From Achromobacter sp. AONIH1 (GTDB lineage: Bacteria; Pseudomonadota; Gammaproteobacteria; Burkholderiales; Burkholderiaceae_B): a DNA stretch of 64,000 nucleotides. This document shows positions 1 to 64,000 of the stretch, in pieces. Location of the stretch: assembly GCF_002902905.1 (NCBI RefSeq), contig NZ_CP026124.1, forward strand, positions 806,001-870,000. Direction: 5' to 3'. How positions within the stretch are numbered: position 1 is the first letter of the stretch; each line of letters begins with the position of its first letter. The notes beneath the pieces were generated by a model. That model made no database searches and had not been told where the DNA came from. It saw only the letters and a program-made list of their open reading frames with translations. Position numbers and translations under genes: made by a program.

Positions 1-1
1 G

Positions 2-508
2 GGCGTGCAGCGCGACCTGCTGCCGCTGGTCGAAGGCACCACGGTGAACACCCGCTACGGCATGGTCCGCACCGACCACATCCTGTTCATCGCCTCGGGC
101 GCCTTCCACCTGTCGCGCCCGTCCGACCTGATCCCCGAGCTGCAGGGCCGCTTCCCGATCCGCGTCGAACTGGATTCGCTGTCGGCCGAGGATTTCGTGC
201 GCATCCTGTCGTCCACCGACGCCTCGCTGACCAAGCAGTACACCGCGCTGATGGCCACCGAGGGCCTGGAGCTGGAGTTCACCGAGGAAGGCGTGCGCCG
301 CCTGGCCGAGCTGGCCTACGACGTCAACGAAACCACCGAGAACATCGGCGCCCGCCGCCTGTACACGGTGATGGAGAAGCTGCTGGACGAGCTGTCGTTC
401 GATGCCACCTCCACCAGCGACAAGACAGTGAAGATCGACGCCGCCTACGTCAACGCGCAACTGGCCGAAGCGGCCAGCAGCCAGGATCTGGCGCGCTACG
501 TGCTGTAA
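2..508 (+). CDS. hslU: HslU, ATPase subunit of HslUV protease (C-terminal part, cut by window edge)
   Basis: HslU is the AAA+ unfoldase that feeds cytoplasmic substrates to the HslV peptidase. Only about the last 168 residues are present; the frame is open to the left edge, so the true start is outside. Visible family landmarks are [12 protein letters not shown], the [12 protein letters not shown] strand, [14 protein letters not shown] and the sensor-2 stretch [14 protein letters not shown]. The C-terminus ends in YVL, the short hydrophobic tail that docks into HslV in this family. A strong terminator follows directly. Very sure of identity; completeness cannot be judged. Confidence 0.96.
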
Positions 509-547
509 GGCCAGGAGCGGCCCAGGCCGTTCCCCAACCGTCCAACG

Positions 548-583
548 AAAAGCCCGCCGCGATCGCTCGCGGCGGGCTTTTTT
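548..583 (+). terminator. Rho-independent terminator of hslU
   Basis: A perfect 12-bp stem (551-562 with 567-578), very GC-rich and with a 4-base TCGC loop, is followed by a run of T (578-583). It lies 40 bases after the hslU stop. The A-tract on its left makes it plausible also for the minus-strand gene arriving from 650. Confidence 0.88.
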
Positions 584-649
584 CTGCTTGCGAGTTCTGT
601 TTGATAGCTCTGTTGGCGAAGGGTCGCCCACAAGCGGGCCTGGCCCCGC

Positions 650-955
650 TCAATTACTGATCGCCGTCACCACATACTTGCCATCCTTGCGCTCGGCGGT
701 GAACTTCACCTTGTCGCCGGCCTTGATCTTGGCCAGCAGCGCCGGATCGGCCTCGTACACCAGCGTCATGGCCGGCAGGTCCAGCGCCTTGATCGCGTCG
801 TGCTTGATGGTCACCTTGCCGGCGGCCGGATCGACGCGGCGCACCTCGCCGCTGGCGTCGGCCTGCTGGGCAAAGGCCAGCGGCGTGGCCAGGGACACGA
901 CCGCCATCGCGGTGGCGATCGCCATGGGGGTGGCGTATCTGCGGTTGAAAGCCAT
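650..955 (-). CDS. Small periplasmic copper-binding-like protein (CusF family)
   Basis: The protein is 101 residues with a signal peptide (MAFNRRY, a hydrophobic stretch, then AFA before QQ at about 29/30) and a compact beta-barrel-like domain matching CusF/CopK-type proteins: H52, LPAMTL at 60-65, and the GDKVKFTAERKDGKYVV end. The start is fixed by a strong AGGAGG eight bases upstream of ATG at 955; the open frame extends further upstream without support. Compared with CusF, the metal His and first Met are kept (H52, M63), but the capping Trp and second Met positions are Leu (L60, L65), so Cu(I) binding may be weak or different. It is probably periplasmic. Confidence 0.8.
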   Translation of the reverse strand: MAFNRRYATPMAIATAMAVVSLATPLAFAQQADASGEVRRVDPAAGKVTIKHDAIKALDLPAMTLVYEADPALLAKIKAGDKVKFTAERKDGKYVVTAISN

Positions 956-1165
956 GGACTCATCCTCCTGTAGCAACGAAAGCCTGCGCCGGACCGAGGC
1001 CGCGAACGCGCTTTCCACAATGCTAGGATAGCGCCCGCAGGCAACAGTTCCCCACCGATTACGCAACAATTCCGACGTTTGTTTGCGGCGCGCCCCGGCG
1101 AACCCGGCGCGGGCTTACCAAGCCGTCGATTCCCTAACGCTTCGTCACCGACTACAGGAGCCGCC

Positions 1166-1726
1166 ATGGCCAACCGCCTATCCGTCATCGCCACCCGCAC
1201 CGGGGACGACGGCACCACCGGACTGGGGGACGGTTCCCGCTGCGCCAAGGATGCGCCGCGCATCGCGGCGTTGGGCGACGTGGATGAGCTGAACAGCGCC
1301 ATCGGCCTGCTGCTGACCGAAACGCTGCCGGAAGACGTGGCCAAGGATCTGCTGGCGATCCAGCATGATCTGTTCGACATGGGCGCGGAGCTGTGCATAC
1401 CGGGTCATGCGGCAGTGACACCGGCACAAATCCTGTGGCTGGACGAACGGCTGAAGCACTACAACGCGCAGCTTCCGCACTTGCGCGAGTTCATCCTGCC
1501 AGGCGGCTCCCGTGCCTCAGCCCAGGCGCATGTAGCGCGCACGGTTTGCCGCCGCGCCGAACGCGCGGTGGCGACTCTGGCGCACGAAGAGGCCATCCAT
1601 CCGCCGGTGCGGCAGTATCTGAACCGGCTGTCGGACCTGATGTTCGTGCTGGCAAGACATGTCAACCACGCGCAAGGTCGGTCCGACGTATTCTGGGCCA
1701 GCGCGCATTCCCGGCAGAAGCCCTAA
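1166..1726 (+). CDS. Cob(I)yrinic acid a,c-diamide adenosyltransferase, PduO type
   Basis: It transfers the 5'-deoxyadenosyl group of ATP to cob(I)alamin to make adenosylcobalamin in the cytoplasm. The 186-residue product is of normal length for the PduO class. It shows the N-terminal ATP loop TRTGDDGTTGL (residues 10-20), the LPGGS turn, the helix VCRRAERAV and the C-terminal signature YLNRLSDLMFVLAR. ATG 1166 is chosen because CAGGAG sits five bases upstream and family homology begins there; the upstream in-frame extension (from 1079) is low-complexity and unsupported. Confidence 0.93.
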   Translation: MANRLSVIATRTGDDGTTGLGDGSRCAKDAPRIAALGDVDELNSAIGLLLTETLPEDVAKDLLAIQHDLFDMGAELCIPGHAAVTPAQILWLDERLKHYNAQLPHLREFILPGGSRASAQAHVARTVCRRAERAVATLAHEEAIHPPVRQYLNRLSDLMFVLARHVNHAQGRSDVFWASAHSRQKP

Positions 1727-1918
1727 ATACGCGCCTCGCCAGCGCCACAAGGCACACATACCATGGCCATGCTCTTCTGAGTCGCGAAGACAGACGCTTA
1801 CATGTGACGACGCCACCTGCAATCTCTGGAAAAAAATTCACGCCATGATTGCGGCATAATTACAGAATACTGGGGAACAGGGCTGAATGCCGGCAGGCTG
1901 CTCAAGGGTCATACAAGA
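1727..1918 (+). promoter_or_regulatory. Leader of polysaccharide locus 1 (possible promoter)
   Basis: This 192-base gap separates the conserved edge from the first sugar gene and is less GC-rich than its flanks. A CATAAT hexamer at 1855-1860 could be a -10 box, but only an A-rich stretch (1831-1836) lies at -35 distance, so a sigma-70 promoter is weakly supported. No ops/JUMPstart element was seen. The start of rmlB at 1919 has only a weak AAGGG upstream. Confidence 0.25.
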
Positions 1919-2980
1919 ATGAGTATCATTGTTACTGGTGGGGCCGGTTTCATCGGTTCCAACTTCGTGTTGGACTGGCTGCAAGCAAGTCGAGAGCCCG
2001 TCATCATCCTGGACAAGCTCACTTACGCCGGCAACCCGGAGAATTTCGCTACGGTGAGGAACGACCCCGCGCATCAACTGGTGCAGGGGGATATTGGTGA
2101 CGCTGAATTGGTCAGCCGCCTGCTGGCAGAGCATGCTCCCCGGGCCATTCTCAATTTCGCAGCCGAATCCCACGTCGATCGCTCCATACACGGGCCTGGC
2201 GAATTCATTCAAACGAACATCGTCGGCACGTTCCAGCTGCTGGAAGCTGTCCGCGCATACTGGGGAAGGCTGACGGGCGCAGCCCGTGGTGCATTCCGAT
2301 TCCTGCACGTTTCAACGGACGAGGTCTATGGCTCGCTAAGACAAGACGAGCCGGCGTTTACGGAAGCACATCAGTACCAGCCCAACAGCCCTTACTCCGC
2401 CAGCAAGGCCGCCAGCGACCACCTTGTGCGCGCATACCACCATACGTATGGCCTGCCGGTACTTACAACCAACTGCTCGAATAACTATGGCCCGTATCAT
2501 TTCCCCGAGAAACTGATCCCTCTGGTCATTCACAACGCGCTCGCTGACAAGCCATTGCCGATCTATGGCAATGGCCAACAGATCCGGGATTGGCTATACG
2601 TCAAAGATCATTGCAGTGCGATCCGTCGGGTCCTCGAAGATGGGCGACCAGGAGAGACGTACAACATCGGCGGCTGGAACGAAAAAACCAACCTTGAGGT
2701 CGTTCACACGCTTTGCACGTTGCTTGATGAACTCAGCCCCCGAAAGGACGGGCAGTCGTACCGCCAACAGATCACTTTCGTAAAAGACCGCCCGGGTCAT
2801 GACCAGAGATATGCAATTGACGCATCCCGTCTGGAACGCGAGTTGGGATGGAGGCCGGCCGAGACTTTTGAAACGGGTATTCGCAAAACGGTACTGTGGT
2901 ATCTGTCCAATCAGAACTGGGTGGAACGAATCATCAATGGCACTTATCGAGAGTGGATTTCCAAACAGTATTCCGCCTGA
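1919..2980 (+). CDS. rfbB: dTDP-glucose 4,6-dehydratase
   Basis: RmlB/RfbB converts dTDP-D-glucose to dTDP-4-keto-6-deoxy-D-glucose. This is the branch point here for both L-rhamnose (RmlC, RmlD) and the 3-amino sugar (FdtA, FdtB at 15.7-17.2 kb). The product is 353 residues, normal length. Extended-SDR features are the NAD loop GGAGFIG (7-13), STDEVYG (132-138, catalytic Asp-Glu) and Y159-SAS-K163. It is the first gene of the all-plus-strand locus. Unlike many rml operons it is separated from rmlD by an inserted glycosyltransferase gene. Confidence 0.96.
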
Positions 2981-3138
2981 CTCCCGCGAATTCAGCGTGC
3001 CTTTTTCAGAACCATCAATATCAGAGCATCAGGACAAAGGCGAAGAACCTGCAGCACTCCAGATCCAATGCCGTCCATTTTAATTCTTCAAGATTGCTGT
3101 TTGCCGTTACGCAGCTACATGATTAAGAAAGGTGCCGT

Positions 3139-4062
3139 GTGAGCCGAACAGCAGCGATTCTCTTGTGCACATATGATGGCGAAAGTTATCTGCCGGCACA
3201 ACTGGACTCGTTTGATTCCCAAACCTACTCAAATTGGATAGTCCACGCGTCTGACGACAGCCGGGGATCCGGTACAAGAGCAATACTGGAACAATACCGC
3301 CAGAAATGGGGTCCGGCGCGCATGTCCATATGGCGAGGCCCTCAAAAGGGTTTTGCCGCGAACTTCCTGTCTCTGGCCTGCAACCCTTCAATCGACGCGG
3401 ATATCTATTTCTTTTCTGATCAAGATGATATCTGGAAGCCTGCGAAAATTGACCGCGCGGCACGATGGCTGGCGAGCATACCTGACGATGTACCTGCCCT
3501 ATATTGCTCTCGGACGCAGCTGATCGACGAACACGGCAACTCCCTCGGATACTCCCCGCTCTTCAAACGTCAGCCTTGTTTTGCGAACGCGCTAGCCCAG
3601 AACGTAGGTGGCGGCAACACCATGGCGTTCAACAGGGCCGCCAGAGACCTGCTTGTAAAAACCGGTCCACACACTCAGATCGTCGCCCACGATTGGTGGA
3701 CCTACCTGCTGGTCAGCGCCTGCGGCGGCCACGTCCACTATGACGGCTGCCCATCCATTCTCTACCGACAACATGGCGGCAATCTGATCGGCGCAAACAA
3801 GAGCGCGAGGGCGCGCCTGTATCGCCTGAACATGCTCCTGAAGGGGCATCTCAAAGCGTGGAACGACACTCACATTGAGGCGCTCATGCCACATCAATCC
3901 ATGATGTCGCCTGAAAACCGTGCCAAATTGAATTGCTTTTCCCAAGCCCGCAATCGCTCGTTTTTTCCACGCGTATGGGGAGTTTTGGGATCAGGCATCT
4001 ACCGCCAGACCGTAATGGGCAATATCGGCTTGGCCGCCGCAGCCCTGTTCAACAGAATTTGA
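3139..4062 (+). CDS. Glycosyltransferase family 2 (GT-A), rhamnosyltransferase-like
   Basis: This is a 307-residue GT2 enzyme beginning at GTG 3139, with AAGAAAGG about seven bases upstream. The N-terminal nucleotide-binding region reads AILLCTYDGESYLPAQLDSF, and the metal-binding stretch is FFSDQDDIW, a form common in rhamnosyltransferase-like GT2 enzymes of O-antigen loci. It is inserted between rmlB and rmlD, which supports a role in using dTDP-rhamnose; donor and acceptor are inferred, not shown. No membrane segments are obvious, so it would act at the cytoplasmic face. Confidence 0.82.
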   Translation: MSRTAAILLCTYDGESYLPAQLDSFDSQTYSNWIVHASDDSRGSGTRAILEQYRQKWGPARMSIWRGPQKGFAANFLSLACNPSIDADIYFFSDQDDIWKPAKIDRAARWLASIPDDVPALYCSRTQLIDEHGNSLGYSPLFKRQPCFANALAQNVGGGNTMAFNRAARDLLVKTGPHTQIVAHDWWTYLLVSACGGHVHYDGCPSILYRQHGGNLIGANKSARARLYRLNMLLKGHLKAWNDTHIEALMPHQSMMSPENRAKLNCFSQARNRSFFPRVWGVLGSGIYRQTVMGNIGLAAAALFNRI

Positions 4063-4069
4063 GGCCAAG

Positions 4070-4966
4070 ATGCGATCAGTTCTTTTTGGCAAGGATGGCC
4101 AGGTCGGCCGTGAACTTCAACGCGCCCTTCTCTCCTTTGGAGAACTCATCGCGCTGAACCGCGCCGACTGCGACTTGCAAGATCAGGAGGCCATAGGCAA
4201 CATTTTGTCCAGGCATTCTCCAAGCTTGATCGTCAACGCGGCAGCCTATACCAATGTCGATGAGGCTGAACAGCACGAGAACGCTGCTTACGTTGTGAAT
4301 GCGCACGCGGTCGGCGCCATGGCCCGGTACGCCCGGCGTACTGGCAGCCTGCTCATTCATTATTCCACCGACTATGTGTTTGACGGTCGTTCGGCCACTC
4401 CCTATTCCGAACAGGATCTCACTACCCCCATTAATGCCTACGGCCGTTCGAAACTGTCTGGGGAACAGGCGATTCTTGACGAGGGATGCAATGCGCTAGT
4501 ATTCCGGACCAGTTGGGTATATTCCCGATATGGGCGGAATTTCCTGAGCACCATACTTAGAGTGGCCGCCGAACGCGATACATTGAGAGTTGTCGACGAT
4601 CAGCATGGTGCGCCCACTTCCGCTGAAATGATCGCGGATGTCACTGCTCTCGCCGTCTCGGCATACCGCTCCGGCACTTTGGCAACTGGCCTGTACCATC
4701 TCACTGCCAGTGGCGAAACGAGTTGGCACGATTTCGCTCGGCACATCATTGATCGGGCGAGCACGAACGGCGCCATCCTGAAACTGACCGCCGACGAGGT
4801 TCAGCCCATCCCGACGGCGGACTATCCGACTCCGGCGCGGCGCCCGGCCAATTCCCGCCTGCATACCCGGAAACTGGCTGAAAGCCTGCGAATCCAACTA
4901 CCGCATTGGGCAGTACACGCCAACCGAACTATTGATCAACTGACGCATCTGGAACAGCACTCGTGA
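4070..4966 (+). CDS. rfbD: dTDP-4-dehydrorhamnose reductase
   Basis: RmlD reduces dTDP-4-keto-L-rhamnose to dTDP-L-rhamnose with NAD(P)H, the last step of the pathway. The 298-residue protein has the N-terminal nucleotide loop [11 protein letters not shown], the STDYVFDG stretch (99-106) and Y124-GRS-K128 typical of RmlD. Its stop overlaps the GTG start of rfbA by four bases (GTGA), indicating translational coupling. Confidence 0.96.
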
Positions 4967-5844
4967 AACGCAAAGGCATCATCCTGGCAGGCGGCTCCGG
5001 CACCCGCCTGCATCCAGCAACGCTTGCCATCAGCAAACAATTGCTGCCCGTCTTCGACAAGCCGATGATCTATTACCCGCTTAGCACGCTGATGCTGGCC
5101 GGCATCCAGGACATTCTTATTATCTCCACGCCCCAGGACACGCCGCGATTTGAACAACTACTCGGCGATGGCAAAAAGTGGGGCCTCAACCTTCAGTATG
5201 CCGTGCAGGAATCGCCCGACGGTCTGGCCCAGGCGTTTCTCATCGGCGAGCAGTTCATAGGCAATGATCTGTCGGCCTTGGTCCTTGGCGACAACATTTT
5301 CTACGGACATGATTTCCACCTGTTGCTGAATGCCGCCAATCAACGTCCCAACGGCGCCAGCATTTTTGCCTACCATGTACACGATCCTGAACGCTATGGC
5401 GTCGCGGAATTCGACGGGGATGGCAAGGTACTGTCGCTTGAAGAAAAGCCCCAGTCTCCGAAATCAAACTACGCAGTGACTGGTCTGTACTTCTATGATC
5501 AACAGGTTATCGATATCGCCAAGAGCATAAAGCCCTCCGCGCGCGGCGAGCTGGAAATCACCGATGTCAACCGCGCCTATCTGGCGCGCGGCAGCTTGTC
5601 CGTGGAGATCATGGGCCGCGGCTATGCCTGGCTCGACACCGGAACCCACGCTTCATTGCTGGAAGCGGGCCAATTCATCGCGACGCTTGAAAAACGGCAG
5701 GGGCTGAAAGTGGCATGTCCGGAAGAAATTGCCTTCCGTCAGGGGTGGATTGGCGAGGCAGAGCTGGAGTCGCTGGCAGCCCCTCTATCCAAGAACGGCT
5801 ACGGTCAGTATTTGCAGCGGCTATTGATCGAAAAGGTCTATTGA
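4963..5844 (+). CDS. rfbA: Glucose-1-phosphate thymidylyltransferase
   Basis: RmlA joins dTTP and glucose-1-phosphate to give dTDP-glucose and pyrophosphate, the entry step for all dTDP-sugars in this locus. It is 293 residues, the usual size. The signature [11 protein letters not shown] lies at residues 10-20, followed by [16 protein letters not shown], with the metal-binding DNIF and the EEKP loop further on. It starts at GTG inside the rfbD stop and ends in a TGATG junction with rfbC, so rfbD-A-C are translationally coupled. Confidence 0.96.
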
Positions 5845-6389
5845 TGAAAGTCACCAAACTCGAACTACCGGAAGTTCTCCTGATAGAACCTCGCGTGTTT
5901 GGTGACGATCGCGGCTTCTTCTTCGAAAGTTACAACGACCGGGATTTCCGCTCCACCATTGGCGTGGACTGCGAATTCGTCCAGGACAACCACTCGAAAT
6001 CCACCAAAGGCGTTCTGCGCGGCCTGCACTACCAGATACAGCAGGCTCAGGGCAAGCTCGTCCGCGTCGTGCAAGGGCGCGTATTCGACGTGGCAGTCGA
6101 CCTGCGCCGATCTTCTCCGAACTTTGGGAAATGGGTAGGTGCCGAACTGAACGAAACCAACAAGCATCAGCTATGGGTGCCTGCCGGCTTCGCGCACGGT
6201 TTCATCGTACTCAGTGAAACAGCGGAATTTCTATATAAAACCACGGACTACTATGCGCCGGAACACGAACGTTGCATTCTCTGGAACGATCCCGACCTGA
6301 ACATCCGCTGGCCCATCGATTTTGTACCGCAGTTGTCCCAAAAGGACCTGCAAGGCCAGCGATTCGCCAATGCCTGCGTATATGACTAG
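5844..6389 (+). CDS. rfbC: dTDP-4-dehydrorhamnose 3,5-epimerase
   Basis: RmlC epimerises C3 and C5 of dTDP-4-keto-6-deoxyglucose. The 181-residue cupin contains VLRGLHYQ with the catalytic His at residue 62, and PAGFAHGF further on. ATG 5844 is chosen because it overlaps the rfbA stop by one base and homology starts there. The last bases overlap the start of the next glycosyltransferase. Confidence 0.95.
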   Translation: MKVTKLELPEVLLIEPRVFGDDRGFFFESYNDRDFRSTIGVDCEFVQDNHSKSTKGVLRGLHYQIQQAQGKLVRVVQGRVFDVAVDLRRSSPNFGKWVGAELNETNKHQLWVPAGFAHGFIVLSETAEFLYKTTDYYAPEHERCILWNDPDLNIRWPIDFVPQLSQKDLQGQRFANACVYD

Positions 6390-7419
6390 TTTCAAGTCTG
6401 GCGCGACGCCGACTGCGGTCAAGGCGTCCGTCATCATACCCACCAAGAATCCGGGGGAGATCTTTCGCCGCGTTCTGCCTGCAGTGCTCTCGCAGGAAAC
6501 CGGCTTCAGCTTCGACGTCCTGGTCATCGATTCGGGTTCTAAGGACGGCACGGTCGAATTTGTGCGCGGCGTTGAGGATCAACGCTTGCGTCTCATGGAA
6601 ATTTCGCCGTCCGAATTTGGCCACGGCAAGACGCGCAATTTGGCCGTTTCGCAAACCACCGGCGAATACGCAGTGCTCATCACTCATGATGCACTCCCGT
6701 ACAATCTGCATTGGCTTGCTGCCATGGTGGCCCTGGCCGATTCAGACCCCCGAATCGCCGGCGTGTTCGGGCGCCATTGTGCGTACCCGGAGGCCAGCCC
6801 CTACACCAAACGCGATCTGGACGGGCACTTTGGCAATTTTGCCGGACAGCCCGTGGTCTGGCTCGACGACAAGGCCCGCTATGACCGTGACGAGCCCTAC
6901 CGCCAGCGCCTGCACTTCTTCTCGGACAACAACGCGCTGGTGCGTCGATCCGTGTGGGAACAGATTCCCTATCCCGATGTCGATTTTGCCGAGGATCAGA
7001 TCTGGGCCCAGCAAATCATCGAAGCCGGATGGAAAAAGGGCTATGCGCATGATGGCCTGGTCTACCATTCGCACGATTTCGCCTTGTTCGAAAAACTGCA
7101 GCGCAGTTTCGACGAATCGCATGCGCTGTATCGTTTGTTCGGCTATGTCTTGTCACCAAGCGCCAAGCACATGCTGCGCACCTGGCTGGGGTCGACACAC
7201 AACGATCTCGTCTATGCGCGTGTCGCCGGCTTTCGTCGCAGCCATTTCGGTACTGTGGCCAAGATGCCGCTCCACAACCTGATGCGAGCAATCGGGCACT
7301 ACCTCGGCTCACGCGCCCAACGATTACCGGAGTGCGTGCGCAATTGGCTTTCTCGGGACCGGCGCATGATGCATGGATTGCCAACATCCGGCTGGCGAAC
7401 AAGAAAAACGCAACCATGA
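6370..7419 (+). CDS. Glycosyltransferase family 2, rhamnosyltransferase-like
   Basis: A GT2 enzyme of 349 residues if it starts at ATG 6370; ATG 6382 is an alternative, and both overlap the end of rfbC. The GT-A core reads ASVIIPTKNPGEIFRRV and VIDSGSKDGT. The stretch SEFGHGKTRNLAV is frequent in rhamnosyltransferases of rhamnan-type O-antigen loci. Its place directly after rmlC supports use of dTDP-L-rhamnose. Its stop overlaps the next start by four bases (ATGA). Family is sure; sugar specificity is inferred from context. Confidence 0.84.
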   Translation: MPAYMTSFKSGATPTAVKASVIIPTKNPGEIFRRVLPAVLSQETGFSFDVLVIDSGSKDGTVEFVRGVEDQRLRLMEISPSEFGHGKTRNLAVSQTTGEYAVLITHDALPYNLHWLAAMVALADSDPRIAGVFGRHCAYPEASPYTKRDLDGHFGNFAGQPVVWLDDKARYDRDEPYRQRLHFFSDNNALVRRSVWEQIPYPDVDFAEDQIWAQQIIEAGWKKGYAHDGLVYHSHDFALFEKLQRSFDESHALYRLFGYVLSPSAKHMLRTWLGSTHNDLVYARVAGFRRSHFGTVAKMPLHNLMRAIGHYLGSRAQRLPECVRNWLSRDRRMMHGLPTSGWRTRKTQP

Positions 7420-8675
7420 AACATATATTGCACAAGGCGCGAGCAGCGTGGCGCTATGGCCGCACTCACGGTCTCAAGGCGTTGCGCCAGCGCATCCGGC
7501 AAGAGTTCAACAGCCAGGCCCTGATGGGCAGCCCGGTGTTCGCCAAGGCGGAAATTGTCCGCGCCTACGGCTTCGTGGTGGAACATCCCGTCGGGGCACC
7601 GTATCGCCCCGGCATGGCGTCTCCCAACACCGTGAACTGGTTCATTCCCCAGGTCGGCCGCGGCTCTGGCGGACATTTGAATATTTTCCGTTTCATCCGC
7701 AATCTTGAACATCAGGGATTCGACTGTCGAATCATCATTTCCGGCGGACCGCCGACACTCGATCCCCGGGAAGTCGAACGGGAAATCGCCGATTGGTTTT
7801 TCCCCCTGAAAGCCAAGGCCTATATCGGTTCCGACAGCGCGCCGACCGCCCACATTTCGATCGCTACCGCGTGGCACACCGCATACGATGTCCGCAACTT
7901 TCAAACGACGCGGCATAAATGCTACTTTGTGCAAGACTATGAGCCCTGGTTCTTCCCCGCGGGCTCACTGGCAACCTTCGCGGAAGAAACCTACCGATTC
8001 GGATTCACCGGGATCACGGCCGGCACGTGGCTGGCCGACATGCTGCATAGAGACTTCGGCATGACCACGCACGCCGTGAGCTTCTCCTATGACCGGGAAC
8101 TCTATCGCGTCCTCCCAAGAAAGAACCCTGAAACAAAGAACATCTTCTTCTACGCGCGTCCAAATACCGCCCGGCGCTCGTTTGAACTGGGCGTGTTGGT
8201 ACTCGCCGAAGTCGCCAAGCGCCACCCTGACGCCATCGCAGTGCTTGCCGGTGCGGACCTGAGCGGCTATGAAATCCCGTTCAAACATACCAATCCAGGC
8301 ATCGTCGATCTGGCAGATCTGCCGGCCCTGTACGCGCAATGCGATGTCGGCCTGGTCCTGTCCTTCTCCAATCTGTCGTTGCTGCCGCTCGAGCTCATGG
8401 CTTGCGGCGTTCCCGTGGTCAGCAACCGCGCGCCTTGTACCGAGTGGCTGCTCTCTGACGAAATCGCCCTGCTTGAACGTCCTACCGTCCTGGCCCTGGC
8501 CAATGCGATCTGCACTGTCCTGGAGAATCCACAGGAAGCACAACGCTTGCGCGCAGCAGGATTGAAAGCCAGTGCGGCGACCGATTGGGCGGCGGAAGGC
8601 ATGAAAATGGGCAAGGTACTCCAAACCTTGGATGCCGCATCGGAACCGTCCGCCGGACAGGAGTCCCTTGCGTGA
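7416..8675 (+). CDS. WsaF-like GT4 glycosyltransferase (rhamnosyltransferase)
   Basis: The 419-residue protein resembles WsaF of Geobacillus S-layer glycan synthesis, a rhamnosyltransferase with a GT-B fold. Supporting stretches are NWFIPQVGRGSGGHLNIFRF in the N-terminal half, YFVQDYEPWFFPAGS in the middle and the C-terminal donor region SNLSLLPLELMACGVPVVSN. ATG 7416 overlaps the preceding stop as ATGA; a longer in-frame extension from 7332 would overlap the preceding gene by 88 bases and is not preferred. Its own stop forms a GTGA overlap with the next gene. Confidence 0.83.
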   Translation: MKHILHKARAAWRYGRTHGLKALRQRIRQEFNSQALMGSPVFAKAEIVRAYGFVVEHPVGAPYRPGMASPNTVNWFIPQVGRGSGGHLNIFRFIRNLEHQGFDCRIIISGGPPTLDPREVEREIADWFFPLKAKAYIGSDSAPTAHISIATAWHTAYDVRNFQTTRHKCYFVQDYEPWFFPAGSLATFAEETYRFGFTGITAGTWLADMLHRDFGMTTHAVSFSYDRELYRVLPRKNPETKNIFFYARPNTARRSFELGVLVLAEVAKRHPDAIAVLAGADLSGYEIPFKHTNPGIVDLADLPALYAQCDVGLVLSFSNLSLLPLELMACGVPVVSNRAPCTEWLLSDEIALLERPTVLALANAICTVLENPQEAQRLRAAGLKASAATDWAAEGMKMGKVLQTLDAASEPSAGQESLA

Positions 8676-9622
8676 GCGCATTGAAAGACACTCGCTGCGC
8701 CGTGCTAGGCGCGGGCGGATTCCTGGGTACGACGCTCTGCCAGCGCCTGCGTGGCCAAACAGCCGCGCTGCGCGCGTTCGGGCGCCGCCAGTCCTTCCCC
8801 GACGCGTTGCGTGGCATCGAATGGCTGACGGGCGACTTCGCCGACATTCAACACGTCAAAGAAGCCATTCACGGGTGTGACACCGTTTTTCACCTCGCCA
8901 ACGCCACGACGCCGGCCAGTGCCAACCAGGACAAGATCGCCGATTTGCAATCCAACGTCGCCTCGACGCTGGGATTACTGGATGCGTGCCGTGACCTGGG
9001 CATCAAGCGCATTATCTTCATTTCGTCGGGCGGCACGATCTACGGTCTGCCCAAGCAGGTACCCACGCCGGAATCCGCACCCACCATGCCGATTACCGCG
9101 TATGGCATTTCCAAATTGTCGATCGAAAAATACCTGGCGCTCTATGAGTACCTGCATGGCATCGAGTATCGTGTACTCCGGGTGGCCAACCCCTTTGGTC
9201 CCTACCAGACGGCAATCAAGAGTCAAGGCGCCATCGCCGCCTTCATGCAACGCTGCCTGGACGACGCGCCGCTTCAAATCTGGGGGGATGGCTCTGTCGT
9301 CCGGGACTATATCTACGCCGACGACGTCATCGATGCGCTGATCCAGGCAGTCAAGCACGAAGGGACATCCCGTGTGTTCAACGTCGGGGCAGGCCATGGC
9401 CGCAGCCTGCTGGACATCATCCAAGCCATCGAGTCGGTATCCGGACGCTCGCTTGCCGTGGAGTTCCTGCCCAAACGCGACATGGATGTTCCATGCAGTG
9501 TTCTGGACACGTCGCTCGCCGCGCAGGAGCTAGGCTGGCACGCGAAGACGCCTTTTCCGGAAGGCATCAGGCAGACGTGGGCGTGGATCAGCAATCGACA
9601 CCTCATCAAGCACCATTCCTGA
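8672..9622 (+). CDS. NAD-dependent epimerase/dehydratase (extended SDR)
   Basis: A 316-residue extended SDR. It has the Rossmann loop GAGGFLG (13-19), SSGGTIYG at the Ser/Thr active-site position and YGISKLSIEK with the Tyr-xxx-Lys pair, followed by LRVANPFGPYQ. This pattern fits nucleotide-sugar C4-epimerases or 4-reductases related to GalE. The substrate is not clear; dTDP- or UDP-sugars are both possible. GTG 8672 is preceded by AGGAG and overlaps the upstream stop by four bases. The next gene begins immediately after its stop. Confidence 0.8.
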   Translation: MSALKDTRCAVLGAGGFLGTTLCQRLRGQTAALRAFGRRQSFPDALRGIEWLTGDFADIQHVKEAIHGCDTVFHLANATTPASANQDKIADLQSNVASTLGLLDACRDLGIKRIIFISSGGTIYGLPKQVPTPESAPTMPITAYGISKLSIEKYLALYEYLHGIEYRVLRVANPFGPYQTAIKSQGAIAAFMQRCLDDAPLQIWGDGSVVRDYIYADDVIDALIQAVKHEGTSRVFNVGAGHGRSLLDIIQAIESVSGRSLAVEFLPKRDMDVPCSVLDTSLAAQELGWHAKTPFPEGIRQTWAWISNRHLIKHHS

Positions 9623-10690
9623 ATGATGGCTCCTATCCTGAAACCTCGCGCCGCTCTCCGCCGCCTGCGCACGCTCTCGCAACATCATGGGGGAATATGG
9701 GCTGCGCTGCGAAAGGCCATTCGAGCATTCCGGACCAATGGCATCGCCGGCTTGCGTGCGGGGCTCCGCCCGCCCCCTCTCCCCAGCCTGCCACCTGGCC
9801 GCAACCGGCCGGACGATGCCGATGACCTGGCGATAGAGGTGCCATTCAACTATTCACCGCATATCAAGTCTCAGCGGCTGTGCGCCATCATCCACGTTTT
9901 TTATCCCGACCTGTGCGCGGAAATCATCAAGTACCTGGAGAACGTGCCCAGCGGAATCGACGTATTCGTTTCGACCACATCGGACACCAAGCGCAGGGAG
10001 ATCGAAGACCATTTCACGGGTTTCACCAAGGGCGCGCTGGAAGTACGAGTCTTCGAAAACCGCGGGCGCGACATCGCTCCCAAGCTGGTGGGCTTTCGAG
10101 ATGTCTATGACCGATACGATATAGCCTTGAGCCTGCACACGAAGAAATCCCCTCACGGCGGTTCGCCGCTAGAGGGCTGGCGGCACTATCTATATGAACA
10201 CCTGCTCGGCTCGCCCCTCATCGTGGCCTCCAATCTGGCCCTGTTGCAATCGGGCACCGTCGGCATGGTGTTTCCGCAGCATCTGTTCTATCTCAGGCCG
10301 ATCTTTGCGTGGGGCGCCAACTATCAACGCTGCCGCGACCTGCTGGCACGCACAGGAACCGGGATCCATGAAGGGATCTATCTTGAGTGCCCCACTGGCT
10401 CGATGTTCTGGTGCCGGACGGATGCCTTGCGAAAACTGCTGGAACTCGATCTGCAATTCTCGGATTTTGACGACGAGGCAGGCCAGATAGACGGCACGCT
10501 TGCACACGCCATGGAGCGCGCCTTTCTGTACGCCGTGGAGGCTCAAGGCTATACCTGGGCCAAGGTGTCCCGTCGCGATCTTTACCCATTACCGCATACA
10601 CTGCTGCCGATCAACCGGCCCAATGACATTGCACCATCTTTGCAATTGGTGCATCGTCCGTTGCTGCAGCCGACGGCGTCCTTTCACTGA
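9623..10690 (+). CDS. RgpF-like rhamnan synthesis protein
   Basis: A 355-residue protein of the rhamnan synthesis F family (RgpF). Diagnostic stretches are CAIIHVFYPDLCAEII, the conserved ENRGRDIAPKL, LSLHTKKSPHG and YLECPTGSMFWCR. Family members are needed to build or modify rhamnose chains in streptococcal rhamnan and Gram-negative O-antigens and are probably glycosyltransferases. Together with rmlBDAC and WsaF it argues for a polyrhamnose backbone. It starts directly after the epimerase stop (TGAATG). Confidence 0.86.
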   Translation: MMAPILKPRAALRRLRTLSQHHGGIWAALRKAIRAFRTNGIAGLRAGLRPPPLPSLPPGRNRPDDADDLAIEVPFNYSPHIKSQRLCAIIHVFYPDLCAEIIKYLENVPSGIDVFVSTTSDTKRREIEDHFTGFTKGALEVRVFENRGRDIAPKLVGFRDVYDRYDIALSLHTKKSPHGGSPLEGWRHYLYEHLLGSPLIVASNLALLQSGTVGMVFPQHLFYLRPIFAWGANYQRCRDLLARTGTGIHEGIYLECPTGSMFWCRTDALRKLLELDLQFSDFDDEAGQIDGTLAHAMERAFLYAVEAQGYTWAKVSRRDLYPLPHTLLPINRPNDIAPSLQLVHRPLLQPTASFH

Positions 10691-10711
10691 ACCACACTAC
10701 TCATCTGGCTT

Positions 10712-11512
10712 ATGTTCATCCGCCTATTTGCCAACGCCCTGAGCGACATCAGCGCCGGCATGAAGCGTCTACCCCTGGTCGCCACCCTGGGATGGCAGGA
10801 CGTCCGTCAACGCTATCGACGCTCCATGCTCGGACCATTCTGGCTGACCATCAGCATGGGAGTCATGATAGGTACCATCGGTCTGGTTTTTGGACAGATT
10901 TTCAAAGCACCCACCGAGGAATATCTGCCGTTCCTCGCCGTCGGACTTATCCTTTGGGGGTTCATTTCGACTGCATTGACCGAGGGCTGCACCAATTTCA
11001 TCCAGGCCGATGCGATCATCAAGCAATTGCCCATCCCTCTGATCGTCCATGTCCTGCGACCAATCTGGCGTAACGTGATCATCCTCGCGCACAACTTTGC
11101 GATCTTCCCGATCGTGCTGTTCGTGATGGACAGGCCCGTCACAGAGACCATCTGGCTGGCCCTGCCCGGCTTCCTCCTGCTGCTGTTGAACCTGACCTGG
11201 CTATCGACGGCACTGGGCGTGGTGTGCGCCAGGTATCGTGACATCCCGCAGATCATTGCAAGCTTGATGCAGGTCGTCTTCTATCTGACGCCTATCATGT
11301 GGCTGCCAAACCTGCTGCCGGAGCGCGCTGGCATGTACATGCTCACGTTCAATCCATTCTTCCATTTGATCGAAATCGTCCGCGCGCCTTTGCTGGGCCA
11401 ACTTCCCAGCACCCAGAATTGGCTGGCAGCATGCGGCCTGGCCGTATTCGGCTGGACTCTGACTCTCGCCCTCTATGGGCGGTACCGTCGTCGTATCGCC
11501 TACTGGCTTTGA
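10712..11512 (+). CDS. wzm: ABC-2 type polysaccharide export permease (Wzm, system 1)
   Basis: A 266-residue inner-membrane permease. After a short cytoplasmic N-terminus it has GWQDVRQRYRRSMLGPFW, the amphipathic entry motif typical of Wzm/KpsM proteins, then about six hydrophobic segments with YLTPIMWLPNLLPE near the end. It pairs with the ATPase starting at 11541 to export a lipid-linked glycan completed in the cytoplasm. No Wzx or Wzy was found in this locus, so export is predicted to be ABC-dependent. Confidence 0.9.
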   Translation: MFIRLFANALSDISAGMKRLPLVATLGWQDVRQRYRRSMLGPFWLTISMGVMIGTIGLVFGQIFKAPTEEYLPFLAVGLILWGFISTALTEGCTNFIQADAIIKQLPIPLIVHVLRPIWRNVIILAHNFAIFPIVLFVMDRPVTETIWLALPGFLLLLLNLTWLSTALGVVCARYRDIPQIIASLMQVVFYLTPIMWLPNLLPERAGMYMLTFNPFFHLIEIVRAPLLGQLPSTQNWLAACGLAVFGWTLTLALYGRYRRRIAYWL

Positions 11513-11540
11513 CGCTCACTCATTGCAGTTATAGAAATCC

Positions 11541-12284
11541 ATGGCTTCAATCGAATTCGACCGTGTCTGTGTCGACTTTCCCATCTACAGCGCGAGTTCC
11601 AGGTCCATCAAGAAGCGTATTTTTCAGGTTGCGACGGGCGGGCAGATCAGTGCGGACGAGAATGGCCGCATCACCGTGCGAGCGCTGGAAAATCTGTCCT
11701 TCCACTTCAAGGATGGAGACCGCATCGGTCTGCTTGGTCATAACGGTGCAGGAAAGAGCACACTGCTTCGCCTGCTCAGTGGCGTCTATTCGCCGTCGAG
11801 TGGCTCGGCAAGAACCGTAGGCGAAATCGGTTCCTTGATCGACATCGGCTTCGGAATCGACGCAGAATCATCGGGGCGTGAGAATATTTTTCTGCGAGGG
11901 TCGCTGCTGGGCCTATCCCGTGCACAGATCAAGCAGCATATCGATGAAATCATTGATTTCTCGGAGCTTGGCGCTTTTATCGACATGCCCTTGCGCACGT
12001 ATTCCGCCGGCATGCATCTGCGTTTGGCCTTCTCTGTTTCAACCGTGATTCGCCCCGAAATCCTGTTGATGGATGAATGGCTGTCGGTAGGCGACGAGAG
12101 CTTCAAACACAAGGCCGAAGCTCGCTTGAACAACCTAGTCGCATCTACTAACATATTGGTCCTTGCGAGTCACTCGAAGAGTTTGATCTGCCATACCTGC
12201 AATCGGGTCATTTGGCTGGATCATGGAAAAATCAGGATGGATGGCAACGCGACAGACGTCGCGGACGCCTACTTCGGCCAATAA
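11541..12284 (+). CDS. wzt: ABC polysaccharide export ATPase (short Wzt, no C-terminal domain)
   Basis: A 247-residue nucleotide-binding subunit. It has Walker A GHNGAGKST (66-74), the signature YSAGMHLRLAF and Walker B ILLMDEWLSVGD. It ends soon after the ABC core and lacks the C-terminal carbohydrate-binding domain present in the second Wzt of this window (60.9-62.2 kb). In the family, short Wzt/KpsT forms do not need a terminal cap for export, so chain-length control here should differ from system 2. It acts with the Wzm just upstream. Confidence 0.9.
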   Translation: MASIEFDRVCVDFPIYSASSRSIKKRIFQVATGGQISADENGRITVRALENLSFHFKDGDRIGLLGHNGAGKSTLLRLLSGVYSPSSGSARTVGEIGSLIDIGFGIDAESSGRENIFLRGSLLGLSRAQIKQHIDEIIDFSELGAFIDMPLRTYSAGMHLRLAFSVSTVIRPEILLMDEWLSVGDESFKHKAEARLNNLVASTNILVLASHSKSLICHTCNRVIWLDHGKIRMDGNATDVADAYFGQ

Positions 12285-12325
12285 CGGCACTTGCGCGCTC
12301 TACTCGATCCTCAACACTCATTTTT

Positions 12326-15300
12326 ATGCCCCCCCTTGCCAAGGCAAAGCGCTTGGCCGCCCGCCTACTCGGCCGGCTGCCAGGACAGCCCGCCGCCATG
12401 ATCGGCCATAGAGTCGATCCGACGATTGCCGCAATTTTCGATGCGTATTGGTATTCACGGCACGCGCCCAAGCTTGCCGAGGGAGAAGACCCGCTACGCC
12501 ACTATTTGTCATCCGATCCTGCCGAGCAATCGGATCCACATCCGCTGTTTCACGGTCGCTGGTATCTGCGCAACAATCCCGACGTAGCGGCCAGCGGCCT
12601 CAATCCGCTTGCACACTACGTCAACTATGGCGCAAAGGAAGGACGAGCGCCCTGCGCTTACTTCGACGGAGCCTGGTACTCGGCAACCTACCTGGGAGCG
12701 AGTCCCCGGACCAATCCGTTGCTGCATTTCATCCAGCACGGCGCCCAGGCTGGCCATCAGCCCAACCCACACTTCAATACGAAGTGGTACGTCGAGCATC
12801 ACCCGGAAGCAGGAGCGGCCGACACTGACCCGTTGAGCCACTACATCTACCACGGCGAGCGCCGAGGCTTCTGGCCCAGCCCTGAATTCGACCCGGCCTG
12901 GTACATCAGTTACTACCCGGACTCCGCGCTTTGGCCCCAGGGTCCCTTTTCCCACTATCTGCTTTTTGGACAAGCCGAAGGGCGCGCCGGCCATCGGGCA
13001 ACGGACCACGACACGGAAACCGTGGCGCATTCGCCGGATCATGCTGAACCCCCCGCCACGCTGCTCGACCTGTTCGATGCCGCATGGTATCGCCGGCAGG
13101 TGCCGGACCTTTCCCTTCAATCGGATCCGCTGGAACACTACCTGTCGGAAGGGGCAAAGAGAGGACTGGACCCTCATCCTCTTTTCCACACGCAATGGTA
13201 TCTGTCCCGCTACCCGGATGTCGCCGAATCCGGACAGAACGCGCTTGAACACTACGTCCTCTACGGCGCTTCGGAACTCCGCGATCCGTCGGAGTACTTC
13301 GACGTACAGCAATACTGCACGGAATATGCCGCGCTGATTCCCGCCGGTGCAAATCCGCTGGTGCATTTCCTGCGCCACGGCGCCCGCGCAGGCCTGAATC
13401 CCAATCCCTATTTCGATACGCGCTGGTATCTGAGCCGATACCAGCGCGTCACCCAGTCGGCCTTCAACCCGCTCGTTCACTATCTGATCGAAGGGGAAAG
13501 GCTGGGCTATCTGCCCAGCCCTGAGTTCGACCCTGTACGATATGCGCAAACGCATGCCGACACCCTCAACTGGCGCTATGGTGCGCTTTCGCACTACCTC
13601 ATATTCGGCAGGTATGAGGGCCGCATGCTTTCCCCCCCCGAACCCGCCAGCCCAGTCCAGCCGGCCGCCAGCCCGGTCGTTAACGACGTACCCGACATCG
13701 TGGTCGACGAACCTCTGGAGGATATGCGCGCGCGATTGCCAGAGGTGGAACCCCAGCAGAACCCAACGCCAGAACCTTCGAGCGATCCGGCAAGATCGAC
13801 TTCAACGCCAGCCACCAGCGGCCACATGCCAAACGTCTTGCCGGCAGGGCCAGTCCTGAGTCATGATCCCGGCAATCCGCTCGGCACACTCGCCGAGCTG
13901 TTCGACGTCAACTGGTACCTCGCGCACACTGACGATCCCGCCGCCCGCCGAAATCCGCTGGGACACTATCTTCTGGCCGGCACGGCGCAAGGATTGAATC
14001 CTCATCCCCTGTTTCATACGGCTTGGTATCTGGCAACGTATCCGGATGTCGCCGCCAGCGGAATCAACCCGTTCGCACACTATGTCGCCAACGGCGCACG
14101 CGAACTGCGCAATCCGTGCCGGCTCTTTGACGCGAAATGGTACGCCGAACGCTATCCCGACGTGCCCGCCGACCATGGCAATGCGCTGAAGCACTACTGC
14201 ACGCACGGAGCCAGGGAGGGCCGGGATCCTCATCCTCTCTTCAATACCAGGTGGTATCTGGATACCTACCCGGAGGCGCTCGAGTACGGTTTCGATCCGC
14301 TATCCCATTTTCTCCATCACGGAGAATCGGCAGGCTATGCCCCAGGCCCCACGTTCAACCCGGAATGGTACAAGCTGCGCCACCCCGATCTGGTTCACTG
14401 GCCCGACAGCCTGCTAGCGCACTACCTTGCATTTGGCATGGCTGAAGGCCGCACCGCAGCGCCCGGACCTCTGGATTTTCAATCCGAGACCGAATTGCGC
14501 AACGCCATCGCGGCGGCGGCGCCGTCGCGCGAAAGCCTGCAAGCAACAATACGGTTGCCGGTGACCGGCCTGCGATCGCTGCGGGATGCCGCCGGAGATG
14601 CTTATCCCATCGTCCTGCAAGATCGTGCCCAGCAGGCGGAAGGCGTGACCCGGATCAAGAGTTTTCCCGGATTGGCCTACGTGGCCAAGCTGGACCATGC
14701 GGTGCTGCTAGCCGGCACCCGCTACATGATTGCGCGCGACCACATCATCCACGATGAGGTTGCCGCATATCAAGACGAGCCTGCCGCCGCGTTGAAATAC
14801 TATCGCGCGGCCTTCTGGAACAACCGCAAGGAAGTCTTCTTCGACTTCGCGCTGCGGCCGAATCAGGAAATCGCGACGGGCATCAATTTGATGCACGAAT
14901 ACTCAAACAACTATTTCCATTTCGTCGCAGAAACGTTGCCCCGTCTGGTCCTGGCCGATGAGGCCGGGCTGCCCGACGACTTGCCTTTCCTGGTGGAACG
15001 GCAGCTGCATGAAAACATGCTGAAGTTGCTTGAATACGCGAACACGAGCACCCGTCCGGTGCTGTTCCTGGAGTCGGGCACCATGTACCCCGTGCGCACG
15101 GTGTATCAGCCCTCCGATGTCACTTCAGTCGTCGATGCCTACAATGGCGGGCCGATCGCGCGTCAGTCCTTCCTCGACGTCGGGCGCATCCGAACCGCGA
15201 TTGACCGATGCAAGGCCCGGTTTCCCATCAAGGCGCCGGGACGCAAGCGCAAAATATACGCGGGCCGAAGCGGCAAGATCCGCAAACTCACCAACCAGGT

Positions 15301-15682
15301 CGAGCTCGAATACGAACTGGCCAGGCGGGGATTCGAAATCCTGCGCACGGACGAATTCAGCCTGGAAACACAGATCCAGATTTTCCGGGACGCCGAGATC
15401 ATCATTGCGCCTACAGGAGCCCAGATAACCAACATCGTCTGGGCGGACCCTGGCACCCGCCTCATCGTGCTCGCCTCGGACCATCCCAGCCACCAGCTGT
15501 ATCTGTGGGAATTGCTTGGCCGCGTATCACAAGCTCAAGTCGAATTCGTCATCGGCCCGCGCGCCTACGTCCGTGACGATCGCTACAGCGTTCACGACGA
15601 CTATTCGGTGAATGTGCAAGACGTACTTACTCGGCTCGAAGACACACAAGACATACCAACCCAGCTCGACGCCAGCGCATAA
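12326..15682 (+). CDS. Giant protein: 15 FDxxWY repeats in three blocks plus C-terminal GT61 (DUF563) domain
   Basis: The 1118-residue protein has no obvious membrane segments. Residues 38-709 hold fifteen units of about 35-40 residues with the pattern FDxxWY, NPLxHYxxxG, EGRxPxPx. They form three blocks of five (38-220, 250-433, 526-709), the last two separated by a Pro-rich linker. Residues about 740-1100 match GT61: NNYFHFVAETLPRL (861-874) and the late IIAPTGAQITNIVW (1025-1039). GT61 enzymes transfer pentoses or hexoses; the repeats are presumably a scaffold or glycan-binding array. ATG 12326 is chosen over an in-frame extension that would overlap wzt by 73 bases. The family assignment of the repeats is uncertain. 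Confidence 0.82.
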   Translation: MPPLAKAKRLAARLLGRLPGQPAAMIGHRVDPTIAAIFDAYWYSRHAPKLAEGEDPLRHYLSSDPAEQSDPHPLFHGRWYLRNNPDVAASGLNPLAHYVNYGAKEGRAPCAYFDGAWYSATYLGASPRTNPLLHFIQHGAQAGHQPNPHFNTKWYVEHHPEAGAADTDPLSHYIYHGERRGFWPSPEFDPAWYISYYPDSALWPQGPFSHYLLFGQAEGRAGHRATDHDTETVAHSPDHAEPPATLLDLFDAAWYRRQVPDLSLQSDPLEHYLSEGAKRGLDPHPLFHTQWYLSRYPDVAESGQNALEHYVLYGASELRDPSEYFDVQQYCTEYAALIPAGANPLVHFLRHGARAGLNPNPYFDTRWYLSRYQRVTQSAFNPLVHYLIEGERLGYLPSPEFDPVRYAQTHADTLNWRYGALSHYLIFGRYEGRMLSPPEPASPVQPAASPVVNDVPDIVVDEPLEDMRARLPEVEPQQNPTPEPSSDPARSTSTPATSGHMPNVLPAGPVLSHDPGNPLGTLAELFDVNWYLAHTDDPAARRNPLGHYLLAGTAQGLNPHPLFHTAWYLATYPDVAASGINPFAHYVANGARELRNPCRLFDAKWYAERYPDVPADHGNALKHYCTHGAREGRDPHPLFNTRWYLDTYPEALEYGFDPLSHFLHHGESAGYAPGPTFNPEWYKLRHPDLVHWPDSLLAHYLAFGMAEGRTAAPGPLDFQSETELRNAIAAAAPSRESLQATIRLPVTGLRSLRDAAGDAYPIVLQDRAQQAEGVTRIKSFPGLAYVAKLDHAVLLAGTRYMIARDHIIHDEVAAYQDEPAAALKYYRAAFWNNRKEVFFDFALRPNQEIATGINLMHEYSNNYFHFVAETLPRLVLADEAGLPDDLPFLVERQLHENMLKLLEYANTSTRPVLFLESGTMYPVRTVYQPSDVTSVVDAYNGGPIARQSFLDVGRIRTAIDRCKARFPIKAPGRKRKIYAGRSGKIRKLTNQVELEYELARRGFEILRTDEFSLETQIQIFRDAEIIIAPTGAQITNIVWADPGTRLIVLASDHPSHQLYLWELLGRVSQAQVEFVIGPRAYVRDDRYSVHDDYSVNVQDVLTRLEDTQDIPTQLDASA
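12437..14452 (+). repeat. Protein-level repeat array, 3 blocks x 5 units
   Basis: Blocks run 12437-12985, 13073-13624 and 13901-14452, each encoding 183-184 residues. Units resemble the same-numbered unit of another block more than their neighbours: unit 2 is PHPLFHxxWYL in all three, unit 4 has PNPHF, PNPYF or PHPLF before N/DT(K/R)WY, and unit 5 has PxPxF(D/N)P and ends (F/L)(S/A)HYLxFGxxEGR. This implies a five-unit segment duplicated twice. The repeats are diverged at DNA level. Confidence 0.85.
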
Positions 15683-15694
15683 GGCAAGATTCAC

Positions 15695-16135
15695 ATGCAT
15701 GATCAACCGTACGAATCACTTGACTCCGTCATCGAACTAGTCGATCTCAGCAAGATTTCCGATCCACGCGGCAATCTGACCTTCATCGAAGGCAATCGGC
15801 ATGTTCCCTTTGACATCAAGCGGGTCTACTACCTGTACGACGTTCCGGGTGGCGAGATGCGCGCCGGACACGCGCACCACCAGCTGCAACAACTCATCAT
15901 CGGCATATCCGGGAGCTTCGATCTCGTCCTGGACAACGGCTACGAGCGTCGCACGATCACATGCAACCGCCCCTTCCGCGGCGTGCTGATGAAATCGCTC
16001 GTATGGCGCGAATTGAACAACTTCTCCTCCGGCGCCGTGTGCCTGGTGCTCGCGTCGATGCCATACGAAGAGTCTGACTACATCCGAGATTATCAAGACT
16101 TTCTCAAAACCGTCGAACAGAGACGACTGAAATGA
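15695..16135 (+). CDS. fdtA: dTDP-4-oxo-6-deoxyhexose 3,4-ketoisomerase (FdtA/QdtA type)
   Basis: This 146-residue single-domain cupin moves the keto group of the RmlB product from C4 to C3, preparing it for transamination. The start has the family pattern LVDLSKISDPRGNLTFIEG, followed by RVYYLYDVPGGEMRAGHAHH with His 59, 61 and 62 as likely active-site residues. FdtA (galacto product) and QdtA (gluco product) cannot be told apart by eye. Its stop overlaps the aminotransferase start as ATGA, the usual pairing for this pathway. Confidence 0.9.
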   Translation: MHDQPYESLDSVIELVDLSKISDPRGNLTFIEGNRHVPFDIKRVYYLYDVPGGEMRAGHAHHQLQQLIIGISGSFDLVLDNGYERRTITCNRPFRGVLMKSLVWRELNNFSSGAVCLVLASMPYEESDYIRDYQDFLKTVEQRRLK

Positions 16136-17235
16136 TCCCCTTCTTTGACATCCACGCCACTCACGCAGCAGTCGCAAACGAGCTGAAAGACGCTTTTGCC
16201 CGTGTGCTGGCAAGCGGCCACATCATCATGGGCAGCGAGCTTGAAAAGTTCGAGACGGAATTCGCGGCGTATTGCGGGGTCAAGCACTGCATTGGCGTTG
16301 GCAATGGCCTGGACGCTCTGGCGCTGGCCCTGCGCGCCCGGGGCATAGGCCCGGGCGACGAAGTCATCGTACCGTCGCAGACCTTCATCGCAACGTGGCT
16401 GGCCGTCAGCATGGTGGGCGCCACGCCAGTCCCCGTGGAGATCGATCCCGGAACATATGGCCTCGATACGAGCCGCATTGCGGCCGCGCTTACCGCGAAA
16501 ACGAAGGGCATCGTGCCGGTTCACCTATATGGCGCACCGGTGGACATGAAGGGGATCAGCGATATCGCGGCGCGGCACGGTCTCTTCGTCCTGGAAGACG
16601 CCGCGCAGGCGCATGGCGCCCAATATCTTGGCCGCCGCGCTGGCGCGCTGGGCGATGCCGCCGCCTTCAGTTTCTATCCGACAAAAAACCTCGGCGCACT
16701 GGGCGACGGCGGCGCGATCGTCACCAATGACGATCGCCTGGCGGCAGATCTGCGCCGCCTGCGCAACTACGGTTCCAACAAGAAGTACGTGCATGAAGTC
16801 GCGGGCGTCAATTCCCGGCTCGACGAACTGCAGGCGGCATTCTTGCGAGTCCGGCTTCGTACGCTGGATAAGGAGAACGATCAGCGTCGCGCCATCGCCG
16901 CCCGCTACACCGAAGGTCTGCGGACCCTCCCCGGCATCACGACGCCTGTCTCCGTCGCCGGCGCCGTGCCCGTCTATCACCTGTACGTCATCCGCAGCAA
17001 GCAACGCGATGCTCTGGCGGCATATCTGAACGAACACAAGATCGGCTGCCTGGTCCACTACCCGACGGCGCCTCACATGCAAGCAGCCTACGCAGAGCTC
17101 GCGCTGGCGCTAGACAGCCTGCCCCTGGCACGAGCGGCAGCGGCGGAGACCCTGTCCCTGCCGATGTGGCCCGGAATGTCCGAAGCGCAAGTCGACACGG
17201 TCATCGACCGCATACGCCAATTCTGCGCGCAGTAA
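16132..17235 (+). CDS. fdtB: dTDP-3-keto-6-deoxyhexose 3-aminotransferase (FdtB/QdtB type, DegT family)
   Basis: A 367-residue PLP-dependent DegT/DnrJ/EryC1/StrS aminotransferase. The PLP lysine is K185 in FYPTKNLGALGDGG, and VLEDAAQAHGA (153-163) holds the Asp that contacts the PLP nitrogen. Coupled to the ketoisomerase just upstream, it should give dTDP-3-amino-3,6-dideoxy-galactose or -glucose. An N-acyltransferase is needed to finish dTDP-Fuc3NAc or Qui3NAc; the only left-handed beta-helix candidate is 12 kb away at 29210. Confidence 0.92.
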   Translation: MIPFFDIHATHAAVANELKDAFARVLASGHIIMGSELEKFETEFAAYCGVKHCIGVGNGLDALALALRARGIGPGDEVIVPSQTFIATWLAVSMVGATPVPVEIDPGTYGLDTSRIAAALTAKTKGIVPVHLYGAPVDMKGISDIAARHGLFVLEDAAQAHGAQYLGRRAGALGDAAAFSFYPTKNLGALGDGGAIVTNDDRLAADLRRLRNYGSNKKYVHEVAGVNSRLDELQAAFLRVRLRTLDKENDQRRAIAARYTEGLRTLPGITTPVSVAGAVPVYHLYVIRSKQRDALAAYLNEHKIGCLVHYPTAPHMQAAYAELALALDSLPLARAAAAETLSLPMWPGMSEAQVDTVIDRIRQFCAQ

Positions 17236-17242
17236 CGAACCC

Positions 17243-18190
17243 ATGAGCCTCCCCGTTTCCGTCATCGTTCCTATCTTCAATCAGGGAGACTATGCGCTTC
17301 GGGCCATCGACAGCCTGTGCGCGCAGACTTACGACAATCTTCAGATCATTGTCGTCGATGACGGATCCAGCGACGGCAGCGCCAAGCGCGTCCGGCAGCA
17401 TTTCGGCGCGAAGATCACGCTGCTTGAACAGGAGAATGCCGGCCCCAGCGCGGCGCTCAACGCGGGCTTGCGCATCGCGCAAGGGGACATCATCGCGCTC
17501 ATGGGCGGCGACGACATCGCCACGCAAGATCGGATCACCCATCAGGCAGCCATTCTCGGCACCGCGAATTGGGACGTGGTCTTTTCCAAGCCCCAGCTCA
17601 TCAATGAGACAGGCGCCCCGATCCGGGATGGGCTCTATCCGGTTTTTTTCCAGCCCCCCCGCGAATCCAACTTACTGCGCAGCCTGTTTTTCGACGACAA
17701 CTATCTTTGCGCCCCTTCCGCAACCATGCGGCGCAGCGTGATCGATGCCGTCGGCCCCTTCCACGAGGGGCTGATCCAACTTCAGGACTACGATTACTGG
17801 TTGCGCGCGGCGGGTCAAGGCTATCGGCTGGGGCTGTTCGACCACCGCATCGTCGCCTATCGTCGCCACACCGGCAATTTGTCGGCCGCGACGCGGGACC
17901 TGGCCACACGCACCGAAATTCCCATCGTCCTGGAAAGCGTACTGCAGACGGCGCGGCCCAGCGTTCTGCGACAGACCTTCCCGGAGTTCACGCAACCGGT
18001 CGCCGATCCCGAGGCTCCGTTGAACCTGTTCGAACAAAGCGCGGTATTGCTCGCCCACCCAAGGCAGGAAGTCAAGATGCGTGGCCTGACGAAGGCCATC
18101 GCCTTTGCCAAGGACACGCAGGGCGCCGCCGCCGGCACCAAGCCGCACCTGTTCCGCTACATCTACAACGCCGGCAACGCCATCCGTTGA
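17243..18190 (+). CDS. Glycosyltransferase family 2
   Basis: A 315-residue GT-A enzyme. It has PVSVIVPIFNQGDYALRAID, VVDDGSSDGSAK and the metal-binding region ALMGGDDIAT, followed by a receptor-side half with LQDYDYWLRAAGQGYRLG. It follows the FdtA/FdtB pair by a few bases, so transfer of the amino-deoxy sugar is a reasonable guess but not shown. A perfect inverted repeat follows the stop. Confidence 0.85.
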   Translation: MSLPVSVIVPIFNQGDYALRAIDSLCAQTYDNLQIIVVDDGSSDGSAKRVRQHFGAKITLLEQENAGPSAALNAGLRIAQGDIIALMGGDDIATQDRITHQAAILGTANWDVVFSKPQLINETGAPIRDGLYPVFFQPPRESNLLRSLFFDDNYLCAPSATMRRSVIDAVGPFHEGLIQLQDYDYWLRAAGQGYRLGLFDHRIVAYRRHTGNLSAATRDLATRTEIPIVLESVLQTARPSVLRQTFPEFTQPVADPEAPLNLFEQSAVLLAHPRQEVKMRGLTKAIAFAKDTQGAAAGTKPHLFRYIYNAGNAIR

Positions 18191-18200
18191 ATCCGTGTAT

Positions 18201-18228
18201 GGGCTTGCCCGACGCGCCGGGCAAGCCC
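18201..18228 (+). terminator. Perfect 10-bp hairpin after GT2 gene
   Basis: GGGCTTGCCC at 18201-18210 pairs with GGGCAAGCCC at 18219-18228 around an 8-base loop, 11 bases after the GT2 stop. There is no T-run behind it, so it may be a weak or Rho-assisted terminator or a transcript-stabilising hairpin between two sub-operons. Confidence 0.45.
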
Positions 18229-18283
18229 GGAAAAGACGTCATTTCCCTTGCGACAGCTCCCTTGAACGGAAAACGGAATCTCG

Positions 18284-20029
18284 ATGTCCGCCGATGCCAC
18301 CAGCCTTCTTGCCCGCGTCCGCCTCCTAATGGTCGGATCCGACAGCGCGTGCGCGACGCAGGATGAACGCTTGCCCAGGCGGTACTTCGCACTGTGCATT
18401 GCGCTCTATGTCTGCTATCTGCTGGCCATGCAGCCTGCGCTATTGCTCGACGGCGAAATGTGGGCCGAAATGGCCACCAACTACTATGCGAACGCGCAGG
18501 CGCCATCGCTGGTCGCACGCCTCATGTCGACCGACGCCGGCTATATCCCCTTGCCACAGCGCCTCCTCGCCTTGCTGTTTCATGCCCTGGCGCTACCCGC
18601 CTCCAGCATTCCATACGCCTACAGCTGGACCGCGATCCTGCTCACCGCGGCCATGGTGGGGAGCTTCTGCCTAGGTCCGTTCCGACGCGTCGTGCAAAGC
18701 GACGGCCTGCGCCTGCTGGTCGCGTTGAGTGTCCTCGCCCTGGCGGACTACGAGACTCGCACGTTCATCAACTTTACGTATTTTGCGGCTTTCTTCATCT
18801 TGATCCTGTCGGCACTGGCGCTGGTCAGTGACAAGATGGATGCTCCGCCCGGATGGGCATGGCTCACCCCGGTTCTCATGATATCGAAACCGGCCGTCGT
18901 GGCGACATTGCCCGGCCTGCTGCTGGCCGCGATATTGGGAAGAGGCCGGCGCTATCGATGGCTTGCGGCAGCATCCGTGGTCGCCTGCTGCGCGCAGGCG
19001 GCGCAGATGCTGCTTAGCCGCGCCAATGGCGCCTTCGCCACGCCGACCACCACAAGCCTGCCAGAAAAACTGTACATCGGTATCGAGTACGCATTTGGCT
19101 ACCTGGGCGTATTCACGAGCGGCCGGCCAATGCGCGCCGGATTCCTCCATCCGGGCATGTATGGCATGGCGATCGCCGCGTTGCTGGTCGCGCTCATCCT
19201 GTTCCGCAAGCGCCGTGCAAATGCCCTGATTCCGATCGGCGGCCTGGCCATTGTCTTCACCACGCTCCTGAATGCGCTGGCGTTCGGCGATAGCTGGACC
19301 GCCGATCTGCCTCATCTGGCAAGTTCGTCCATCTACCGGCACGTCATCGTCATTTTCTTCGGCGTCACCCTCATCATGGCGGGCCTGTTCGCCAATATCT
19401 TGCCGACCGCCCCCCCAAGCAGCGGACCGCGGCGCCACGCGGCGCCAGCCTTGTTCGCATGCTGGCTGATCGCGGCTGGCTGGACATCCCAGGCAGGCCG
19501 CTTGAATCAGCAGCCGCAATTCCCGACGATCAACGCTTCATACTGGCAGGCCCAGTCCTACCGGATCGATAGCGGCGCCCCCGTCTGCGTGCCTATCAAT
19601 CCAATCGGGTGGGCATACCTGCGCGGCTGCTCGCCGTTGGTCCAGGAACTGTCCTGGGGCGGGCATTCCCTGAATTTTCAACCCATCTCCTTCTCCTCCG
19701 GGATGGGTCGTCTGACGATCCCCATACCCGAAGCCGCCTTGAACGGTCGCGGCATCCAAGCCCTGGCCATTGCCGTAAAGCCGACAGTGGCACGGGAACA
19801 ACCGTTCGCCGCGCGCATAGTGCTGACGCTGAAAGACGAAAGCGTGCGCTATCTAACTGGCGCGATGCGTCTCAAACCCGCTGGCGCGCTGCTGTTGATC
19901 GACGCGTCCCCCCCTGTCCTGGCGAACCAGATCGCGGCGGCGGAACTGCAAACGGATGTGCCCGTGGAAGTGGCGCGGAAGGCGCCTTCCGGGGACGCTC
20001 CGCCAGCCCTTATTTGGTTCGGCCAGTGA
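18284..20029 (+). CDS. Polytopic membrane protein, GT-C-like (Gtr-type) with C-terminal periplasmic domain
   Basis: A 581-residue protein with about ten hydrophobic segments in residues 38-400, then a mostly soluble tail of roughly 170 residues containing two Cys (PVCVPINPIG and LRGCSP). After the first membrane helix it has LLLDGEMWAEMATNYY, an acidic first periplasmic loop like GT-C glycosyltransferases and phage-type Gtr proteins. No close family is recognised by eye. It precedes the GtrA/GtrB-like cassette, so side-chain addition in the periplasm is possible. Confidence 0.7.
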   Translation: MSADATSLLARVRLLMVGSDSACATQDERLPRRYFALCIALYVCYLLAMQPALLLDGEMWAEMATNYYANAQAPSLVARLMSTDAGYIPLPQRLLALLFHALALPASSIPYAYSWTAILLTAAMVGSFCLGPFRRVVQSDGLRLLVALSVLALADYETRTFINFTYFAAFFILILSALALVSDKMDAPPGWAWLTPVLMISKPAVVATLPGLLLAAILGRGRRYRWLAAASVVACCAQAAQMLLSRANGAFATPTTTSLPEKLYIGIEYAFGYLGVFTSGRPMRAGFLHPGMYGMAIAALLVALILFRKRRANALIPIGGLAIVFTTLLNALAFGDSWTADLPHLASSSIYRHVIVIFFGVTLIMAGLFANILPTAPPSSGPRRHAAPALFACWLIAAGWTSQAGRLNQQPQFPTINASYWQAQSYRIDSGAPVCVPINPIGWAYLRGCSPLVQELSWGGHSLNFQPISFSSGMGRLTIPIPEAALNGRGIQALAIAVKPTVAREQPFAARIVLTLKDESVRYLTGAMRLKPAGALLLIDASPPVLANQIAAAELQTDVPVEVARKAPSGDAPPALIWFGQ

Positions 20030-20118
20030 ACGGGAGTGGCGTCATGGGGGGCAGCCAGAAACCGCGTCGAGCTTTCCCGCAACCGTGGGATTGCTCGCGT
20101 CTGCGCCAGCCCACGCAC

Positions 20119-20148
20119 ATGACGGTACATTCACTTCTCCACTAAAAT
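20119..20148 (+). promoter_or_regulatory. Candidate sigma-70 promoter for the eight-gene cassette
   Basis: ATGACG (20119-20124) and TAAAAT (20143-20148) are separated by 18 bases, in the 188-base gap before the cassette. The first gene starts at GTG 20218 with GGAGCG about eight bases upstream. This is a pattern match only. Confidence 0.35.
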
Positions 20149-20217
20149 AGACGCCTTTTCGCCAGGATTCGCCCACATCGCGGCCCGGCCTGCCCCTCAA
20201 TCCGGAGCGAACATTTC

Positions 20218-21888
20218 GTGCAGATCATTATCCCCATGTCCGGTTTTGGCGAACGATTCCGGCGGGCCGGCTATTCGCTTCCCAAGCCACTGATCCCCAT
20301 CGACGGAAAACCGATCATCGCCCACGTGATCGACATGTTCCCGGGAGAGACGGATTTTCTGTTTATCTGCAACCAGGACCATCTCGACAACCCGGACTAC
20401 GCGGTGCGAGCCACGCTTGAACGCTATTGTCCCACCGGCCGTGTCGTGGGCATCCCGTCCCACAAGCTGGGCCCGGTTCATGCCGTCCGCCTGGCTGAGC
20501 ATTTGATCCGTGACGACTCGCCCGTCGTCGTGAATTACTGCGACTTCACCTGCTATTGGGATTGGCCGCAGTTTGTGCGCTTCACGTCCGAAACCGGCTG
20601 CGCGGGAGCGATTCCCGCCTATAAGGGATTCCATCCACACACGCTTGGCAGCACCAACTACGCCTACATGCGCGAGCAGGACGGCTGGGTGCTCGACATC
20701 CAGGAAAAACAGCCATACACGCAGAACCGCATGGAGGAGTTCGCTTCCAGCGGTACCTACTATTTCCGGAATGGCGCCCTGATGAAGCGCGCATTCAAGG
20801 AAACCGTGGATCTCCAGCTACACGTCAACGGAGAATACTATGTGAGCCTGGCATACCGCCCCTTGCTGGCTCAGTCCATGCCTGTCGCCGTGTACGCCCT
20901 GCAGCATTTCATGCAGTGGGGAACGCCTCAGGACGTGGCCGAATACAACGGCTGGTCTCGCGCGTTCCGCACGCTCGCCGAACCCGCGCAGCCGCCGCTG
21001 CCGCCACGAGGAAGCATGGTGATGCCCATGGCAGGGCTGGGAAAGCGTTTCGCGGATGAAGGCTACGCCGCTACGAAACCGCTTATCCCCGTATCAGGCA
21101 GGCCCATGGTGGAGCAGGCAGCCCATGATCTGCCCCCGTCCCGGCATCACGCGTTTGTCTTGCGGCGGGACATGCCCGGCCACGCGGCAATCAGCGCGCA
21201 GCTCGCGCACGTCTATCCGGGCGCCGTCATCTCCACCATCGACGCAGTCACCGAAGGCCAGGCATGCACCGCGCTGATCGGCCTGGATGCCTTGCAGCAG
21301 GCGATCGCGGACGCGTCGGGGCCGATTACTTTCGCCGCTTGCGACAACGGCATGTTATATGACGCACAGGCTTTTGATCGCCTGCTGGAAGCGCCTGACG
21401 TAGACATTATCGTCTGGGCGGCACGCGGCCATGCCAACGCCGTCCGTCATCCCAAAATGTTTGGCTGGATCGATGCGCCCGACGACCGCATCCGCGCCAT
21501 TTCAGTCAAGGAACCGCTGGGTTCTCCGGAAACGGATCCGATCGTCATCGGCAATTTCACGTTCCGACACGCGCAGGATTTTCAGCGGGTCGTGGCCAGG
21601 CTGCTGGCTCGGGATGGTCGGGTGAACGGCGAGTTCTACCTGGACTCGACGATCAATGATGCCATCGCCCTGGGGCTGCGCTGCCAGGTCTTTACCGTCG
21701 ATCACCTGCTCTCCTGGGGAACGCCGAACGACTTGCGAACCTTCGAGTACTGGCAGTCCTGCTTCCATAAATGGGCATCGCATCCCTATCGCCTTGAGAA
21801 CGATGGCCGCGTCCCCGCGGAAGCCGTACCGCTGCTGGCTCGACAATACCGCAAGATCGATCCGCCGTTGCCGGGCCCGCGGCCATGA
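20218..21888 (+). CDS. Tandem-duplicated sugar nucleotidyltransferase
   Basis: A 556-residue protein made of two nucleotidyltransferase domains in a row. Domain 1 (about 1-255) begins QIIIPMSGFGERFRRAGY followed by KPLIPIDGKPII; domain 2 (from about 264) begins PMAGLGKRFADEGY followed by KPLIPVSGRPMV. Each has an acidic metal-site candidate (NYCDFTC and AACDNGM) and a similar ending (HFMQWGTPQDVAEY and HLLSWGTPNDLRTF). The PMxGxGxRF form resembles BcbE-like capsule nucleotidyltransferases. Two activities in one chain, or one active plus one regulatory half, are both possible. The stop overlaps gtrA (ATGA). Confidence 0.82.
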   Translation: MQIIIPMSGFGERFRRAGYSLPKPLIPIDGKPIIAHVIDMFPGETDFLFICNQDHLDNPDYAVRATLERYCPTGRVVGIPSHKLGPVHAVRLAEHLIRDDSPVVVNYCDFTCYWDWPQFVRFTSETGCAGAIPAYKGFHPHTLGSTNYAYMREQDGWVLDIQEKQPYTQNRMEEFASSGTYYFRNGALMKRAFKETVDLQLHVNGEYYVSLAYRPLLAQSMPVAVYALQHFMQWGTPQDVAEYNGWSRAFRTLAEPAQPPLPPRGSMVMPMAGLGKRFADEGYAATKPLIPVSGRPMVEQAAHDLPPSRHHAFVLRRDMPGHAAISAQLAHVYPGAVISTIDAVTEGQACTALIGLDALQQAIADASGPITFAACDNGMLYDAQAFDRLLEAPDVDIIVWAARGHANAVRHPKMFGWIDAPDDRIRAISVKEPLGSPETDPIVIGNFTFRHAQDFQRVVARLLARDGRVNGEFYLDSTINDAIALGLRCQVFTVDHLLSWGTPNDLRTFEYWQSCFHKWASHPYRLENDGRVPAEAVPLLARQYRKIDPPLPGPRP

Positions 21889-22289
21889 TGAAGAAGGAAC
21901 TGCCCGTATTCCTGGTGGTGGGCGGACTGACCGTCGCGGTCGACTTTCTTGTCTATCATGCCCTGCTGGCATGGAGCCCGATGCCTGTCGGTTGGTCCAA
22001 GGCCATCGGTTTCATGGCGGGCACGGCGTTCGCCTATGTGGCCAACCGATACTGGACATTCAACCATCAGGCACATCCGACAGGCAGTCACTGGCGTTTC
22101 ATGGCGCTCTATGCCGCCACGCTCGGCGCTAACGTGGTGATCAACACCCTGACGCTCAAGCATCTGCCTGCATCGCAACAGATGGTACAGGTGGCGTTCG
22201 TCGCGGCAACCGGCGTATCGGCCGTACTGAATTTCATCGGCATGAAATTCTTCGTTTTTCGGATGCGAGTGTCCGACGGATCTCTATGA
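21885..22289 (+). CDS. GtrA-family membrane protein (candidate polyprenyl-phosphate-sugar flippase)
   Basis: A 134-residue protein with four hydrophobic helices in the GtrA pattern: FLVVGGLTVAVDFLVYHALL in helix 1, GTAFAYVANRYWTF at the second, and FIGMKFFVFR at the end. GtrA proteins move polyprenyl-phosphate-linked sugars across the inner membrane. It lies between the nucleotidyltransferase and a DPM1/GtrB-like transferase, each overlapping by four bases. ATG 21888 is an equally possible start. Confidence 0.88.
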   Translation: MMKKELPVFLVVGGLTVAVDFLVYHALLAWSPMPVGWSKAIGFMAGTAFAYVANRYWTFNHQAHPTGSHWRFMALYAATLGANVVINTLTLKHLPASQQMVQVAFVAATGVSAVLNFIGMKFFVFRMRVSDGSL

Positions 22290-22984
22290 AACTATCCCTG
22301 GTCATCCCCTGCTACAACGAAGCAGCCAACCTGCCGTTGTTGCTTGAACGCTGCAAGGCGCTGACGGCACGGTCGGACGCCGAAGTCATTCTGGTCGATA
22401 ACGGCTCCACCGACAACAGCCCCGACGTGCTGGCCGCCTTGCTGCCCTCATACCCTGGATGCCGCAGCGTCCGCGTCGAACGCAATCAGGGCTATGGCTA
22501 CGGCATTCTTCAGGGATTGCGCGCCGCCCAGGGCGAAATCCTCGCCTGGACCCACGCGGACATGCAGACAGACCCCCATGACGCCGTCAAGGGTCTGGCG
22601 CTATTTGAAGCGCACGGTGCCGGCTTGTTCGTCAAAGGCCGCCGATACGGCCGCCCGGTGGCGGACGTTTTCTTCACGATCGGCATGAGCCTGTTCGAAA
22701 CGTTGCTGCTGCGAACCCGCCTGTGGGACATCAATGCACAGCCCACCATGTTTCATCGGGATTTCTTCGCCAGTTGGGACCGGCCGCCGCACGATTTTTC
22801 CCTGGATTTGTACGCCTATTACCTGGCGCGAAGCCGGGGTCTGGCTGTAAAGCGCTTCCCGGTACGCTTCGGCGAACGCGCGCACGGAACGTCCCATTGG
22901 AATGTCAATTGGGCCGCCAAGAGAAAATTCATCAAACGCACAATCGCGTTCAGCCTGGAACTGAAGAGGTCCACCAAGCCATGA
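22286..22984 (+). CDS. GT2 glycosyltransferase, polyprenyl-phosphate sugar synthase-like (GtrB/DPM1 type)
   Basis: A 232-residue DPM1-like enzyme with LSLVIPCYNEAANLPLLLERC, VDNGSTDNSPDV, ERNQGYGYGILQGLRAA and the DxD-like HADMQTDP. It lacks the C-terminal membrane helices of classical GtrB. Expected role: move an activated sugar or sugar-like unit to undecaprenyl phosphate on the cytoplasmic side, for flipping by the preceding GtrA. ATGA overlaps at both ends. Confidence 0.85.
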   Translation: MKLSLVIPCYNEAANLPLLLERCKALTARSDAEVILVDNGSTDNSPDVLAALLPSYPGCRSVRVERNQGYGYGILQGLRAAQGEILAWTHADMQTDPHDAVKGLALFEAHGAGLFVKGRRYGRPVADVFFTIGMSLFETLLLRTRLWDINAQPTMFHRDFFASWDRPPHDFSLDLYAYYLARSRGLAVKRFPVRFGERAHGTSHWNVNWAAKRKFIKRTIAFSLELKRSTKP

Positions 22985-23586
22985 TCTTTATCGCTCATCG
23001 CCGCAATACGCTGGAAGAACTGAACACGACGCCGGTCGAGTATGGGATAGAGGTCGATATCCGCAGCCGCGGCGAAAACCTCATCATCCACCATGATGCG
23101 CTGGTTCCGGGCGGAGATTTCCTTGAGTGGATCGCGGCGTACCGACACGGCACGCTGATCTTGAATGTCAAGGAAGAGGGACTGGAGGCGCGCCTGCTTT
23201 CCGTAATGGACTCGCATGGCATCACCGATTTCTTCTTCCTCGACCAGTCATTTCCGTTTCTCGTGAAATGGGCCAAGGCGGGCGAGCAGCGCTGCGCCGT
23301 CCGCGTATCCGAATTCGAATCCATCGATACCGCGCTCAGTCTCGCGGGCAAAGTCGATTGGGTCTGGGTGGATTGCTTCACGCGCTTTCCGTTGAGCGGG
23401 GACGAGGCGCGCCGCCTGCAAGACGCCGGTTTCCGCCTCTGCATCGTTTCGCCCGAGTTGCAGGGACGCAATGCTGAAACGGAAATTCCGGCCTATGCGG
23501 CCTTGCTCACCGAACGCGGCATTGCCGCCCAAGCCGTATGCACCAAGCGCCCCGATCTTTGGAAAATCGCACTTGGCCTGCAATGA
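22981..23586 (+). CDS. GDPD-like (glycerophosphodiester phosphodiesterase / PLC fold) protein
   Basis: A 201-residue cytoplasmic protein of the PLC-like phosphodiesterase superfamily. It begins IFIAHRRNTLEEL (His-Arg), then YGIEVDIRSRGENLIIHHDAL (Glu-x-Asp and His-Asp pair), and ends VCTKRPDLWK at the last barrel strand. In the later barrel strand the usual E-x-K is N-x-K (LNVKEEG). Such short GDPD-like proteins occur in capsule loci without known function; here it may act on a phosphodiester intermediate of the cassette. ATG 22981 overlaps the GT2 stop by four bases. Confidence 0.72.
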   Translation: MIFIAHRRNTLEELNTTPVEYGIEVDIRSRGENLIIHHDALVPGGDFLEWIAAYRHGTLILNVKEEGLEARLLSVMDSHGITDFFFLDQSFPFLVKWAKAGEQRCAVRVSEFESIDTALSLAGKVDWVWVDCFTRFPLSGDEARRLQDAGFRLCIVSPELQGRNAETEIPAYAALLTERGIAAQAVCTKRPDLWKIALGLQ

Positions 23587-24020
23587 AGACGCTGCTCGTT
23601 CACCCACTGTTTCTGATCGGCATCGCAATCCGATTGGCCATCGTCGCCGGCGCGATCTCGCAGCCGGTCGTGGATTGGTACGCGCCCTTTCTGTCCACCA
23701 GCGTTTCGCAATGGAACATGGACCCCTGGGGAGTATGGCTTGCCCACGGAGGAAGCCCGGCGGCTTTTCCGTATGGCTATGTCATGTGGCTGGTCTTTCT
23801 GCCGCTCACGCTGCTGGGCAAGCTCGTGGGCATGGCGCCGGAGCACGCCTACGCGCTGACACTAGGGCTGGTTGACGTCGCCCTGCTGGCAGTGCTGCGG
23901 CGTCTGCTCCCCGGCCGCGACCGCATGCTCCTCCTGGTTTACTGGTTTTCTCCGATCACGCTGGTCGCCACCTACTGGCTTGGGTACAACGATCTGGTGC
24001 CCGTCGCCCTGCGACGCTGA
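23583..24020 (+). pseudogene. N-terminal membrane part of a GT-C/kinase fusion, interrupted by a frameshift
   Basis: This 145-codon stretch begins at ATG 23583 (ATGA overlap with the GDPD-like gene) and encodes membrane helices plus QWNMDPWGVWLAHGG, like the first loop of GT-C mannosyltransferase-like proteins. It stops at 24018-24020 in the middle of a helix-like run (YWLGYNDLVPVALRR). The continuation lies one frame over: from about 24011 that frame reads ATLTLYCIRHQKNWTAG and leads without a stop into the ORF ending at 25624. One missing base near 24008-24013 would restore a 680-residue protein. It could be sequencing error, real inactivation or phase variation. Confidence 0.7.
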
Positions 24021-24097
24021 CCCTCTACTGCATCCGCCATCAAAAGAACTGGACGGCAGGCCTGGCACTTGCCGCTGCCATCTCAGCCAAGCTGAGC

Positions 24098-25624
24098 ATG
24101 GCGGCTGCGCTGCCCTTCTTCCTGATCTATTTTCAGCACAATCGTCCTCACCGCAAGTTTCTTCCCGATTTCGCCAAGGCCTTCGCCTTGGGCGCCACCC
24201 TTTTTCTCCTGCCGTTCGTCCTGCTATCCAGCGACGGGCTGGCCATGATCCAATCCAACCCGGAAGTCACCAAGATCTATCGCCTAGCCGTTCCGATCGG
24301 CGAGAACATCACCGTATACCTGGTGCCGCTTGTCCATCTGCTCATACTCTACGCGGCCTGGCGCGTCCGCCGCCTGAATTTCGATCTGTTGTGCGCCATT
24401 CTGTGCATCGCTTTCCTCTTGATCGTGCTCATGACGCCCGCCGCGCCTGGCTGGTTCGTCTGGGTTCTGCCGCTGCTGGTCATCTACCAGGCTCGTAGCG
24501 ATCGCATCGCACGAGCGCTGGTCTGCCTGTTTTCATTTCTCTATCTCGGCACCAGCCTGCTTGCCGAATACGCCGCACAGAGTTCGCTGGCGACGTTGAT
24601 CGGTGCTCCACTGACAAACATGCTGCCACGCGGCCTCTCCATACTGCATACCACCCTGGTGGCAACGGGCCTGGTGTTGGCCGCCAGAATCTGGCGGGAG
24701 GGAGTGAGCCGGAATGACTTCTTCCGCTTGAGCCGACGCCCGTTCGTACTGGGAATCGCCGGAGACTCCGGCGCCGGCAAAGACACATACTCCGATGCAC
24801 TGACGGATCTGTTTGGCACGCACTCGGTCGCCAAGCTGTCTGGAGACGACTACCACCTGTGGGATCGACAAAAACCCATGTGGCAGGTCATGACTCATTT
24901 GAATCCAAGAGCCAACGACCTGGAAGCCTTTGCGAACGATCTCGTAGCATTAAGCGACGGCAAGCCCATTCAATCACGGCACTACGATCATCAGACCGGA
25001 CGGATGAGCAAACCGTTCAAGATCAAAAGCAATGACTTCATCTTTGCCAGCGGCCTGCATGCACTGTATCTGCCGATCCTGCGCAATTGCTATAGCCTGA
25101 GCGTCTACCTCGACATTGACGAAGATCTGCGTCGCTACCTGAAACTCAAGCGCGACGTGGAAGTGCGCGGCCATACACGCGAGCGCGTCCTGGGTTCATT
25201 CGAACGCCGTGAACCAGATTCCGCCAAGTTCATCCGTCCGCAGGCCGCCCATGCGGATTTGCTTTTCTCGCTCAAGCCGATACACCCGCGCATGCTGACC
25301 GAGACATCGGACAGGCATCCCTTGCGCTTGAAGCTCGTGGCACGCTCCAGACTCGGTTTGAGTGAAACCTCGCTGGCCAGGGCTCTCATCGGTGTTTGTG
25401 GCCTGCACGTAGATATGGTGACCAGCGCAGACGGCGCGGAAATCGTTCTAACCATCGAAGGCGAGACGACAGGCAAGGACATCGAGCTGGCGGCACAGAT
25501 AATCTGCCCGGAAATCTTCGAATTCCTCGACACTTCTGCGAAATGGGCGAATGGCGTAGGAGGCCTCATGCAGCTGATCACGCTCGCACATATTCAGCAA
25601 GCCTTGACGACACGCTTCATATGA
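24098..25624 (+). CDS. Membrane domain plus uridine-kinase-like P-loop kinase (3' part of frameshifted gene)
   Basis: From the first ATG after the frameshift this part encodes 508 residues, but the frame is open back to about 24011, so it is best read as the remainder of the gene starting at 23583. Residues 30-200 hold more hydrophobic helices. Residues about 214-508 are a soluble P-loop kinase domain of the uridine kinase/phosphoribulokinase class: VLGIAGDSGAGKDT (217-230), KLSGDDYHLWDR with the acidic substrate pair, and SVYLDIDEDLRRYLKLKRD. A GT-C-like membrane half joined to a cytosolic small-molecule kinase is unusual. The stop overlaps the next gene (ATGA). Confidence 0.75.
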   Translation: MAAALPFFLIYFQHNRPHRKFLPDFAKAFALGATLFLLPFVLLSSDGLAMIQSNPEVTKIYRLAVPIGENITVYLVPLVHLLILYAAWRVRRLNFDLLCAILCIAFLLIVLMTPAAPGWFVWVLPLLVIYQARSDRIARALVCLFSFLYLGTSLLAEYAAQSSLATLIGAPLTNMLPRGLSILHTTLVATGLVLAARIWREGVSRNDFFRLSRRPFVLGIAGDSGAGKDTYSDALTDLFGTHSVAKLSGDDYHLWDRQKPMWQVMTHLNPRANDLEAFANDLVALSDGKPIQSRHYDHQTGRMSKPFKIKSNDFIFASGLHALYLPILRNCYSLSVYLDIDEDLRRYLKLKRDVEVRGHTRERVLGSFERREPDSAKFIRPQAAHADLLFSLKPIHPRMLTETSDRHPLRLKLVARSRLGLSETSLARALIGVCGLHVDMVTSADGAEIVLTIEGETTGKDIELAAQIICPEIFEFLDTSAKWANGVGGLMQLITLAHIQQALTTRFI

Positions 25625-26376
25625 TGAAAATCTACGCACCCGATCGGTTCGATCGCCTTCCTGACGCAATTCTGTTCGACACGGATAACACGCTCTATCC
25701 GTACGATCCGGCCCATGCGGCCGCGCAACAGGCCGTGCGCGAGAAAGTCTCGACGACTTTCTCGATCCGACCTGAAGAATTCGACACAGCGTTCAAGCAG
25801 GCCCGGGATGAAGTCAAATCCCGCTTGCAGCACACCGCGTCCTCGCACAGCCGTTTGTTGTATCTGCAACGCATGCTGGAGATCATGGGCTTGGGGTCAC
25901 AAGTGCTTCTTGCGCTGGATTTTGAACAAACCTATTGGCGCACCTTCCTCAGCAATGCCATCTTGTTTGATGACGTCAAAGAACTTCTGGATGACCTGCG
26001 CCTGCTCGGCATTCCGACTGCCATCGTTACGGATCTAACGGCGCAGATCCAGTTTCGCAAGGTCGTCTATTTTGGCTTGGACCAGTACTTCGATTACATC
26101 GTCACCAGCGAAGAAGCGGGTTTCGACAAGCCGCACCCGGCGCCGTTCACCATTGCGCTGGAAAAGATGCGTCCCAAAGGCAACACGATTTGGATGATCG
26201 GCGACAATCCAGTCAATGACATTCGAGGGGGCCGCGAGACGATCAATGCAGTTACTTTGCAGAAGATCCACCCCGGCACCCCTCTAGGCGAAGGCGAAAA
26301 CGCCCCGGAAGCGTCTTTCAGCAGTTTTTCGGCGTTACGCCGTCTCGTCGCTCAACTGGGGCAAAAGCAATCATGA
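25621..26376 (+). CDS. HAD-superfamily hydrolase (phosphatase/nucleotidase-like)
   Basis: A 251-residue HAD protein. Motif I is DTDNTLYPYD with nucleophile D20 and D22, motif II is IVTDLT, the Lys of motif III is in FDKPHPAPF and motif IV is MIGDNPVNDIRG. The helical cap between motifs I and II suggests a small phosphorylated metabolite. In the cassette it may remove phosphate from an aldolase or kinase product. ATG 25621 overlaps the kinase stop by four bases; the longer frame from 25396 is rejected. Confidence 0.86.
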   Translation: MMKIYAPDRFDRLPDAILFDTDNTLYPYDPAHAAAQQAVREKVSTTFSIRPEEFDTAFKQARDEVKSRLQHTASSHSRLLYLQRMLEIMGLGSQVLLALDFEQTYWRTFLSNAILFDDVKELLDDLRLLGIPTAIVTDLTAQIQFRKVVYFGLDQYFDYIVTSEEAGFDKPHPAPFTIALEKMRPKGNTIWMIGDNPVNDIRGGRETINAVTLQKIHPGTPLGEGENAPEASFSSFSALRRLVAQLGQKQS

Positions 26377-27410
26377 CTTCCCCAAATACCTCTTTGCATG
26401 CCGCTATCGTGGACTTCTGCGCCAGAATCGGCCGGGACCGGCTTTTGGTCCAGGGTGCAGGCGGCAATGTTTCGTACAAGAGCAATGGCGCGCTGTGGAT
26501 AAAGGCCTCCGGTACCTGGCTAGCCGACGCTGCCAGCCAGGAAATTTTCGTGCCCGTCGACCTGGCTCATCTCCAATCGGCCATCGCACGGGATGATTTC
26601 GAAGTATCGCCAATCTCCCGCGACGTCGATGCACGGTTGCGCCCATCGATAGAAACGCTGCTGCACGCCCTCTTGCCCCATGCTGTCGTCGCCCATCTGC
26701 ACGAGATCAACGCCCTGGTCCATCTGGTCCAAAAAGACTGCGAAATGCTGCTGCAAGAACGACTGGGCGATTCTTGTGAATGGGTGCTGGTGGACTATCA
26801 CAAGCCTGGCGCCCCGTTGGCTGTCGCTGTGGCGCGTCAGTTGAAAGACCGGCCCGGCGCAGACGTCGTATTCCTGCGCAATCACGGCGTGGTCATCGGC
26901 GCAAGAACGGTTGAAGAAGCGGACAGGCTGCTATCTCTGCTCACGACGCAGCTACGCACGAAGGCCCACGATATTGGGCTGCCTTGTGTCGCCCCGCCGT
27001 CCCATGACGTGGAGGCCATGAAAAACCAGTCCTACATTCTGCTGCAGGACGAGGCATTGACCGAACTGGTCCACGACCGCGATCTGTATGCCCGACTGGA
27101 CAATTCCTGGGCGCTGTATCCAGATCACGTCGTATTCCTAGGCCCCATCGCCCAGACATATGACTCCGTTGCCGATTGCTTGGGCCGCATGCCGCAGCAT
27201 CGGGACCTCGGCTATCCCATTTTCATACGCGACGTCGGCGTCTTCGTGCCCGAGGCGTTCAACCGCGCCCGACATGAGCAGTTGAGGTGCTACTACGACG
27301 TACTGGCGCGGCTGACACCGGATGCCATCACTACGACCTTGTCCAGGACCGACATCGCCTCCCTGCTGAATTGGGATGCGGAGCGCTATCGCATCGGGCA
27401 CGCAAAATGA
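26373..27410 (+). CDS. Class II aldolase/adducin-family protein
   Basis: A 345-residue protein whose first two thirds match zinc-dependent class II aldolases of the RhaD/FucA/AraD type: GAGGNVSYKSNGALWIKASG near the N-terminus (substrate phosphate loop), VVAHLHEINAL with two metal His, and FLRNHGVVIGA with a third. The C-terminal third (about 110 residues) is longer than in simple aldolases and unrecognised. A role in making or splitting a sugar or polyol phosphate for the nucleotidyltransferase is inferred from the cassette. ATGA overlaps at both ends. Confidence 0.82.
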   Translation: MTSPNTSLHAAIVDFCARIGRDRLLVQGAGGNVSYKSNGALWIKASGTWLADAASQEIFVPVDLAHLQSAIARDDFEVSPISRDVDARLRPSIETLLHALLPHAVVAHLHEINALVHLVQKDCEMLLQERLGDSCEWVLVDYHKPGAPLAVAVARQLKDRPGADVVFLRNHGVVIGARTVEEADRLLSLLTTQLRTKAHDIGLPCVAPPSHDVEAMKNQSYILLQDEALTELVHDRDLYARLDNSWALYPDHVVFLGPIAQTYDSVADCLGRMPQHRDLGYPIFIRDVGVFVPEAFNRARHEQLRCYYDVLARLTPDAITTTLSRTDIASLLNWDAERYRIGHAK

Positions 27411-29092
27411 CACAGCAAGCGTCTATGCCCTTCTCACCCCCCGCTACACATAGGTCGCCCATCAACTGGCTAGCCATTGCCTGCTACGCAGGCTGCGCCG
27501 CCATCGTGCTGCTCCTGTTTTACGAGAATTTTCTCTTTTCGGAAAAATTGGGGCGCCTCGCATCGAGAACGGTGGACGATCTTGCTTTTCAACTCGCCTT
27601 GCGAGACGCGCATACGTCCATAGCCTCCGGACAGTTTTCCAAACTCTGGATCCTAAATTATTATGCCTATGGCTGGCTTTACTGGGCGCCACTCGCCTGG
27701 ATAACCTATCCGCTATATCTGATCTCGTCCTATTTCGGTATCGACTGGCCGCTGATTGTCGTGCCACGCCAGGTCTCTCTTCTATTCGCGCTGGGAGGCG
27801 CCTACTTTCTGCGCAAGATCGTCAAGCGATTCACGCAAAACGAAGCGATCTGCGCCACAGCCGCCCTCATTTATCTGTTATTTCCTGCCATCGCCTTTTT
27901 TTCCATGCGATTCGGCACCGTCACAGAGATTTCGTTCCTGTCGATCCTGAGCGCGTATCTGCTGTTGCGCGACAAAGCATCATCATTCCGGGCCTTGGCG
28001 CCTGCAGTGATAGTCCTTGCCGCGGCTGGGGCCGTCAAGCTCAGCGGGCTGCTCATCGCTCCATTCCTGTTTCTGATCATCGTCAGGCGTCTCATCGGAA
28101 AACCTGTCTGGCACATGCTAGGCACTCTGTTCGCGTTGGGCTCATTGTTCGTCGCAACACTGATCCTTTTGACTAATCCGGCGCTTCTGGCAGCCCCATT
28201 TCATCCCCAGATTCTGCATGACTATTTGGGAGTGTTAAAGCACCACATGCAGGTAACGCAAGTCAGCGGCCTGAACATCAGCCCCTGGCGCCGCTTCTAT
28301 GAGGCTACTTTCCATTCGTGGCTCAATGCCACCGCGATGTTTTTGCTGAGGCTCGGCCTGGTCGTTCACACCCGCCATAGCGTCTCAAGGCGCTTCGAAT
28401 GTTTGGCTGCGCTGATTACCCTCGCGGTCGTCATGGCCTATTTGATATTCGGCATCAAATCCGAAGTCAGCGCCGGCTCCTATTTCACCGCGGTCTCTTT
28501 CCTTATTGCTATCGGCGTGATCGGTTGGCAGCGGTCGGCGGGAGGCGCAGCCGTCCTATTCCTGATCGTCGCACTGCTGGTAAGTGACGTCGCCTTGAGA
28601 GTGCAACGACAAACTGCCATGACCGCCATGGCGGAGTTTCCCTGGAACCACGCGACTTATCTGGTCCAGTCTCTGCGCTCGAAGCCGATCAATAAACGTG
28701 CCGATTTCATAGAAAACTGCATTGCCGCCGACGCCGGCAGCCAGCCGATAAGCCAGATTTTCTACGACTACGAAGTAGCCCCCCCGTTCAACGCCTTATC
28801 CATGCCCAACACCTGCTTTTCAGTAGCGTGGGGCGACCTGTCGCCCGCGGGCACGTACTGTGACAGATCCAATCCTATCCAGTACATTTTGCTGAGTCTG
28901 ACTGCTCCCGGCTTTATGGACGAGGCGGCATTCAACAAACGAATAGCTGGCTTGGAGCCGAGCGTAGTCCAGCGGATGCAACAAGACCGCAGTACGCGCA
29001 CGACGTTGGCCGAGCAAGGATTGTTTGGCGACCAGAAGTTCGTCCGTTTATGCAGCGGCGCGGATGTCGCGATCTTCAAGGCCAAGCCATAG
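27407..29092 (+). CDS. GT-C-like polytopic membrane glycosyltransferase
   Basis: A 561-residue inner-membrane protein with about ten hydrophobic segments through residue 420 and a soluble C-terminal domain. The first periplasmic loop holds RTVDDLAFQLALRDAH with a DD pair like the catalytic loop of PMT/ArnT-type GT-C enzymes, and ILNYYAYGWLYWAPLAW follows. Expected job: use the flipped polyprenyl-phosphate donor to decorate a glycan in the periplasm. It is the last gene of the ATGA-coupled cassette. Confidence 0.74.
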   Translation: MTQQASMPFSPPATHRSPINWLAIACYAGCAAIVLLLFYENFLFSEKLGRLASRTVDDLAFQLALRDAHTSIASGQFSKLWILNYYAYGWLYWAPLAWITYPLYLISSYFGIDWPLIVVPRQVSLLFALGGAYFLRKIVKRFTQNEAICATAALIYLLFPAIAFFSMRFGTVTEISFLSILSAYLLLRDKASSFRALAPAVIVLAAAGAVKLSGLLIAPFLFLIIVRRLIGKPVWHMLGTLFALGSLFVATLILLTNPALLAAPFHPQILHDYLGVLKHHMQVTQVSGLNISPWRRFYEATFHSWLNATAMFLLRLGLVVHTRHSVSRRFECLAALITLAVVMAYLIFGIKSEVSAGSYFTAVSFLIAIGVIGWQRSAGGAAVLFLIVALLVSDVALRVQRQTAMTAMAEFPWNHATYLVQSLRSKPINKRADFIENCIAADAGSQPISQIFYDYEVAPPFNALSMPNTCFSVAWGDLSPAGTYCDRSNPIQYILLSLTAPGFMDEAAFNKRIAGLEPSVVQRMQQDRSTRTTLAEQGLFGDQKFVRLCSGADVAIFKAKP

Positions 29093-29209
29093 ATCTGGCT
29101 GTCGACGGGTCAAGCGCGACAACGTCGTCGCGTTTTCCCGTTGCCTTTCAGATACAACCTGTTGGCCTGTAAATCGCCTTTCCATGTCCACCACGCAAAG
29201 GAATTTTCA

Positions 29210-29965
29210 ATGATCCACTCAACCGCCATCATTTCTCCCGAAGCCAAGCTTGGCAGCAACGTTTCCATTGGCCCTTACTCCATCATCTACCCCAACACCG
29301 TCATTGGCGACAACACCACAATCGGCTCTCACTGTGAGATCGGCCATCCGACGCCCCTGGCCCAGGGAGTCCCGCTGACTCTGGGAGCCGGCAGCCTGAT
29401 CCGTTCGCACAGCATCTTCTACGAAGGCTCGACGTTTGGCGAAAAGTTGGTCACCGGCCACCGCGTCACCGCACGCGAAGCAACCCGGGCCGGCGTGAAC
29501 TTCCAGATTGGCACGCTTTGCGACATCCAAGGCCATTGCTCCATCGGAGACTACGTCCGCTTTCACAGCAATGTACACATCGGGCAGCATTCCACCATCG
29601 GCAATTTCGTCTGGATCTTCCCCTATGTGGTGCTGACCAATGATCCTCATCCTCCCAGCGAAGTGATGTCGGGAGCGACGGTGCAAGACTATGCTGCCAT
29701 CGCCACCATGTCGATCTTGCTACCGGGCGTTACGGTCGGCAAGGGCGCTCTGGTGGGAGCCCACAGCTCGGTCAACCGGGATGTCGCAGCGGATACCGTG
29801 GTCGCCGGCAGCCCGGCCAAGTTCATTTGCGAAACCAGCAAGGTCAAACTCAAAGATGGCTCCGGCAATGCCGCCTATCCTTGGCGCAAGCACTTCCATC
29901 GCGGCTATCCCGAAGAAGTGGTCACCGCCTGGCTGAACGAATTCAGCCCTCCTGCGTCCAACTAG
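29210..29965 (+). CDS. Left-handed beta-helix acyltransferase (hexapeptide repeat)
   Basis: The 251-residue protein has a run of hexapeptide-type repeats from residue 1 to about 200 (IHSTAIISPEAKLGSNVSIG, then AAIATMSILLPGVTVGKGAL later). It closely follows the layout of nucleotide-amino-sugar N-acyltransferases, with a tail containing YPWRKHFHRGYPEEV. ATG 29210 is supported by AAAGGA eight bases upstream. It is the best candidate for N-acetylating the dTDP-3-amino sugar made by FdtA/FdtB, though it is separated from them by 12 kb; an O-acyltransferase role is possible. Confidence 0.82.
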   Translation: MIHSTAIISPEAKLGSNVSIGPYSIIYPNTVIGDNTTIGSHCEIGHPTPLAQGVPLTLGAGSLIRSHSIFYEGSTFGEKLVTGHRVTAREATRAGVNFQIGTLCDIQGHCSIGDYVRFHSNVHIGQHSTIGNFVWIFPYVVLTNDPHPPSEVMSGATVQDYAAIATMSILLPGVTVGKGALVGAHSSVNRDVAADTVVAGSPAKFICETSKVKLKDGSGNAAYPWRKHFHRGYPEEVVTAWLNEFSPPASN

Positions 29966-30265
29966 ACAATGCCGTCAGCGCGGCTGGCTTGCGCTTCGAT
30001 CCAACTCCGGAACCGGGGCTTCCCAGCCGCCCGCCGACCATGGAGACGGAAATGTTCGGATCAAACATGTCCAAGAATAAATCGGTCTCAAAACAGTAAT
30101 TTTTGACTATTGTTGGACGGAATCTACACGGTTGCGCTGGATATACTTGGCGATCTTTCATTGCCCTTGCCAGCCTGTCGATCGCATAGCCGGCAGTCAT
30201 GCCTCCCCTGGCCCAGTGAGAACCAAGATCGTAGCGGGAAACCCCGCCCGCAACCTCCGCCAAAC
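29966..30265 (+). promoter_or_regulatory. 300-bp gap before the phosphoramidate operon
   Basis: No convincing gene is seen. The middle is AT-rich compared with its flanks. A good -35 hexamer TTGACT (30103-30108) lacks a well-spaced -10; TATACT (30142-30147) is too far. A TTG at 30110 is in frame with the next gene, but the 52 residues it would add look non-conserved. This is the longest non-coding gap in locus 1, so it may hold the promoter of the following operon. Confidence 0.3.
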
Positions 30266-31765
30266 ATGACAAAACCGCCAATTCTTCGTCGCTTGGGCAA
30301 CAAGCTGATTGCCACCGATGAACTCGTCGCACGGTTCGACAGCGCCGGAATCCAGCTTGAGGACCTGCAGTCCCGACTGGAGGCGACCGAGCAGATTTCC
30401 CTCAAGCTGGACACCCGGACCGAAGCGCTTGCCAGCGAATTGCAGCGAGAGCAACAGGCGTTACGCGCCATGGTTGCACAATTCAACGATCAGCTGAAAG
30501 CGAACGAAATACACGGAATTCAGTTACACAAACGCGTTGAACAATTGCAGGAACAACTGCTCGCAATCCGCGCGGACCTGGGTCAATTGCCGTCCTACGC
30601 CCAGCTCAACGCGAACCTGGCCGCCCTGCCCGACCGGTTCAAGCAAGATTGCGTGGACCTGCTTCAGTACCACGTCGAACATGACCAGGCGCCCCGCCTG
30701 CGCCCGCCCATACGGCCACGGAAGAACGAAGAGCCCGTGATCGACAAGATCGCGTTCCTGGTCCACTCGAAGGAATTGCTGAACCATTTCTCATGTATCT
30801 GGGATGCACTGCCCCAGGACAGCTTCGACGTGCTGCTGCACGGCGAAGCCGATTTACCGGCCGGGGAAGCCTTTGCTCCCTGGCATTGCCAGGTCTTCCA
30901 TACGACGGACATACTCGGCAAGAAGCTCAAGTATCGATATCTGGTGTCGAATCATCCCGTCGACACCTCGGGCGAACCGTTGATCAAGCGACTGGCCCAG
31001 GTCAACGTGCGTTTCATGTACGCTGCGGGAAAATCAGGCTGGAACCTCTCCAGCTGGAATGCCCTGTACGACGTCATTCTTTGCTTTGGCCCTTATCACG
31101 CGGGGTATTTCTCCCGGCACACCAAGGCAACCATCGTGCAGATCGGGTACCCGCGGCTGGACCGTTACTTCACGTCGCCGTCGGATGCCGCCGCGTTGTC
31201 ATCCTCGCTCGGATGCGCCCCGGACAAGAAAACCGTCGTCTGGCTGCCCACGCACGGCGCCGTCTCGTCCCTAGGCCATTTCAACGAGGAAATCGCCGCC
31301 CTGACAGAGCGCTACAACGTGCTGGTCAAGGTGCATCCATTGACGCCCCGCTCTGATCCCGCCGCGATTGACGCCCTGTCGCAGCTGCCCTTCACGCGAT
31401 TGATCGTGGACTCGACCGACAACCTGCCGCTCTACCAGATCGCGGACTACATGCTGTTCGACTACGGCGGCCCGCCGTTGGCCGGCATTTACACGAACAA
31501 GAAAATGATCTTGTTGAACATCCCGGGAGCCGAGCAGGACGCGCTGATCGGCCGACACTCTCCAGATGCCTTGCTGCGCAACTACATCATCGCGGTTGAG
31601 CCGCAGATGCAGGCCATCGCCGGGTTGCTGGAAAACGACTCGGTCTGGGATCAACAAGCGCAAATGCGCAGCGATCTGCGCAGCCTCTATTTCGCTCCGT
31701 ATTTTGGCTTCTCCACCCAGGTCGCGGCGCAAACATTACTGAACCTGGATCGCGTTCTGGAATAG
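30266..31765 (+). CDS. CDP-glycerol glycerophosphotransferase-like protein with N-terminal coiled coil
   Basis: A 499-residue protein. Residues about 30-108 form a heptad-rich coiled coil; the rest matches the TagB/TagF glycerophosphotransferase fold: IAFLVHSKELLNHF, VVWLPTHGAVSSLGHFNEE, LVKVHPLTPRSD and DYMLFDYGGPPLAGIYTNK. The last stretch replaces the usual DYSS with DYGG, so it is a diverged member. TagB/F enzymes use a CDP-activated donor, and the next genes make a CDP-linked phosphoramidate, so it is a candidate transferase of that group or of a glycerol-phosphate acceptor. This is inference from neighbours. Confidence 0.78.
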   Translation: MTKPPILRRLGNKLIATDELVARFDSAGIQLEDLQSRLEATEQISLKLDTRTEALASELQREQQALRAMVAQFNDQLKANEIHGIQLHKRVEQLQEQLLAIRADLGQLPSYAQLNANLAALPDRFKQDCVDLLQYHVEHDQAPRLRPPIRPRKNEEPVIDKIAFLVHSKELLNHFSCIWDALPQDSFDVLLHGEADLPAGEAFAPWHCQVFHTTDILGKKLKYRYLVSNHPVDTSGEPLIKRLAQVNVRFMYAAGKSGWNLSSWNALYDVILCFGPYHAGYFSRHTKATIVQIGYPRLDRYFTSPSDAAALSSSLGCAPDKKTVVWLPTHGAVSSLGHFNEEIAALTERYNVLVKVHPLTPRSDPAAIDALSQLPFTRLIVDSTDNLPLYQIADYMLFDYGGPPLAGIYTNKKMILLNIPGAEQDALIGRHSPDALLRNYIIAVEPQMQAIAGLLENDSVWDQQAQMRSDLRSLYFAPYFGFSTQVAAQTLLNLDRVLE

Positions 31766-31822
31766 CCCAGGGAACCTGGCCTGCGCCATTCTGATTGCGC
31801 GGCCCTGCATGGAGAGCATTTC

Positions 31823-32341
31823 ATGGTCATATGGTTGATCGGCCTGTCCGGCTCCGGCAAGACCACGCTAGGCAAGGAGATCGCGCGCCTCTGGCGTGGC
31901 CTCGCTGCCAATACGGTCCTGCTTGACGGCGACGAATTGCGGCGCGTCTTCGCGCATGACCAGACCGATGCCGCCTATTCGGTCGAAGGGCGACGAGCCA
32001 ACGCCGAACGCATGACCGCGCTATGCGAAATGCTCGATCGCCAAGGAATCAATGTCGTGTGCTGCATCCTGTCCCTCTTCCCCGACATGCGCACGCAGAA
32101 CCGCGAGCGGTTCAGCCGCTACTTTGAGGTATTCATGGATGCAAGCATGGAAGCGCTGCTACGGCGCGACACCAAGGGCTTGTACCAAGATGCACTGACA
32201 GGCGCGCGCCCCAATGTGGTCGGCGTCGATATTCCCTTTCCGCGACCAGAAACGGCCGACCTCACGATTTCCACATCGGGACCAGAGCCGGACATGACAC
32301 AACTGGCCCGGCACGTGCTGGGCAAGGCCGGCATCGCATGA
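31823..32341 (+). CDS. CysC-like kinase, predicted cytidine diphosphoramidate kinase
   Basis: A 172-residue P-loop kinase of the adenylylsulfate kinase family, with GLSGSGKTT at 7-15 and LLDGDELRRVF with the acidic substrate pair. No other sulfate-activation genes are near. The cluster (glutamine kinase, amidohydrolase, cytidylyltransferase) matches the C. jejuni MeOPN pathway, where CysC-like Cj1415 phosphorylates the 3'-OH of cytidine diphosphoramidate. By that established analogy this is predicted to be the same kinase. GGAGAG precedes the start by six bases. Its stop overlaps the next ATG (ATGA). Confidence 0.82.
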   Translation: MVIWLIGLSGSGKTTLGKEIARLWRGLAANTVLLDGDELRRVFAHDQTDAAYSVEGRRANAERMTALCEMLDRQGINVVCCILSLFPDMRTQNRERFSRYFEVFMDASMEALLRRDTKGLYQDALTGARPNVVGVDIPFPRPETADLTISTSGPEPDMTQLARHVLGKAGIA

Positions 32342-32904
32342 CGCCCACCGATACCCCGCAATATCCCTACGATCGCGGCGCACTGCTGGACGAGCGCAAT
32401 ACCTACTCCTACACCCGCTTTGAAGGACGGGAGTTTCTATGCGCCTGGCGTTCAGCCCGACAGAACTGCGGCCTGGAGACAACTCCGCGCGCCACAAGGT
32501 CGGATGTGGTTTCGTGCCCGACCCATTCGCTATTGGCTCGCCTGACACGGCAACTGGCGCATGCACCGGACGCCTCGGCTTACGCAACCCTGGACCGCCT
32601 GCTGCAAAGGTTCGAGGTTTCAAAACGCCTACACGGACAATACGACGCCTCGTGGCGCCCTACGGACCCTGAGGACTTCAGGGATCTGGAACGATATCTA
32701 TTGTTCGCCGAAGCGCTGGTTCTGGGCTACGAACGGACGCAACGCCTGCAATATCTGAACGCTCTGCTGAAATGCATGGACACGCTTTCCGCGTACATAG
32801 GCGCCCTGGACGTTGATCAGATGAACAGGCTACGCCAACTGCTGAGACATGAACGCGACGCTATCGCCGCCTTGAGCGCACGCCTGCAAGTGACACTCCC
32901 ATGA
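32338..32904 (+). CDS. Unrecognised 188-residue protein of the phosphoramidate operon
   Basis: No family is recognised. The N-terminal third contains YPYDRGALLDERNTYSYTRF and two Cys (CAWRSARQNC); the rest looks all-helical, with FRDLERYLLFAEALVLGYER and a final helix EMNRL-like run rich in Leu/Arg. There is no signal peptide or membrane segment. ATGA overlaps with both neighbours show it is translated as part of the operon, so a dedicated role in making or modifying the phosphoramidate unit, or as partner of the following formyltransferase-fold protein, is likely but unproven. Confidence 0.7.
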   Translation: MTPTDTPQYPYDRGALLDERNTYSYTRFEGREFLCAWRSARQNCGLETTPRATRSDVVSCPTHSLLARLTRQLAHAPDASAYATLDRLLQRFEVSKRLHGQYDASWRPTDPEDFRDLERYLLFAEALVLGYERTQRLQYLNALLKCMDTLSAYIGALDVDQMNRLRQLLRHERDAIAALSARLQVTLP

Positions 32905-33632
32905 TCCTGGACGACGTACTGCTGCTCGCCGCGCCGACCAGCCGCTCTCAAGCCTACCTCCAGGCGCTCGTGGCGCATGACATGCTGCCCGGGCATGTGG
33001 TGCTGATGGGCGACCAACGCCCCAAGCCCAACCCCTCCCTGCCGGTCCTGGAACCCGCGATCGTCGACCTGTTGCTGCCCAGGTTGGACGAACCCTTGCT
33101 GCAGACCTGCGCGACGTCAGGCATTTCCCATGAAACCTGCGATGCCCGCAACGTCAACGACGCGGCAATCGCGGACATCATCCGTTCCATCCAGCCGCGC
33201 GTGGTCATTTATTCCGGCTTTGGCGGTCAAATCGTGGGGGAAGCCATCCTCTCGCTCGGACCACGGTTCCTGCATATGCACTCCGGGGATATACCAACGT
33301 ACCGAGGCAGCACGACGCTGTACTATGCGCTCCTGAACGGCGACCACCCGACAGTGACGGCACTGTTCCTGGATCCCCGCATAGACACGGGCCCCATCGT
33401 GGCTCGTCGGACGTACCCCAAGCCTCCGGCCGGAGCCGACATCGATCACCAGTATGACTCGGCAATCCGGGCGGACCTGCTTCTGCGCGTGATGCGAACT
33501 CGGCTTCTGGCCAACGGCATGATCGACGCGCAGCCGCAACCCCAAGTCGAAGATCCGCCCTACTACGTGATACACCCCGTGCTCAAGCACCTTGCCGTCC
33601 TCTCCCTTGAATCACGGCCCGACCATGCCTGA
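32901..33632 (+). CDS. Formyltransferase-fold protein with altered catalytic triad
   Basis: A 243-residue protein of the formyl transferase family (Fmt, GART and sugar N-formyltransferases). The signature region is FLHMHSGDIPTYRGSTTLYY, followed by LDPRIDTGPIV. In canonical enzymes the triad is Asn-His-Asp; here the His (127) and Asp (162) are kept but the Asn position is His 125. Sugar formyltransferases use N10-formyl-tetrahydrofolate. Whether this one formylates an amine, carries another one-carbon group or is catalytically changed is unknown. It is coupled to the unknown gene upstream and overlaps the glutamine kinase start by eight bases. Confidence 0.8.
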   Translation: MILDDVLLLAAPTSRSQAYLQALVAHDMLPGHVVLMGDQRPKPNPSLPVLEPAIVDLLLPRLDEPLLQTCATSGISHETCDARNVNDAAIADIIRSIQPRVVIYSGFGGQIVGEAILSLGPRFLHMHSGDIPTYRGSTTLYYALLNGDHPTVTALFLDPRIDTGPIVARRTYPKPPAGADIDHQYDSAIRADLLLRVMRTRLLANGMIDAQPQPQVEDPPYYVIHPVLKHLAVLSLESRPDHA

Positions 33633-36042
33633 AACCCGCACGTCTCATGATGCCGCGCACGCCCGGCTGTTCACATTCGGCAGCAAGGCGGAAACCCTGC
33701 AAACCCTCAAGGGCAGGCTCACGCAGGCCACCGTGCCCGACAGCTACTTTTTCTCGATCCAGGAGTGGCAAGCTTCCAGGCCGCGGATCCTGCAGCGTAT
33801 CCGCGACCAATTCCAAGGCGCGAAGCTGGCCGTGCGTAGCAGCGCGTTGATCGAGGATGGCGCCAACGAATCGATGGCAGGCGCCTTCCTCAGCCTGCAA
33901 CATGTCAATGGCGCGAGCCCCGGCGACGTGACCGACGCCATCACCCGCGTCATGCAATCCATGACCGGCAACCCCCAGGACCAAGTGCTCGTGCAGCCGA
34001 TGATCGAGGACATCGCGGTCAACGGCGTCATCATGACGTATGACATGGTGCATGGCACGCCCTACTACTGCATCGATTTCGACGACGAGAGCGGCAGGAC
34101 CGACACCATCACAGGCGGCAGCGTCATCAACAAGGGGCTTTTCGTCTACCGTCACGCCGAACCTGGCTTGCTGCGCTCTCCCCGCATTCTGCGCTTCCTG
34201 CAATTGGCGAAAGAACTGGAATCCCTGTGCGCATGCCTCGCACTGGACATCGAATTCGGCCTGGATCGCACGGGAAAACTCTATCTGTTCCAAGTCCGCC
34301 GGATGGCTAGGGCCCGACACTGGCATCCCGTTACCGAACGCCGCGTCGCCCGACAGCTGGAGTTCGTCGAGCGCTTTGTCCAGGAATGCTCCCTGCCTCG
34401 TGAAGGCGTGGTCGGCGAGCGGACGATTCTGGCCATCATGCCCGATTGGAATCCAGCGGAGCTGATCGGCACAACGCCGCAACCACTGTCATCTTCTCTC
34501 TATAGAACGCTCATTACCCGCAGCACCTGGCGCGAAGCGCGCGCCGAGATGGGCTACCAGGAGCTGGGTGATGGCGAACTCATGTATCTCATCAACAGCC
34601 ATCCATATATTGACGTGCGGATGAGCTTCAACTCTTTCCTGCCTGAGGGCCTGGACCGCGACACGGGCGGCAAGCTCGTGAGCGCCTGGATGAACCGGCT
34701 GGAGTCTTGCCCGGAACTACACGACAAGATTGAATTTGACATCGTTCCGACATGCCTGGATTTCTGCTTCGAACATGATTTCTCGGAGCGCTATCCAAAC
34801 ATTCTCTCGACCGCAGAACGTGAACAGTACACGCAGGCGCTGCGCATCCTGACCAGAAACGCGATCGGGCCGAAGCAGGACTCCACACTGGACCGGGCCC
34901 TGGAACTCGCCGCACAACTGGACGCGCTACGGCTGACTGATGTGAATCACGCGGAACCGCATGCCTTCCTGGTCCGTGCCAGTCACTTGTTGAAGGCCTG
35001 CCGCCGTCTCGGCGTAAAACCATTCGCGGTTGCTGCCAGGCATGCGTTCATTGCCGAGGCGCTGTTGCGTTCTGCGGTGCGTCGCAATGGCTTGCGGCAG
35101 GAGCGCCTGGATGAGTTCAAGCGCAGCATACGCACCATCACTGGCAACATCGTCAACGAGTACTCACAGGTCTGTCATGGCGAGATCTCCCGGGAGGACT
35201 TCCTGACACGCTATGGACACCTGCGTCCCGGCACCTACGAGATCACTTCGCTGCGATATGACGAACGAGACGATCTGTTCCACGATCAGGCGCCACAACT
35301 TGCTCATTCAACGACGCCCGTTTTCTCCATGAACGAGGATGAATGCACTGCGATCGACGGATTGCTGCGCGAATGCGGGCTCGATGTTCTGAATTCACGA
35401 CAGCTGCTGGCCTACGCCGCCCGCGCCATTGCGGCGCGGGAGCAGATCAAGTTCATCTTTTCCAGAACACTGTCCAATGCGCTCTCCGACCTGGTGTCCT
35501 GGGGTGAGAAAATCGGCTTGTCGCGTGAAGATCTCTCATTCCTGGACTGGGCTTCTATCGAGTCCAGTCTCACGGTACCGCCCATGGACTTTCTGGATCG
35601 CCACTATCTGGCGCAGGTCGCGGCCTCGCGCATCCAGATGGAAGCCGCACATGAGTTCAAGCTTGCTCATATCATTTTCAGCGTTCGGGATATCTATGTC
35701 GCAACACTGAATCGCAGCATCCCCAATTTCGTGGGCACAGGGGCGGCGTCCGGACGCATCGTGAAGCTGACTGCCGAGATGTCTGCGCGTGTGAACATCC
35801 AGGGCATGATCGTCTGTATCGAGAACGCAGACCCGGGATTCGACTGGATCTTTACCCAACACCCGGCAGCGCTGGTCACCCGTTTCGGCGGCGCCAACTC
35901 GCACATGGCGATACGCTGCGCGGAATTCGGCCTTCCCGCTGCCATAGGCTGCGGGGACAGTCTCTACGCGCGGCTGACGCAAGCTGGCGCAGCGGAACTG
36001 AACTGCGCAGAGAAGATTCTTAGGCCCTTGCATGCAAAATGA
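33625..36042 (+). CDS. L-glutamine kinase-like (PEP-synthase-type), Cj1418 counterpart
   Basis: An 805-residue protein. The N-terminal domain is PPDK/PEP-synthase-like ATP-grasp with AVRSSALIEDGANESMAG at 69-86; the C-terminal phosphohistidine swivel domain has GGANSHMAIRCAEFGLPA with His 760 as the phosphocarrier. The two-domain form, lacking the PEP-binding barrel of true PEP synthase, matches C. jejuni Cj1418, which phosphorylates the amide nitrogen of L-glutamine. The operon has the next two enzymes directly downstream, which makes this reading much more likely than PEP metabolism. ATG 33625 is preferred to a TTG at 33592. Confidence 0.85.
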   Translation: MPETRTSHDAAHARLFTFGSKAETLQTLKGRLTQATVPDSYFFSIQEWQASRPRILQRIRDQFQGAKLAVRSSALIEDGANESMAGAFLSLQHVNGASPGDVTDAITRVMQSMTGNPQDQVLVQPMIEDIAVNGVIMTYDMVHGTPYYCIDFDDESGRTDTITGGSVINKGLFVYRHAEPGLLRSPRILRFLQLAKELESLCACLALDIEFGLDRTGKLYLFQVRRMARARHWHPVTERRVARQLEFVERFVQECSLPREGVVGERTILAIMPDWNPAELIGTTPQPLSSSLYRTLITRSTWREARAEMGYQELGDGELMYLINSHPYIDVRMSFNSFLPEGLDRDTGGKLVSAWMNRLESCPELHDKIEFDIVPTCLDFCFEHDFSERYPNILSTAEREQYTQALRILTRNAIGPKQDSTLDRALELAAQLDALRLTDVNHAEPHAFLVRASHLLKACRRLGVKPFAVAARHAFIAEALLRSAVRRNGLRQERLDEFKRSIRTITGNIVNEYSQVCHGEISREDFLTRYGHLRPGTYEITSLRYDERDDLFHDQAPQLAHSTTPVFSMNEDECTAIDGLLRECGLDVLNSRQLLAYAARAIAAREQIKFIFSRTLSNALSDLVSWGEKIGLSREDLSFLDWASIESSLTVPPMDFLDRHYLAQVAASRIQMEAAHEFKLAHIIFSVRDIYVATLNRSIPNFVGTGAASGRIVKLTAEMSARVNIQGMIVCIENADPGFDWIFTQHPAALVTRFGGANSHMAIRCAEFGLPAAIGCGDSLYARLTQAGAAELNCAEKILRPLHAK

Positions 36043-36631
36043 ACGCCGCCTCGGCATTACCATGCGCATCGTGCACGCCGAAAACTATCGTGAACCGCGC
36101 GACGCACTGGCCCAGGACTGGCACAGGTTCATGGCGGTGGCTCTGCCTGGCCTGGTCTGGCTGCCTGTACCCAATCTGGGACCGGAAGATTCCCGGCGCT
36201 TCTGCGAGCGTTGGCGGCTGGATGGCTTGATTCTGTCAGGAGGCGAAGACATCGGCGCCGCGCCCTTGCGCGATGCCACCGAACTGGCCCTCCTGGATTG
36301 GGCCGAGTCACAAGGCATGCCCGTGCTCGGCATTTGCCGCGGCCTGCAGTTGATGGTGTATCGCGCAGGCGTCGACAACATCCCCGTACCCGGACACATC
36401 GCAACGCGCCATGGTATCCAGGGTCGATATAGCGGCGAAGTGAACAGCTTTCACAGCAAGGCGCCGGCTACTTGCCCTGCCGGCTATCAGGTTCTTGCCA
36501 CCGCCGATGACGGCACTCTGGAAGGACTCGCCCACGAGCGCCTGCGATGGGAGGGCTGGATGTGGCATCCAGAACGCGAATCTACGCCTGATCCAAGAGA
36601 TCTTGCCAGTATCAGGAGGCTGTTTGCATGA
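36032..36631 (+). CDS. Class I glutamine amidotransferase-like hydrolase, Cj1417 counterpart
   Basis: A 199-residue class I GATase-fold hydrolase with oxyanion strand LILSGGEDIG (67-75), nucleophile C102 in GICRGLQLM and the His-Glu pair in WHPERE (H179, E181). In C. jejuni the counterpart Cj1417 cleaves CDP-L-glutamine to glutamate and cytidine diphosphoramidate. The start at 36032, overlapping the kinase by 11 bases, is preferred to ATG 36062 because the residues before it (LGITMRI) form the first beta strand of this fold. It has an ATGA overlap with the cytidylyltransferase. Confidence 0.86.
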   Translation: MQNERRLGITMRIVHAENYREPRDALAQDWHRFMAVALPGLVWLPVPNLGPEDSRRFCERWRLDGLILSGGEDIGAAPLRDATELALLDWAESQGMPVLGICRGLQLMVYRAGVDNIPVPGHIATRHGIQGRYSGEVNSFHSKAPATCPAGYQVLATADDGTLEGLAHERLRWEGWMWHPERESTPDPRDLASIRRLFA

Positions 36632-37356
36632 AGGCTATCATTCTCGCGGCTGGCCGCGGCAGCCGCATGGGCGGCTTGACGGATACGCAACCCAAAGGGC
36701 TCGTGAGCTTGCGAGGCAAGCCGCTGCTTGAATGGCAGTTGGCGTCGCTGCGGGCGGCTGGCATCCATGAAATCGCGCTAGTCACCGGCTACCGACACGA
36801 AGCCTTGTCCCCTTACGGCCTGCCCATGTTTCACAATCCCGACTGGCGGCGAACCAATATGGTGACGTCGCTGGCATGCGCTCGCGAATGGCTGCAGGCA
36901 GAAGCCTGCATCGTGAGCTATTCCGATATTTTCTACGAAGCAAACGCTGTCCGTAAACTCATGGACAGCGACGCAGCCCTCGCACTGACATACGATCCGG
37001 ACTGGCTGCGACTATGGCAGGCGCGCTTTGATTGCCCGCTGTCGGACGCTGAAACGTTCCGCGTGTCCGATGGCGGCAGGCTGCTGGAAATTGGCAGCAA
37101 GCCTTCAAGCGTGGAAGAAGTCCAAGGCCAATACATGGGATTATTACGATTCACGCCCGCCGGTTGGGCCATGCTTGAGCGCTTGCGGGCCAGCTTGGAC
37201 GATTCTGAGCGCGATTCACTGCATATGACCGGCGCCATCCAAAGGGCGTTGGCGCTGGACGCGCTGCCCATTGCAGCGATCCCCTATACGGGGAAATGGG
37301 GCGAAGTCGATTCCGCAAGCGATCTCGCCCTGTACGAGTCCCTCGCACTTCCTTAG
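36628..37356 (+). CDS. Nucleotidyltransferase, predicted CTP:phosphoglutamine cytidylyltransferase (Cj1416 counterpart)
   Basis: A 242-residue nucleotidyltransferase with the N-terminal signature LAAGRGSRMGGLT (6-18), KGLVSLRGKPLLEWQL, a metal-site YSDIFYE and a final GKWGEVDSASDLALYE. In C. jejuni, Cj1416 couples L-glutamine phosphate with CTP to CDP-L-glutamine. The tight order kinase-hydrolase-nucleotidyltransferase here supports the same role; other phospho-substrates cannot be excluded from sequence alone. It is the last gene of locus 1 on the plus strand. Confidence 0.84.
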   Translation: MKAIILAAGRGSRMGGLTDTQPKGLVSLRGKPLLEWQLASLRAAGIHEIALVTGYRHEALSPYGLPMFHNPDWRRTNMVTSLACAREWLQAEACIVSYSDIFYEANAVRKLMDSDAALALTYDPDWLRLWQARFDCPLSDAETFRVSDGGRLLEIGSKPSSVEEVQGQYMGLLRFTPAGWAMLERLRASLDDSERDSLHMTGAIQRALALDALPIAAIPYTGKWGEVDSASDLALYESLALP

Positions 37357-37373
37357 CCTGACCAACGAGAATA

Positions 37374-37391
37374 CGCTGCCGTGCGGCAGCG
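37374..37391. terminator. Hairpin between locus 1 and lipA (convergent genes)
   Basis: CGCTGCC (37374-37380) pairs with GGCAGCG (37385-37391) around GTGC. It lies in the 79-base gap between two converging genes. A T-rich tract on the plus side is poor, so function as terminator is tentative. Confidence 0.35.
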
Positions 37392-37435
37392 CCTATTCCT
37401 TCGGGCAAGACCGCAGAAAATGGCGGCTCACCGCG

Positions 37436-38437
37436 TCAATTCACCCCAGCTGCGTGCGCCTGCTCGTCCGCATGGTACGAAGACCGCACCATCGCCCCCA
37501 CCGCCGCATGCGAGAACCCCATCGCATAGGCCTCGCGCTCGAACATCGCGAAGGTGTCCGGATGCACGTAGCGCAGCACCGGCAGATGGTGCTCCGACGG
37601 CTGCAGGTACTGGCCGATGGTCAGCATGTCCACGTTGTGCTCGCGCATGTCGCGCATCACCTGCAGGATTTCCTCGTCGGTCTCGCCCAGGCCCAGCATC
37701 AGGCCGGACTTGGTCGGCACCTCGGGATGCAGCTTCTTGAACTCGGCCAGCAGCTTCAGCGAGTGCAGGTAGTCCGAACCCGGACGAGCCTGCTTGTACA
37801 GGCGCGGCACGGTTTCCAGGTTGTGGTTCATGACGTCTGGAGGACCGGCGTTCAGGATGGTCAGCGCGCGGTCCAGGCGGCCGCGGAAGTCGGGCACCAG
37901 CACCTCGATGCGGGTGGTCGGCGACAGTTCGCGGATATGCGTGATGCAATCGACGAAATGGCCGGCGCCGCCGTCGCGCAGGTCGTCCCGGTCGACCGAG
38001 GTGATGACCACGTAGGACAGCTTCATCGCGGCGATGGTGCGCGCGAGGTTCTCGGGTTCCTTGGGGTCCAGCGGATCGGGACGTCCGTGGCCCACGTCAC
38101 AGAAGGGGCAGCGACGCGTGCACTTGTCGCCCATGATCATGAACGTGGCCGTGCCCTTGCCGAAGCATTCGCCGATGTTGGGGCAGGACGCTTCCTCGCA
38201 GACCGTGTGCAGGTTGTGCTCGCGCAGGATGCGCTTGATGTCGTAGAAGCGCGAGCCGGGCGCGGCGGCCTTGACGCGGATCCATTCCGGCTTCTTCAGG
38301 CGTTCGGCCGGAACGATCTTGATCGGAATGCGCGCGGTCTTGGCCTGCGACTTCTGCTTTTGCGTCGGATCGTAGGCCGCGGCGGAAGCGGCGGCGGATT
38401 CGTCCGAGGGGACAGGGGACTCGACAAGCGTGGACAT
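37436..38437 (-). CDS. lipA: Lipoyl synthase
   Basis: LipA is a radical-SAM enzyme that inserts two sulfurs into protein-bound octanoyl groups. The 333-residue product has both cluster motifs: the auxiliary cluster [12 protein letters not shown] and the SAM cluster CTRRCPFC. It is of usual length for the family, with a somewhat extended N-terminus. lipB lies about 2 kb away on the same strand, with a Sel1 gene and a plus-strand gene in between. Confidence 0.97.
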
Positions 38438-38627
38438 GAGGCACCTTCATGACCGGCGCACCCAGGCGCCCGGTCCGAGACAAAAAAGGGCATTTTACCC
38501 TTCATGGACCAGGTCCGCCCGCCCCGGGGTCGCCCGTCTGAGTCTGCCAGTCTGGGGCCGCACGTATCAGGCCGCCCCCAGCAGCGTCTGGGTTATCGTC
38601 ACGCCTGTCTTTTTCCAGAATCCGCCC

Positions 38628-39434
38628 ATGCCCGCCTTGCCCCGCCCCGTCGCCCTGATCGCCCCCCGCCTGGATACGGGGCCGACGGCGCAAGTCGTGC
38701 AGGCCTGCGCCTGCGTACTGGCCGAGACCGGTCATTACCTGGCTGCCGGTCCCTGGCACGAGCCGGCTGGCCTGCCCCGGCTGCATGCGCTGGCGCCGGC
38801 GGCGGTCCTGTGCATCGGGCCGGCGGACGATCCGGGCCTGCGCGCCGCGCTGGCGTCGCTGGAAATCCCCATCGTGGAAACCTGGGCCACGCCCGCCGGG
38901 CCGCTGGACAGCGCCGTGCTGTACGCCAACATCGATACCGGCCGCCTGGCCGCCCGCCATTTCGCCGATAGAAACTATGCACGCGTAGCTTGCGTCAGCG
39001 CCGACACGCCCTGGGAACGCGAGCGCCGGCAGGGCTTCATCGAAACGGCTCGGTCGCTGGGCCTGGAACTGGCGGCCGATATCATCCAGCCCGAGGCCTG
39101 CCAGCCGAACGACGGCCGAATGGCCTTCCTGCGGCTCCTGGCCACCAACACCCTGTTCGACGCCGTGTTCGCCAGCTCGGATCTGCTCGCTGCCGGGGCC
39201 GTGTCCGAAGCCCACCACCGCGATCTGCATGTGCCGCAGGATGTCGCGGTGCTGGGCGTGTCGGAGGACGGCAGCGCGGCCCAATGGGCGCCGGGCCTGA
39301 GCACGCTCACGGCCAGCGCGGCGGAGCTGGGCCGGCGCGCCGGCCTGCTGCTGCTGGAACGGCTGGCGGGCGATCGCGGACCGGGCGCGCGCGTCGTGCT
39401 GGAAGCGGTCCTGGAAGCGCGGCTCAGCACCTGA
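38628..39434 (+). CDS. LacI-type sensor (periplasmic-binding-protein-like) domain without DNA-binding domain
   Basis: A 268-residue protein resembling the effector-binding half of LacI/GalR regulators: VLYANIDTGRLAARHFADRN, ACVSADTPWERERRQGF and DAVFASSDLLAAGAVSEAH. No helix-turn-helix precedes it; the upstream in-frame extension from 38430 is compositionally unlike an HTH and overlaps the lipA start. It could be a truncated regulator or a stand-alone small-molecule sensor. It is on the plus strand between lipA and the Sel1 gene. Confidence 0.72.
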   Translation: MPALPRPVALIAPRLDTGPTAQVVQACACVLAETGHYLAAGPWHEPAGLPRLHALAPAAVLCIGPADDPGLRAALASLEIPIVETWATPAGPLDSAVLYANIDTGRLAARHFADRNYARVACVSADTPWERERRQGFIETARSLGLELAADIIQPEACQPNDGRMAFLRLLATNTLFDAVFASSDLLAAGAVSEAHHRDLHVPQDVAVLGVSEDGSAAQWAPGLSTLTASAAELGRRAGLLLLERLAGDRGPGARVVLEAVLEARLST

Positions 39435-39551
39435 ACGCTGCAGGCAGGCGCACCGACGGCGAGGCAGGCACGAAGCAAGCGGCGTGACCGCCCTTGGTTC
39501 GGCCACGCGAAACGCTCCGCGTGCCGCGCAAAGTCGCCGGACGGAACCGGA

Positions 39552-40289
39552 CTACGCGCCCTTGACGGCGGGCTCGCCGTAGCGCGCCGCAACGCCCATT
39601 TCCCGCAACATGGCGTCCGCTTCGCGCAGGAAAACCGCCGTGGCGGTCTGAGGCACGCGGTCCAGCCAAGCCTCGGCCTCGTCGCGCTGGCCGCGTTGCA
39701 GCAGCAGCCGACCCAGATGGAACATGCCCCGGAAATCCCCGCCCTCGGCAGCGCGCCGGTAGCAATCGAACGCCTGCTCCAGGTCCCGCGGCACGACGGT
39801 CCCGGCCTCGTGGAAACGCCCCACCACGCCGATGGACTTCACATGGCCGGACTGCGCCGCGCGCTGGTACAGGGCCAACGCGGCAGCCGGATCCTGCGCC
39901 ACGCCGCCGCGGCCATCGCGCAGCATGTGGGCATAGTTGTACATGCCCCAGTCCAGGCCGCGATCAGCGGCCAGCCGGAACCAGTAGGCGGCCACGGTCT
40001 CGTCGCGCGCCACGCCCCAGCCATTCTCGTAGCAGCGGCCCACCATGTTGATGGACATGAGGTGATCGGCCTGCGCGGCGCGTTTGAACCAGCCCAGCGC
40101 GGCCTCGGGATCGCGCGCCATGCCATGACCGTCGAGCAGCATCTGGCCCAGGATGGCTTGGGCCTCCAGCAGCCCCAGGTCGGCGGCGGCCTGGATCCAG
40201 GCGGCGTAGGCCTCTGACGGACCGGCGCGCAGCGCAGCCAGCTGCGCGGGAGTGGTGGCGGAGATGTCCGCCGCGGTGATGGATTTCAT
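39552..40289 (-). CDS. Sel1-repeat (TPR-like) protein
   Basis: A 245-residue protein with about five Sel1-like repeats between residues 38 and 215: AQAILGQMLLDGHGMARDPE, MVGRCYENGWGVARDE, NYAHMLRDGRGGVAQDP and so on, each followed by AxxWFxxAA-type helices. There is no signal peptide, so it is likely cytoplasmic. Sel1 proteins are adaptor scaffolds; no partner is evident. Confidence 0.88.
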   Translation of the reverse strand: MKSITAADISATTPAQLAALRAGPSEAYAAWIQAAADLGLLEAQAILGQMLLDGHGMARDPEAALGWFKRAAQADHLMSINMVGRCYENGWGVARDETVAAYWFRLAADRGLDWGMYNYAHMLRDGRGGVAQDPAAALALYQRAAQSGHVKSIGVVGRFHEAGTVVPRDLEQAFDCYRRAAEGGDFRGMFHLGRLLLQRGQRDEAEAWLDRVPQTATAVFLREADAMLREMGVAARYGEPAVKGA

Positions 40290-40348
40290 GTCGGACGAGA
40301 AGGATCTGGCGGGAAAACGGATGGCGAACGCTGCGTCTGAACTGGCGT

Positions 40349-41026
40349 TCAGACGGGACTACAGGCGGGTTCGCCGCCGACCGCCGTGGGCCGTGCGCGG
40401 CGCCAGGCGGCAACCAGATTGCGCGCCAGCGCCTCGCCCACGTCCGCCAGCTCGCGGCGCACGCCGCAGGCCGCCATGTCGACGGTGCGCAGGCCGGCGT
40501 AGCCGCAGGGATTGATGCCCAGGAAGGGCGCCAGGTCCATGTCCACGTTCAGCGACACCCCGTGATAGGCGCGGCCGTTGCGGATCTTGATGCCCAGCGC
40601 GGCGATCTTGGCCAGCTCGCCGCCGCCATCGGGATCCGGCACATACACGCCCGGCGCGCCGGGCTTGCGGCAGGCGCCCGCCACGCCGGCCTCGGCCAGC
40701 GTGTCGATGACCGCGCCCTCGAGCAGCGTGACGTATTCCTTGACGTACATGTCGACGCGCCGCAGGTCGAACAGCGCATAGGCCATGACCTGGCCCGGGC
40801 CGTGATACGTGACCTGCCCGCCCCGGTCGCAATGCACGATGGGGATGCCGGCGGGATTGAGCACATGCCCGGGCGAGCCCGCCTGCCCCAGCGTGTAGAC
40901 CGGCGCGTGCTCGCAAAGCCAGATCTCGTCCGGCGTGTCGGCGCCGCGCAGGTTGGTGTAATCCTGCATGTCGCGCCAGACCGACAGGTAGTCGGCCGGA
41001 CTCGCGAGCCACTTGATCACAGCCAT
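40349..41026 (-). CDS. lipB: Lipoyl(octanoyl) transferase
   Basis: LipB moves octanoyl from acyl carrier protein to lipoyl domains, just before LipA. The 225-residue protein has the signature [12 protein letters not shown] (68-79), catalytic K140 and nucleophile C174 in INPCGYAGL. The downstream Sel1 gene is 59 bases away; the ybeD-type gene lies just upstream. Confidence 0.96.
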
Positions 41027-41032
41027 GCCGGC

Positions 41033-41305
41033 CTAGATGACGATCGACACCATGGGGTGGCCATGCAGCGCGCGGTACAGCGCGTCGAGCTGTTCGCGCG
41101 AGGTGGCGCGCACGGTGAAGGTCAGGCCCATGTAGTTGCCGCCCTTGCTGGGCCGCATCTCGACGGTGGCGGCGTCAAAGCCCGGGTCGAACTGCAGCAC
41201 CAGCTCGGTCAGCGTCTGGGCCAGCTCGGGATGCTGCTTGCCCATGACCTTGATGGGAAAGTCGCTGGGGTACTCGATGAGGGATTCTTCGGGCGGGATG
41301 TGCAT
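41033..41305 (-). CDS. YbeD-type DUF493 protein
   Basis: A 90-residue conserved protein with IEYPSDFPIKVMGKQHPELA and RPSKGGNYMGLTFTVRATSREQLDALYRAL, the typical ACT-like DUF493 fold. It commonly neighbours lipB in proteobacteria, as here, where only six bases separate the two. Function is unknown; a link to lipoylation is inferred from conserved position only. Confidence 0.92.
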   Translation of the reverse strand: MHIPPEESLIEYPSDFPIKVMGKQHPELAQTLTELVLQFDPGFDAATVEMRPSKGGNYMGLTFTVRATSREQLDALYRALHGHPMVSIVI

Positions 41306-41413
41306 GATGGAAGCCTGATGTGAAACCCACCCGCGTAGCGATGCCCGTCCAGGCGTCGCGGGTGGTGCGCCAGCCCCACGAGAACGTAGGAACCGGCGCG
41401 TGCCGCGGCCGGC

Positions 41414-42280
41414 TTACAGGCCGGCGATGCGGGCATCATAACCCGCGCGCAGGCGCTCATAAACGGGGCCGGGCTTGCCCGAACCCACCGGCTTGCCGTC
41501 CAGCGCGACGATGGGCAGCACTTCCTTGGTGGCCGAGGACAGCAGCAGCTCGTCCGCGTTTTCCACTTCCTCGCGGCCGATGCGGCGCGACTCGAAAGGA
41601 ATGCCTGCCTCGGCGGCCAGCTCGCCCATCAAGCCGTAGCGGATGCCTTCCAGGATCAGGTTGTTCTTGGGCGGAGCCAGCAGCTTGCCGCCGGATACCA
41701 CCCAGATATTGGTGGACGAGCCCTCGGTCAGGAAGCCGTCGCGGAACTGCACCACTTCATCGACCTGAGCGTCCACGGCCTGCTGCTTAGCCAGCACGTT
41801 GCCCAGCAGCGACACGGACTTGATCTCGCAGTGCAGCCAGCGCTCGTCGGGAATGCTGATGGCCGTCATGCCGCTGGCGCGCTGCGCAGCCGACGGCGGC
41901 GCCCAGGGCGAGACCATGCCGAACACCGTGGGCGGCACGGGCTGGGCGGGGAACTGGTGATCGCGCTTGGCCACGCCGCGCGTCACCTGCAGGTAGACGA
42001 TGCAGGTGTCCTGGATATTGCGGGCCAGCAGCTCATTGATCAGCTGGACCCAGCCGTCCCGGTCGTGAGGCTGGGCGATGCGCAGCGCCGCCAGGCTGCG
42101 GTCCAGACGGTTCAGGTGCTCGGCCATGCGGAAGGCCTTGCCGCGGTATACCGGCACGACTTCATAGATGCCGTCGCCGAAGATGAAGCCCCGGTCCAGC
42201 ACGGAGATCCTGGCCTCGTCGATACGCAGGAAATCACCATTGAGATAAACCTGGCTGTCGCCCTGCACGCCCGGAATCAT
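41414..42280 (-). CDS. D-amino-acid transaminase (PLP fold type IV)
   Basis: A 288-residue class IV aminotransferase with VYLNGDFLRIDEARISVLDRGF, GDGIYEVVPVYRGK, EIKSVSLLGNVLAKQQA with the PLP lysine, and FLTEGSSTNIW. The start and overall pattern fit Dat (D-alanine transaminase) better than branched-chain or ADC lyase relatives. ATG 42280 is preceded by a GGGGG run; a longer frame from 42334 is unsupported. It lies next to a D,D-carboxypeptidase gene, consistent with D-amino-acid supply or recycling. Confidence 0.9.
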   Translation of the reverse strand: MIPGVQGDSQVYLNGDFLRIDEARISVLDRGFIFGDGIYEVVPVYRGKAFRMAEHLNRLDRSLAALRIAQPHDRDGWVQLINELLARNIQDTCIVYLQVTRGVAKRDHQFPAQPVPPTVFGMVSPWAPPSAAQRASGMTAISIPDERWLHCEIKSVSLLGNVLAKQQAVDAQVDEVVQFRDGFLTEGSSTNIWVVSGGKLLAPPKNNLILEGIRYGLMGELAAEAGIPFESRRIGREEVENADELLLSSATKEVLPIVALDGKPVGSGKPGPVYERLRAGYDARIAGL

Positions 42281-42382
42281 GAAACCCCCAAGAATATGAA
42301 TTGAACAGGGCCGCGCCGCCCGGCGCGCGCCCAAATGGAGAACGGGCGCCCCCGAAGGGAAACGCCCGTAGCAAGCTTACAC

Positions 42383-42405
42383 CCGCGCCGCCAGCGGCGG
42401 CGCGG
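42383..42405 (-). terminator. Perfect 10-bp GC hairpin with 3-base loop
   Basis: CCGCGCCGCC (42383-42392) pairs fully with GGCGGCGCGG (42396-42405) around AGC. It lies downstream of the dacC-type gene and upstream of the transaminase, both on the minus strand. There is no T-run, so it is a probable but atypical terminator or stabiliser. Confidence 0.45.
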
Positions 42406-42547
42406 AAACAATGAGGTTCTTCAGGTCACGAGACAACGCAACCACAGCCAAGAAGACTCAAGAGAGTGCGAGGCACGCGCCCCCGCCAGCCACCACCGCC
42501 CCACAAGCCAGGCCACACGGATCCGGCTCCGCCGGTCCGTCGTGGCG

Positions 42548-42578
42548 CCCCCTTGAGGGGGAAGCGCCAAGGGCGCTT
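42548..42578 (-). terminator. Double hairpin immediately after the carboxypeptidase stop
   Basis: CCCCC-TTGA-GGGGG (42548-42561) abuts AAGCGCC-AA-GGGCGCTT (42562-42578), ten bases beyond the stop codon at 42589. Two adjacent palindromes of this composition look like a dispersed intergenic element rather than a unique terminator. Confidence 0.4.
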
Positions 42579-42588
42579 CGGGGGTGGA

Positions 42589-43845
42589 CTAATTGAACCA
42601 GCGCTTGACGGTATCGACCATGCGGCCGAAGAAGCCCGCGCGCTCGACCGCGTCCTGCACCACCAGCGGCTCGGTGCGCAGCACCTTGCCGTCCAGCGTG
42701 AATTGCAGGGTGCCGACCTGCTGGCCCTTGGCCAGCGGCGCGATCAGCGGATCGTTGCGCTGCGCCACCGGCTTGAGCTCGCCGGCCTTGCCGCGCGGCA
42801 CGGCGATCGAGACCGGGTTGGGCGGGCCGAGCTTGACGGTTTCGACGGTGCCTTCCCAGACGCGGGCGTCGATGCCCGGCTGGCTCTTGTCGAACAGCTT
42901 GACCGTGTCGAAGTTCTGGAAGCTCCAGTTCAGCAGCTTCAGGCTTTCCTCGGCGCGCGTGGCTTCGCTGTCGGTGCCCACCACCACCACCAGGATGCGG
43001 CGGTCGCCGCGCATGGCGGTCGACACCAGGCAGTAGCCGGCCGAATCGGTGTGGCCGGTCTTCATGCCGTCGACCGAGGGGTCGGCCCACAGCAGGCGGT
43101 TGCGGTTGGGCTGGGTGATCTTGTTGTAGGTGTAGCTCTTCTGCTTGTAGTAGTGGAAGAACTGCGGATGGTCGGTGATCAGGTGCGAGGACAGCGTGGC
43201 CAGGTCGCGCACGCTGGTGGTGTGCTGCGGATCGGGCAGGCCGGTGGCGTTCATGAAGTGCGTGCTCTTCATGCCCAGGCGCTCGGCTTCCTGGTTCATC
43301 AGCGCGGCGAAGGCGGTCTCGCTGCCGCCCACGGCCTCGGCCAGCGCGACCGAGGCGTCGTTGCCCGACTGCACGATCATGCCCTGGTTCAGCTCGTCCA
43401 CCGTGACCGGCTTGCGCGGCTCGATGAACATGCGCGAGCCGCCGGTGCGCCAGGCGTGCTCGGACACGGGCACGGTCTGCTCCAGCGTCAGGCGCTTTTC
43501 CTCGAGCGCATTGAAGACCACGTAGGCAGTCATGATCTTGGTCAGCGAGGCCGGCTCGACTTTCTGGTCCGGGTTGGACGCAGCCAGCAGCTGGCCGCTG
43601 TTCACGTCGATGACGATCCAGGCTCTGGCGGCGATGGTGGGCGCGGGCACGGCTGACACGTCGCCCACCGGCACCACTCCCGTCGTCGCCGGCACGGCGG
43701 CCGCGGGCGCGGTCGCGGCGGCGGGCGCCTGTTGCTGCGCCAGGACCGGCGCGCCGGCGGCGAGCAGCGCGGCCAACACGGCGCCCGACAGGGCACGGCG
43801 GGCAAAGACAACGGGGGATTGGGCGGAGTAAGGCAAATTCTTCAT
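42589..43845 (-). CDS. dacC: D-alanyl-D-alanine carboxypeptidase (PBP5/6 family)
   Basis: A 418-residue low-molecular-weight penicillin-binding protein that trims the terminal D-Ala from peptidoglycan stem peptides. It has a signal peptide (cleavage after VLA, about residue 36), an Ala/Pro-rich spacer, then the active-site triads S100-L-T-K103, S160-G-N162 and K-T-G in VDGMKTGHT. The C-terminal VERAGFFGRMVDTVKRWFN is the amphipathic membrane anchor typical of PBP5/6. ATG 43845 opens the signal peptide; an upstream extension is not needed. The exact paralogue name (dacA or dacC) is uncertain. Confidence 0.93.
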   Translation of the reverse strand: MKNLPYSAQSPVVFARRALSGAVLAALLAAGAPVLAQQQAPAAATAPAAAVPATTGVVPVGDVSAVPAPTIAARAWIVIDVNSGQLLAASNPDQKVEPASLTKIMTAYVVFNALEEKRLTLEQTVPVSEHAWRTGGSRMFIEPRKPVTVDELNQGMIVQSGNDASVALAEAVGGSETAFAALMNQEAERLGMKSTHFMNATGLPDPQHTTSVRDLATLSSHLITDHPQFFHYYKQKSYTYNKITQPNRNRLLWADPSVDGMKTGHTDSAGYCLVSTAMRGDRRILVVVVGTDSEATRAEESLKLLNWSFQNFDTVKLFDKSQPGIDARVWEGTVETVKLGPPNPVSIAVPRGKAGELKPVAQRNDPLIAPLAKGQQVGTLQFTLDGKVLRTEPLVVQDAVERAGFFGRMVDTVKRWFN

Positions 43846-44007
43846 CGGCAACGTGGGTCCAGGAAAGACGCCCGCCGGCGCGGGGCAAGTGGCTGACAAT
43901 TATAGGCAGTCGATAGGACCCGCCCCGCGCGCAAGGGGTTCCCCGTGCGCTCCAACATGCAACCTGTTGCAACGCCGCGCGGCCGCCGCACCGCGATCAG
44001 GCGCCCG

Positions 44008-44661
44008 TCAGCCCAGCGCGACCGTCAGGCGCGCCTGCACCAGTTCGCGCAGCACCAGCAGCTTGCCATGGAAGAAATGCGAGGCGCCCGGGATCACGAC
44101 CACCGGAATCGAGCGCGGCCGCGCCCAGTCCATGGCCTCGGACAAGGGCACGACCTCGTCCTGCTCGCCATGCACCATCAGCGTGTCGCCCGGCACCTGC
44201 ACCTCGTGCGACTGGAACCGGTTCACCGCCGGACCCATCAGCATCAGCGCCGAGGGCAGCGGCGCATCGCCCTGCTCGGCCAGCGCCGCATAGGTCTGCG
44301 CGGCGACGGCGGTGCCGAAGGAAAAACCGGCCAGCACCCAGGGCGCCTGCGCCAGCTCGGGATGCTGCTCGCGCACCTGCGCCACCAGGGCCAGCATGTC
44401 GCGGGTCTCGCCCACGGACTTGTCGAATTCGCCTTCCGACAGGCCGACGCCACGGAAATTGGGGCGCACCGCGACCAGGCCATGCTGCACGCAGGCCCGC
44501 GCGATGGTGGTGACCACCTTGTTCTCGCGCGCGCCGCCTTGCAGCGGATGCGGGTGCAGCACCAGCGCCCAGCCCCGCGGCGTGCCGTCGGGCCAATCGA
44601 CGGCGCAATCGATGCGGCCAGCGGCGCCGGTGTAAGCCAGGGTTTCGGTGCGTGCGGACAT
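44008..44661 (-). CDS. Alpha/beta hydrolase (serine hydrolase)
   Basis: A 217-residue hydrolase of the small CC-type esterase group: LHPHPLQGGARENKVV near the N-terminus, AVRPNFRGVGLSEGEFD, the nucleophile elbow GFSFG, and the acid and His late (HGEQDEVVP, GASHFFHG). No signal peptide; cytoplasmic. The natural substrate is unknown. ATG 44661 is preferred over a TTG at 44673. Confidence 0.88.
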   Translation of the reverse strand: MSARTETLAYTGAAGRIDCAVDWPDGTPRGWALVLHPHPLQGGARENKVVTTIARACVQHGLVAVRPNFRGVGLSEGEFDKSVGETRDMLALVAQVREQHPELAQAPWVLAGFSFGTAVAAQTYAALAEQGDAPLPSALMLMGPAVNRFQSHEVQVPGDTLMVHGEQDEVVPLSEAMDWARPRSIPVVVIPGASHFFHGKLLVLRELVQARLTVALG

Positions 44662-44697
44662 GGGCGGACTCAAGCGGTGTAGCGGAAAGCAGCGATG

Positions 44698-45285
44698 TTA
44701 ACCGGCGGACGGCAGCGCGGTCGCCAGCCATTGCGCCAGTTGGTCGGCGGCGTCGTCGGTCGCCTGGCGCAGCGCGGCCACACCGCCGGCCGCGTCCTGC
44801 GTCGGCGCGGGCGCCTGGACGGCGATGCGGGTCTGGCCCAGCACCTTGTGCCCGTTCACCAGCACCGCCTGCAGCACTACGCGGCCCTGGCTGGACGCGC
44901 CGTCCGGCGCGAAGACCTGCTCGAACTGCTGCAGCTGGACCTGCAGCTGCGGCGTCTGGCCGTTGACCCGTTCGCCCAGCACCGGCCCCTGGCGCGACAG
45001 GCGCTCGGTCAGGCGCTGACGCACCAGGTCCGACGGCGAGGAAGCCCAGCGGTAGGTGGCATAGGATTTGGGCGCCGCGCTGTCGCCGACGCGCCAGATG
45101 ATGCCTGAGTCCGACAGCGCGGGCACCGACGTGTAGGCCAGCGCGATCGGCGCGCGCGCCGGCAGCTGCAAGGCGGGCCGCAGGTCAGCTCCCAGATCGA
45201 ACACGGACGGCGGCGTGCCGACGCGGCCCACGCCGCAGCCGGCCAAAGCCAGCGTCAAGACCAGAAACGCGCTGCGCATCTTCAT
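44698..45285 (-). CDS. ABC-transport auxiliary lipoprotein (PqiC-like) of the Mla-type system
   Basis: A 195-residue outer-membrane lipoprotein. A short signal peptide ends in the lipobox LALAGC, and the remainder matches the ABC-transport auxiliary component family (YRWASSPSDLVRQRLTERL, then ALVNGHKVLGQTRIAV). It is the last gene of the minus-strand set permease-ATPase-MCE-lipoprotein, overlapping the MCE stop by four bases. It probably forms the outer-membrane end of a lipid-transfer bridge. Confidence 0.88.
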   Translation of the reverse strand: MKMRSAFLVLTLALAGCGVGRVGTPPSVFDLGADLRPALQLPARAPIALAYTSVPALSDSGIIWRVGDSAAPKSYATYRWASSPSDLVRQRLTERLSRQGPVLGERVNGQTPQLQVQLQQFEQVFAPDGASSQGRVVLQAVLVNGHKVLGQTRIAVQAPAPTQDAAGGVAALRQATDDAADQLAQWLATALPSAG

Positions 45286-46238
45286 TTGGACGTGCTCCCA
45301 AAGCCGGCGAATCCGGCTTCGCCGGGTCCGGGCGCCGCCGGCGCGGGGCCGAACAGCAAGGATTGCGGCGTGCTGTCCACACGGCGCAGGGTGGAGGTGG
45401 CGCCGCGGGCGGCCTGGCCGATGTTCTGGGCCATGCCGGTAATGGCCGGCAGGGTCTCGCCGTCCAGCCGCGCCGCGGCCGACGCGATGTCGCTCAGGCT
45501 GCGCGTGGCGGTGGCCAGCGGGCCGTCGGGCGCGTTCAGGCGGGCCAGGGACTGGCGCGCCTGCTGCGCCAGATCGCCCACTTCGCGCGCGGCGCGGCCG
45601 GCTTGGCGCGAGGCGTCGCCCAGCGAATCGACCAGCGGCCCGATCTTGGCCATGGCCGGCTGCAACTCGCGGCTGGCGTTCTTGAGCGACTCGGTCAGCT
45701 CGCCGGCGTTGCGCAGCGCCGTGCCCAGCGCCTGCACGTTCTGCTCGCTCAGCACCAGCTTGAGTTGGTTGGTCGCTTCCTCGACGTTCGAGATCAGCTT
45801 GCCGCCGCGCTGCTCGAGCCGTTCGAAAAAGCCCGGTCGCAGCGGAATCGCGGCGGGCTCCGCCGCGGTCGAGGTCAGCCGCCTGAGCGAGCTGCCGTCG
45901 TCGCGCAGCTCAACGTTGGCCAAGCCCGTCACGCCCTGCACGCCCAGTTCGGCCCAGGTCGATTCGGTGATCGGCGTGGACGGCGCCACGCCGATGCGGA
46001 TGCGCACCTGGCCCGGCTTGTCGGGGTTCAGCGCCAGCGACTGCACCTTGCCCACCGGCACGCCCTGGTAGCGCACGGTCGACTGCGAGTTCAGGCCGCT
46101 GACGGCGGTGGCGGAGACGATTTCATATGGCTGCAGCTGGGTCCGGTCCCGTCCGATCCAGATGGCCACCAGCGCGGCGGCGGCCAGCAAGACCAGCGTG
46201 AAGATACCGGCCATGAGCGCATGACTACGGTTTTCCAT
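45282..46238 (-). CDS. MlaD-like MCE-domain protein
   Basis: A 318-residue protein with one N-terminal membrane helix (LMAGIFTLVLLAAAALVAIWI), an MCE domain (VRYQGVPVGKVQSLAL and VQGVTGLANVELRDDG) and a long helical tail, longer than E. coli MlaD. MCE proteins form periplasmic hexamers carrying phospholipids between membranes. It overlaps the ATPase gene by 14 bases and the lipoprotein gene by four, so the set is an operon. Confidence 0.92.
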   Translation of the reverse strand: MENRSHALMAGIFTLVLLAAAALVAIWIGRDRTQLQPYEIVSATAVSGLNSQSTVRYQGVPVGKVQSLALNPDKPGQVRIRIGVAPSTPITESTWAELGVQGVTGLANVELRDDGSSLRRLTSTAAEPAAIPLRPGFFERLEQRGGKLISNVEEATNQLKLVLSEQNVQALGTALRNAGELTESLKNASRELQPAMAKIGPLVDSLGDASRQAGRAAREVGDLAQQARQSLARLNAPDGPLATATRSLSDIASAAARLDGETLPAITGMAQNIGQAARGATSTLRRVDSTPQSLLFGPAPAAPGPGEAGFAGFGSTSK

Positions 46239-47064
46239 GTTGCAATCCCTTCGGCGCCAGGTCCCCGAGCGCGCGCAGGCCGCGTTCGCCCAAGAAGAAT
46301 GTATGAATGAACGGGTGGTCGAATTTCAGGACTTCCGGCACCGTGTCGCACACGATCACCCGCTTGTCCGCCAGCACCGCCACGCGCGTGGCCAGCGCCA
46401 GCAGCGTGTCCAGATCGTGCGTCACCATGACGACGGTGAAGCCCAGCTGCCGGTGCAGGCTGCGCACCAGGTCGACGAACTCGTCCGAGCGCAGCGGATC
46501 CAGCCCCGCGGTGGGCTCGTCCAGGAACACCAGCTCGGGATCCAGCGACAGCGCACGCGCCAGCGCCACCCGCTTGACCATGCCGCCGGACAGGTCCGAC
46601 GGCCGCTTGCCGGCATCCTGCGCCGACAGGCCCACCATGGCCAGCCGGCACATCACCACGTCGTGCACCAGATCTTCGGGAATGGCGCGCAGTTCGCGCA
46701 GCGGCAGGGCCACGTTGTCGTAGACCGACAGCGCCGAGAACAGCGCCCCGGCCTGGAACAGCATGCCCCAACGGTACGACAGGCGCCGCCGCTCGGCCGG
46801 CGCGAGGTCGAACAGGGACTGTCCCAGCACGCGCACGGAACCGGCCGCCGGCCGCTCCAGGCCGATGATCTGCCGCAGCAGCACCGTCTTGCCCGTGCCC
46901 GAACCGCCCACCAGCACCATGATCTCGCCGCGAAAGACGGTCAGGTCCAGGTTGTCGTGCACCACGTGGTCGCCGAAGGCCGTGCGCAGGCCGCGCACCG
47001 AGATCACCGGTTCCGTGGTGACGCCGTCCTCGGCGAACAGGCGGTTCTGGGTCGCGGCGTTCAT
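46225..47064 (-). CDS. MlaF-like ABC transporter ATPase
   Basis: A 279-residue ATPase with Walker A GGSGTGKTV, signature LSGGMVKRVALARAL and Walker B LVFLDEPTAGLDP. The GMxKR variant of the signature is typical of Mla/Mkl ATPases. It powers the permease encoded at 47078-48211. Confidence 0.94.
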   Translation of the reverse strand: MNAATQNRLFAEDGVTTEPVISVRGLRTAFGDHVVHDNLDLTVFRGEIMVLVGGSGTGKTVLLRQIIGLERPAAGSVRVLGQSLFDLAPAERRRLSYRWGMLFQAGALFSALSVYDNVALPLRELRAIPEDLVHDVVMCRLAMVGLSAQDAGKRPSDLSGGMVKRVALARALSLDPELVFLDEPTAGLDPLRSDEFVDLVRSLHRQLGFTVVMVTHDLDTLLALATRVAVLADKRVIVCDTVPEVLKFDHPFIHTFFLGERGLRALGDLAPKGLQHGKP

Positions 47065-47077
47065 CGGCCCCGTCCCA

Positions 47078-48211
47078 TCAGATGCCCACCGTGCTGAAGA
47101 TCACCGCGTACAGGGCGTCCAGCAGGATCACGCCCGTGATGGAGGTGACCACGGAGGTGGTGGTGCCGCGCCCCAGGCTTTCGGTGTTGGGCTGGATGCG
47201 CAGGCCGAAATGGCAGGCGATCAGCGCGATCAGCACGCCGAAAGTCACTCCCTTGAGGATGCCGATCCAGTAATTGGTGAGCGAGATCGCGTCCGGCAGC
47301 GAGGTCAGGAACCATTGCGCCGACACGCCCAGCTGCGCCTGCGCCGCCAGCATGCCGCCCAGCAGCGCCATGGCGTCGGTCCACAGCACCAGCAGCGGCA
47401 TGACCACCGCCAGCGCCACGACGCGCGGCAGGATCAGGCGCTGCCCGTGCGAGATGCCCATGACCAGCATGGCATCCAGCTCCTGGGTCACCCGCATCAC
47501 GCCGATCTGGGCGGTGATGGCCGAGCCCGACCGGCCCGCCACCAGGATGGCGGCCAGCACCGGCCCCAGCTCGCGCACGATGGACACGCCCAGCAGGCGC
47601 ACGATGAAGCGGTCGGCGCCGACCATCTGCAATTGCTGCGCCGACAAATAGGACAAGACGATACCAATCAGGAAGCCCACCAGCGCCGTGATGCCCAGCG
47701 CCTGCGCGCCGGCCCGGTACACCTGGGCCGAGATCTCGCGCCATGGCCCCAGCCTCGGACGGCGCAGCATGGCGCCCAGATCCAGGATCAGCTGTCCCAG
47801 CATGATGAGCAGCGCGCGGCCATTGCCGGCCGCGCGGAACACGGCATCCCCCACGGCGCGCAGCCAGCCCCAGGGGTCTTCCTTGGCCGGCACATCGCGG
47901 GTGCCGCCCTTGTTCAGGGAAAGCGCGTTGAACACGTCCTGCTGGCCGGCCGCCCAGCGCACGCGCTCCGGCAGGCGTTCGCCCCAGGCCTGCCAGATCA
48001 GCAGCGCGCCGATGGTGTCCAGCCGGCTGATGCCGTGCAGATCCCAGCGCACGCCCTCGCCGCCCGCGGCGCGGGCCATGGCCTCGCGCCGGCGCTCGAC
48101 CTCGCCGGGCTGGGCCAGCGCCAGCACGCTCCAGTCTCCCGCAACATGGCACACCCCGCCTTCCTTGCGGAAAGGCGCGGCGCCGGGGGGACATGGGTTG
48201 GAATGGGGCAT
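47078..48211 (-). CDS. MlaE-like permease with N-terminal STAS-like domain
   Basis: A 377-residue protein. The first ~110 residues form a soluble STAS-like domain (VRWDLHGISRLDTIGALLIW); the rest is the MlaE permease with about five membrane segments and GLRIQPNTESLGRGTTTSVV near the end. This fusion replaces the separate MlaB protein of E. coli. ATG 48211 is the first ATG after a poor upstream extension. It is the first gene of the operon, diverging from birA. Confidence 0.9.
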   Translation of the reverse strand: MPHSNPCPPGAAPFRKEGGVCHVAGDWSVLALAQPGEVERRREAMARAAGGEGVRWDLHGISRLDTIGALLIWQAWGERLPERVRWAAGQQDVFNALSLNKGGTRDVPAKEDPWGWLRAVGDAVFRAAGNGRALLIMLGQLILDLGAMLRRPRLGPWREISAQVYRAGAQALGITALVGFLIGIVLSYLSAQQLQMVGADRFIVRLLGVSIVRELGPVLAAILVAGRSGSAITAQIGVMRVTQELDAMLVMGISHGQRLILPRVVALAVVMPLLVLWTDAMALLGGMLAAQAQLGVSAQWFLTSLPDAISLTNYWIGILKGVTFGVLIALIACHFGLRIQPNTESLGRGTTTSVVTSITGVILLDALYAVIFSTVGI

Positions 48212-48372
48212 AGGGAAGACACACCGATGCAAAAATGTATCCGCCATCATATACGCTGCCGCGTTTCACTCGCGAGGCATCACCGGCGCCCGCCAAGGCC
48301 CTGCGGTCATACCGGGAACGGCCCTGGCCGCCTTTTGCCGGGATCCGGCGCTCCTGCCCTACAATCGCGGGC

Positions 48373-49230
48373 ATGCCCGTTCAAGACCCATACGCCGCGC
48401 TGCCCGCGCCCGAAGCCCTGACCCGGGAACTCGGCTCGCGCCTGCCCGCCTTTCAAGACGTCGCCTGGACGGCCAGCACCGGCTCGACCAACGCCGACCT
48501 GCTGGGCCGCGCCCGCGCCGGACAAGGCGCCGGCAAGCCCTGGCTGCTGGGCACGCACCTGCAGGAAACCGGCCGCGGACGCGCCGGCCGCCCCTGGCAG
48601 AACCGCTCGGGCGCGACCCTGATGTTTTCCTGCGCCTTCGACGTGCACCTGCCCGCCGCCCAGCTGCCCGCGCTGTCACCGCTGGCCGGCGTCGCCGCCT
48701 GTGAGGCGCTGCGGTCCGTCGCGGGCCCCGGCTCGCGGCCCGGTCTGTGCATGAAATGGCCCAACGACGTCCAGTGGGGCGACGCCAAGCTGGCCGGCGT
48801 GCTGGTGGAAACCACGCGCAACCCCGGCGGCGCGGACGCCGGCTACACCGTGGTCATCGGCATGGGCGTGAACCTGATCGACGCCGACGCGCTGTCGCTG
48901 GCCCTGGGTCGCGACGTGGCCGACTGGACCCGCGTGGCCGCGCAATCGGACGCCCGGCCCTCGACGCCCGTGGACCTGGTCTGCGCCTCGGCCATGGCCT
49001 GGCACGACGCGGTGCGCACGCTGGAACGCGAAGGCTTCGGCGCCTTCGCGCAACGCTACGCCGACGTGGACGCGTTGGCCGGACGACCGGTGAACGTGCT
49101 GGACAAGGGCGCCGTGCTGATGAGCGGCACTGCCCGCGGCGTCGACGCGCAAGGCCGGCTGCTGCTGCGCACGGAGGCCGGCGACACGCCCGTCTCGGTC
49201 GGCGAAATCTCGATTCGGCCGCAAGCATGA
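48373..49230 (+). CDS. birA: Biotin-[acetyl-CoA-carboxylase] ligase (no DNA-binding domain)
   Basis: A 285-residue biotin protein ligase. The biotin-binding GRGRAGRPW and [19 protein letters not shown] motifs are present, and the SH3-like C-terminal domain ends in [10 protein letters not shown]. There is no N-terminal HTH, so it should not repress biotin genes itself. It overlaps coaX by four bases (ATGA), an arrangement familiar in Bordetella-like bacteria. Confidence 0.95.
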
Positions 49231-50033
49231 TCATTCTCATCGACTCCGGCAACAGCCGCCTGAAGGTCGGCTGGCTCGACGCCAGCAATCCCGACATGCC
49301 GCGCGAGCCGGCCGCCGTCGCGTTCGACGGCCTGGACCTGGCGGCGCTGGACCGCTGGCTGGATGGCCTGCCCCGCCGCCCGCTGCGCGCCCTGGGCGTG
49401 AACGTGGCCGGCGACGCGCGCGGCGCGGCCATTGCCGAGATCCTGCTCAAGCGCGGCTGCGCCGTGACCTGGGCCCGCTCGCAGCCCAGCACGCTGGGAC
49501 TGACCAACGGCTACCGCCAGCCGGCCCAGCTGGGCTCGGACCGGTGGGCGTCGCTGCTGGGCGTGCTGTCGCGCCTGCCCGGCGCGCATCCGCCCTTCCT
49601 GCTGGCCAGCTTCGGCACCGCCACCACCATCGACACCGTGGGCCCCGACAATGTGTTCGCCGGCGGCCTGATCCTGCCCGGCCCCGCCATGATGCGCAAC
49701 GCGCTGGCCCACGGCACCGCCAACCTGCCGGTCGCCGACGGCCGCGTCGTCGCCTATCCCGCCGATACGCACGAGGCGATCGCCTCCGGCATCGCCGCCG
49801 CGCAGGCCGGCGCGGTAGTGCGCCAATGGCTGGCCGGCCGCCAGCGCTATGGCGAAACGCCGCAGATCTTCGCGGCGGGCGGCGGCTGGCCCGAAGTCCA
49901 CCAGGAAATCGAGCGCCTGCTCGCCGACGCCGGCGGCGCATTCGGCGCCACGCCCGTACCGGTCTACCTGGATCACCCCGTGCTGGACGGCCTGGCCGCC
50001 ATGGCCCGCGCCACGTCCGGCCATCCGGACTGA
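49227..50033 (+). CDS. coaX: Type III pantothenate kinase
   Basis: CoaX phosphorylates pantothenate in the first step of coenzyme A synthesis. The 268-residue protein has [14 protein letters not shown] (phosphate loop), [11 protein letters not shown] and [11 protein letters not shown]. In Bordetella this gene was first named baf (Bvg accessory factor). It is coupled to birA. Confidence 0.95.
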
Positions 50034-50048
50034 AGGGACGAACCGTCC

Positions 50049-50219
50049 ATGCGCGTGCTGTTCATCCTGATCCTGCTGGCGAACCTGTGGGCCTATGCGC
50101 TGGGACAGGGCATGCTCGGCATGCGGCCCGAAGACGCAGGCCGCGATGCACGCCGCCTGAACCAGGAATTGAACGCCGGGGCGGTCACGCTCACCGGCAG
50201 GGCCGCGCCGCAGCACTGA
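50049..50219 (+). CDS. Small single-pass membrane protein downstream of coaX
   Basis: A 56-residue ORF starting MRVLFILILLANLWAYALGQ, one hydrophobic helix, followed by RPEDAGRDARRLNQELN. The latter resembles the start of larger SPOR-type proteins found after coaX in relatives; here the rest is missing (stop at 50217). It may be a genuine small inner-membrane protein or a remnant. The spacing of 15 bases from coaX suggests co-transcription. Confidence 0.6.
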   Translation: MRVLFILILLANLWAYALGQGMLGMRPEDAGRDARRLNQELNAGAVTLTGRAAPQH

Positions 50220-50251
50220 CAGCCGATCGCCGCGAACCCGGAGATGTCATG

Positions 50252-50270
50252 CCGCCCGGGAACCGGGCGG
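50252..50270. terminator. Hairpin between coaX group and waaA (convergent)
   Basis: CCGCCCGG (50252-50259) pairs with CCGGGCGG (50263-50270) around a 3-base loop, in the 59-base gap between converging genes. It probably serves both directions, although no T-run is visible. Confidence 0.42.
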
Positions 50271-50278
50271 TGGCGCTC

Positions 50279-51550
50279 TCAGGCCAGCCAGGGCGACAAG
50301 GCGTCCATCGTGCGCGCCACGGCGCCGGCATGCGTCTCGAACCACGCCCGCCCGGCCCGCCCCATCGACTGGCGGCGCGCATCGTCCTTCAGCAATTCCA
50401 GCGCCACCTGCACCGCCTGCCCGGCATCGGCCGCGCGCAGAACGCCGCCGGCCTCGATGGCCTCGATCGCCGCCTGCTGGAAATTGAACGTATGCGGCCC
50501 CACGATGACCGGCACCGCGGCCGCGCAGGCCTCGATCAGGTTCTGCCCGCCCAGCGGCGCAAAGCTGCCGGCGACAATCGCCACATCGCAGGCCGCGTAG
50601 TAGAAAGCCATTTCGCCCAGGCTGTCGCCCAGCAGCACCGCCGTGTCCGGCCCCGGCGATACATCCCGGGAACGCCGGACAAAGGGCAGCCCGGCCTCAT
50701 CCAGCAGGCCCGCCGCTTCGTCGAAGCGCTGCGGATGCCGGGGAATCAGCAGGAACAAGGGCGCGCCCGGCAGGGCCGACGCGCGCTTGATCGCCTCGAT
50801 GAAACCCGCATCTTCGCCTTCGCGCGTACTGGCGACCGCCACGACCGGCCGGCCCAGCGCCGCGCGCCACTGGCGTCCGGCGTCCACGCGCGCCGGCGGC
50901 AGCGCCAGGTCGAATTTCAAGCTGCCTGTCACCACGGCCTGCGGCGCGCCGGCCTGCCGCAGCCGCTCCGCGTCCTGCGGCGTCTGCGCCAGCACCAGGT
51001 CCAGGCCTGCCAGCGCTTCACGCATCACCGCGCCCATGCGGCGGGCCTGGCGCAGCGACGATTCGGAATAGCGGGCGCTGACCAGGCCCATCGGCACGCG
51101 CTGGGCACGCGCCGCGGCCAGCAGGTTCGGCCAGATCTCGCGCTCGATCAGCAGGCCGCAGCGCGGCCGCCAGCGCGCCAGGAAACGGCGGGTGGCGCCG
51201 GGAAAGTCGTAGGGCAGCCAGGCCTGGCGCAACTGGCCGCGCGCGATGGCGTCGGCGAACAGGCGCTCGCCTTCCGCCCGTCCCGTAGCCGTGATGTGCG
51301 TCAAGAGCACCGGCAGGCCGCGATCCAGCAGGGCTTGCAGCAGGGGCTGCGCGGCGCGCGTCTCCCCCAGGCTGACGGCATGCACCCAGACAGGCGCGGC
51401 GAACGAGGCCGGCGGCATTGCGCCACGGCCGAAACGTTCGGCGGAGAAAATCTGCCACTGCCCGCCGGCGCGACGCGCCCGGTGAGCCATCCAGAGCCAG
51501 ACCAGGGGCGAGGCGGCCCGCAGCGCCAGGGTATAGACGCCGCGGTTCAT
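50279..51550 (-). CDS. waaA: 3-deoxy-D-manno-octulosonic acid (Kdo) transferase
   Basis: WaaA attaches Kdo to lipid A precursor at the inner face of the inner membrane. The 423-residue GT-B protein begins with an N-terminal anchor (YTLALRAASPLVWLW), then VWVHAVSLGETRAA, LIEREIWPNLL and PLGGQNLIEACAAAVPVIVG. It sits one base beyond the waaC stop codon, so waaC-waaA form an operon. Confidence 0.96.
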   Translation of the reverse strand: MNRGVYTLALRAASPLVWLWMAHRARRAGGQWQIFSAERFGRGAMPPASFAAPVWVHAVSLGETRAAQPLLQALLDRGLPVLLTHITATGRAEGERLFADAIARGQLRQAWLPYDFPGATRRFLARWRPRCGLLIEREIWPNLLAAARAQRVPMGLVSARYSESSLRQARRMGAVMREALAGLDLVLAQTPQDAERLRQAGAPQAVVTGSLKFDLALPPARVDAGRQWRAALGRPVVAVASTREGEDAGFIEAIKRASALPGAPLFLLIPRHPQRFDEAAGLLDEAGLPFVRRSRDVSPGPDTAVLLGDSLGEMAFYYAACDVAIVAGSFAPLGGQNLIEACAAAVPVIVGPHTFNFQQAAIEAIEAGGVLRAADAGQAVQVALELLKDDARRQSMGRAGRAWFETHAGAVARTMDALSPWLA

Positions 51551-51551
51551 G

Positions 51552-52595
51552 TCATTTGGCGGCCAGCGCCTGCTCGACCGAGGCCATGACCGCCTCGCGC
51601 GAGGGCGAGGCGCCGCGGTCGCCGAGGCTGGCGGTGTAGTTCGAGCCGACCAGCGGCGTGCGGACCGGGGTCGAGGCCCGATAGATGCCGATCGTGGGAC
51701 GGCCCAGCGCGGCGGAAAGATGCGTCAGGCCGCTGTCCAGGCCCACCATGAGGCGGGATCCGGCCAGCAGGCGGGCGACGTCCGTGAGGCTCATGCGCGG
51801 CAAGACCTCGGCGCCGTCCATGCCGGCGACCAGCAGGCGCGCGCGCTCGGCTTCCTGTTCATTGCCGGCCAGCAGCTTCAGGGTGCAACCGGCGTCGCGC
51901 AGGCGGCGGAACACCACGCGCCAGTCGTCCTCGGGCCAGAGCTTGTCGTCCCGGCTGGCGGACGGCATGACCACGGCATAGCCCCTGTCCAGGTCCAGAT
52001 GGTGCAGCTTGGGCATCTCGGATACGTTGAGCCCCTCGCTCGGGACATCGTGGACCGTATCGCCAACCGGGGCGCCGCCGCCTGGGCGCGAGAAGGATTG
52101 CAGGCCGAAGTCCGGCTGCCCGGCATATTGGTAGCCGAAGGTCAGTGCCGCCAGCTTGCGCTGGCGGATCACCGCCGGCTGCCAGAACTCCACCTTGTGG
52201 CGGACGTTGTAGAACAGGGACGCCAGCGGCTCGCGCGCGGAGCGCCAGTCCAGGCCATGGCGCACGCCGCGCGCCTGGCGCACCAGCCAGGCGGACTTGA
52301 GCAGAGCCTGCATGTCCAGCACGATGTCGTACTTCTTGGCGCGCAGTCGCTCGCGCAGCGCCTTGCGCTCGGCCCGCACCTGGCCCGACCACCATGCCTT
52401 GCGCCAACGACGGTGGGCGACCTTGATGACCTCGTTCACGGCGGGGTGCCAGGCGGGGATCTCGGCGAACGCTTCTTCGGCGACCCAGTCGATTTCAGCG
52501 TCCGGCACATGGCGGGCGATATCCGAAATGGCGGGCAGCATATGCACGAGATCGCCCAGGGACGATGTGCGGACAATGAGAATGCGGGTTGGCAT
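51552..52595 (-). CDS. waaC: Lipopolysaccharide heptosyltransferase I
   Basis: WaaC adds the first heptose to Kdo of the LPS inner core. The 347-residue GT9 protein begins RILIVRTSSLGDLVHMLPAI and has MVGLDSGLTHLSAALGRPTI in the donor domain. ATG 52595 is preferred to the TTG at 52598. It borders the second polysaccharide locus. Confidence 0.96.
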   Translation of the reverse strand: MPTRILIVRTSSLGDLVHMLPAISDIARHVPDAEIDWVAEEAFAEIPAWHPAVNEVIKVAHRRWRKAWWSGQVRAERKALRERLRAKKYDIVLDMQALLKSAWLVRQARGVRHGLDWRSAREPLASLFYNVRHKVEFWQPAVIRQRKLAALTFGYQYAGQPDFGLQSFSRPGGGAPVGDTVHDVPSEGLNVSEMPKLHHLDLDRGYAVVMPSASRDDKLWPEDDWRVVFRRLRDAGCTLKLLAGNEQEAERARLLVAGMDGAEVLPRMSLTDVARLLAGSRLMVGLDSGLTHLSAALGRPTIGIYRASTPVRTPLVGSNYTASLGDRGASPSREAVMASVEQALAAK

Positions 52596-52637
52596 CAAGA
52601 GACGGGAAAACGGACCAGGAACGGGTAGTTCGCGAAT

Positions 52638-54026
52638 TTACACCACATCCGGCACCGGAGGCCGGCCAGCCGTTGCGGCGAGAAAGCCGCTGTCCGTTGC
52701 CTTACCGATCAACGTCATGAAAACAGGGGGAAGCACCCAGACAGGAAAGGCGTAGCGCGCCTGCACCTCGAAGAATACGCCGTGCAAAACGATCAACGCC
52801 ATGGCCGGAACAAGAGAAACGCCAAGCACGCACAAATCAAATCGAAGCGACCTGGCACGCGCTAGCGCCATCGTCGACGCGGCAAGAAACAGCACAATCA
52901 TGATTTGCAACATGCCCCCGATCCAATGAGAGGCATTGACAAGCATGCGGGCTCGCGCCTCATAGGCGAGCCGCATCTCGTCGGTTCTGGCAACATGGCT
53001 TTGCTGCGCCGCCGCGTCCACCTCCGACACATCCACCCCCATGCTGTCCGCCAAGATCCGATCTTGGCGGTAGCGCTGGGACCCCTCCAACCAAGAAGCA
53101 AACCAATCTCGGAAGCCCAGCAAGCGGGAAATCTTGCATGCATACAGCCCAGGCAGATTCTTCCAACCGACTTCCCTCTGCCGGTCCAATATGAACGGCA
53201 CCAAAGGCTCTGCCCTGCGATCCAGGCCAAAACGCGCGCGGCTTTCCGACCACCGGCCGCAAGTCTCCTTGCCATCCCCCATATCATGGCCAATGGCGAC
53301 CACTGCGCGCACCACGCCGGGAGCATATTGACTGGTGCGGGAATGATTCAACAGGCTGCGCTCTAGCAAGTTGGCCACAAGGAGCCCGCCAAGCACGATC
53401 AGCACCCCCGCGAGGCCTGCTGAAAACCGGTGCCCTTTCAAGCGGCTTGTCTCCTCTGAGGCACACATTCCGTGTTGGATCAACATCAGTGCGACACCGG
53501 AAACGATCATCACCGGCGCATAGATCGGGCGCCACGATGCACTCAAGGCTAGCGACAATAGCGCTCCCGTGGCCGTCAGCCAGCGACGCGACGACGGGCC
53601 CTGGCATGTGAGCAGACGCATCCCGATCACAAACGCGCTCAACGCCATCAAATCGGTAGCCACCAGCGCTGCCGCAGGGGTGGCGGCAAGAATGGCCAGT
53701 ATCACCACGCCCGCACCCGAGAGCGACGTCATGCGATTGCCCGGCCACCTGCCTGAAGGCAATATGGCGAAGACTGCCAGGACCGCGCAACATATGTTGA
53801 GCAATGCCGCCGCGGCGTACGGCGCAATGCCGGCTGCCCTCATTGGAGCGAACAGCCAACCCACCACACCACCCTTGTGGTACAGATCAGGCGCTTGCGC
53901 GATCATCCAGTAATACAGGAAATCGGAAACGGGTTCTGGACGAAACACCATCGCTATGGCCAGGAAAGCCACAATCACGAGCAAGACAGCAGCACTCCGT
54001 CCAATCCCTACTTGCCGTAAGCGCAT
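52638..54026 (-). CDS. Polytopic membrane protein, GT-C-like
   Basis: A 462-residue inner-membrane protein with around ten hydrophobic segments. The first periplasmic loop contains PEPVSDFLYYWMIA with an acidic pair position, and the C-terminus has FFEVQARYAFPVWVLPPVF, like the RY/FP end of ArnT/PMT-like GT-C transferases. Codon usage and base composition are less GC-rich than waaC next door. Function is not assigned; a glycan- or lipid-A-modifying transferase is possible. It is divergent from wecB. Confidence 0.72.
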   Translation of the reverse strand: MRLRQVGIGRSAAVLLVIVAFLAIAMVFRPEPVSDFLYYWMIAQAPDLYHKGGVVGWLFAPMRAAGIAPYAAAALLNICCAVLAVFAILPSGRWPGNRMTSLSGAGVVILAILAATPAAALVATDLMALSAFVIGMRLLTCQGPSSRRWLTATGALLSLALSASWRPIYAPVMIVSGVALMLIQHGMCASEETSRLKGHRFSAGLAGVLIVLGGLLVANLLERSLLNHSRTSQYAPGVVRAVVAIGHDMGDGKETCGRWSESRARFGLDRRAEPLVPFILDRQREVGWKNLPGLYACKISRLLGFRDWFASWLEGSQRYRQDRILADSMGVDVSEVDAAAQQSHVARTDEMRLAYEARARMLVNASHWIGGMLQIMIVLFLAASTMALARARSLRFDLCVLGVSLVPAMALIVLHGVFFEVQARYAFPVWVLPPVFMTLIGKATDSGFLAATAGRPPVPDVV

Positions 54027-54194
54027 GTCTACCTTTCACCAATACCGGCTACAAGCGCGGCGCACAGTGGAACTGCCTCAAGAGGGGCGCAATTTTACGG
54101 AATTTCTTGCTATCGTAATGGACCTCCGGGCGCCAAGCGCCATAGAGAGCCTTTCCGCCTGCGGCCCATGCACCGCCGTTCATCCCGTTGAATA

Positions 54195-55316
54195 ATGAAA
54201 ATCCTTACCGTATTCGGCACTCGTCCCGAAGCCATCAAGATGGCGCCTCTGGTTCAGGCACTTGCCGACAACCCGGCAATCGAATCGAAAGTCTGCGTAA
54301 CAGCGCAGCATCGTGAAATGCTGGACCAGGTTCTCGCGCTGTTCGGCATCAAGCCTGACTTCGACTTGAATATCATGAAGCCGGGCCAAGACATGACTGC
54401 CGTCACGGCGGGAATTCTATCTGGCATGCAAGGCGTCTTGCAGCAATTTCAACCTGACTACGTGCTGGTACACGGCGACACCGCAACGACCCTGGCTGCA
54501 TCATTGGCTGCGTATTACCAGAGGATTCCCGTCGGTCATGTAGAGGCTGGCCTGCGTACAGGTGATATCTACTCCCCTTGGCCGGAAGAAGCCAACCGCA
54601 AGTTGACCGGCGCCTTGGCGCAGATCCACTTCGCCCCTACCGACACTTCCAAGGCCAATCTCCTGGGCGAGGGCGTACCCGCAAGCGCCATTGTGGTAAC
54701 AGGCAATACGGTCATCGATGCCTTGTTGACCATCACCGAGAATATCAAAAACGATCTCGCGCTGCGCCAGAAACTCGAGGCCAGCTTTCCCTACTTGCGA
54801 ACGGACCGCCGCGTGATTCTCATCACCGGTCATCGCCGTGAGAGTTTCGGCGCCGGCTTTGAGCGCATCTGCGAAAGTGTCGCCGCCGCTGCGGCGGAAT
54901 TTCCAAACGAAGATTTCATCTATCCCGTGCACCTGAATCCCAATGTGCGGGAACCAGTCACCCGTCTACTTCGCGATCTGAAGAACGTCTACCTGATCGA
55001 ACCACAGGATTACCTGCCATTTGTTTACCTGATGATGCGGGCTCACATCATTCTGACTGACTCGGGTGGCATCCAGGAAGAAGCGCCATCACTCGGCAAA
55101 CCCGTGCTGGTAATGCGCGATACGACTGAGCGTCCCGAGGCCGTGGCGGCCGGCACGGTACGCCTGGTCGGCACGGACGTGGCATTGATCACAGGTCAAC
55201 TCAGGCTGCTGCTGTCGGATACCGCGGAGTATCAAAAGATGAGCTTCGCTCACAACCCATACGGTGATGGAAAAGCCAGCGAGCGCATTGTGCAAACCCT
55301 GCTGCAGCGTCGTTGA
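54195..55316 (+). CDS. wecB: UDP-N-acetylglucosamine 2-epimerase (non-hydrolysing)
   Basis: WecB interconverts UDP-GlcNAc and UDP-ManNAc. The 373-residue protein shows [42 protein letters not shown] and [18 protein letters not shown], all diagnostic. No ManNAc dehydrogenase (wecC) is in the window. It is the only plus-strand gene of locus 2, facing galE. Confidence 0.96.
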
Positions 55317-55332
55317 GACATCGACTGGTTCA

Positions 55333-55360
55333 TCCCTGAAGAACGGCAGTCCTTCAGGGA
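55333..55360. terminator. Hairpin between wecB and galE (convergent)
   Basis: TCCCTGAAG (55333-55341) pairs with CTTCAGGGA (55352-55360), loop of ten bases, 17 bases after wecB and 22 before the galE stop. It is placed to end both transcripts. Confidence 0.5.
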
Positions 55361-55381
55361 CGAGCGAGAAAAGCTAAAGAT

Positions 55382-56422
55382 CTATTCTACGTAGCCGTCA
55401 GGATTCTTCTGCTGCCAATTCCAGCCATCCCGACACATATCTTCGATCGAGTGCATCGCGCTCCATTTGAGGATGCGATTCGCCGCAGATACGTCCGCCC
55501 ACGCCTCCGCGATGTCTCCATTGCGACGGCCTCGGACCTCAAAGGGAACGGAGACTCCGTTCGTTGCCTCAAAAGTCTGGATCAACTGCAACACCGACGT
55601 GCCTCGGCCGGTACCCAGATTGAAGGAATGAAAACCGCGAACATCGTTTTCAGACGCCCAGTCAACCGCCTTGACGTGCCCAGCGGCCAGGTCCGAAACG
55701 TGGATGTAGTCGCGCACACCGCTGCCATCGACGGTTGGATAATCCGTCCCAAAAACCGGCAACACAGGCAAGCTGCCGATTGCAGCCCGAGTTATGTATG
55801 GAAAAAGATTATTGGGAATCCCCAGGGGCTGATCTCCGATTTGTCCGCTGCCATGGGCTCCAATCGGATTGAAATACCGCAAGGCGATGCCGGCGAAATC
55901 AGGGTTGGCTTCACAATGATCTCGCAATATCTGCTCCACCATCGCCTTGGTTTGGCCATAAGGATTCGACGGTCCGATTGCGTGCTGTTCCGTATAGGGC
56001 AAATCTGAAGCCGGACGATATACCGTTGCCGAGGAACTGAACACCATTTGTCGTATTCCAGCGGTGTGCATTGCGGCAAGAAGATTCAAGGTCCCTGTCA
56101 CGTTGACATCATAATACCTCAGCGGATGACTGACGGATTCACCGACAGCTTTCAACGCCGCAAAGTGCAATACGCACGATACGGGTTCACCCTTCTCCGC
56201 GCATTCCGCAAAAAGGCGCTTCAAGATCCCCATATCTCGAACATCGCCGCGCACGAACGGAACATCCGCGCCAGTTATTTTTTCAACGCGCGCCAATGCC
56301 AATTGACTGCTGTTTGAAAAATCATCAAGCACCAGCACCCTGTGACCAGCATCCAGCAGACATACTAAAGTATGCACACCTATATAGCCGGCACCGCCAG
56401 TCACAAATATCGTTTTCTTCAT
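55382..56422 (-). CDS. galE: UDP-glucose 4-epimerase
   Basis: GalE interconverts UDP-glucose and UDP-galactose, supplying UDP-Galp to Glf two genes upstream. The 346-residue SDR has GGAGYIG, SSSATVYRP, YGQTKAMVEQ and ALRYFNPIGAH. It starts at ATG 56422 and lies 33 bases after the glycosyltransferase gene. Confidence 0.95.
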   Translation of the reverse strand: MKKTIFVTGGAGYIGVHTLVCLLDAGHRVLVLDDFSNSSQLALARVEKITGADVPFVRGDVRDMGILKRLFAECAEKGEPVSCVLHFAALKAVGESVSHPLRYYDVNVTGTLNLLAAMHTAGIRQMVFSSSATVYRPASDLPYTEQHAIGPSNPYGQTKAMVEQILRDHCEANPDFAGIALRYFNPIGAHGSGQIGDQPLGIPNNLFPYITRAAIGSLPVLPVFGTDYPTVDGSGVRDYIHVSDLAAGHVKAVDWASENDVRGFHSFNLGTGRGTSVLQLIQTFEATNGVSVPFEVRGRRNGDIAEAWADVSAANRILKWSAMHSIEDMCRDGWNWQQKNPDGYVE

Positions 56423-56455
56423 TTTCTCAGGGCAGAATACCTTTCTGCCGATTGA

Positions 56456-57544
56456 TCAGGCACCAGCAAAGCCACGCAGCAGGCGGCGCTTCAGAAACTG
56501 ATAAGCACGCAAGGGGAGGCCCAACAGCTTCTCAATACCTCTGTCCACCCTCTGCAAGCGCGGAATCAATGCCCAGAACCATGTAATCGGGCAATAGCGG
56601 AACATCCGTGCAAGCGCAATCTTCTTCTGCACGCCTCGGCCAAAAGACTCTTCTATGATGCCGGATTTTATCCAGTCACTCTTGAAGTTCTTATCGACAA
56701 CAGAGAAGATTTCTTGCAGCGCGTGGATACGGCTATAGCCCTGCAGCGTCTTGACCTTGCTGACCCATGCCGTGCAATGCCGGGCAACGTACCACATCAA
56801 CTGAGTACGGTTGCGATCAAACTCGCCCTTCTTGCGATAAAACGCAAGCATATCCTCCAGCACCGGAACGATATTCAAGATACGTTTGTCAGTCTGTTTC
56901 ATCGACTGGGTGGGTCGAGTGATATCGTAGTTATATAGTTCCTTGTCTACATAGTAGATTTTCTTTGCCACCAGATAGCTCTTGGGAACGAAATTCGCAT
57001 CTGCAAAGATCACCCCCGCCAACAGGCGCACATCGGGGTCGGCAAAGATGGACCGATGGTACAACCGGCCACAAGGCGTAGCCCAATTCTTGTACAAAAG
57101 ATCACGATCCTCCCGCCCCAATTCCCGCTCGCCTTCAAACGGCAAGGGCTTGAAAGGCGCGGTACTGCCGGTGTAGCAATAAAGCAAGTTTCCGATCAGC
57201 AAATCAGCGCCGGTGACTCGCGCCTTCTCGTACATGAACTCCAGAGAATCCGCATCAAGGAAATCATCGCCATCCACGATGGCAATATACTCGCCAGTCG
57301 CACGGTCAATGCCGTAATTGCATGCCGCCCCATGCCCGCCATTTGTCTTTATGTGCGGCTTGAATATATCGGGTCTGCGCGCGACGTATTCGTCAATTAT
57401 CAATTGACTGTCATCCGTGCCGCCATCATTCACAACCAGCACTTCGATATCCTGCAAAGTCTGGTTCTCCAGCGAACGCAGGCACCTGTCTATGTAAAAC
57501 TCCAGATTGTAGACAGGGACGACAACGCTTACTTTAGGGCTCAT
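56456..57544 (-). CDS. Glycosyltransferase family 2
   Basis: A 362-residue GT2 enzyme with VSVVVPVYNLEFYIDRCLRS, VVNDGGTDDSQ and the metal-binding AIVDGDDFLDADS, then a long Arg/Lys-rich C-terminal region that may be membrane-associated. Its start overlaps the glf stop by four bases, so it may be the galactofuranosyltransferase using UDP-Galf; that is inference from position. Confidence 0.86.
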   Translation of the reverse strand: MSPKVSVVVPVYNLEFYIDRCLRSLENQTLQDIEVLVVNDGGTDDSQLIIDEYVARRPDIFKPHIKTNGGHGAACNYGIDRATGEYIAIVDGDDFLDADSLEFMYEKARVTGADLLIGNLLYCYTGSTAPFKPLPFEGERELGREDRDLLYKNWATPCGRLYHRSIFADPDVRLLAGVIFADANFVPKSYLVAKKIYYVDKELYNYDITRPTQSMKQTDKRILNIVPVLEDMLAFYRKKGEFDRNRTQLMWYVARHCTAWVSKVKTLQGYSRIHALQEIFSVVDKNFKSDWIKSGIIEESFGRGVQKKIALARMFRYCPITWFWALIPRLQRVDRGIEKLLGLPLRAYQFLKRRLLRGFAGA

Positions 57545-58722
57545 TTCGACTCATCACCCTTGAATTCTTTGTCAAACACGTCAAGCGCGCGCTCAATGAT
57601 ATTATTCATATCGTAATAGCGGTATTCAGCCAGCCGCCCGACGAGCATCAGTTGTTGATACTCCCTGGCAAGTTCCAGATATTTCCCATAGAGCGCGGCA
57701 TTGCTATCCTTGGGGATGGGATAGTAGGGAATGCTCTGCGCCGGGACCAGACGATCATACGCCTGGGGATACTCCTTCATGATGGTAGTCTTCTCTGGAA
57801 CACTGGCCATCAGGTACTTGTATTCCGTGATGCGAGTATAGAGCTGCGTATTCGGATAATTGACAGTCGCACAAGGCTGATAGAACTCGACATCGTGAGT
57901 TTCCAAATCAAACCGCAACGAACGATAAGGCAACTCTCCGAACTTGTAGCCAAAAAGCTCGTCAATGGGACCGGTATAGATCACGCCGCCCTCGTAGGGC
58001 TCGCCCATGAAGAGAATCTTCCCGGAATTCGGCTCAAACGACAGAACATCCACCGCCTTGGTACTGAGGCGCACCTCAATCAAAGGATTGGCGAGCATTC
58101 TTTCGAACATCTTCGTGTAGCCATCCTTTGGCAACGCTTGATGCTGCTCCTGGAAATAACGATCGTCATACGAGATATGGACTGGCACGCGCGCCGTGAT
58201 CGTTTCGAAATCCAGATTCTCCGGCTTGTCACCCCATTGCTTGGTCGTGTAGTTCAGATAAACGTTCTCAAACACGAACTCACCAAATTCGCGGATACGC
58301 TCATCTGCATGCTTGCGCAACGCGGAAACCGGCACCTTCACATCCATGCCGAATTCGGCCACCAGCAGAGCCTTGAGTTCTTCCGCCTGATCAGGCAACA
58401 GTCGTTCCAGCGATGTCAGGTTGAACGGCACCGGGACCAATTGGTCCTTTACACTCGCCAAAACCCGATGCTGGTATGGGTGCCAACCAGTAAATTGCGA
58501 GATGTAGTGCAATACGCGAGGACTATTCGTCCGGAACAGATGCGGCCCGTACTTGTGAATCACAACGCCGTGTTCGTCCACATAGTCATACATGTTGCCC
58601 GCAATATGATCGCGTTGCTCGATCAGCAATATTTTCTTGCCGTTTTCCGAGGCCAGGCGCTCGGCCAATATGGAGCCAGCGAAACCCGCGCCCACAATAA
58701 TAAAATCATACGCTGCCATCAT
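57541..58722 (-). CDS. glf: UDP-galactopyranose mutase
   Basis: Glf is a flavoenzyme that turns UDP-galactopyranose into UDP-galactofuranose. The 393-residue protein has the FAD loop YDFIIVGAGFAGSILAERL, IEQRDHIAGNMYDY, and the conserved TKQWG and RALRF-like arginines (YRSLRFD). Two adjacent ATGs (58722, 58719) are possible; AGGAG spacing favours 58719. It signals galactofuranose in the locus 2 glycan. Confidence 0.96.
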   Translation of the reverse strand: MMAAYDFIIVGAGFAGSILAERLASENGKKILLIEQRDHIAGNMYDYVDEHGVVIHKYGPHLFRTNSPRVLHYISQFTGWHPYQHRVLASVKDQLVPVPFNLTSLERLLPDQAEELKALLVAEFGMDVKVPVSALRKHADERIREFGEFVFENVYLNYTTKQWGDKPENLDFETITARVPVHISYDDRYFQEQHQALPKDGYTKMFERMLANPLIEVRLSTKAVDVLSFEPNSGKILFMGEPYEGGVIYTGPIDELFGYKFGELPYRSLRFDLETHDVEFYQPCATVNYPNTQLYTRITEYKYLMASVPEKTTIMKEYPQAYDRLVPAQSIPYYPIPKDSNAALYGKYLELAREYQQLMLVGRLAEYRYYDMNNIIERALDVFDKEFKGDESK

Positions 58723-59910
58723 CTACTCCTTCACAACCGATCTGATTGCGTTTTCCATCTGCGGCGCAATCGTATTAATAGAATAATCAGCATAGACGCT
58801 GAAATCCGGAGTTACCTTCCCATCCAGATATCTCTTCAAGATATAGGCAATTCGATCGACCCGGAGGTCGGCGATCAGATTTCGGCTTCTTAGAAGGATA
58901 TCGGCAGTCGGCCCAACTGCCATGGTCACCGCTGCGATGGGCTTCATTGCTCCCATATAGTCGGCGAGCTTGCCAGGGAAGAACGGATTGCATTTTATGC
59001 CATCTTCTTCCTCGTTGAACATCCCATCAACAAGTAACAAAACATCAGATTGCCTCATGAGTTCAAGGCTGTCCAGATAGGACACCGCCGATTCAAAATG
59101 CACATGATCGGCATTCCTCATTCCAGTATGTGCATTCAAGTCATTCGGATAAGGCGATGCCCCATAAAAGCGGACTTCAAATTTCTGCTTGTATTCCGGA
59201 TATATATCGAGCAAGCGGTCAACCGCCTGCAAGATTGGCTGCGCAGTACGCTTTACATGGTAAAGCGTACCCAAGTGGGAGAATACGAATTTGGTGCTTT
59301 CATTCTGCACGCCAACTCCGTACATTGCCGGATCGAAACAATGCGGAATCACAACCGCCTTGCTCGCGTACTTCGCCAGGTCACCAGAGAACATCAGGTC
59401 TCGCTGGTATTCATTATTCAGAAGAATAATATCTGCATTACGCAGGGTCTCTTCTTCGATAAACGTATCCTCCTTGACCAGAGGATATCCCGGCATATGG
59501 GCGATATAAGGATTGCGTGCAAACAAGTCGCCAAAATACGCAATCCATGGAATCCCTGGATATTTTTGACGAATGCGCGCCGCAGCCTCGTGGCTGATCA
59601 ACTCATTGGAATGCGAAATGATGAAATCGAACTTTCGATCAGCGGCCTCAAAAATTCTCAAAACTTCGTTGCAGAACTTCTCGCGCGCAGACACGGTGCG
59701 GGGATTTTTGTGATCAACCCTGATCTCCACGCGCTCGATACGCGCGTTCCCGGGACAACGCAATAGGCGATCATCCTTGATTTCCCTCGCGACCTGCGCC
59801 ACCAGGTAGTCGATGTTCGTGTTCTTGATACGCTTATAGAAATCAATATCCGCTGATCCAATATAAGGCGCAAAGAACCAAGATATGGCGAATCCGTTGG
59901 TTTTATTCAT
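58723..59910 (-). CDS. Glycosyltransferase (GT-B, GT4-like)
   Basis: A 395-residue GT-B enzyme. The N-terminal half has ISWFFAPYIGSADIDFYKR and PWIAYFGDLFARNPYIAHMPG; the donor half has HLGTLYHVKRTAQPILQAV and PFFPGKLADYMGAMKPIAAV. Its stop abuts the glf start. Sugar specificity is unknown; the low-GC coding style matches its locus 2 neighbours. Confidence 0.8.
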   Translation of the reverse strand: MNKTNGFAISWFFAPYIGSADIDFYKRIKNTNIDYLVAQVAREIKDDRLLRCPGNARIERVEIRVDHKNPRTVSAREKFCNEVLRIFEAADRKFDFIISHSNELISHEAAARIRQKYPGIPWIAYFGDLFARNPYIAHMPGYPLVKEDTFIEEETLRNADIILLNNEYQRDLMFSGDLAKYASKAVVIPHCFDPAMYGVGVQNESTKFVFSHLGTLYHVKRTAQPILQAVDRLLDIYPEYKQKFEVRFYGASPYPNDLNAHTGMRNADHVHFESAVSYLDSLELMRQSDVLLLVDGMFNEEEDGIKCNPFFPGKLADYMGAMKPIAAVTMAVGPTADILLRSRNLIADLRVDRIAYILKRYLDGKVTPDFSVYADYSINTIAPQMENAIRSVVKE

Positions 59911-59926
59911 AGTATTCAGTGGAACT

Positions 59927-60874
59927 TCAATTTCTAAAAATTCTCTTCAAGCTTTCCGAGACGAATCTTAGCGAGCGGGTCATACGCCATGTATTGCTAT
60001 TTTTTATGGCGATCAATTCACTGTTCAAAGCGCCAATCTGGCGCTCCAGCGCCTCTACCTGTCCAGCCTTCAGTTCCACCTCTTCATGTCTCGCATGCAG
60101 CGCAGCCTGCATCTTTGCAGTCTCGTCTACCAGGCGCTCATTCTCGACATGCGCGGCCTGCAATCGACGGGATGTTTCGGCCGCGTCAACGGAGATCGCA
60201 ATGTCATCTCCCAAGAAATCCGCCAGAACCAGTCCCTTTGATTCCATCCAGATCTTTTTCACATAAACCAGGACTATCTGCTCGCCATACCAATACGTCG
60301 GATCCATGGGAAAACAGTCAATCACCTTTGCATATCCCAACAGCCAGTCGGGATGAGGCATCAAAGGGATGTTCTCCGACAAGAAGGTGTAGAAGTGCTC
60401 GGCGATGCGATCCAATTCGCGATACGGCAAGGTCAAGACCACAGAGTGTTCTGCATGCCGGAACAGGTCCTGGATTATATTGAATGGCTCTGAAAAATGT
60501 TCAAGCGTATTCGAGGAGAATACCAGATCGAATTTCTCATGCTGTCCATCGCCATGGAGCCAATCCTGCGCATCAAAATGAACCGCAGGATATGCTGCTC
60601 GCGCCTTGGCAACCGCCGATTCGGCAAAATCGATGCCCGTCACTCGATTACGCGCAAAGAAGTCCGCGAGAACCGCCGTGCCGTCACCCTGCGCGCACCC
60701 CCAATCACAGACAGACCAATTACCGTTCTTGACGGCAGCCGTCAACCAGACCGGCAAGTTGTCCAACGCCACCTTGGCGAAGAACCTCGATTGCTCCCGG
60801 CCTAAATTGGATTCCCAATCCCGCTCGAATCGACCATTCCAATATTCGTGGCTATTAATATCCATCTCACTCAT
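59927..60874 (-). CDS. SAM-dependent methyltransferase with C-terminal coiled coil (possible chain terminator)
   Basis: A 315-residue protein. Residues about 50-180 form a class I methyltransferase (VCDWGCAQGDGTAVLADFF, VTGIDFAESAVAKAR, VFSSNTLEHFSEP). Residues about 230-290 are a heptad-rich coiled coil. The start overlaps the Wzt stop by four bases (ATGA). In E. coli O8/O9a, WbdD couples a terminal methyl cap with a coiled-coil ruler, and the cap is read by Wzt. The arrangement here is similar but lacks a visible kinase domain. Confidence 0.82.
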   Translation of the reverse strand: MSEMDINSHEYWNGRFERDWESNLGREQSRFFAKVALDNLPVWLTAAVKNGNWSVCDWGCAQGDGTAVLADFFARNRVTGIDFAESAVAKARAAYPAVHFDAQDWLHGDGQHEKFDLVFSSNTLEHFSEPFNIIQDLFRHAEHSVVLTLPYRELDRIAEHFYTFLSENIPLMPHPDWLLGYAKVIDCFPMDPTYWYGEQIVLVYVKKIWMESKGLVLADFLGDDIAISVDAAETSRRLQAAHVENERLVDETAKMQAALHARHEEVELKAGQVEALERQIGALNSELIAIKNSNTWRMTRSLRFVSESLKRIFRN

Positions 60875-62181
60875 GCCGAGCCCCCATCAAGCGTAATAAC
60901 AACATCGGGCCGGAAAATTCCCATGAGTTTCTTTGAAGAAACAACTGAAAAATAGTGCGCACCTTCAACATATTCGAAATAGGATGCGCCCGCCGATCTT
61001 ATATCTTCCAATGCAGCAACCAACAGGTACTTCCCTGGCGCGAGGTAATTTGCAAAACTGAAATTGATCCGTACCTGCGACTGGACATCGTCGATCTCCA
61101 TGGCGCCGTTTTCCTGTGTACTGGCGACGAGCAGATCCACTCCTTTTTCATTTTTTATGGAAAAAGCCACACCAACGTCGCGCAGATCCACGCCCTTCGG
61201 AGGCTGGAATACGATTTTGACGCAAAGACTCTCACCCCAATCGAACACATCCTTGCGCTGACCCACTGCGGTATGCACGGCAGCATGGCTGACCAATCCC
61301 GTCTGTGTACCCCAATGCGAGGCCGGTTTTTCATCCAAATGCATGCTCATCGGCTCATCAACGACTGTCGCGTCGGGAGTCGAGTTCATCGTCGTGGTCT
61401 GTTGCGGCGCATTTTCTGTTGACGCCTCCGAACCGTTTTCGTCCAGGTAAATGAATTCCGCATATTTGCTGGTGACGTTGGACACTTCACCCATCATGCG
61501 CAAAGAACCCTTGTCCAACCAGACGGCCCGCTGGCACAGCGTCCGCACCGAGCTCACATCGTGGCTGACAAACAGCACCGCCGCACCAGCGTTCTGAATA
61601 TCCTTGATACGCCGCATGCATTTATATTGAAATCTGGCGTCACCTACCGCAAGGGCCTCGTCGACGATCAACAGGTCCGGCGTTGCATTGATGGCGACGG
61701 CAAACGCCAACCGGACATACATCCCGCTGGAATATACCTTTACCGGTTGATCTATGAAGCTGCCGATATCTGCGAATGCGGCAATGCTGTCGAAGCGCTC
61801 ATCAGTCTCGCGTCGCGTCAAACCCAGAATGGCCGCATTCAGGTAAACATTTTCACGGCCGGTAAACTCCGGATTAAAACCAGCACCCAATTCCAGAAGC
61901 GCCGCGATGCGGCCGCTAGTCCAAATATCCCCCGACGTCGGCGTCAGAGTGCCGCAAATCATCTGCAGCAATGTGGACTTGCCGGATCCATTTCGGCCAA
62001 TGATACCGACGGTTTCACCGCGGCGCACTTCGAACGACAGATCGCGCAGAGCCCAGAATTCCTTATAATATTGTCGCCGCCCGAATGAGCACATTTGCAG
62101 CAACCGGTCGCGCGGCTTGTCGTAAAGATGGAAACATTTGCTCAGATTATTGACCGAGATCGCCAAGGAATCAGAGGACAT
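60871..62181 (-). CDS. wzt: ABC polysaccharide export ATPase with C-terminal carbohydrate-binding domain (Wzt, system 2)
   Basis: A 436-residue protein. The N-terminal ABC core has Walker A GRNGSGKST, signature YSSGMYVRLAFA and Walker B LLIVDEALAVGD; residues about 290-436 are a beta-rich Wzt_C domain (VKIVFQPPKGVDLRDVGVAF and FANYLAPGKYLLVAAL). In this family the C-terminal domain binds the capped non-reducing end before export. ATG 62181 overlaps the permease stop by 11 bases. Confidence 0.93.
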   Translation of the reverse strand: MSSDSLAISVNNLSKCFHLYDKPRDRLLQMCSFGRRQYYKEFWALRDLSFEVRRGETVGIIGRNGSGKSTLLQMICGTLTPTSGDIWTSGRIAALLELGAGFNPEFTGRENVYLNAAILGLTRRETDERFDSIAAFADIGSFIDQPVKVYSSGMYVRLAFAVAINATPDLLIVDEALAVGDARFQYKCMRRIKDIQNAGAAVLFVSHDVSSVRTLCQRAVWLDKGSLRMMGEVSNVTSKYAEFIYLDENGSEASTENAPQQTTTMNSTPDATVVDEPMSMHLDEKPASHWGTQTGLVSHAAVHTAVGQRKDVFDWGESLCVKIVFQPPKGVDLRDVGVAFSIKNEKGVDLLVASTQENGAMEIDDVQSQVRINFSFANYLAPGKYLLVAALEDIRSAGASYFEYVEGAHYFSVVSSKKLMGIFRPDVVITLDGGSA

Positions 62182-62998
62182 CTGCAAACCCCTTCCTGGT
62201 ACGCTGAAACCACGCATATCCGAGGATAGCGATCAAGCAAGCAGCAGTTGTATACAAGAACCAAACTCGCCATTCAATGCCGACACCCCAGAATAGAACA
62301 TTGCGGGCTTGCTCAACGACAACAGTCAGCGGGCTCAGATGGAGAAAATCCCTATATCGTTCCGGCAATGAAGTCGCCGAATAGAATATGGGCGACATGA
62401 ACATCAACACGGTGGTGACAATTCCTATGAATTGCGACACATCGCGCAGAAATACTCCTAGCGCTGACAAAAACCAGCTCACGCCCAAGACCAGGATGAT
62501 GAGGGGCAGGACTACAATCGGGAAAAGCAATATGGTTGCGTGCGGCACGCCATAGAAGATCAAATAGAAGACGATCCACACAGCCAAGCTGATAAGCAAA
62601 TGAAAAAAGGCCGAGCCCAAAGCTACGCACGGCAGGATTTCCAAGGGGAAAACCACCTTCTTTACATAGTTGACGTTCGACAGGATCAATGCCGGAGACC
62701 GGTTGATGCACTCAGCGAAGAAATTGAAGATCATGAGACCCGCGAACAGGACCAATGCGAATTCTGTTTTCGATTCGGTGCCTCCCGGCCAACGAGCCTT
62801 GAACACGACGCTGAAGACAAACGTGTACACCAGCAACATGAAAATCGGATTGAAAAAGGACCACAACAATCCGAAGGCCGAGCCCCGATAGCGGCCCACG
62901 ACCTCCCGCTTCACCAGATCGCCGATCAACGCTCGATATCTGATAAGTGACTTGAATAGCGAAACGGGCGAAGAAGAATACTTTTGCGAGCTACTCAC
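62171..62998 (-). CDS. wzm: ABC-2 polysaccharide export permease (Wzm, system 2)
   Basis: A 275-residue permease starting at GTG 62998. It has VKREVVGRYRGSAFGLLWSF ahead of the first membrane helix, then about six helices including VSWFLSALGVFLRDVSQFIG. It pairs with the Wzt just downstream and is distinct from the Wzm in locus 1. Confidence 0.93.
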   Translation of the reverse strand: MSSSQKYSSSPVSLFKSLIRYRALIGDLVKREVVGRYRGSAFGLLWSFFNPIFMLLVYTFVFSVVFKARWPGGTESKTEFALVLFAGLMIFNFFAECINRSPALILSNVNYVKKVVFPLEILPCVALGSAFFHLLISLAVWIVFYLIFYGVPHATILLFPIVVLPLIILVLGVSWFLSALGVFLRDVSQFIGIVTTVLMFMSPIFYSATSLPERYRDFLHLSPLTVVVEQARNVLFWGVGIEWRVWFLYTTAACLIAILGYAWFQRTRKGFADVL

Positions 62999-63003
62999 GA
63001 AAT

Positions 63004-63792
63004 CTACAATCCATTTTTTACATGACGCCCCAGCCCGAATGAATAACGCTTTCGGAGCGCGTTAAAAATATAAAAAGAAAAATAATAAGTGCTTCTTGCC
63101 ACTGAAAAATTCAGGATCTTTCGGTAAACATTCCATTGCCACCGGATTGCTCTCAACTTGTTTGATGACAATGAATTTTTCAGCACGCGATAGTGTGCCA
63201 GAGGAGTATCAGGCAGGGCGGCGTGCACTTCCCCCAAAATCTTAACTGCGCGTAACCAAAACACATAATCTTCATGCCCACAGGATTCAAAGCGCAGGTT
63301 GGGAAAACTATCCTTCCGATATATACCCGTCAGATGGCCTATGGAATTGGATTTCAGCATATCGCTGTAGCGTAACGATGCCGGGGCGATTACCTTATTC
63401 AATAGACGGCCATCACTGGACATCCGCGCATAGCTCCCGTAACAAATCACCGCACCTCGTTCGAGCAATTCCACTTGCGCTGCGAGCTTATAAGGCAGCC
63501 AGATGTCATCGCTATCAAGAAAGGCGATGTATTTTCCCCGCGCGATTTCAATAGCTTTATTGCGAGTTTCTGCCACGCCCAGGTTTTGCGCATTCTTCAA
63601 ATACCGAATCCGCCTATCGCTATAAGCCTGCACATACTCGGCAGTATTATCGATTGACGAATCATCGATCACCAACAACTCCCAGCCCTCGAACGTCTGC
63701 GCAAGAACTGAATCTATCGCACTTCTTATGTAACTCTGCGAGTTATAAGCCGGCATCACTATTGATACCAACGGAACATCCTCCAGGCACAT
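63004..63792 (-). CDS. Glycosyltransferase family 2
   Basis: A 262-residue GT-A enzyme with VSIVMPAYNSQSYIRSAIDS, VIDDSSIDNTAEYV, NLGVAETRNKAI and FLDSDDIWLPYKL. ATG 63792 is fixed by an ATGA overlap with the upstream gene; an in-frame extension to 63825 is not needed. Donor unknown. Confidence 0.88.
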   Translation of the reverse strand: MCLEDVPLVSIVMPAYNSQSYIRSAIDSVLAQTFEGWELLVIDDSSIDNTAEYVQAYSDRRIRYLKNAQNLGVAETRNKAIEIARGKYIAFLDSDDIWLPYKLAAQVELLERGAVICYGSYARMSSDGRLLNKVIAPASLRYSDMLKSNSIGHLTGIYRKDSFPNLRFESCGHEDYVFWLRAVKILGEVHAALPDTPLAHYRVLKNSLSSNKLRAIRWQWNVYRKILNFSVARSTYYFSFYIFNALRKRYSFGLGRHVKNGL

Positions 63793-64000
63793 CAAGGCAC
63801 ACCCTTGAGCAATTTCTTGATGCACCCGACGTACTCTCCCATATATTTATCAAAAAAATAGGAGGAGTATTTTTCACACCATATCCTGCGCGCATTGCCC
63901 GCTGCCCGCCCAATTCTTGTCTGATCCAAATCTTCCACCCACGCCGCGATTGCGGAACTCCCTTCGGAAATTGCCCAACCAGTATCCAGATCCATCACCT
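63792..64000 (-). CDS. Glycosyltransferase C-terminal fragment (GT4-like), cut by window edge
   Basis: The frame is open to the right edge, so only the last ~69 residues are seen: MDLDTGWAISEGSSAIAAWV, then IGRAAGNARRIWCEKYSSYF and a terminal amphipathic helix. The NARRIWCEKYS stretch is typical of the C-terminal end of GT4 O-antigen glycosyltransferases. Its stop overlaps the next gene (ATGA). Confidence 0.7.
   Translation of the reverse strand, partial: VMDLDTGWAISEGSSAIAAWVEDLDQTRIGRAAGNARRIWCEKYSSYFFDKYMGEYVGCIKKLLKGVP

Follow-up and report, generated by a model that had tools for sequence, protein, structure and literature searches.

Does the surface-glycan locus of Achromobacter sp. 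AONIH1 encode a route to phosphoramidate decoration, and which of its genes take part? P-N bonds are rare in biology. In the stretch of 64,000 nucleotides analyzed here (the window), one run of genes includes homologues, likened through family models, of the four activation enzymes (Cj1415-Cj1418) for MeOPN of Campylobacter jejuni. This operon probably produces phosphoramidate in activated form and attaches it to an ABC-exported, O-antigen-like surface glycan, with two further proteins (U188 and FMT) acting after CysC as a two-part enzyme. The features are as follows.

10712..12284, + strand: permease and ATPase of the ABC transporter of the glycan locus (ABC2_membrane, 49 bits; ABC_tran, 69 bits)
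15686..17235, + strand: FdtA and FdtB, glycan context (PF05523, 169 bits; PF01041, 408 bits)
30266..31765, + strand: GlyP, PF04464 protein, candidate phosphoramidate transferase (39.3 bits)
31823..32341, + strand: CysC-like P-loop kinase (NF004041, 153.8 bits; PF01583, 100 bits)
32338..32904, + strand: U188, 188-residue helical protein, partner of FMT, no Pfam match
32901..33632, + strand: FMT, formyltransferase-fold protein with His125-x-His127 and Asp162
33625..36042, + strand: GlnK, glutamine kinase homologue with ATP-grasp and swivelling His760 (NF004508, 868.8 bits)
36032..36631, + strand: GAT, class I GATase-type hydrolase, predicted gamma-glutamyl-CDP-amidate hydrolase (NF045546, 88.1 bits)
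36628..37356, + strand: NTP, nucleotidyltransferase, predicted CTP:phosphoglutamine cytidylyltransferase (NTP_transf_3, 82 bits)

The open frames of the window show the four activation enzymes at 31823-37356 on the + strand, each with an ATG start. Neighboring frames from CysC onward share 4 to 11 bases, a pattern as in a translationally coupled operon. The original prediction of four genes in one operon is borne out by these frames and by the family scores, and its placement in a polysaccharide locus was right. Its gene list, however, omitted U188 and FMT, two conserved operon genes that separate CysC from the kinase, as well as the PF04464 gene located 57 bases upstream of CysC, so that the order reads GlyP-CysC-U188-FMT-GlnK-GAT-NTP. 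The ABC permease and ATPase are presumably Wzm and Wzt, and we take FdtA and FdtB to belong to a dTDP-3-amino sugar pathway.

Of 37 genomes searched within the genus, 4 have the kinase above the NF004508 cut-off. All four have the same seven genes in common, 0.1-3.5 kb from the same lipoyl-synthase gene. The ABC ATPase has 78-80% identity in the three same-genus loci, and the permease was found in one of the three. Recurrence of the operon in three further genomes of the genus and across many phyla, together with the family scores, rules out chance. No description of a phosphoramidate system for this lineage was found in the open-access literature among the matches listed.

The survey covers the best 80 loci of at least 476 confirmed relatives of the kinase, from 14 named phyla including an archaeal one. 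This breadth stands against the treatment of the route as special to Campylobacter; a passage of a 2022 review terms the glutamine kinase 'C. jejuni-specific' (PMC9561416). Many of the genomes are metagenome-assembled, in which binning errors occur, and several loci are cut by contig ends, so neighbor counts are too low. The counts use a floor of 60 bits for GlyP, U188 and CysC (absent from the totals of one listing) and of 100 bits for FMT. The FMT count (38 loci) takes in L096, where FMT is away from the cassette and U188 is missing, and L023, where the contig is cut before any U188, and leaves out L068 (33 bits). A2 excludes L096, and A4 and A5 are subsets of 37 and 35 rows. Rows L005 and L008 of one locus table duplicate the window.

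Residues 13-802 of the large kinase match NF004508 (a model titled 'hypothetical protein') far above its cut-off of 501 bits, while models for PEP synthases and rifampicin phosphotransferases reach at most 40 bits. Three homologues with 60-62% identity carry the JGI label 'glutamine kinase', and the swivel His760 noted earlier is invariant in an alignment of 17 sequences. These data support placing the protein in the glutamine-kinase family, with glutamine phosphorylation as its predicted activity. Next to it, NF045546 is the best model for the hydrolase and outscores the PuuD model (28 bits), but its score is far below the curated cut-off of 250. This model is matched at E≤1e-8 by 37 of 37 cassette GATases, and Cys102, the residue already pointed out in the original prediction, is invariant in the 37 sequences together with His179 and Glu181. 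The best PDB match of the nucleotidyltransferase is the CTP:phosphocholine cytidylyltransferase LicC (1jyk, E 4e-12), and no NCBIfam model reaches its cut-off among the 25 listed of 41. GlnK, GAT and NTP are contiguous in 55 of the 80 best loci. The CysC-like kinase has as its best model NF004041 (cut-off 127), titled adenylyl-sulfate kinase, which is matched by all 35 cassette homologues. The specificities of the nucleotidyltransferase and the CysC-like kinase are predicted from context, the latter as a 3'-kinase of cytidine diphosphoramidate.

From homology, gene linkage, conserved residues and folds, we infer the following substrates and order of steps. The kinase would phosphorylate the side-chain amide of glutamine, the 36628-37356 enzyme would join the phosphoglutamine product to CMP, and the hydrolase would remove glutamate to give cytidine diphosphoramidate, whose 3'-OH would be phosphorylated by CysC. 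After CysC, U188-FMT would most likely carry out a folate-dependent acyl (formyl) transfer, producing a modified phosphoramidate without O-methyl. The PF04464 protein would transfer the phosphoramidate of the CDP donor onto a hydroxyl of a sugar.

PF04464 proteins transfer phospho-groups from CDP donors. GlyP passes the cut-off of this family (22.1 bits), with a match confined to residues 286-399. The GYPRxD, PT, HP and DxGG motifs are conserved in 21 members of the GlyP family; GlyP keeps the GYPRxD, PT, HP and D motifs of the CDP-glycerol glycerophosphotransferases, and its DYGG presumably stands where a DYSS-like motif would in those enzymes. (The start at 30266 is from the translation; the analyses were run on a frame that begins one codon downstream, at 30269.) GlyP is the best candidate for the transferase, with a CDP-linked donor predicted. 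In 19 of the 80 best loci a GlyP-type gene lies upstream of CysC at a distance of no more than 250 bases, and a PF04464-type gene is present in 27 of the 80, only part of which were searched with the Pfam model. Among 28 GlnK genomes searched in full, 9 have a PF04464 match, which by coordinates is inside the locus only in L064 and L065. The PF04464 protein is therefore at most a candidate for the general transferase. Fourteen loci have GAT and NTP but not CysC. The PF04464 model was run on thirteen of them (all but L023, whose contig stops at that point), and by coordinates the gene adjoins the cassette in six (L045, L046, L054, L056, L070 and L096). Such a gene is also found beside cassettes without CysC on Vibrio and Roseovarius plasmids.

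In C. jejuni, as in the window, the kinase, hydrolase and cytidylyltransferase genes are adjacent, and both sets are in glycan loci. There are several differences, however. In the window CysC comes first and apart, with U188 and FMT inserted, and the glycan locus has its own ABC transporter; its product is probably an O-antigen rather than a capsule. Methylation and transfer of MeOPN are carried out by further genes beyond Cj1415-Cj1418. Searches for MT-A and MT-B gave no hit in the window and its three same-genus counterparts, none of these four cassettes has an SG protein, and a methyltransferase domain is absent from the 20 window proteins scanned. The tag probably lacks O-methylation; a methyltransferase elsewhere in the genome is possible. 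The claim of a complete pathway as in Campylobacter is not supported in that form: homologues of the four activation enzymes are present, but the specificities of two of them are predicted from context, neither MT-A nor MT-B was found in the window, two conserved operon genes were missing from the claim, and the transferase is a candidate. Across the 80 best loci, MT-A is present in 17, none of which has FMT. With shared descent allowed for, this exclusion is not significant (7 independent pairs: 0 same, 1.7 opposite, 5.3 no difference; median p 0.5).

U188 and FMT are closely linked. U188 is present in 36 of the 80 best loci, always accompanied by FMT, and in 5 of the 36 the two are within one open frame (no stop codon between them; separate starts are still possible). 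Conversely, U188 is found in 36 and CysC in 33 of the 38 FMT loci. CysC, U188 and FMT are contiguous in 30 of the 80 loci and have a longer gap in 3 more, and the block stays together at each of its positions (ahead of GlnK, behind GlnK, behind NTP, or on the opposite strand). At E≤0.5, each Pfam family matched at most 1 of 39 members of the U188 family; the predicted model of U188 has a pLDDT of 91.8. The pair is conserved and travels with the phosphoramidate set in many phyla, which hints that the tag exists in another chemical form, to which U188-FMT would contribute.

FMT has the fold of PF00551 formyltransferases, and every one of the 50 listed fold matches is a formyltransferase or a folate-dependent formyl enzyme, sugar N-formyltransferases included. 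Its active site departs from the PF00551 catalytic set, as all 41 FMT proteins have His in place of the catalytic Asn (His-x-His and Asp, compared to Asn-x-His and Asp), with the catalytic His and Asp retained. Among 13 PF00551 matches outside the cassette in four carrier genomes, Asn-x-His is present in all 8 reached by the motif scan, which missed the other 5. The change may indicate another reaction. Compared to the N-terminal domain of HypX, which transfers formyl from 10-formyl-THF to CoA, FMT lacks the second domain of HypX and has U188 in its stead. A tentative possibility is that U188-FMT formylates the nitrogen of 3'-phospho-cytidine-5'-diphosphoramidate, and that the PF04464 enzyme then transfers N-formyl-phosphoramidate to glycans. 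This would be a second decoration across many phyla, swapped for O-methylation or an SG-dependent variant in other lineages.

Alternatively, FMT could be an ordinary sugar N-formyltransferase for the FdtA/FdtB 3-amino sugar, with U188 as a helper and the cassette adding plain phosphoramidate. Besides the fold, the co-occurrence with sugar genes is consistent with this: 15 of the 16 best loci with FdtA have FMT, as do 20 of the 30 with FdtB-type aminotransferases, and the three same-genus loci have FdtA/FdtB with no match to a hexapeptide acyltransferase profile in the 19-20 kb covered. However, FdtA is missing from 23 of the 38 FMT loci (15 of the 25 longer than 22 kb), L065 has FdtA and FdtB without FMT, and FMT, FdtA, FdtB and a hexapeptide gene coexist in L021, L022 and L039. 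Across phyla, FMT tracks U188 and CysC, not one sugar. We consider this assignment unlikely.

It is also doubtful that U188-FMT is non-formylating and serves an acceptor- or donor-specific step of phosphoramidate transfer, for which an SG protein substitutes in some genomes. The Asn to His change agrees with such a role, as do L065, L068, L072 and L085, all without FMT, where SG occupies the position that follows CysC; the SG label changes 3 times on the tree, among FMT-bearing rows. Against it, there are only these four SG loci, and the family itself is weakly supported (scores under the SGNH cut-off for L065 and L068, and no match for L072 or L085). Moreover, the formyl enzymes among the fold matches and the retained His and Asp argue for formyl chemistry, and most near relatives already have GlyP as a transferase option.

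It is improbable that the kinase family serves other pathways, with CysC for sulfate activation and a glycan without phosphoramidate: CysC is the only PF01583 (APS-kinase family) protein of the source genome and could therefore be a true APS kinase, and the kinase occurs without GAT and NTP on a Cupriavidus taiwanensis plasmid and in 10 of the 80 best loci (several contig-cut, but L059 and L078 fully flanked), yet no ATP sulfurylase was recognized beside CysC in the window frames, its best model is the one shared by all cassette homologues, and the kinase is mostly contiguous with GAT and NTP.

If the preferred assignments hold, with phosphoramidate activated by this operon and placed on the exported glycan, such decoration would be widespread and encoded by no fewer than three versions of the gene set, with a concrete candidate for the transfer step and an enzyme pair, U188-FMT, with a testable substrate. 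Unmethylated phosphoramidate is described in the LPS of Xanthomonas and Shewanella, as chemical structures with the genes unnamed in the passages concerned (PMC3907429, PMC3210612). If U188-FMT adds nothing, the window would be expected to yield a non-O-methyl phosphoramidate on LPS, like that described for Xanthomonas campestris and for Shewanella, MR-4 included. Glutamine-kinase homologues are named in Shewanella species.

The core phosphoramidate pathway is likely present in the window, based on homology to the enzymes of the Campylobacter jejuni O-methyl phosphoramidate (MeOPN) system. The operon is arranged as follows, with consecutive frames overlapping from CysC through NTP.

Predicted genes of the cassette (window coordinates, strand)
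30266-31765, +, GlyP, PF04464 protein, candidate phosphoramidate transferase
31823-32341, +, CysC, CysC-like kinase
32338-32904, +, U188, 188-aa protein of no known family
32901-33632, +, FMT, formyltransferase-fold protein
33625-36042, +, GlnK, glutamine kinase homologue
36032-36631, +, GAT, class I GATase-type hydrolase
36628-37356, +, NTP, nucleotidyltransferase

GlnK is matched over almost its full length by NF004508, a model itself titled hypothetical, with 868.8 bits (model cut-off 501), whereas the PEP-synthase and rifampicin-phosphotransferase models give at most 40 bits. These scores uphold the original prediction for the large kinase: they place it in the glutamine-kinase family and not with either of the other two. 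The name 'glutamine kinase' comes from JGI labels on three homologues (60-62% identity) and from the history of Cj1418, formerly annotated as PEP-synthase-like and later shown to phosphorylate glutamine (PMC10971088).

The best model for GAT is NF045546 (88.1 bits, well short of the model cut-off of 250), which is matched by all 37 cassette GATases tested, and Cys102, His179 and Glu181 of GAT are invariant. The solved structure nearest to NTP is LicC, a CTP:phosphocholine cytidylyltransferase. CysC scores above the cut-off of NF004041, a model matched by 35 of 35 cassette homologues at E ≤ 1e-8; its acceptor, predicted to be cytidine diphosphoramidate, is assigned from gene context. The O-methyl form of the phosphoramidate is unlikely here. 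Unmethylated phosphoramidate is on record in the LPS of Xanthomonas and Shewanella (PMC3907429, PMC3210612), and GlnK homologues are found in Shewanella species, in strains that may differ from that of the LPS chemistry. A 2022 review termed glutamine kinase C. jejuni-specific (PMC9561416), which is at odds with the sequences now on record.

Linkage was counted in 80 GlnK loci, the best 80 of 476 confirmed, which span 14 named phyla. GAT is present in 69, NTP in 68 and CysC in 59 of these 80 loci, with GlnK-GAT-NTP contiguous in 55. FMT (at least 100 bits) is found in 38 loci and 7 of the 14 phyla, and all 36 loci with U188 also have FMT. CysC-U188-FMT is contiguous in 30 of the 80, and in three more with one longer gap. 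U188 and FMT share one open frame in 5 of the 36 loci, and in one further genome (G166). Several U188 proteins (P0124, P0125, P0129 and others) are labelled methionyl-tRNA formyltransferase by JGI, perhaps a carry-over from the fused forms; U188 itself gave no match to a Pfam domain of this type. No paper linking U188-FMT with phosphoramidate was found in the accessible parts of the open-access literature, which is weak evidence of absence. What this pair may do is the main reason for further study.

Other versions of the cassette are seen among the same best 80 of 476 loci. The methyltransferase MT-A is present in 17, often between NTP and CysC, and none of these 17 has FMT. A second methyltransferase, MT-B, is present in 12 (8 with FMT, 4 with SG). 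SG, a protein of 403-415 residues with a likely N-terminal membrane helix as read from sequence, fills the slot after CysC where U188-FMT otherwise stands, with MT-B adjoining (L065, L068, L072 and L085). It is weakly SGNH-like, below the Pfam cut-off in two cases and unmatched in the other two. The 54 loci with both CysC and NTP comprise 31 with FMT, 16 with MT-A, 4 with SG and 3 without any of these. On the GlnK tree, a quick build with long branches, the three labels need eight changes, SG alone three. An independent-pairs test of FMT against MT-A gave no significance (median p 0.5). Given this test and the nature of the tree, the exclusion of FMT and MT-A is a pattern, short of proof of replacement.

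Members of PF04464 take a phosphate-linked group from CDP and place it on a hydroxyl, and the natural reading is therefore that the PF04464 protein would transfer phosphoramidate from a CDP donor. A GlyP-type gene is present in 24 of the best 80 loci, immediately upstream of CysC in 19, and the Pfam model adds L045, L054 and L064 for a total of 27. The PF04464 gene adjoins the cassette, by coordinates, in 6 of 13 examined loci without CysC; in L070 an MT-A gene separates the two. Whole-genome searches of 28 GlnK genomes found any PF04464 match in 9, and a match within the locus only for L064 and L065. As so few have it in the locus, many cassettes must depend on some other means of transfer. 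In Vibrio alfacsensis and Roseovarius pelagicus, GlnK-GAT-NTP is plasmid-borne and has a PF04464-like gene next to it (21.2 bits in R. pelagicus, slightly below the cut-off of 22.1); the plasmid regions retrieved showed no CysC match. The Roseovarius and Vibrio plasmid GlnKs (L114:7296-10394 and L115:7446-10346) have an additional N-terminal nucleotidyltransferase-like stretch, besides the separate NTP gene.

GlnK is an accessory gene within the genus, above the family cut-off in 4 of 37 searched genomes, including that of the window (a single 6.65-Mb contig). The three other loci have a compact order: ABC-transporter ATPase, GT61-like gene, FdtA, FdtB, glycosyltransferase, GlyP and the six genes. 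Within 0.1-3.5 kb of them lies a gene resembling lipoyl synthase, which shares 96-97% identity with window 37436-38437. Compared to these loci, the window has about 12 kb extra (18284-29965) between the glycosyltransferase (17243-18190) and GlyP, and nine genes from this stretch used as queries found no match in the three loci. It encodes a double NTP-transferase (20218-21888, a 556-aa single frame with two tandem nucleotidyltransferase stretches), a phosphoribulokinase/uridine-kinase domain protein, a HAD phosphatase, a class II aldolase and a hexapeptide acyltransferase.

A GlnK homologue on a Cupriavidus taiwanensis plasmid (L118:7944-10307) is located about 8 kb from nifK, with no GAT, NTP or CysC match in its vicinity. 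In L117:619-3684, GlnK and GATase matches share one frame; this entry was submitted as an unverified bacteriophage sequence obtained from human faeces, but could instead be a contig of bacterial origin. The GlnK match in L106, a relative of the same class, carries one in-frame TGA.
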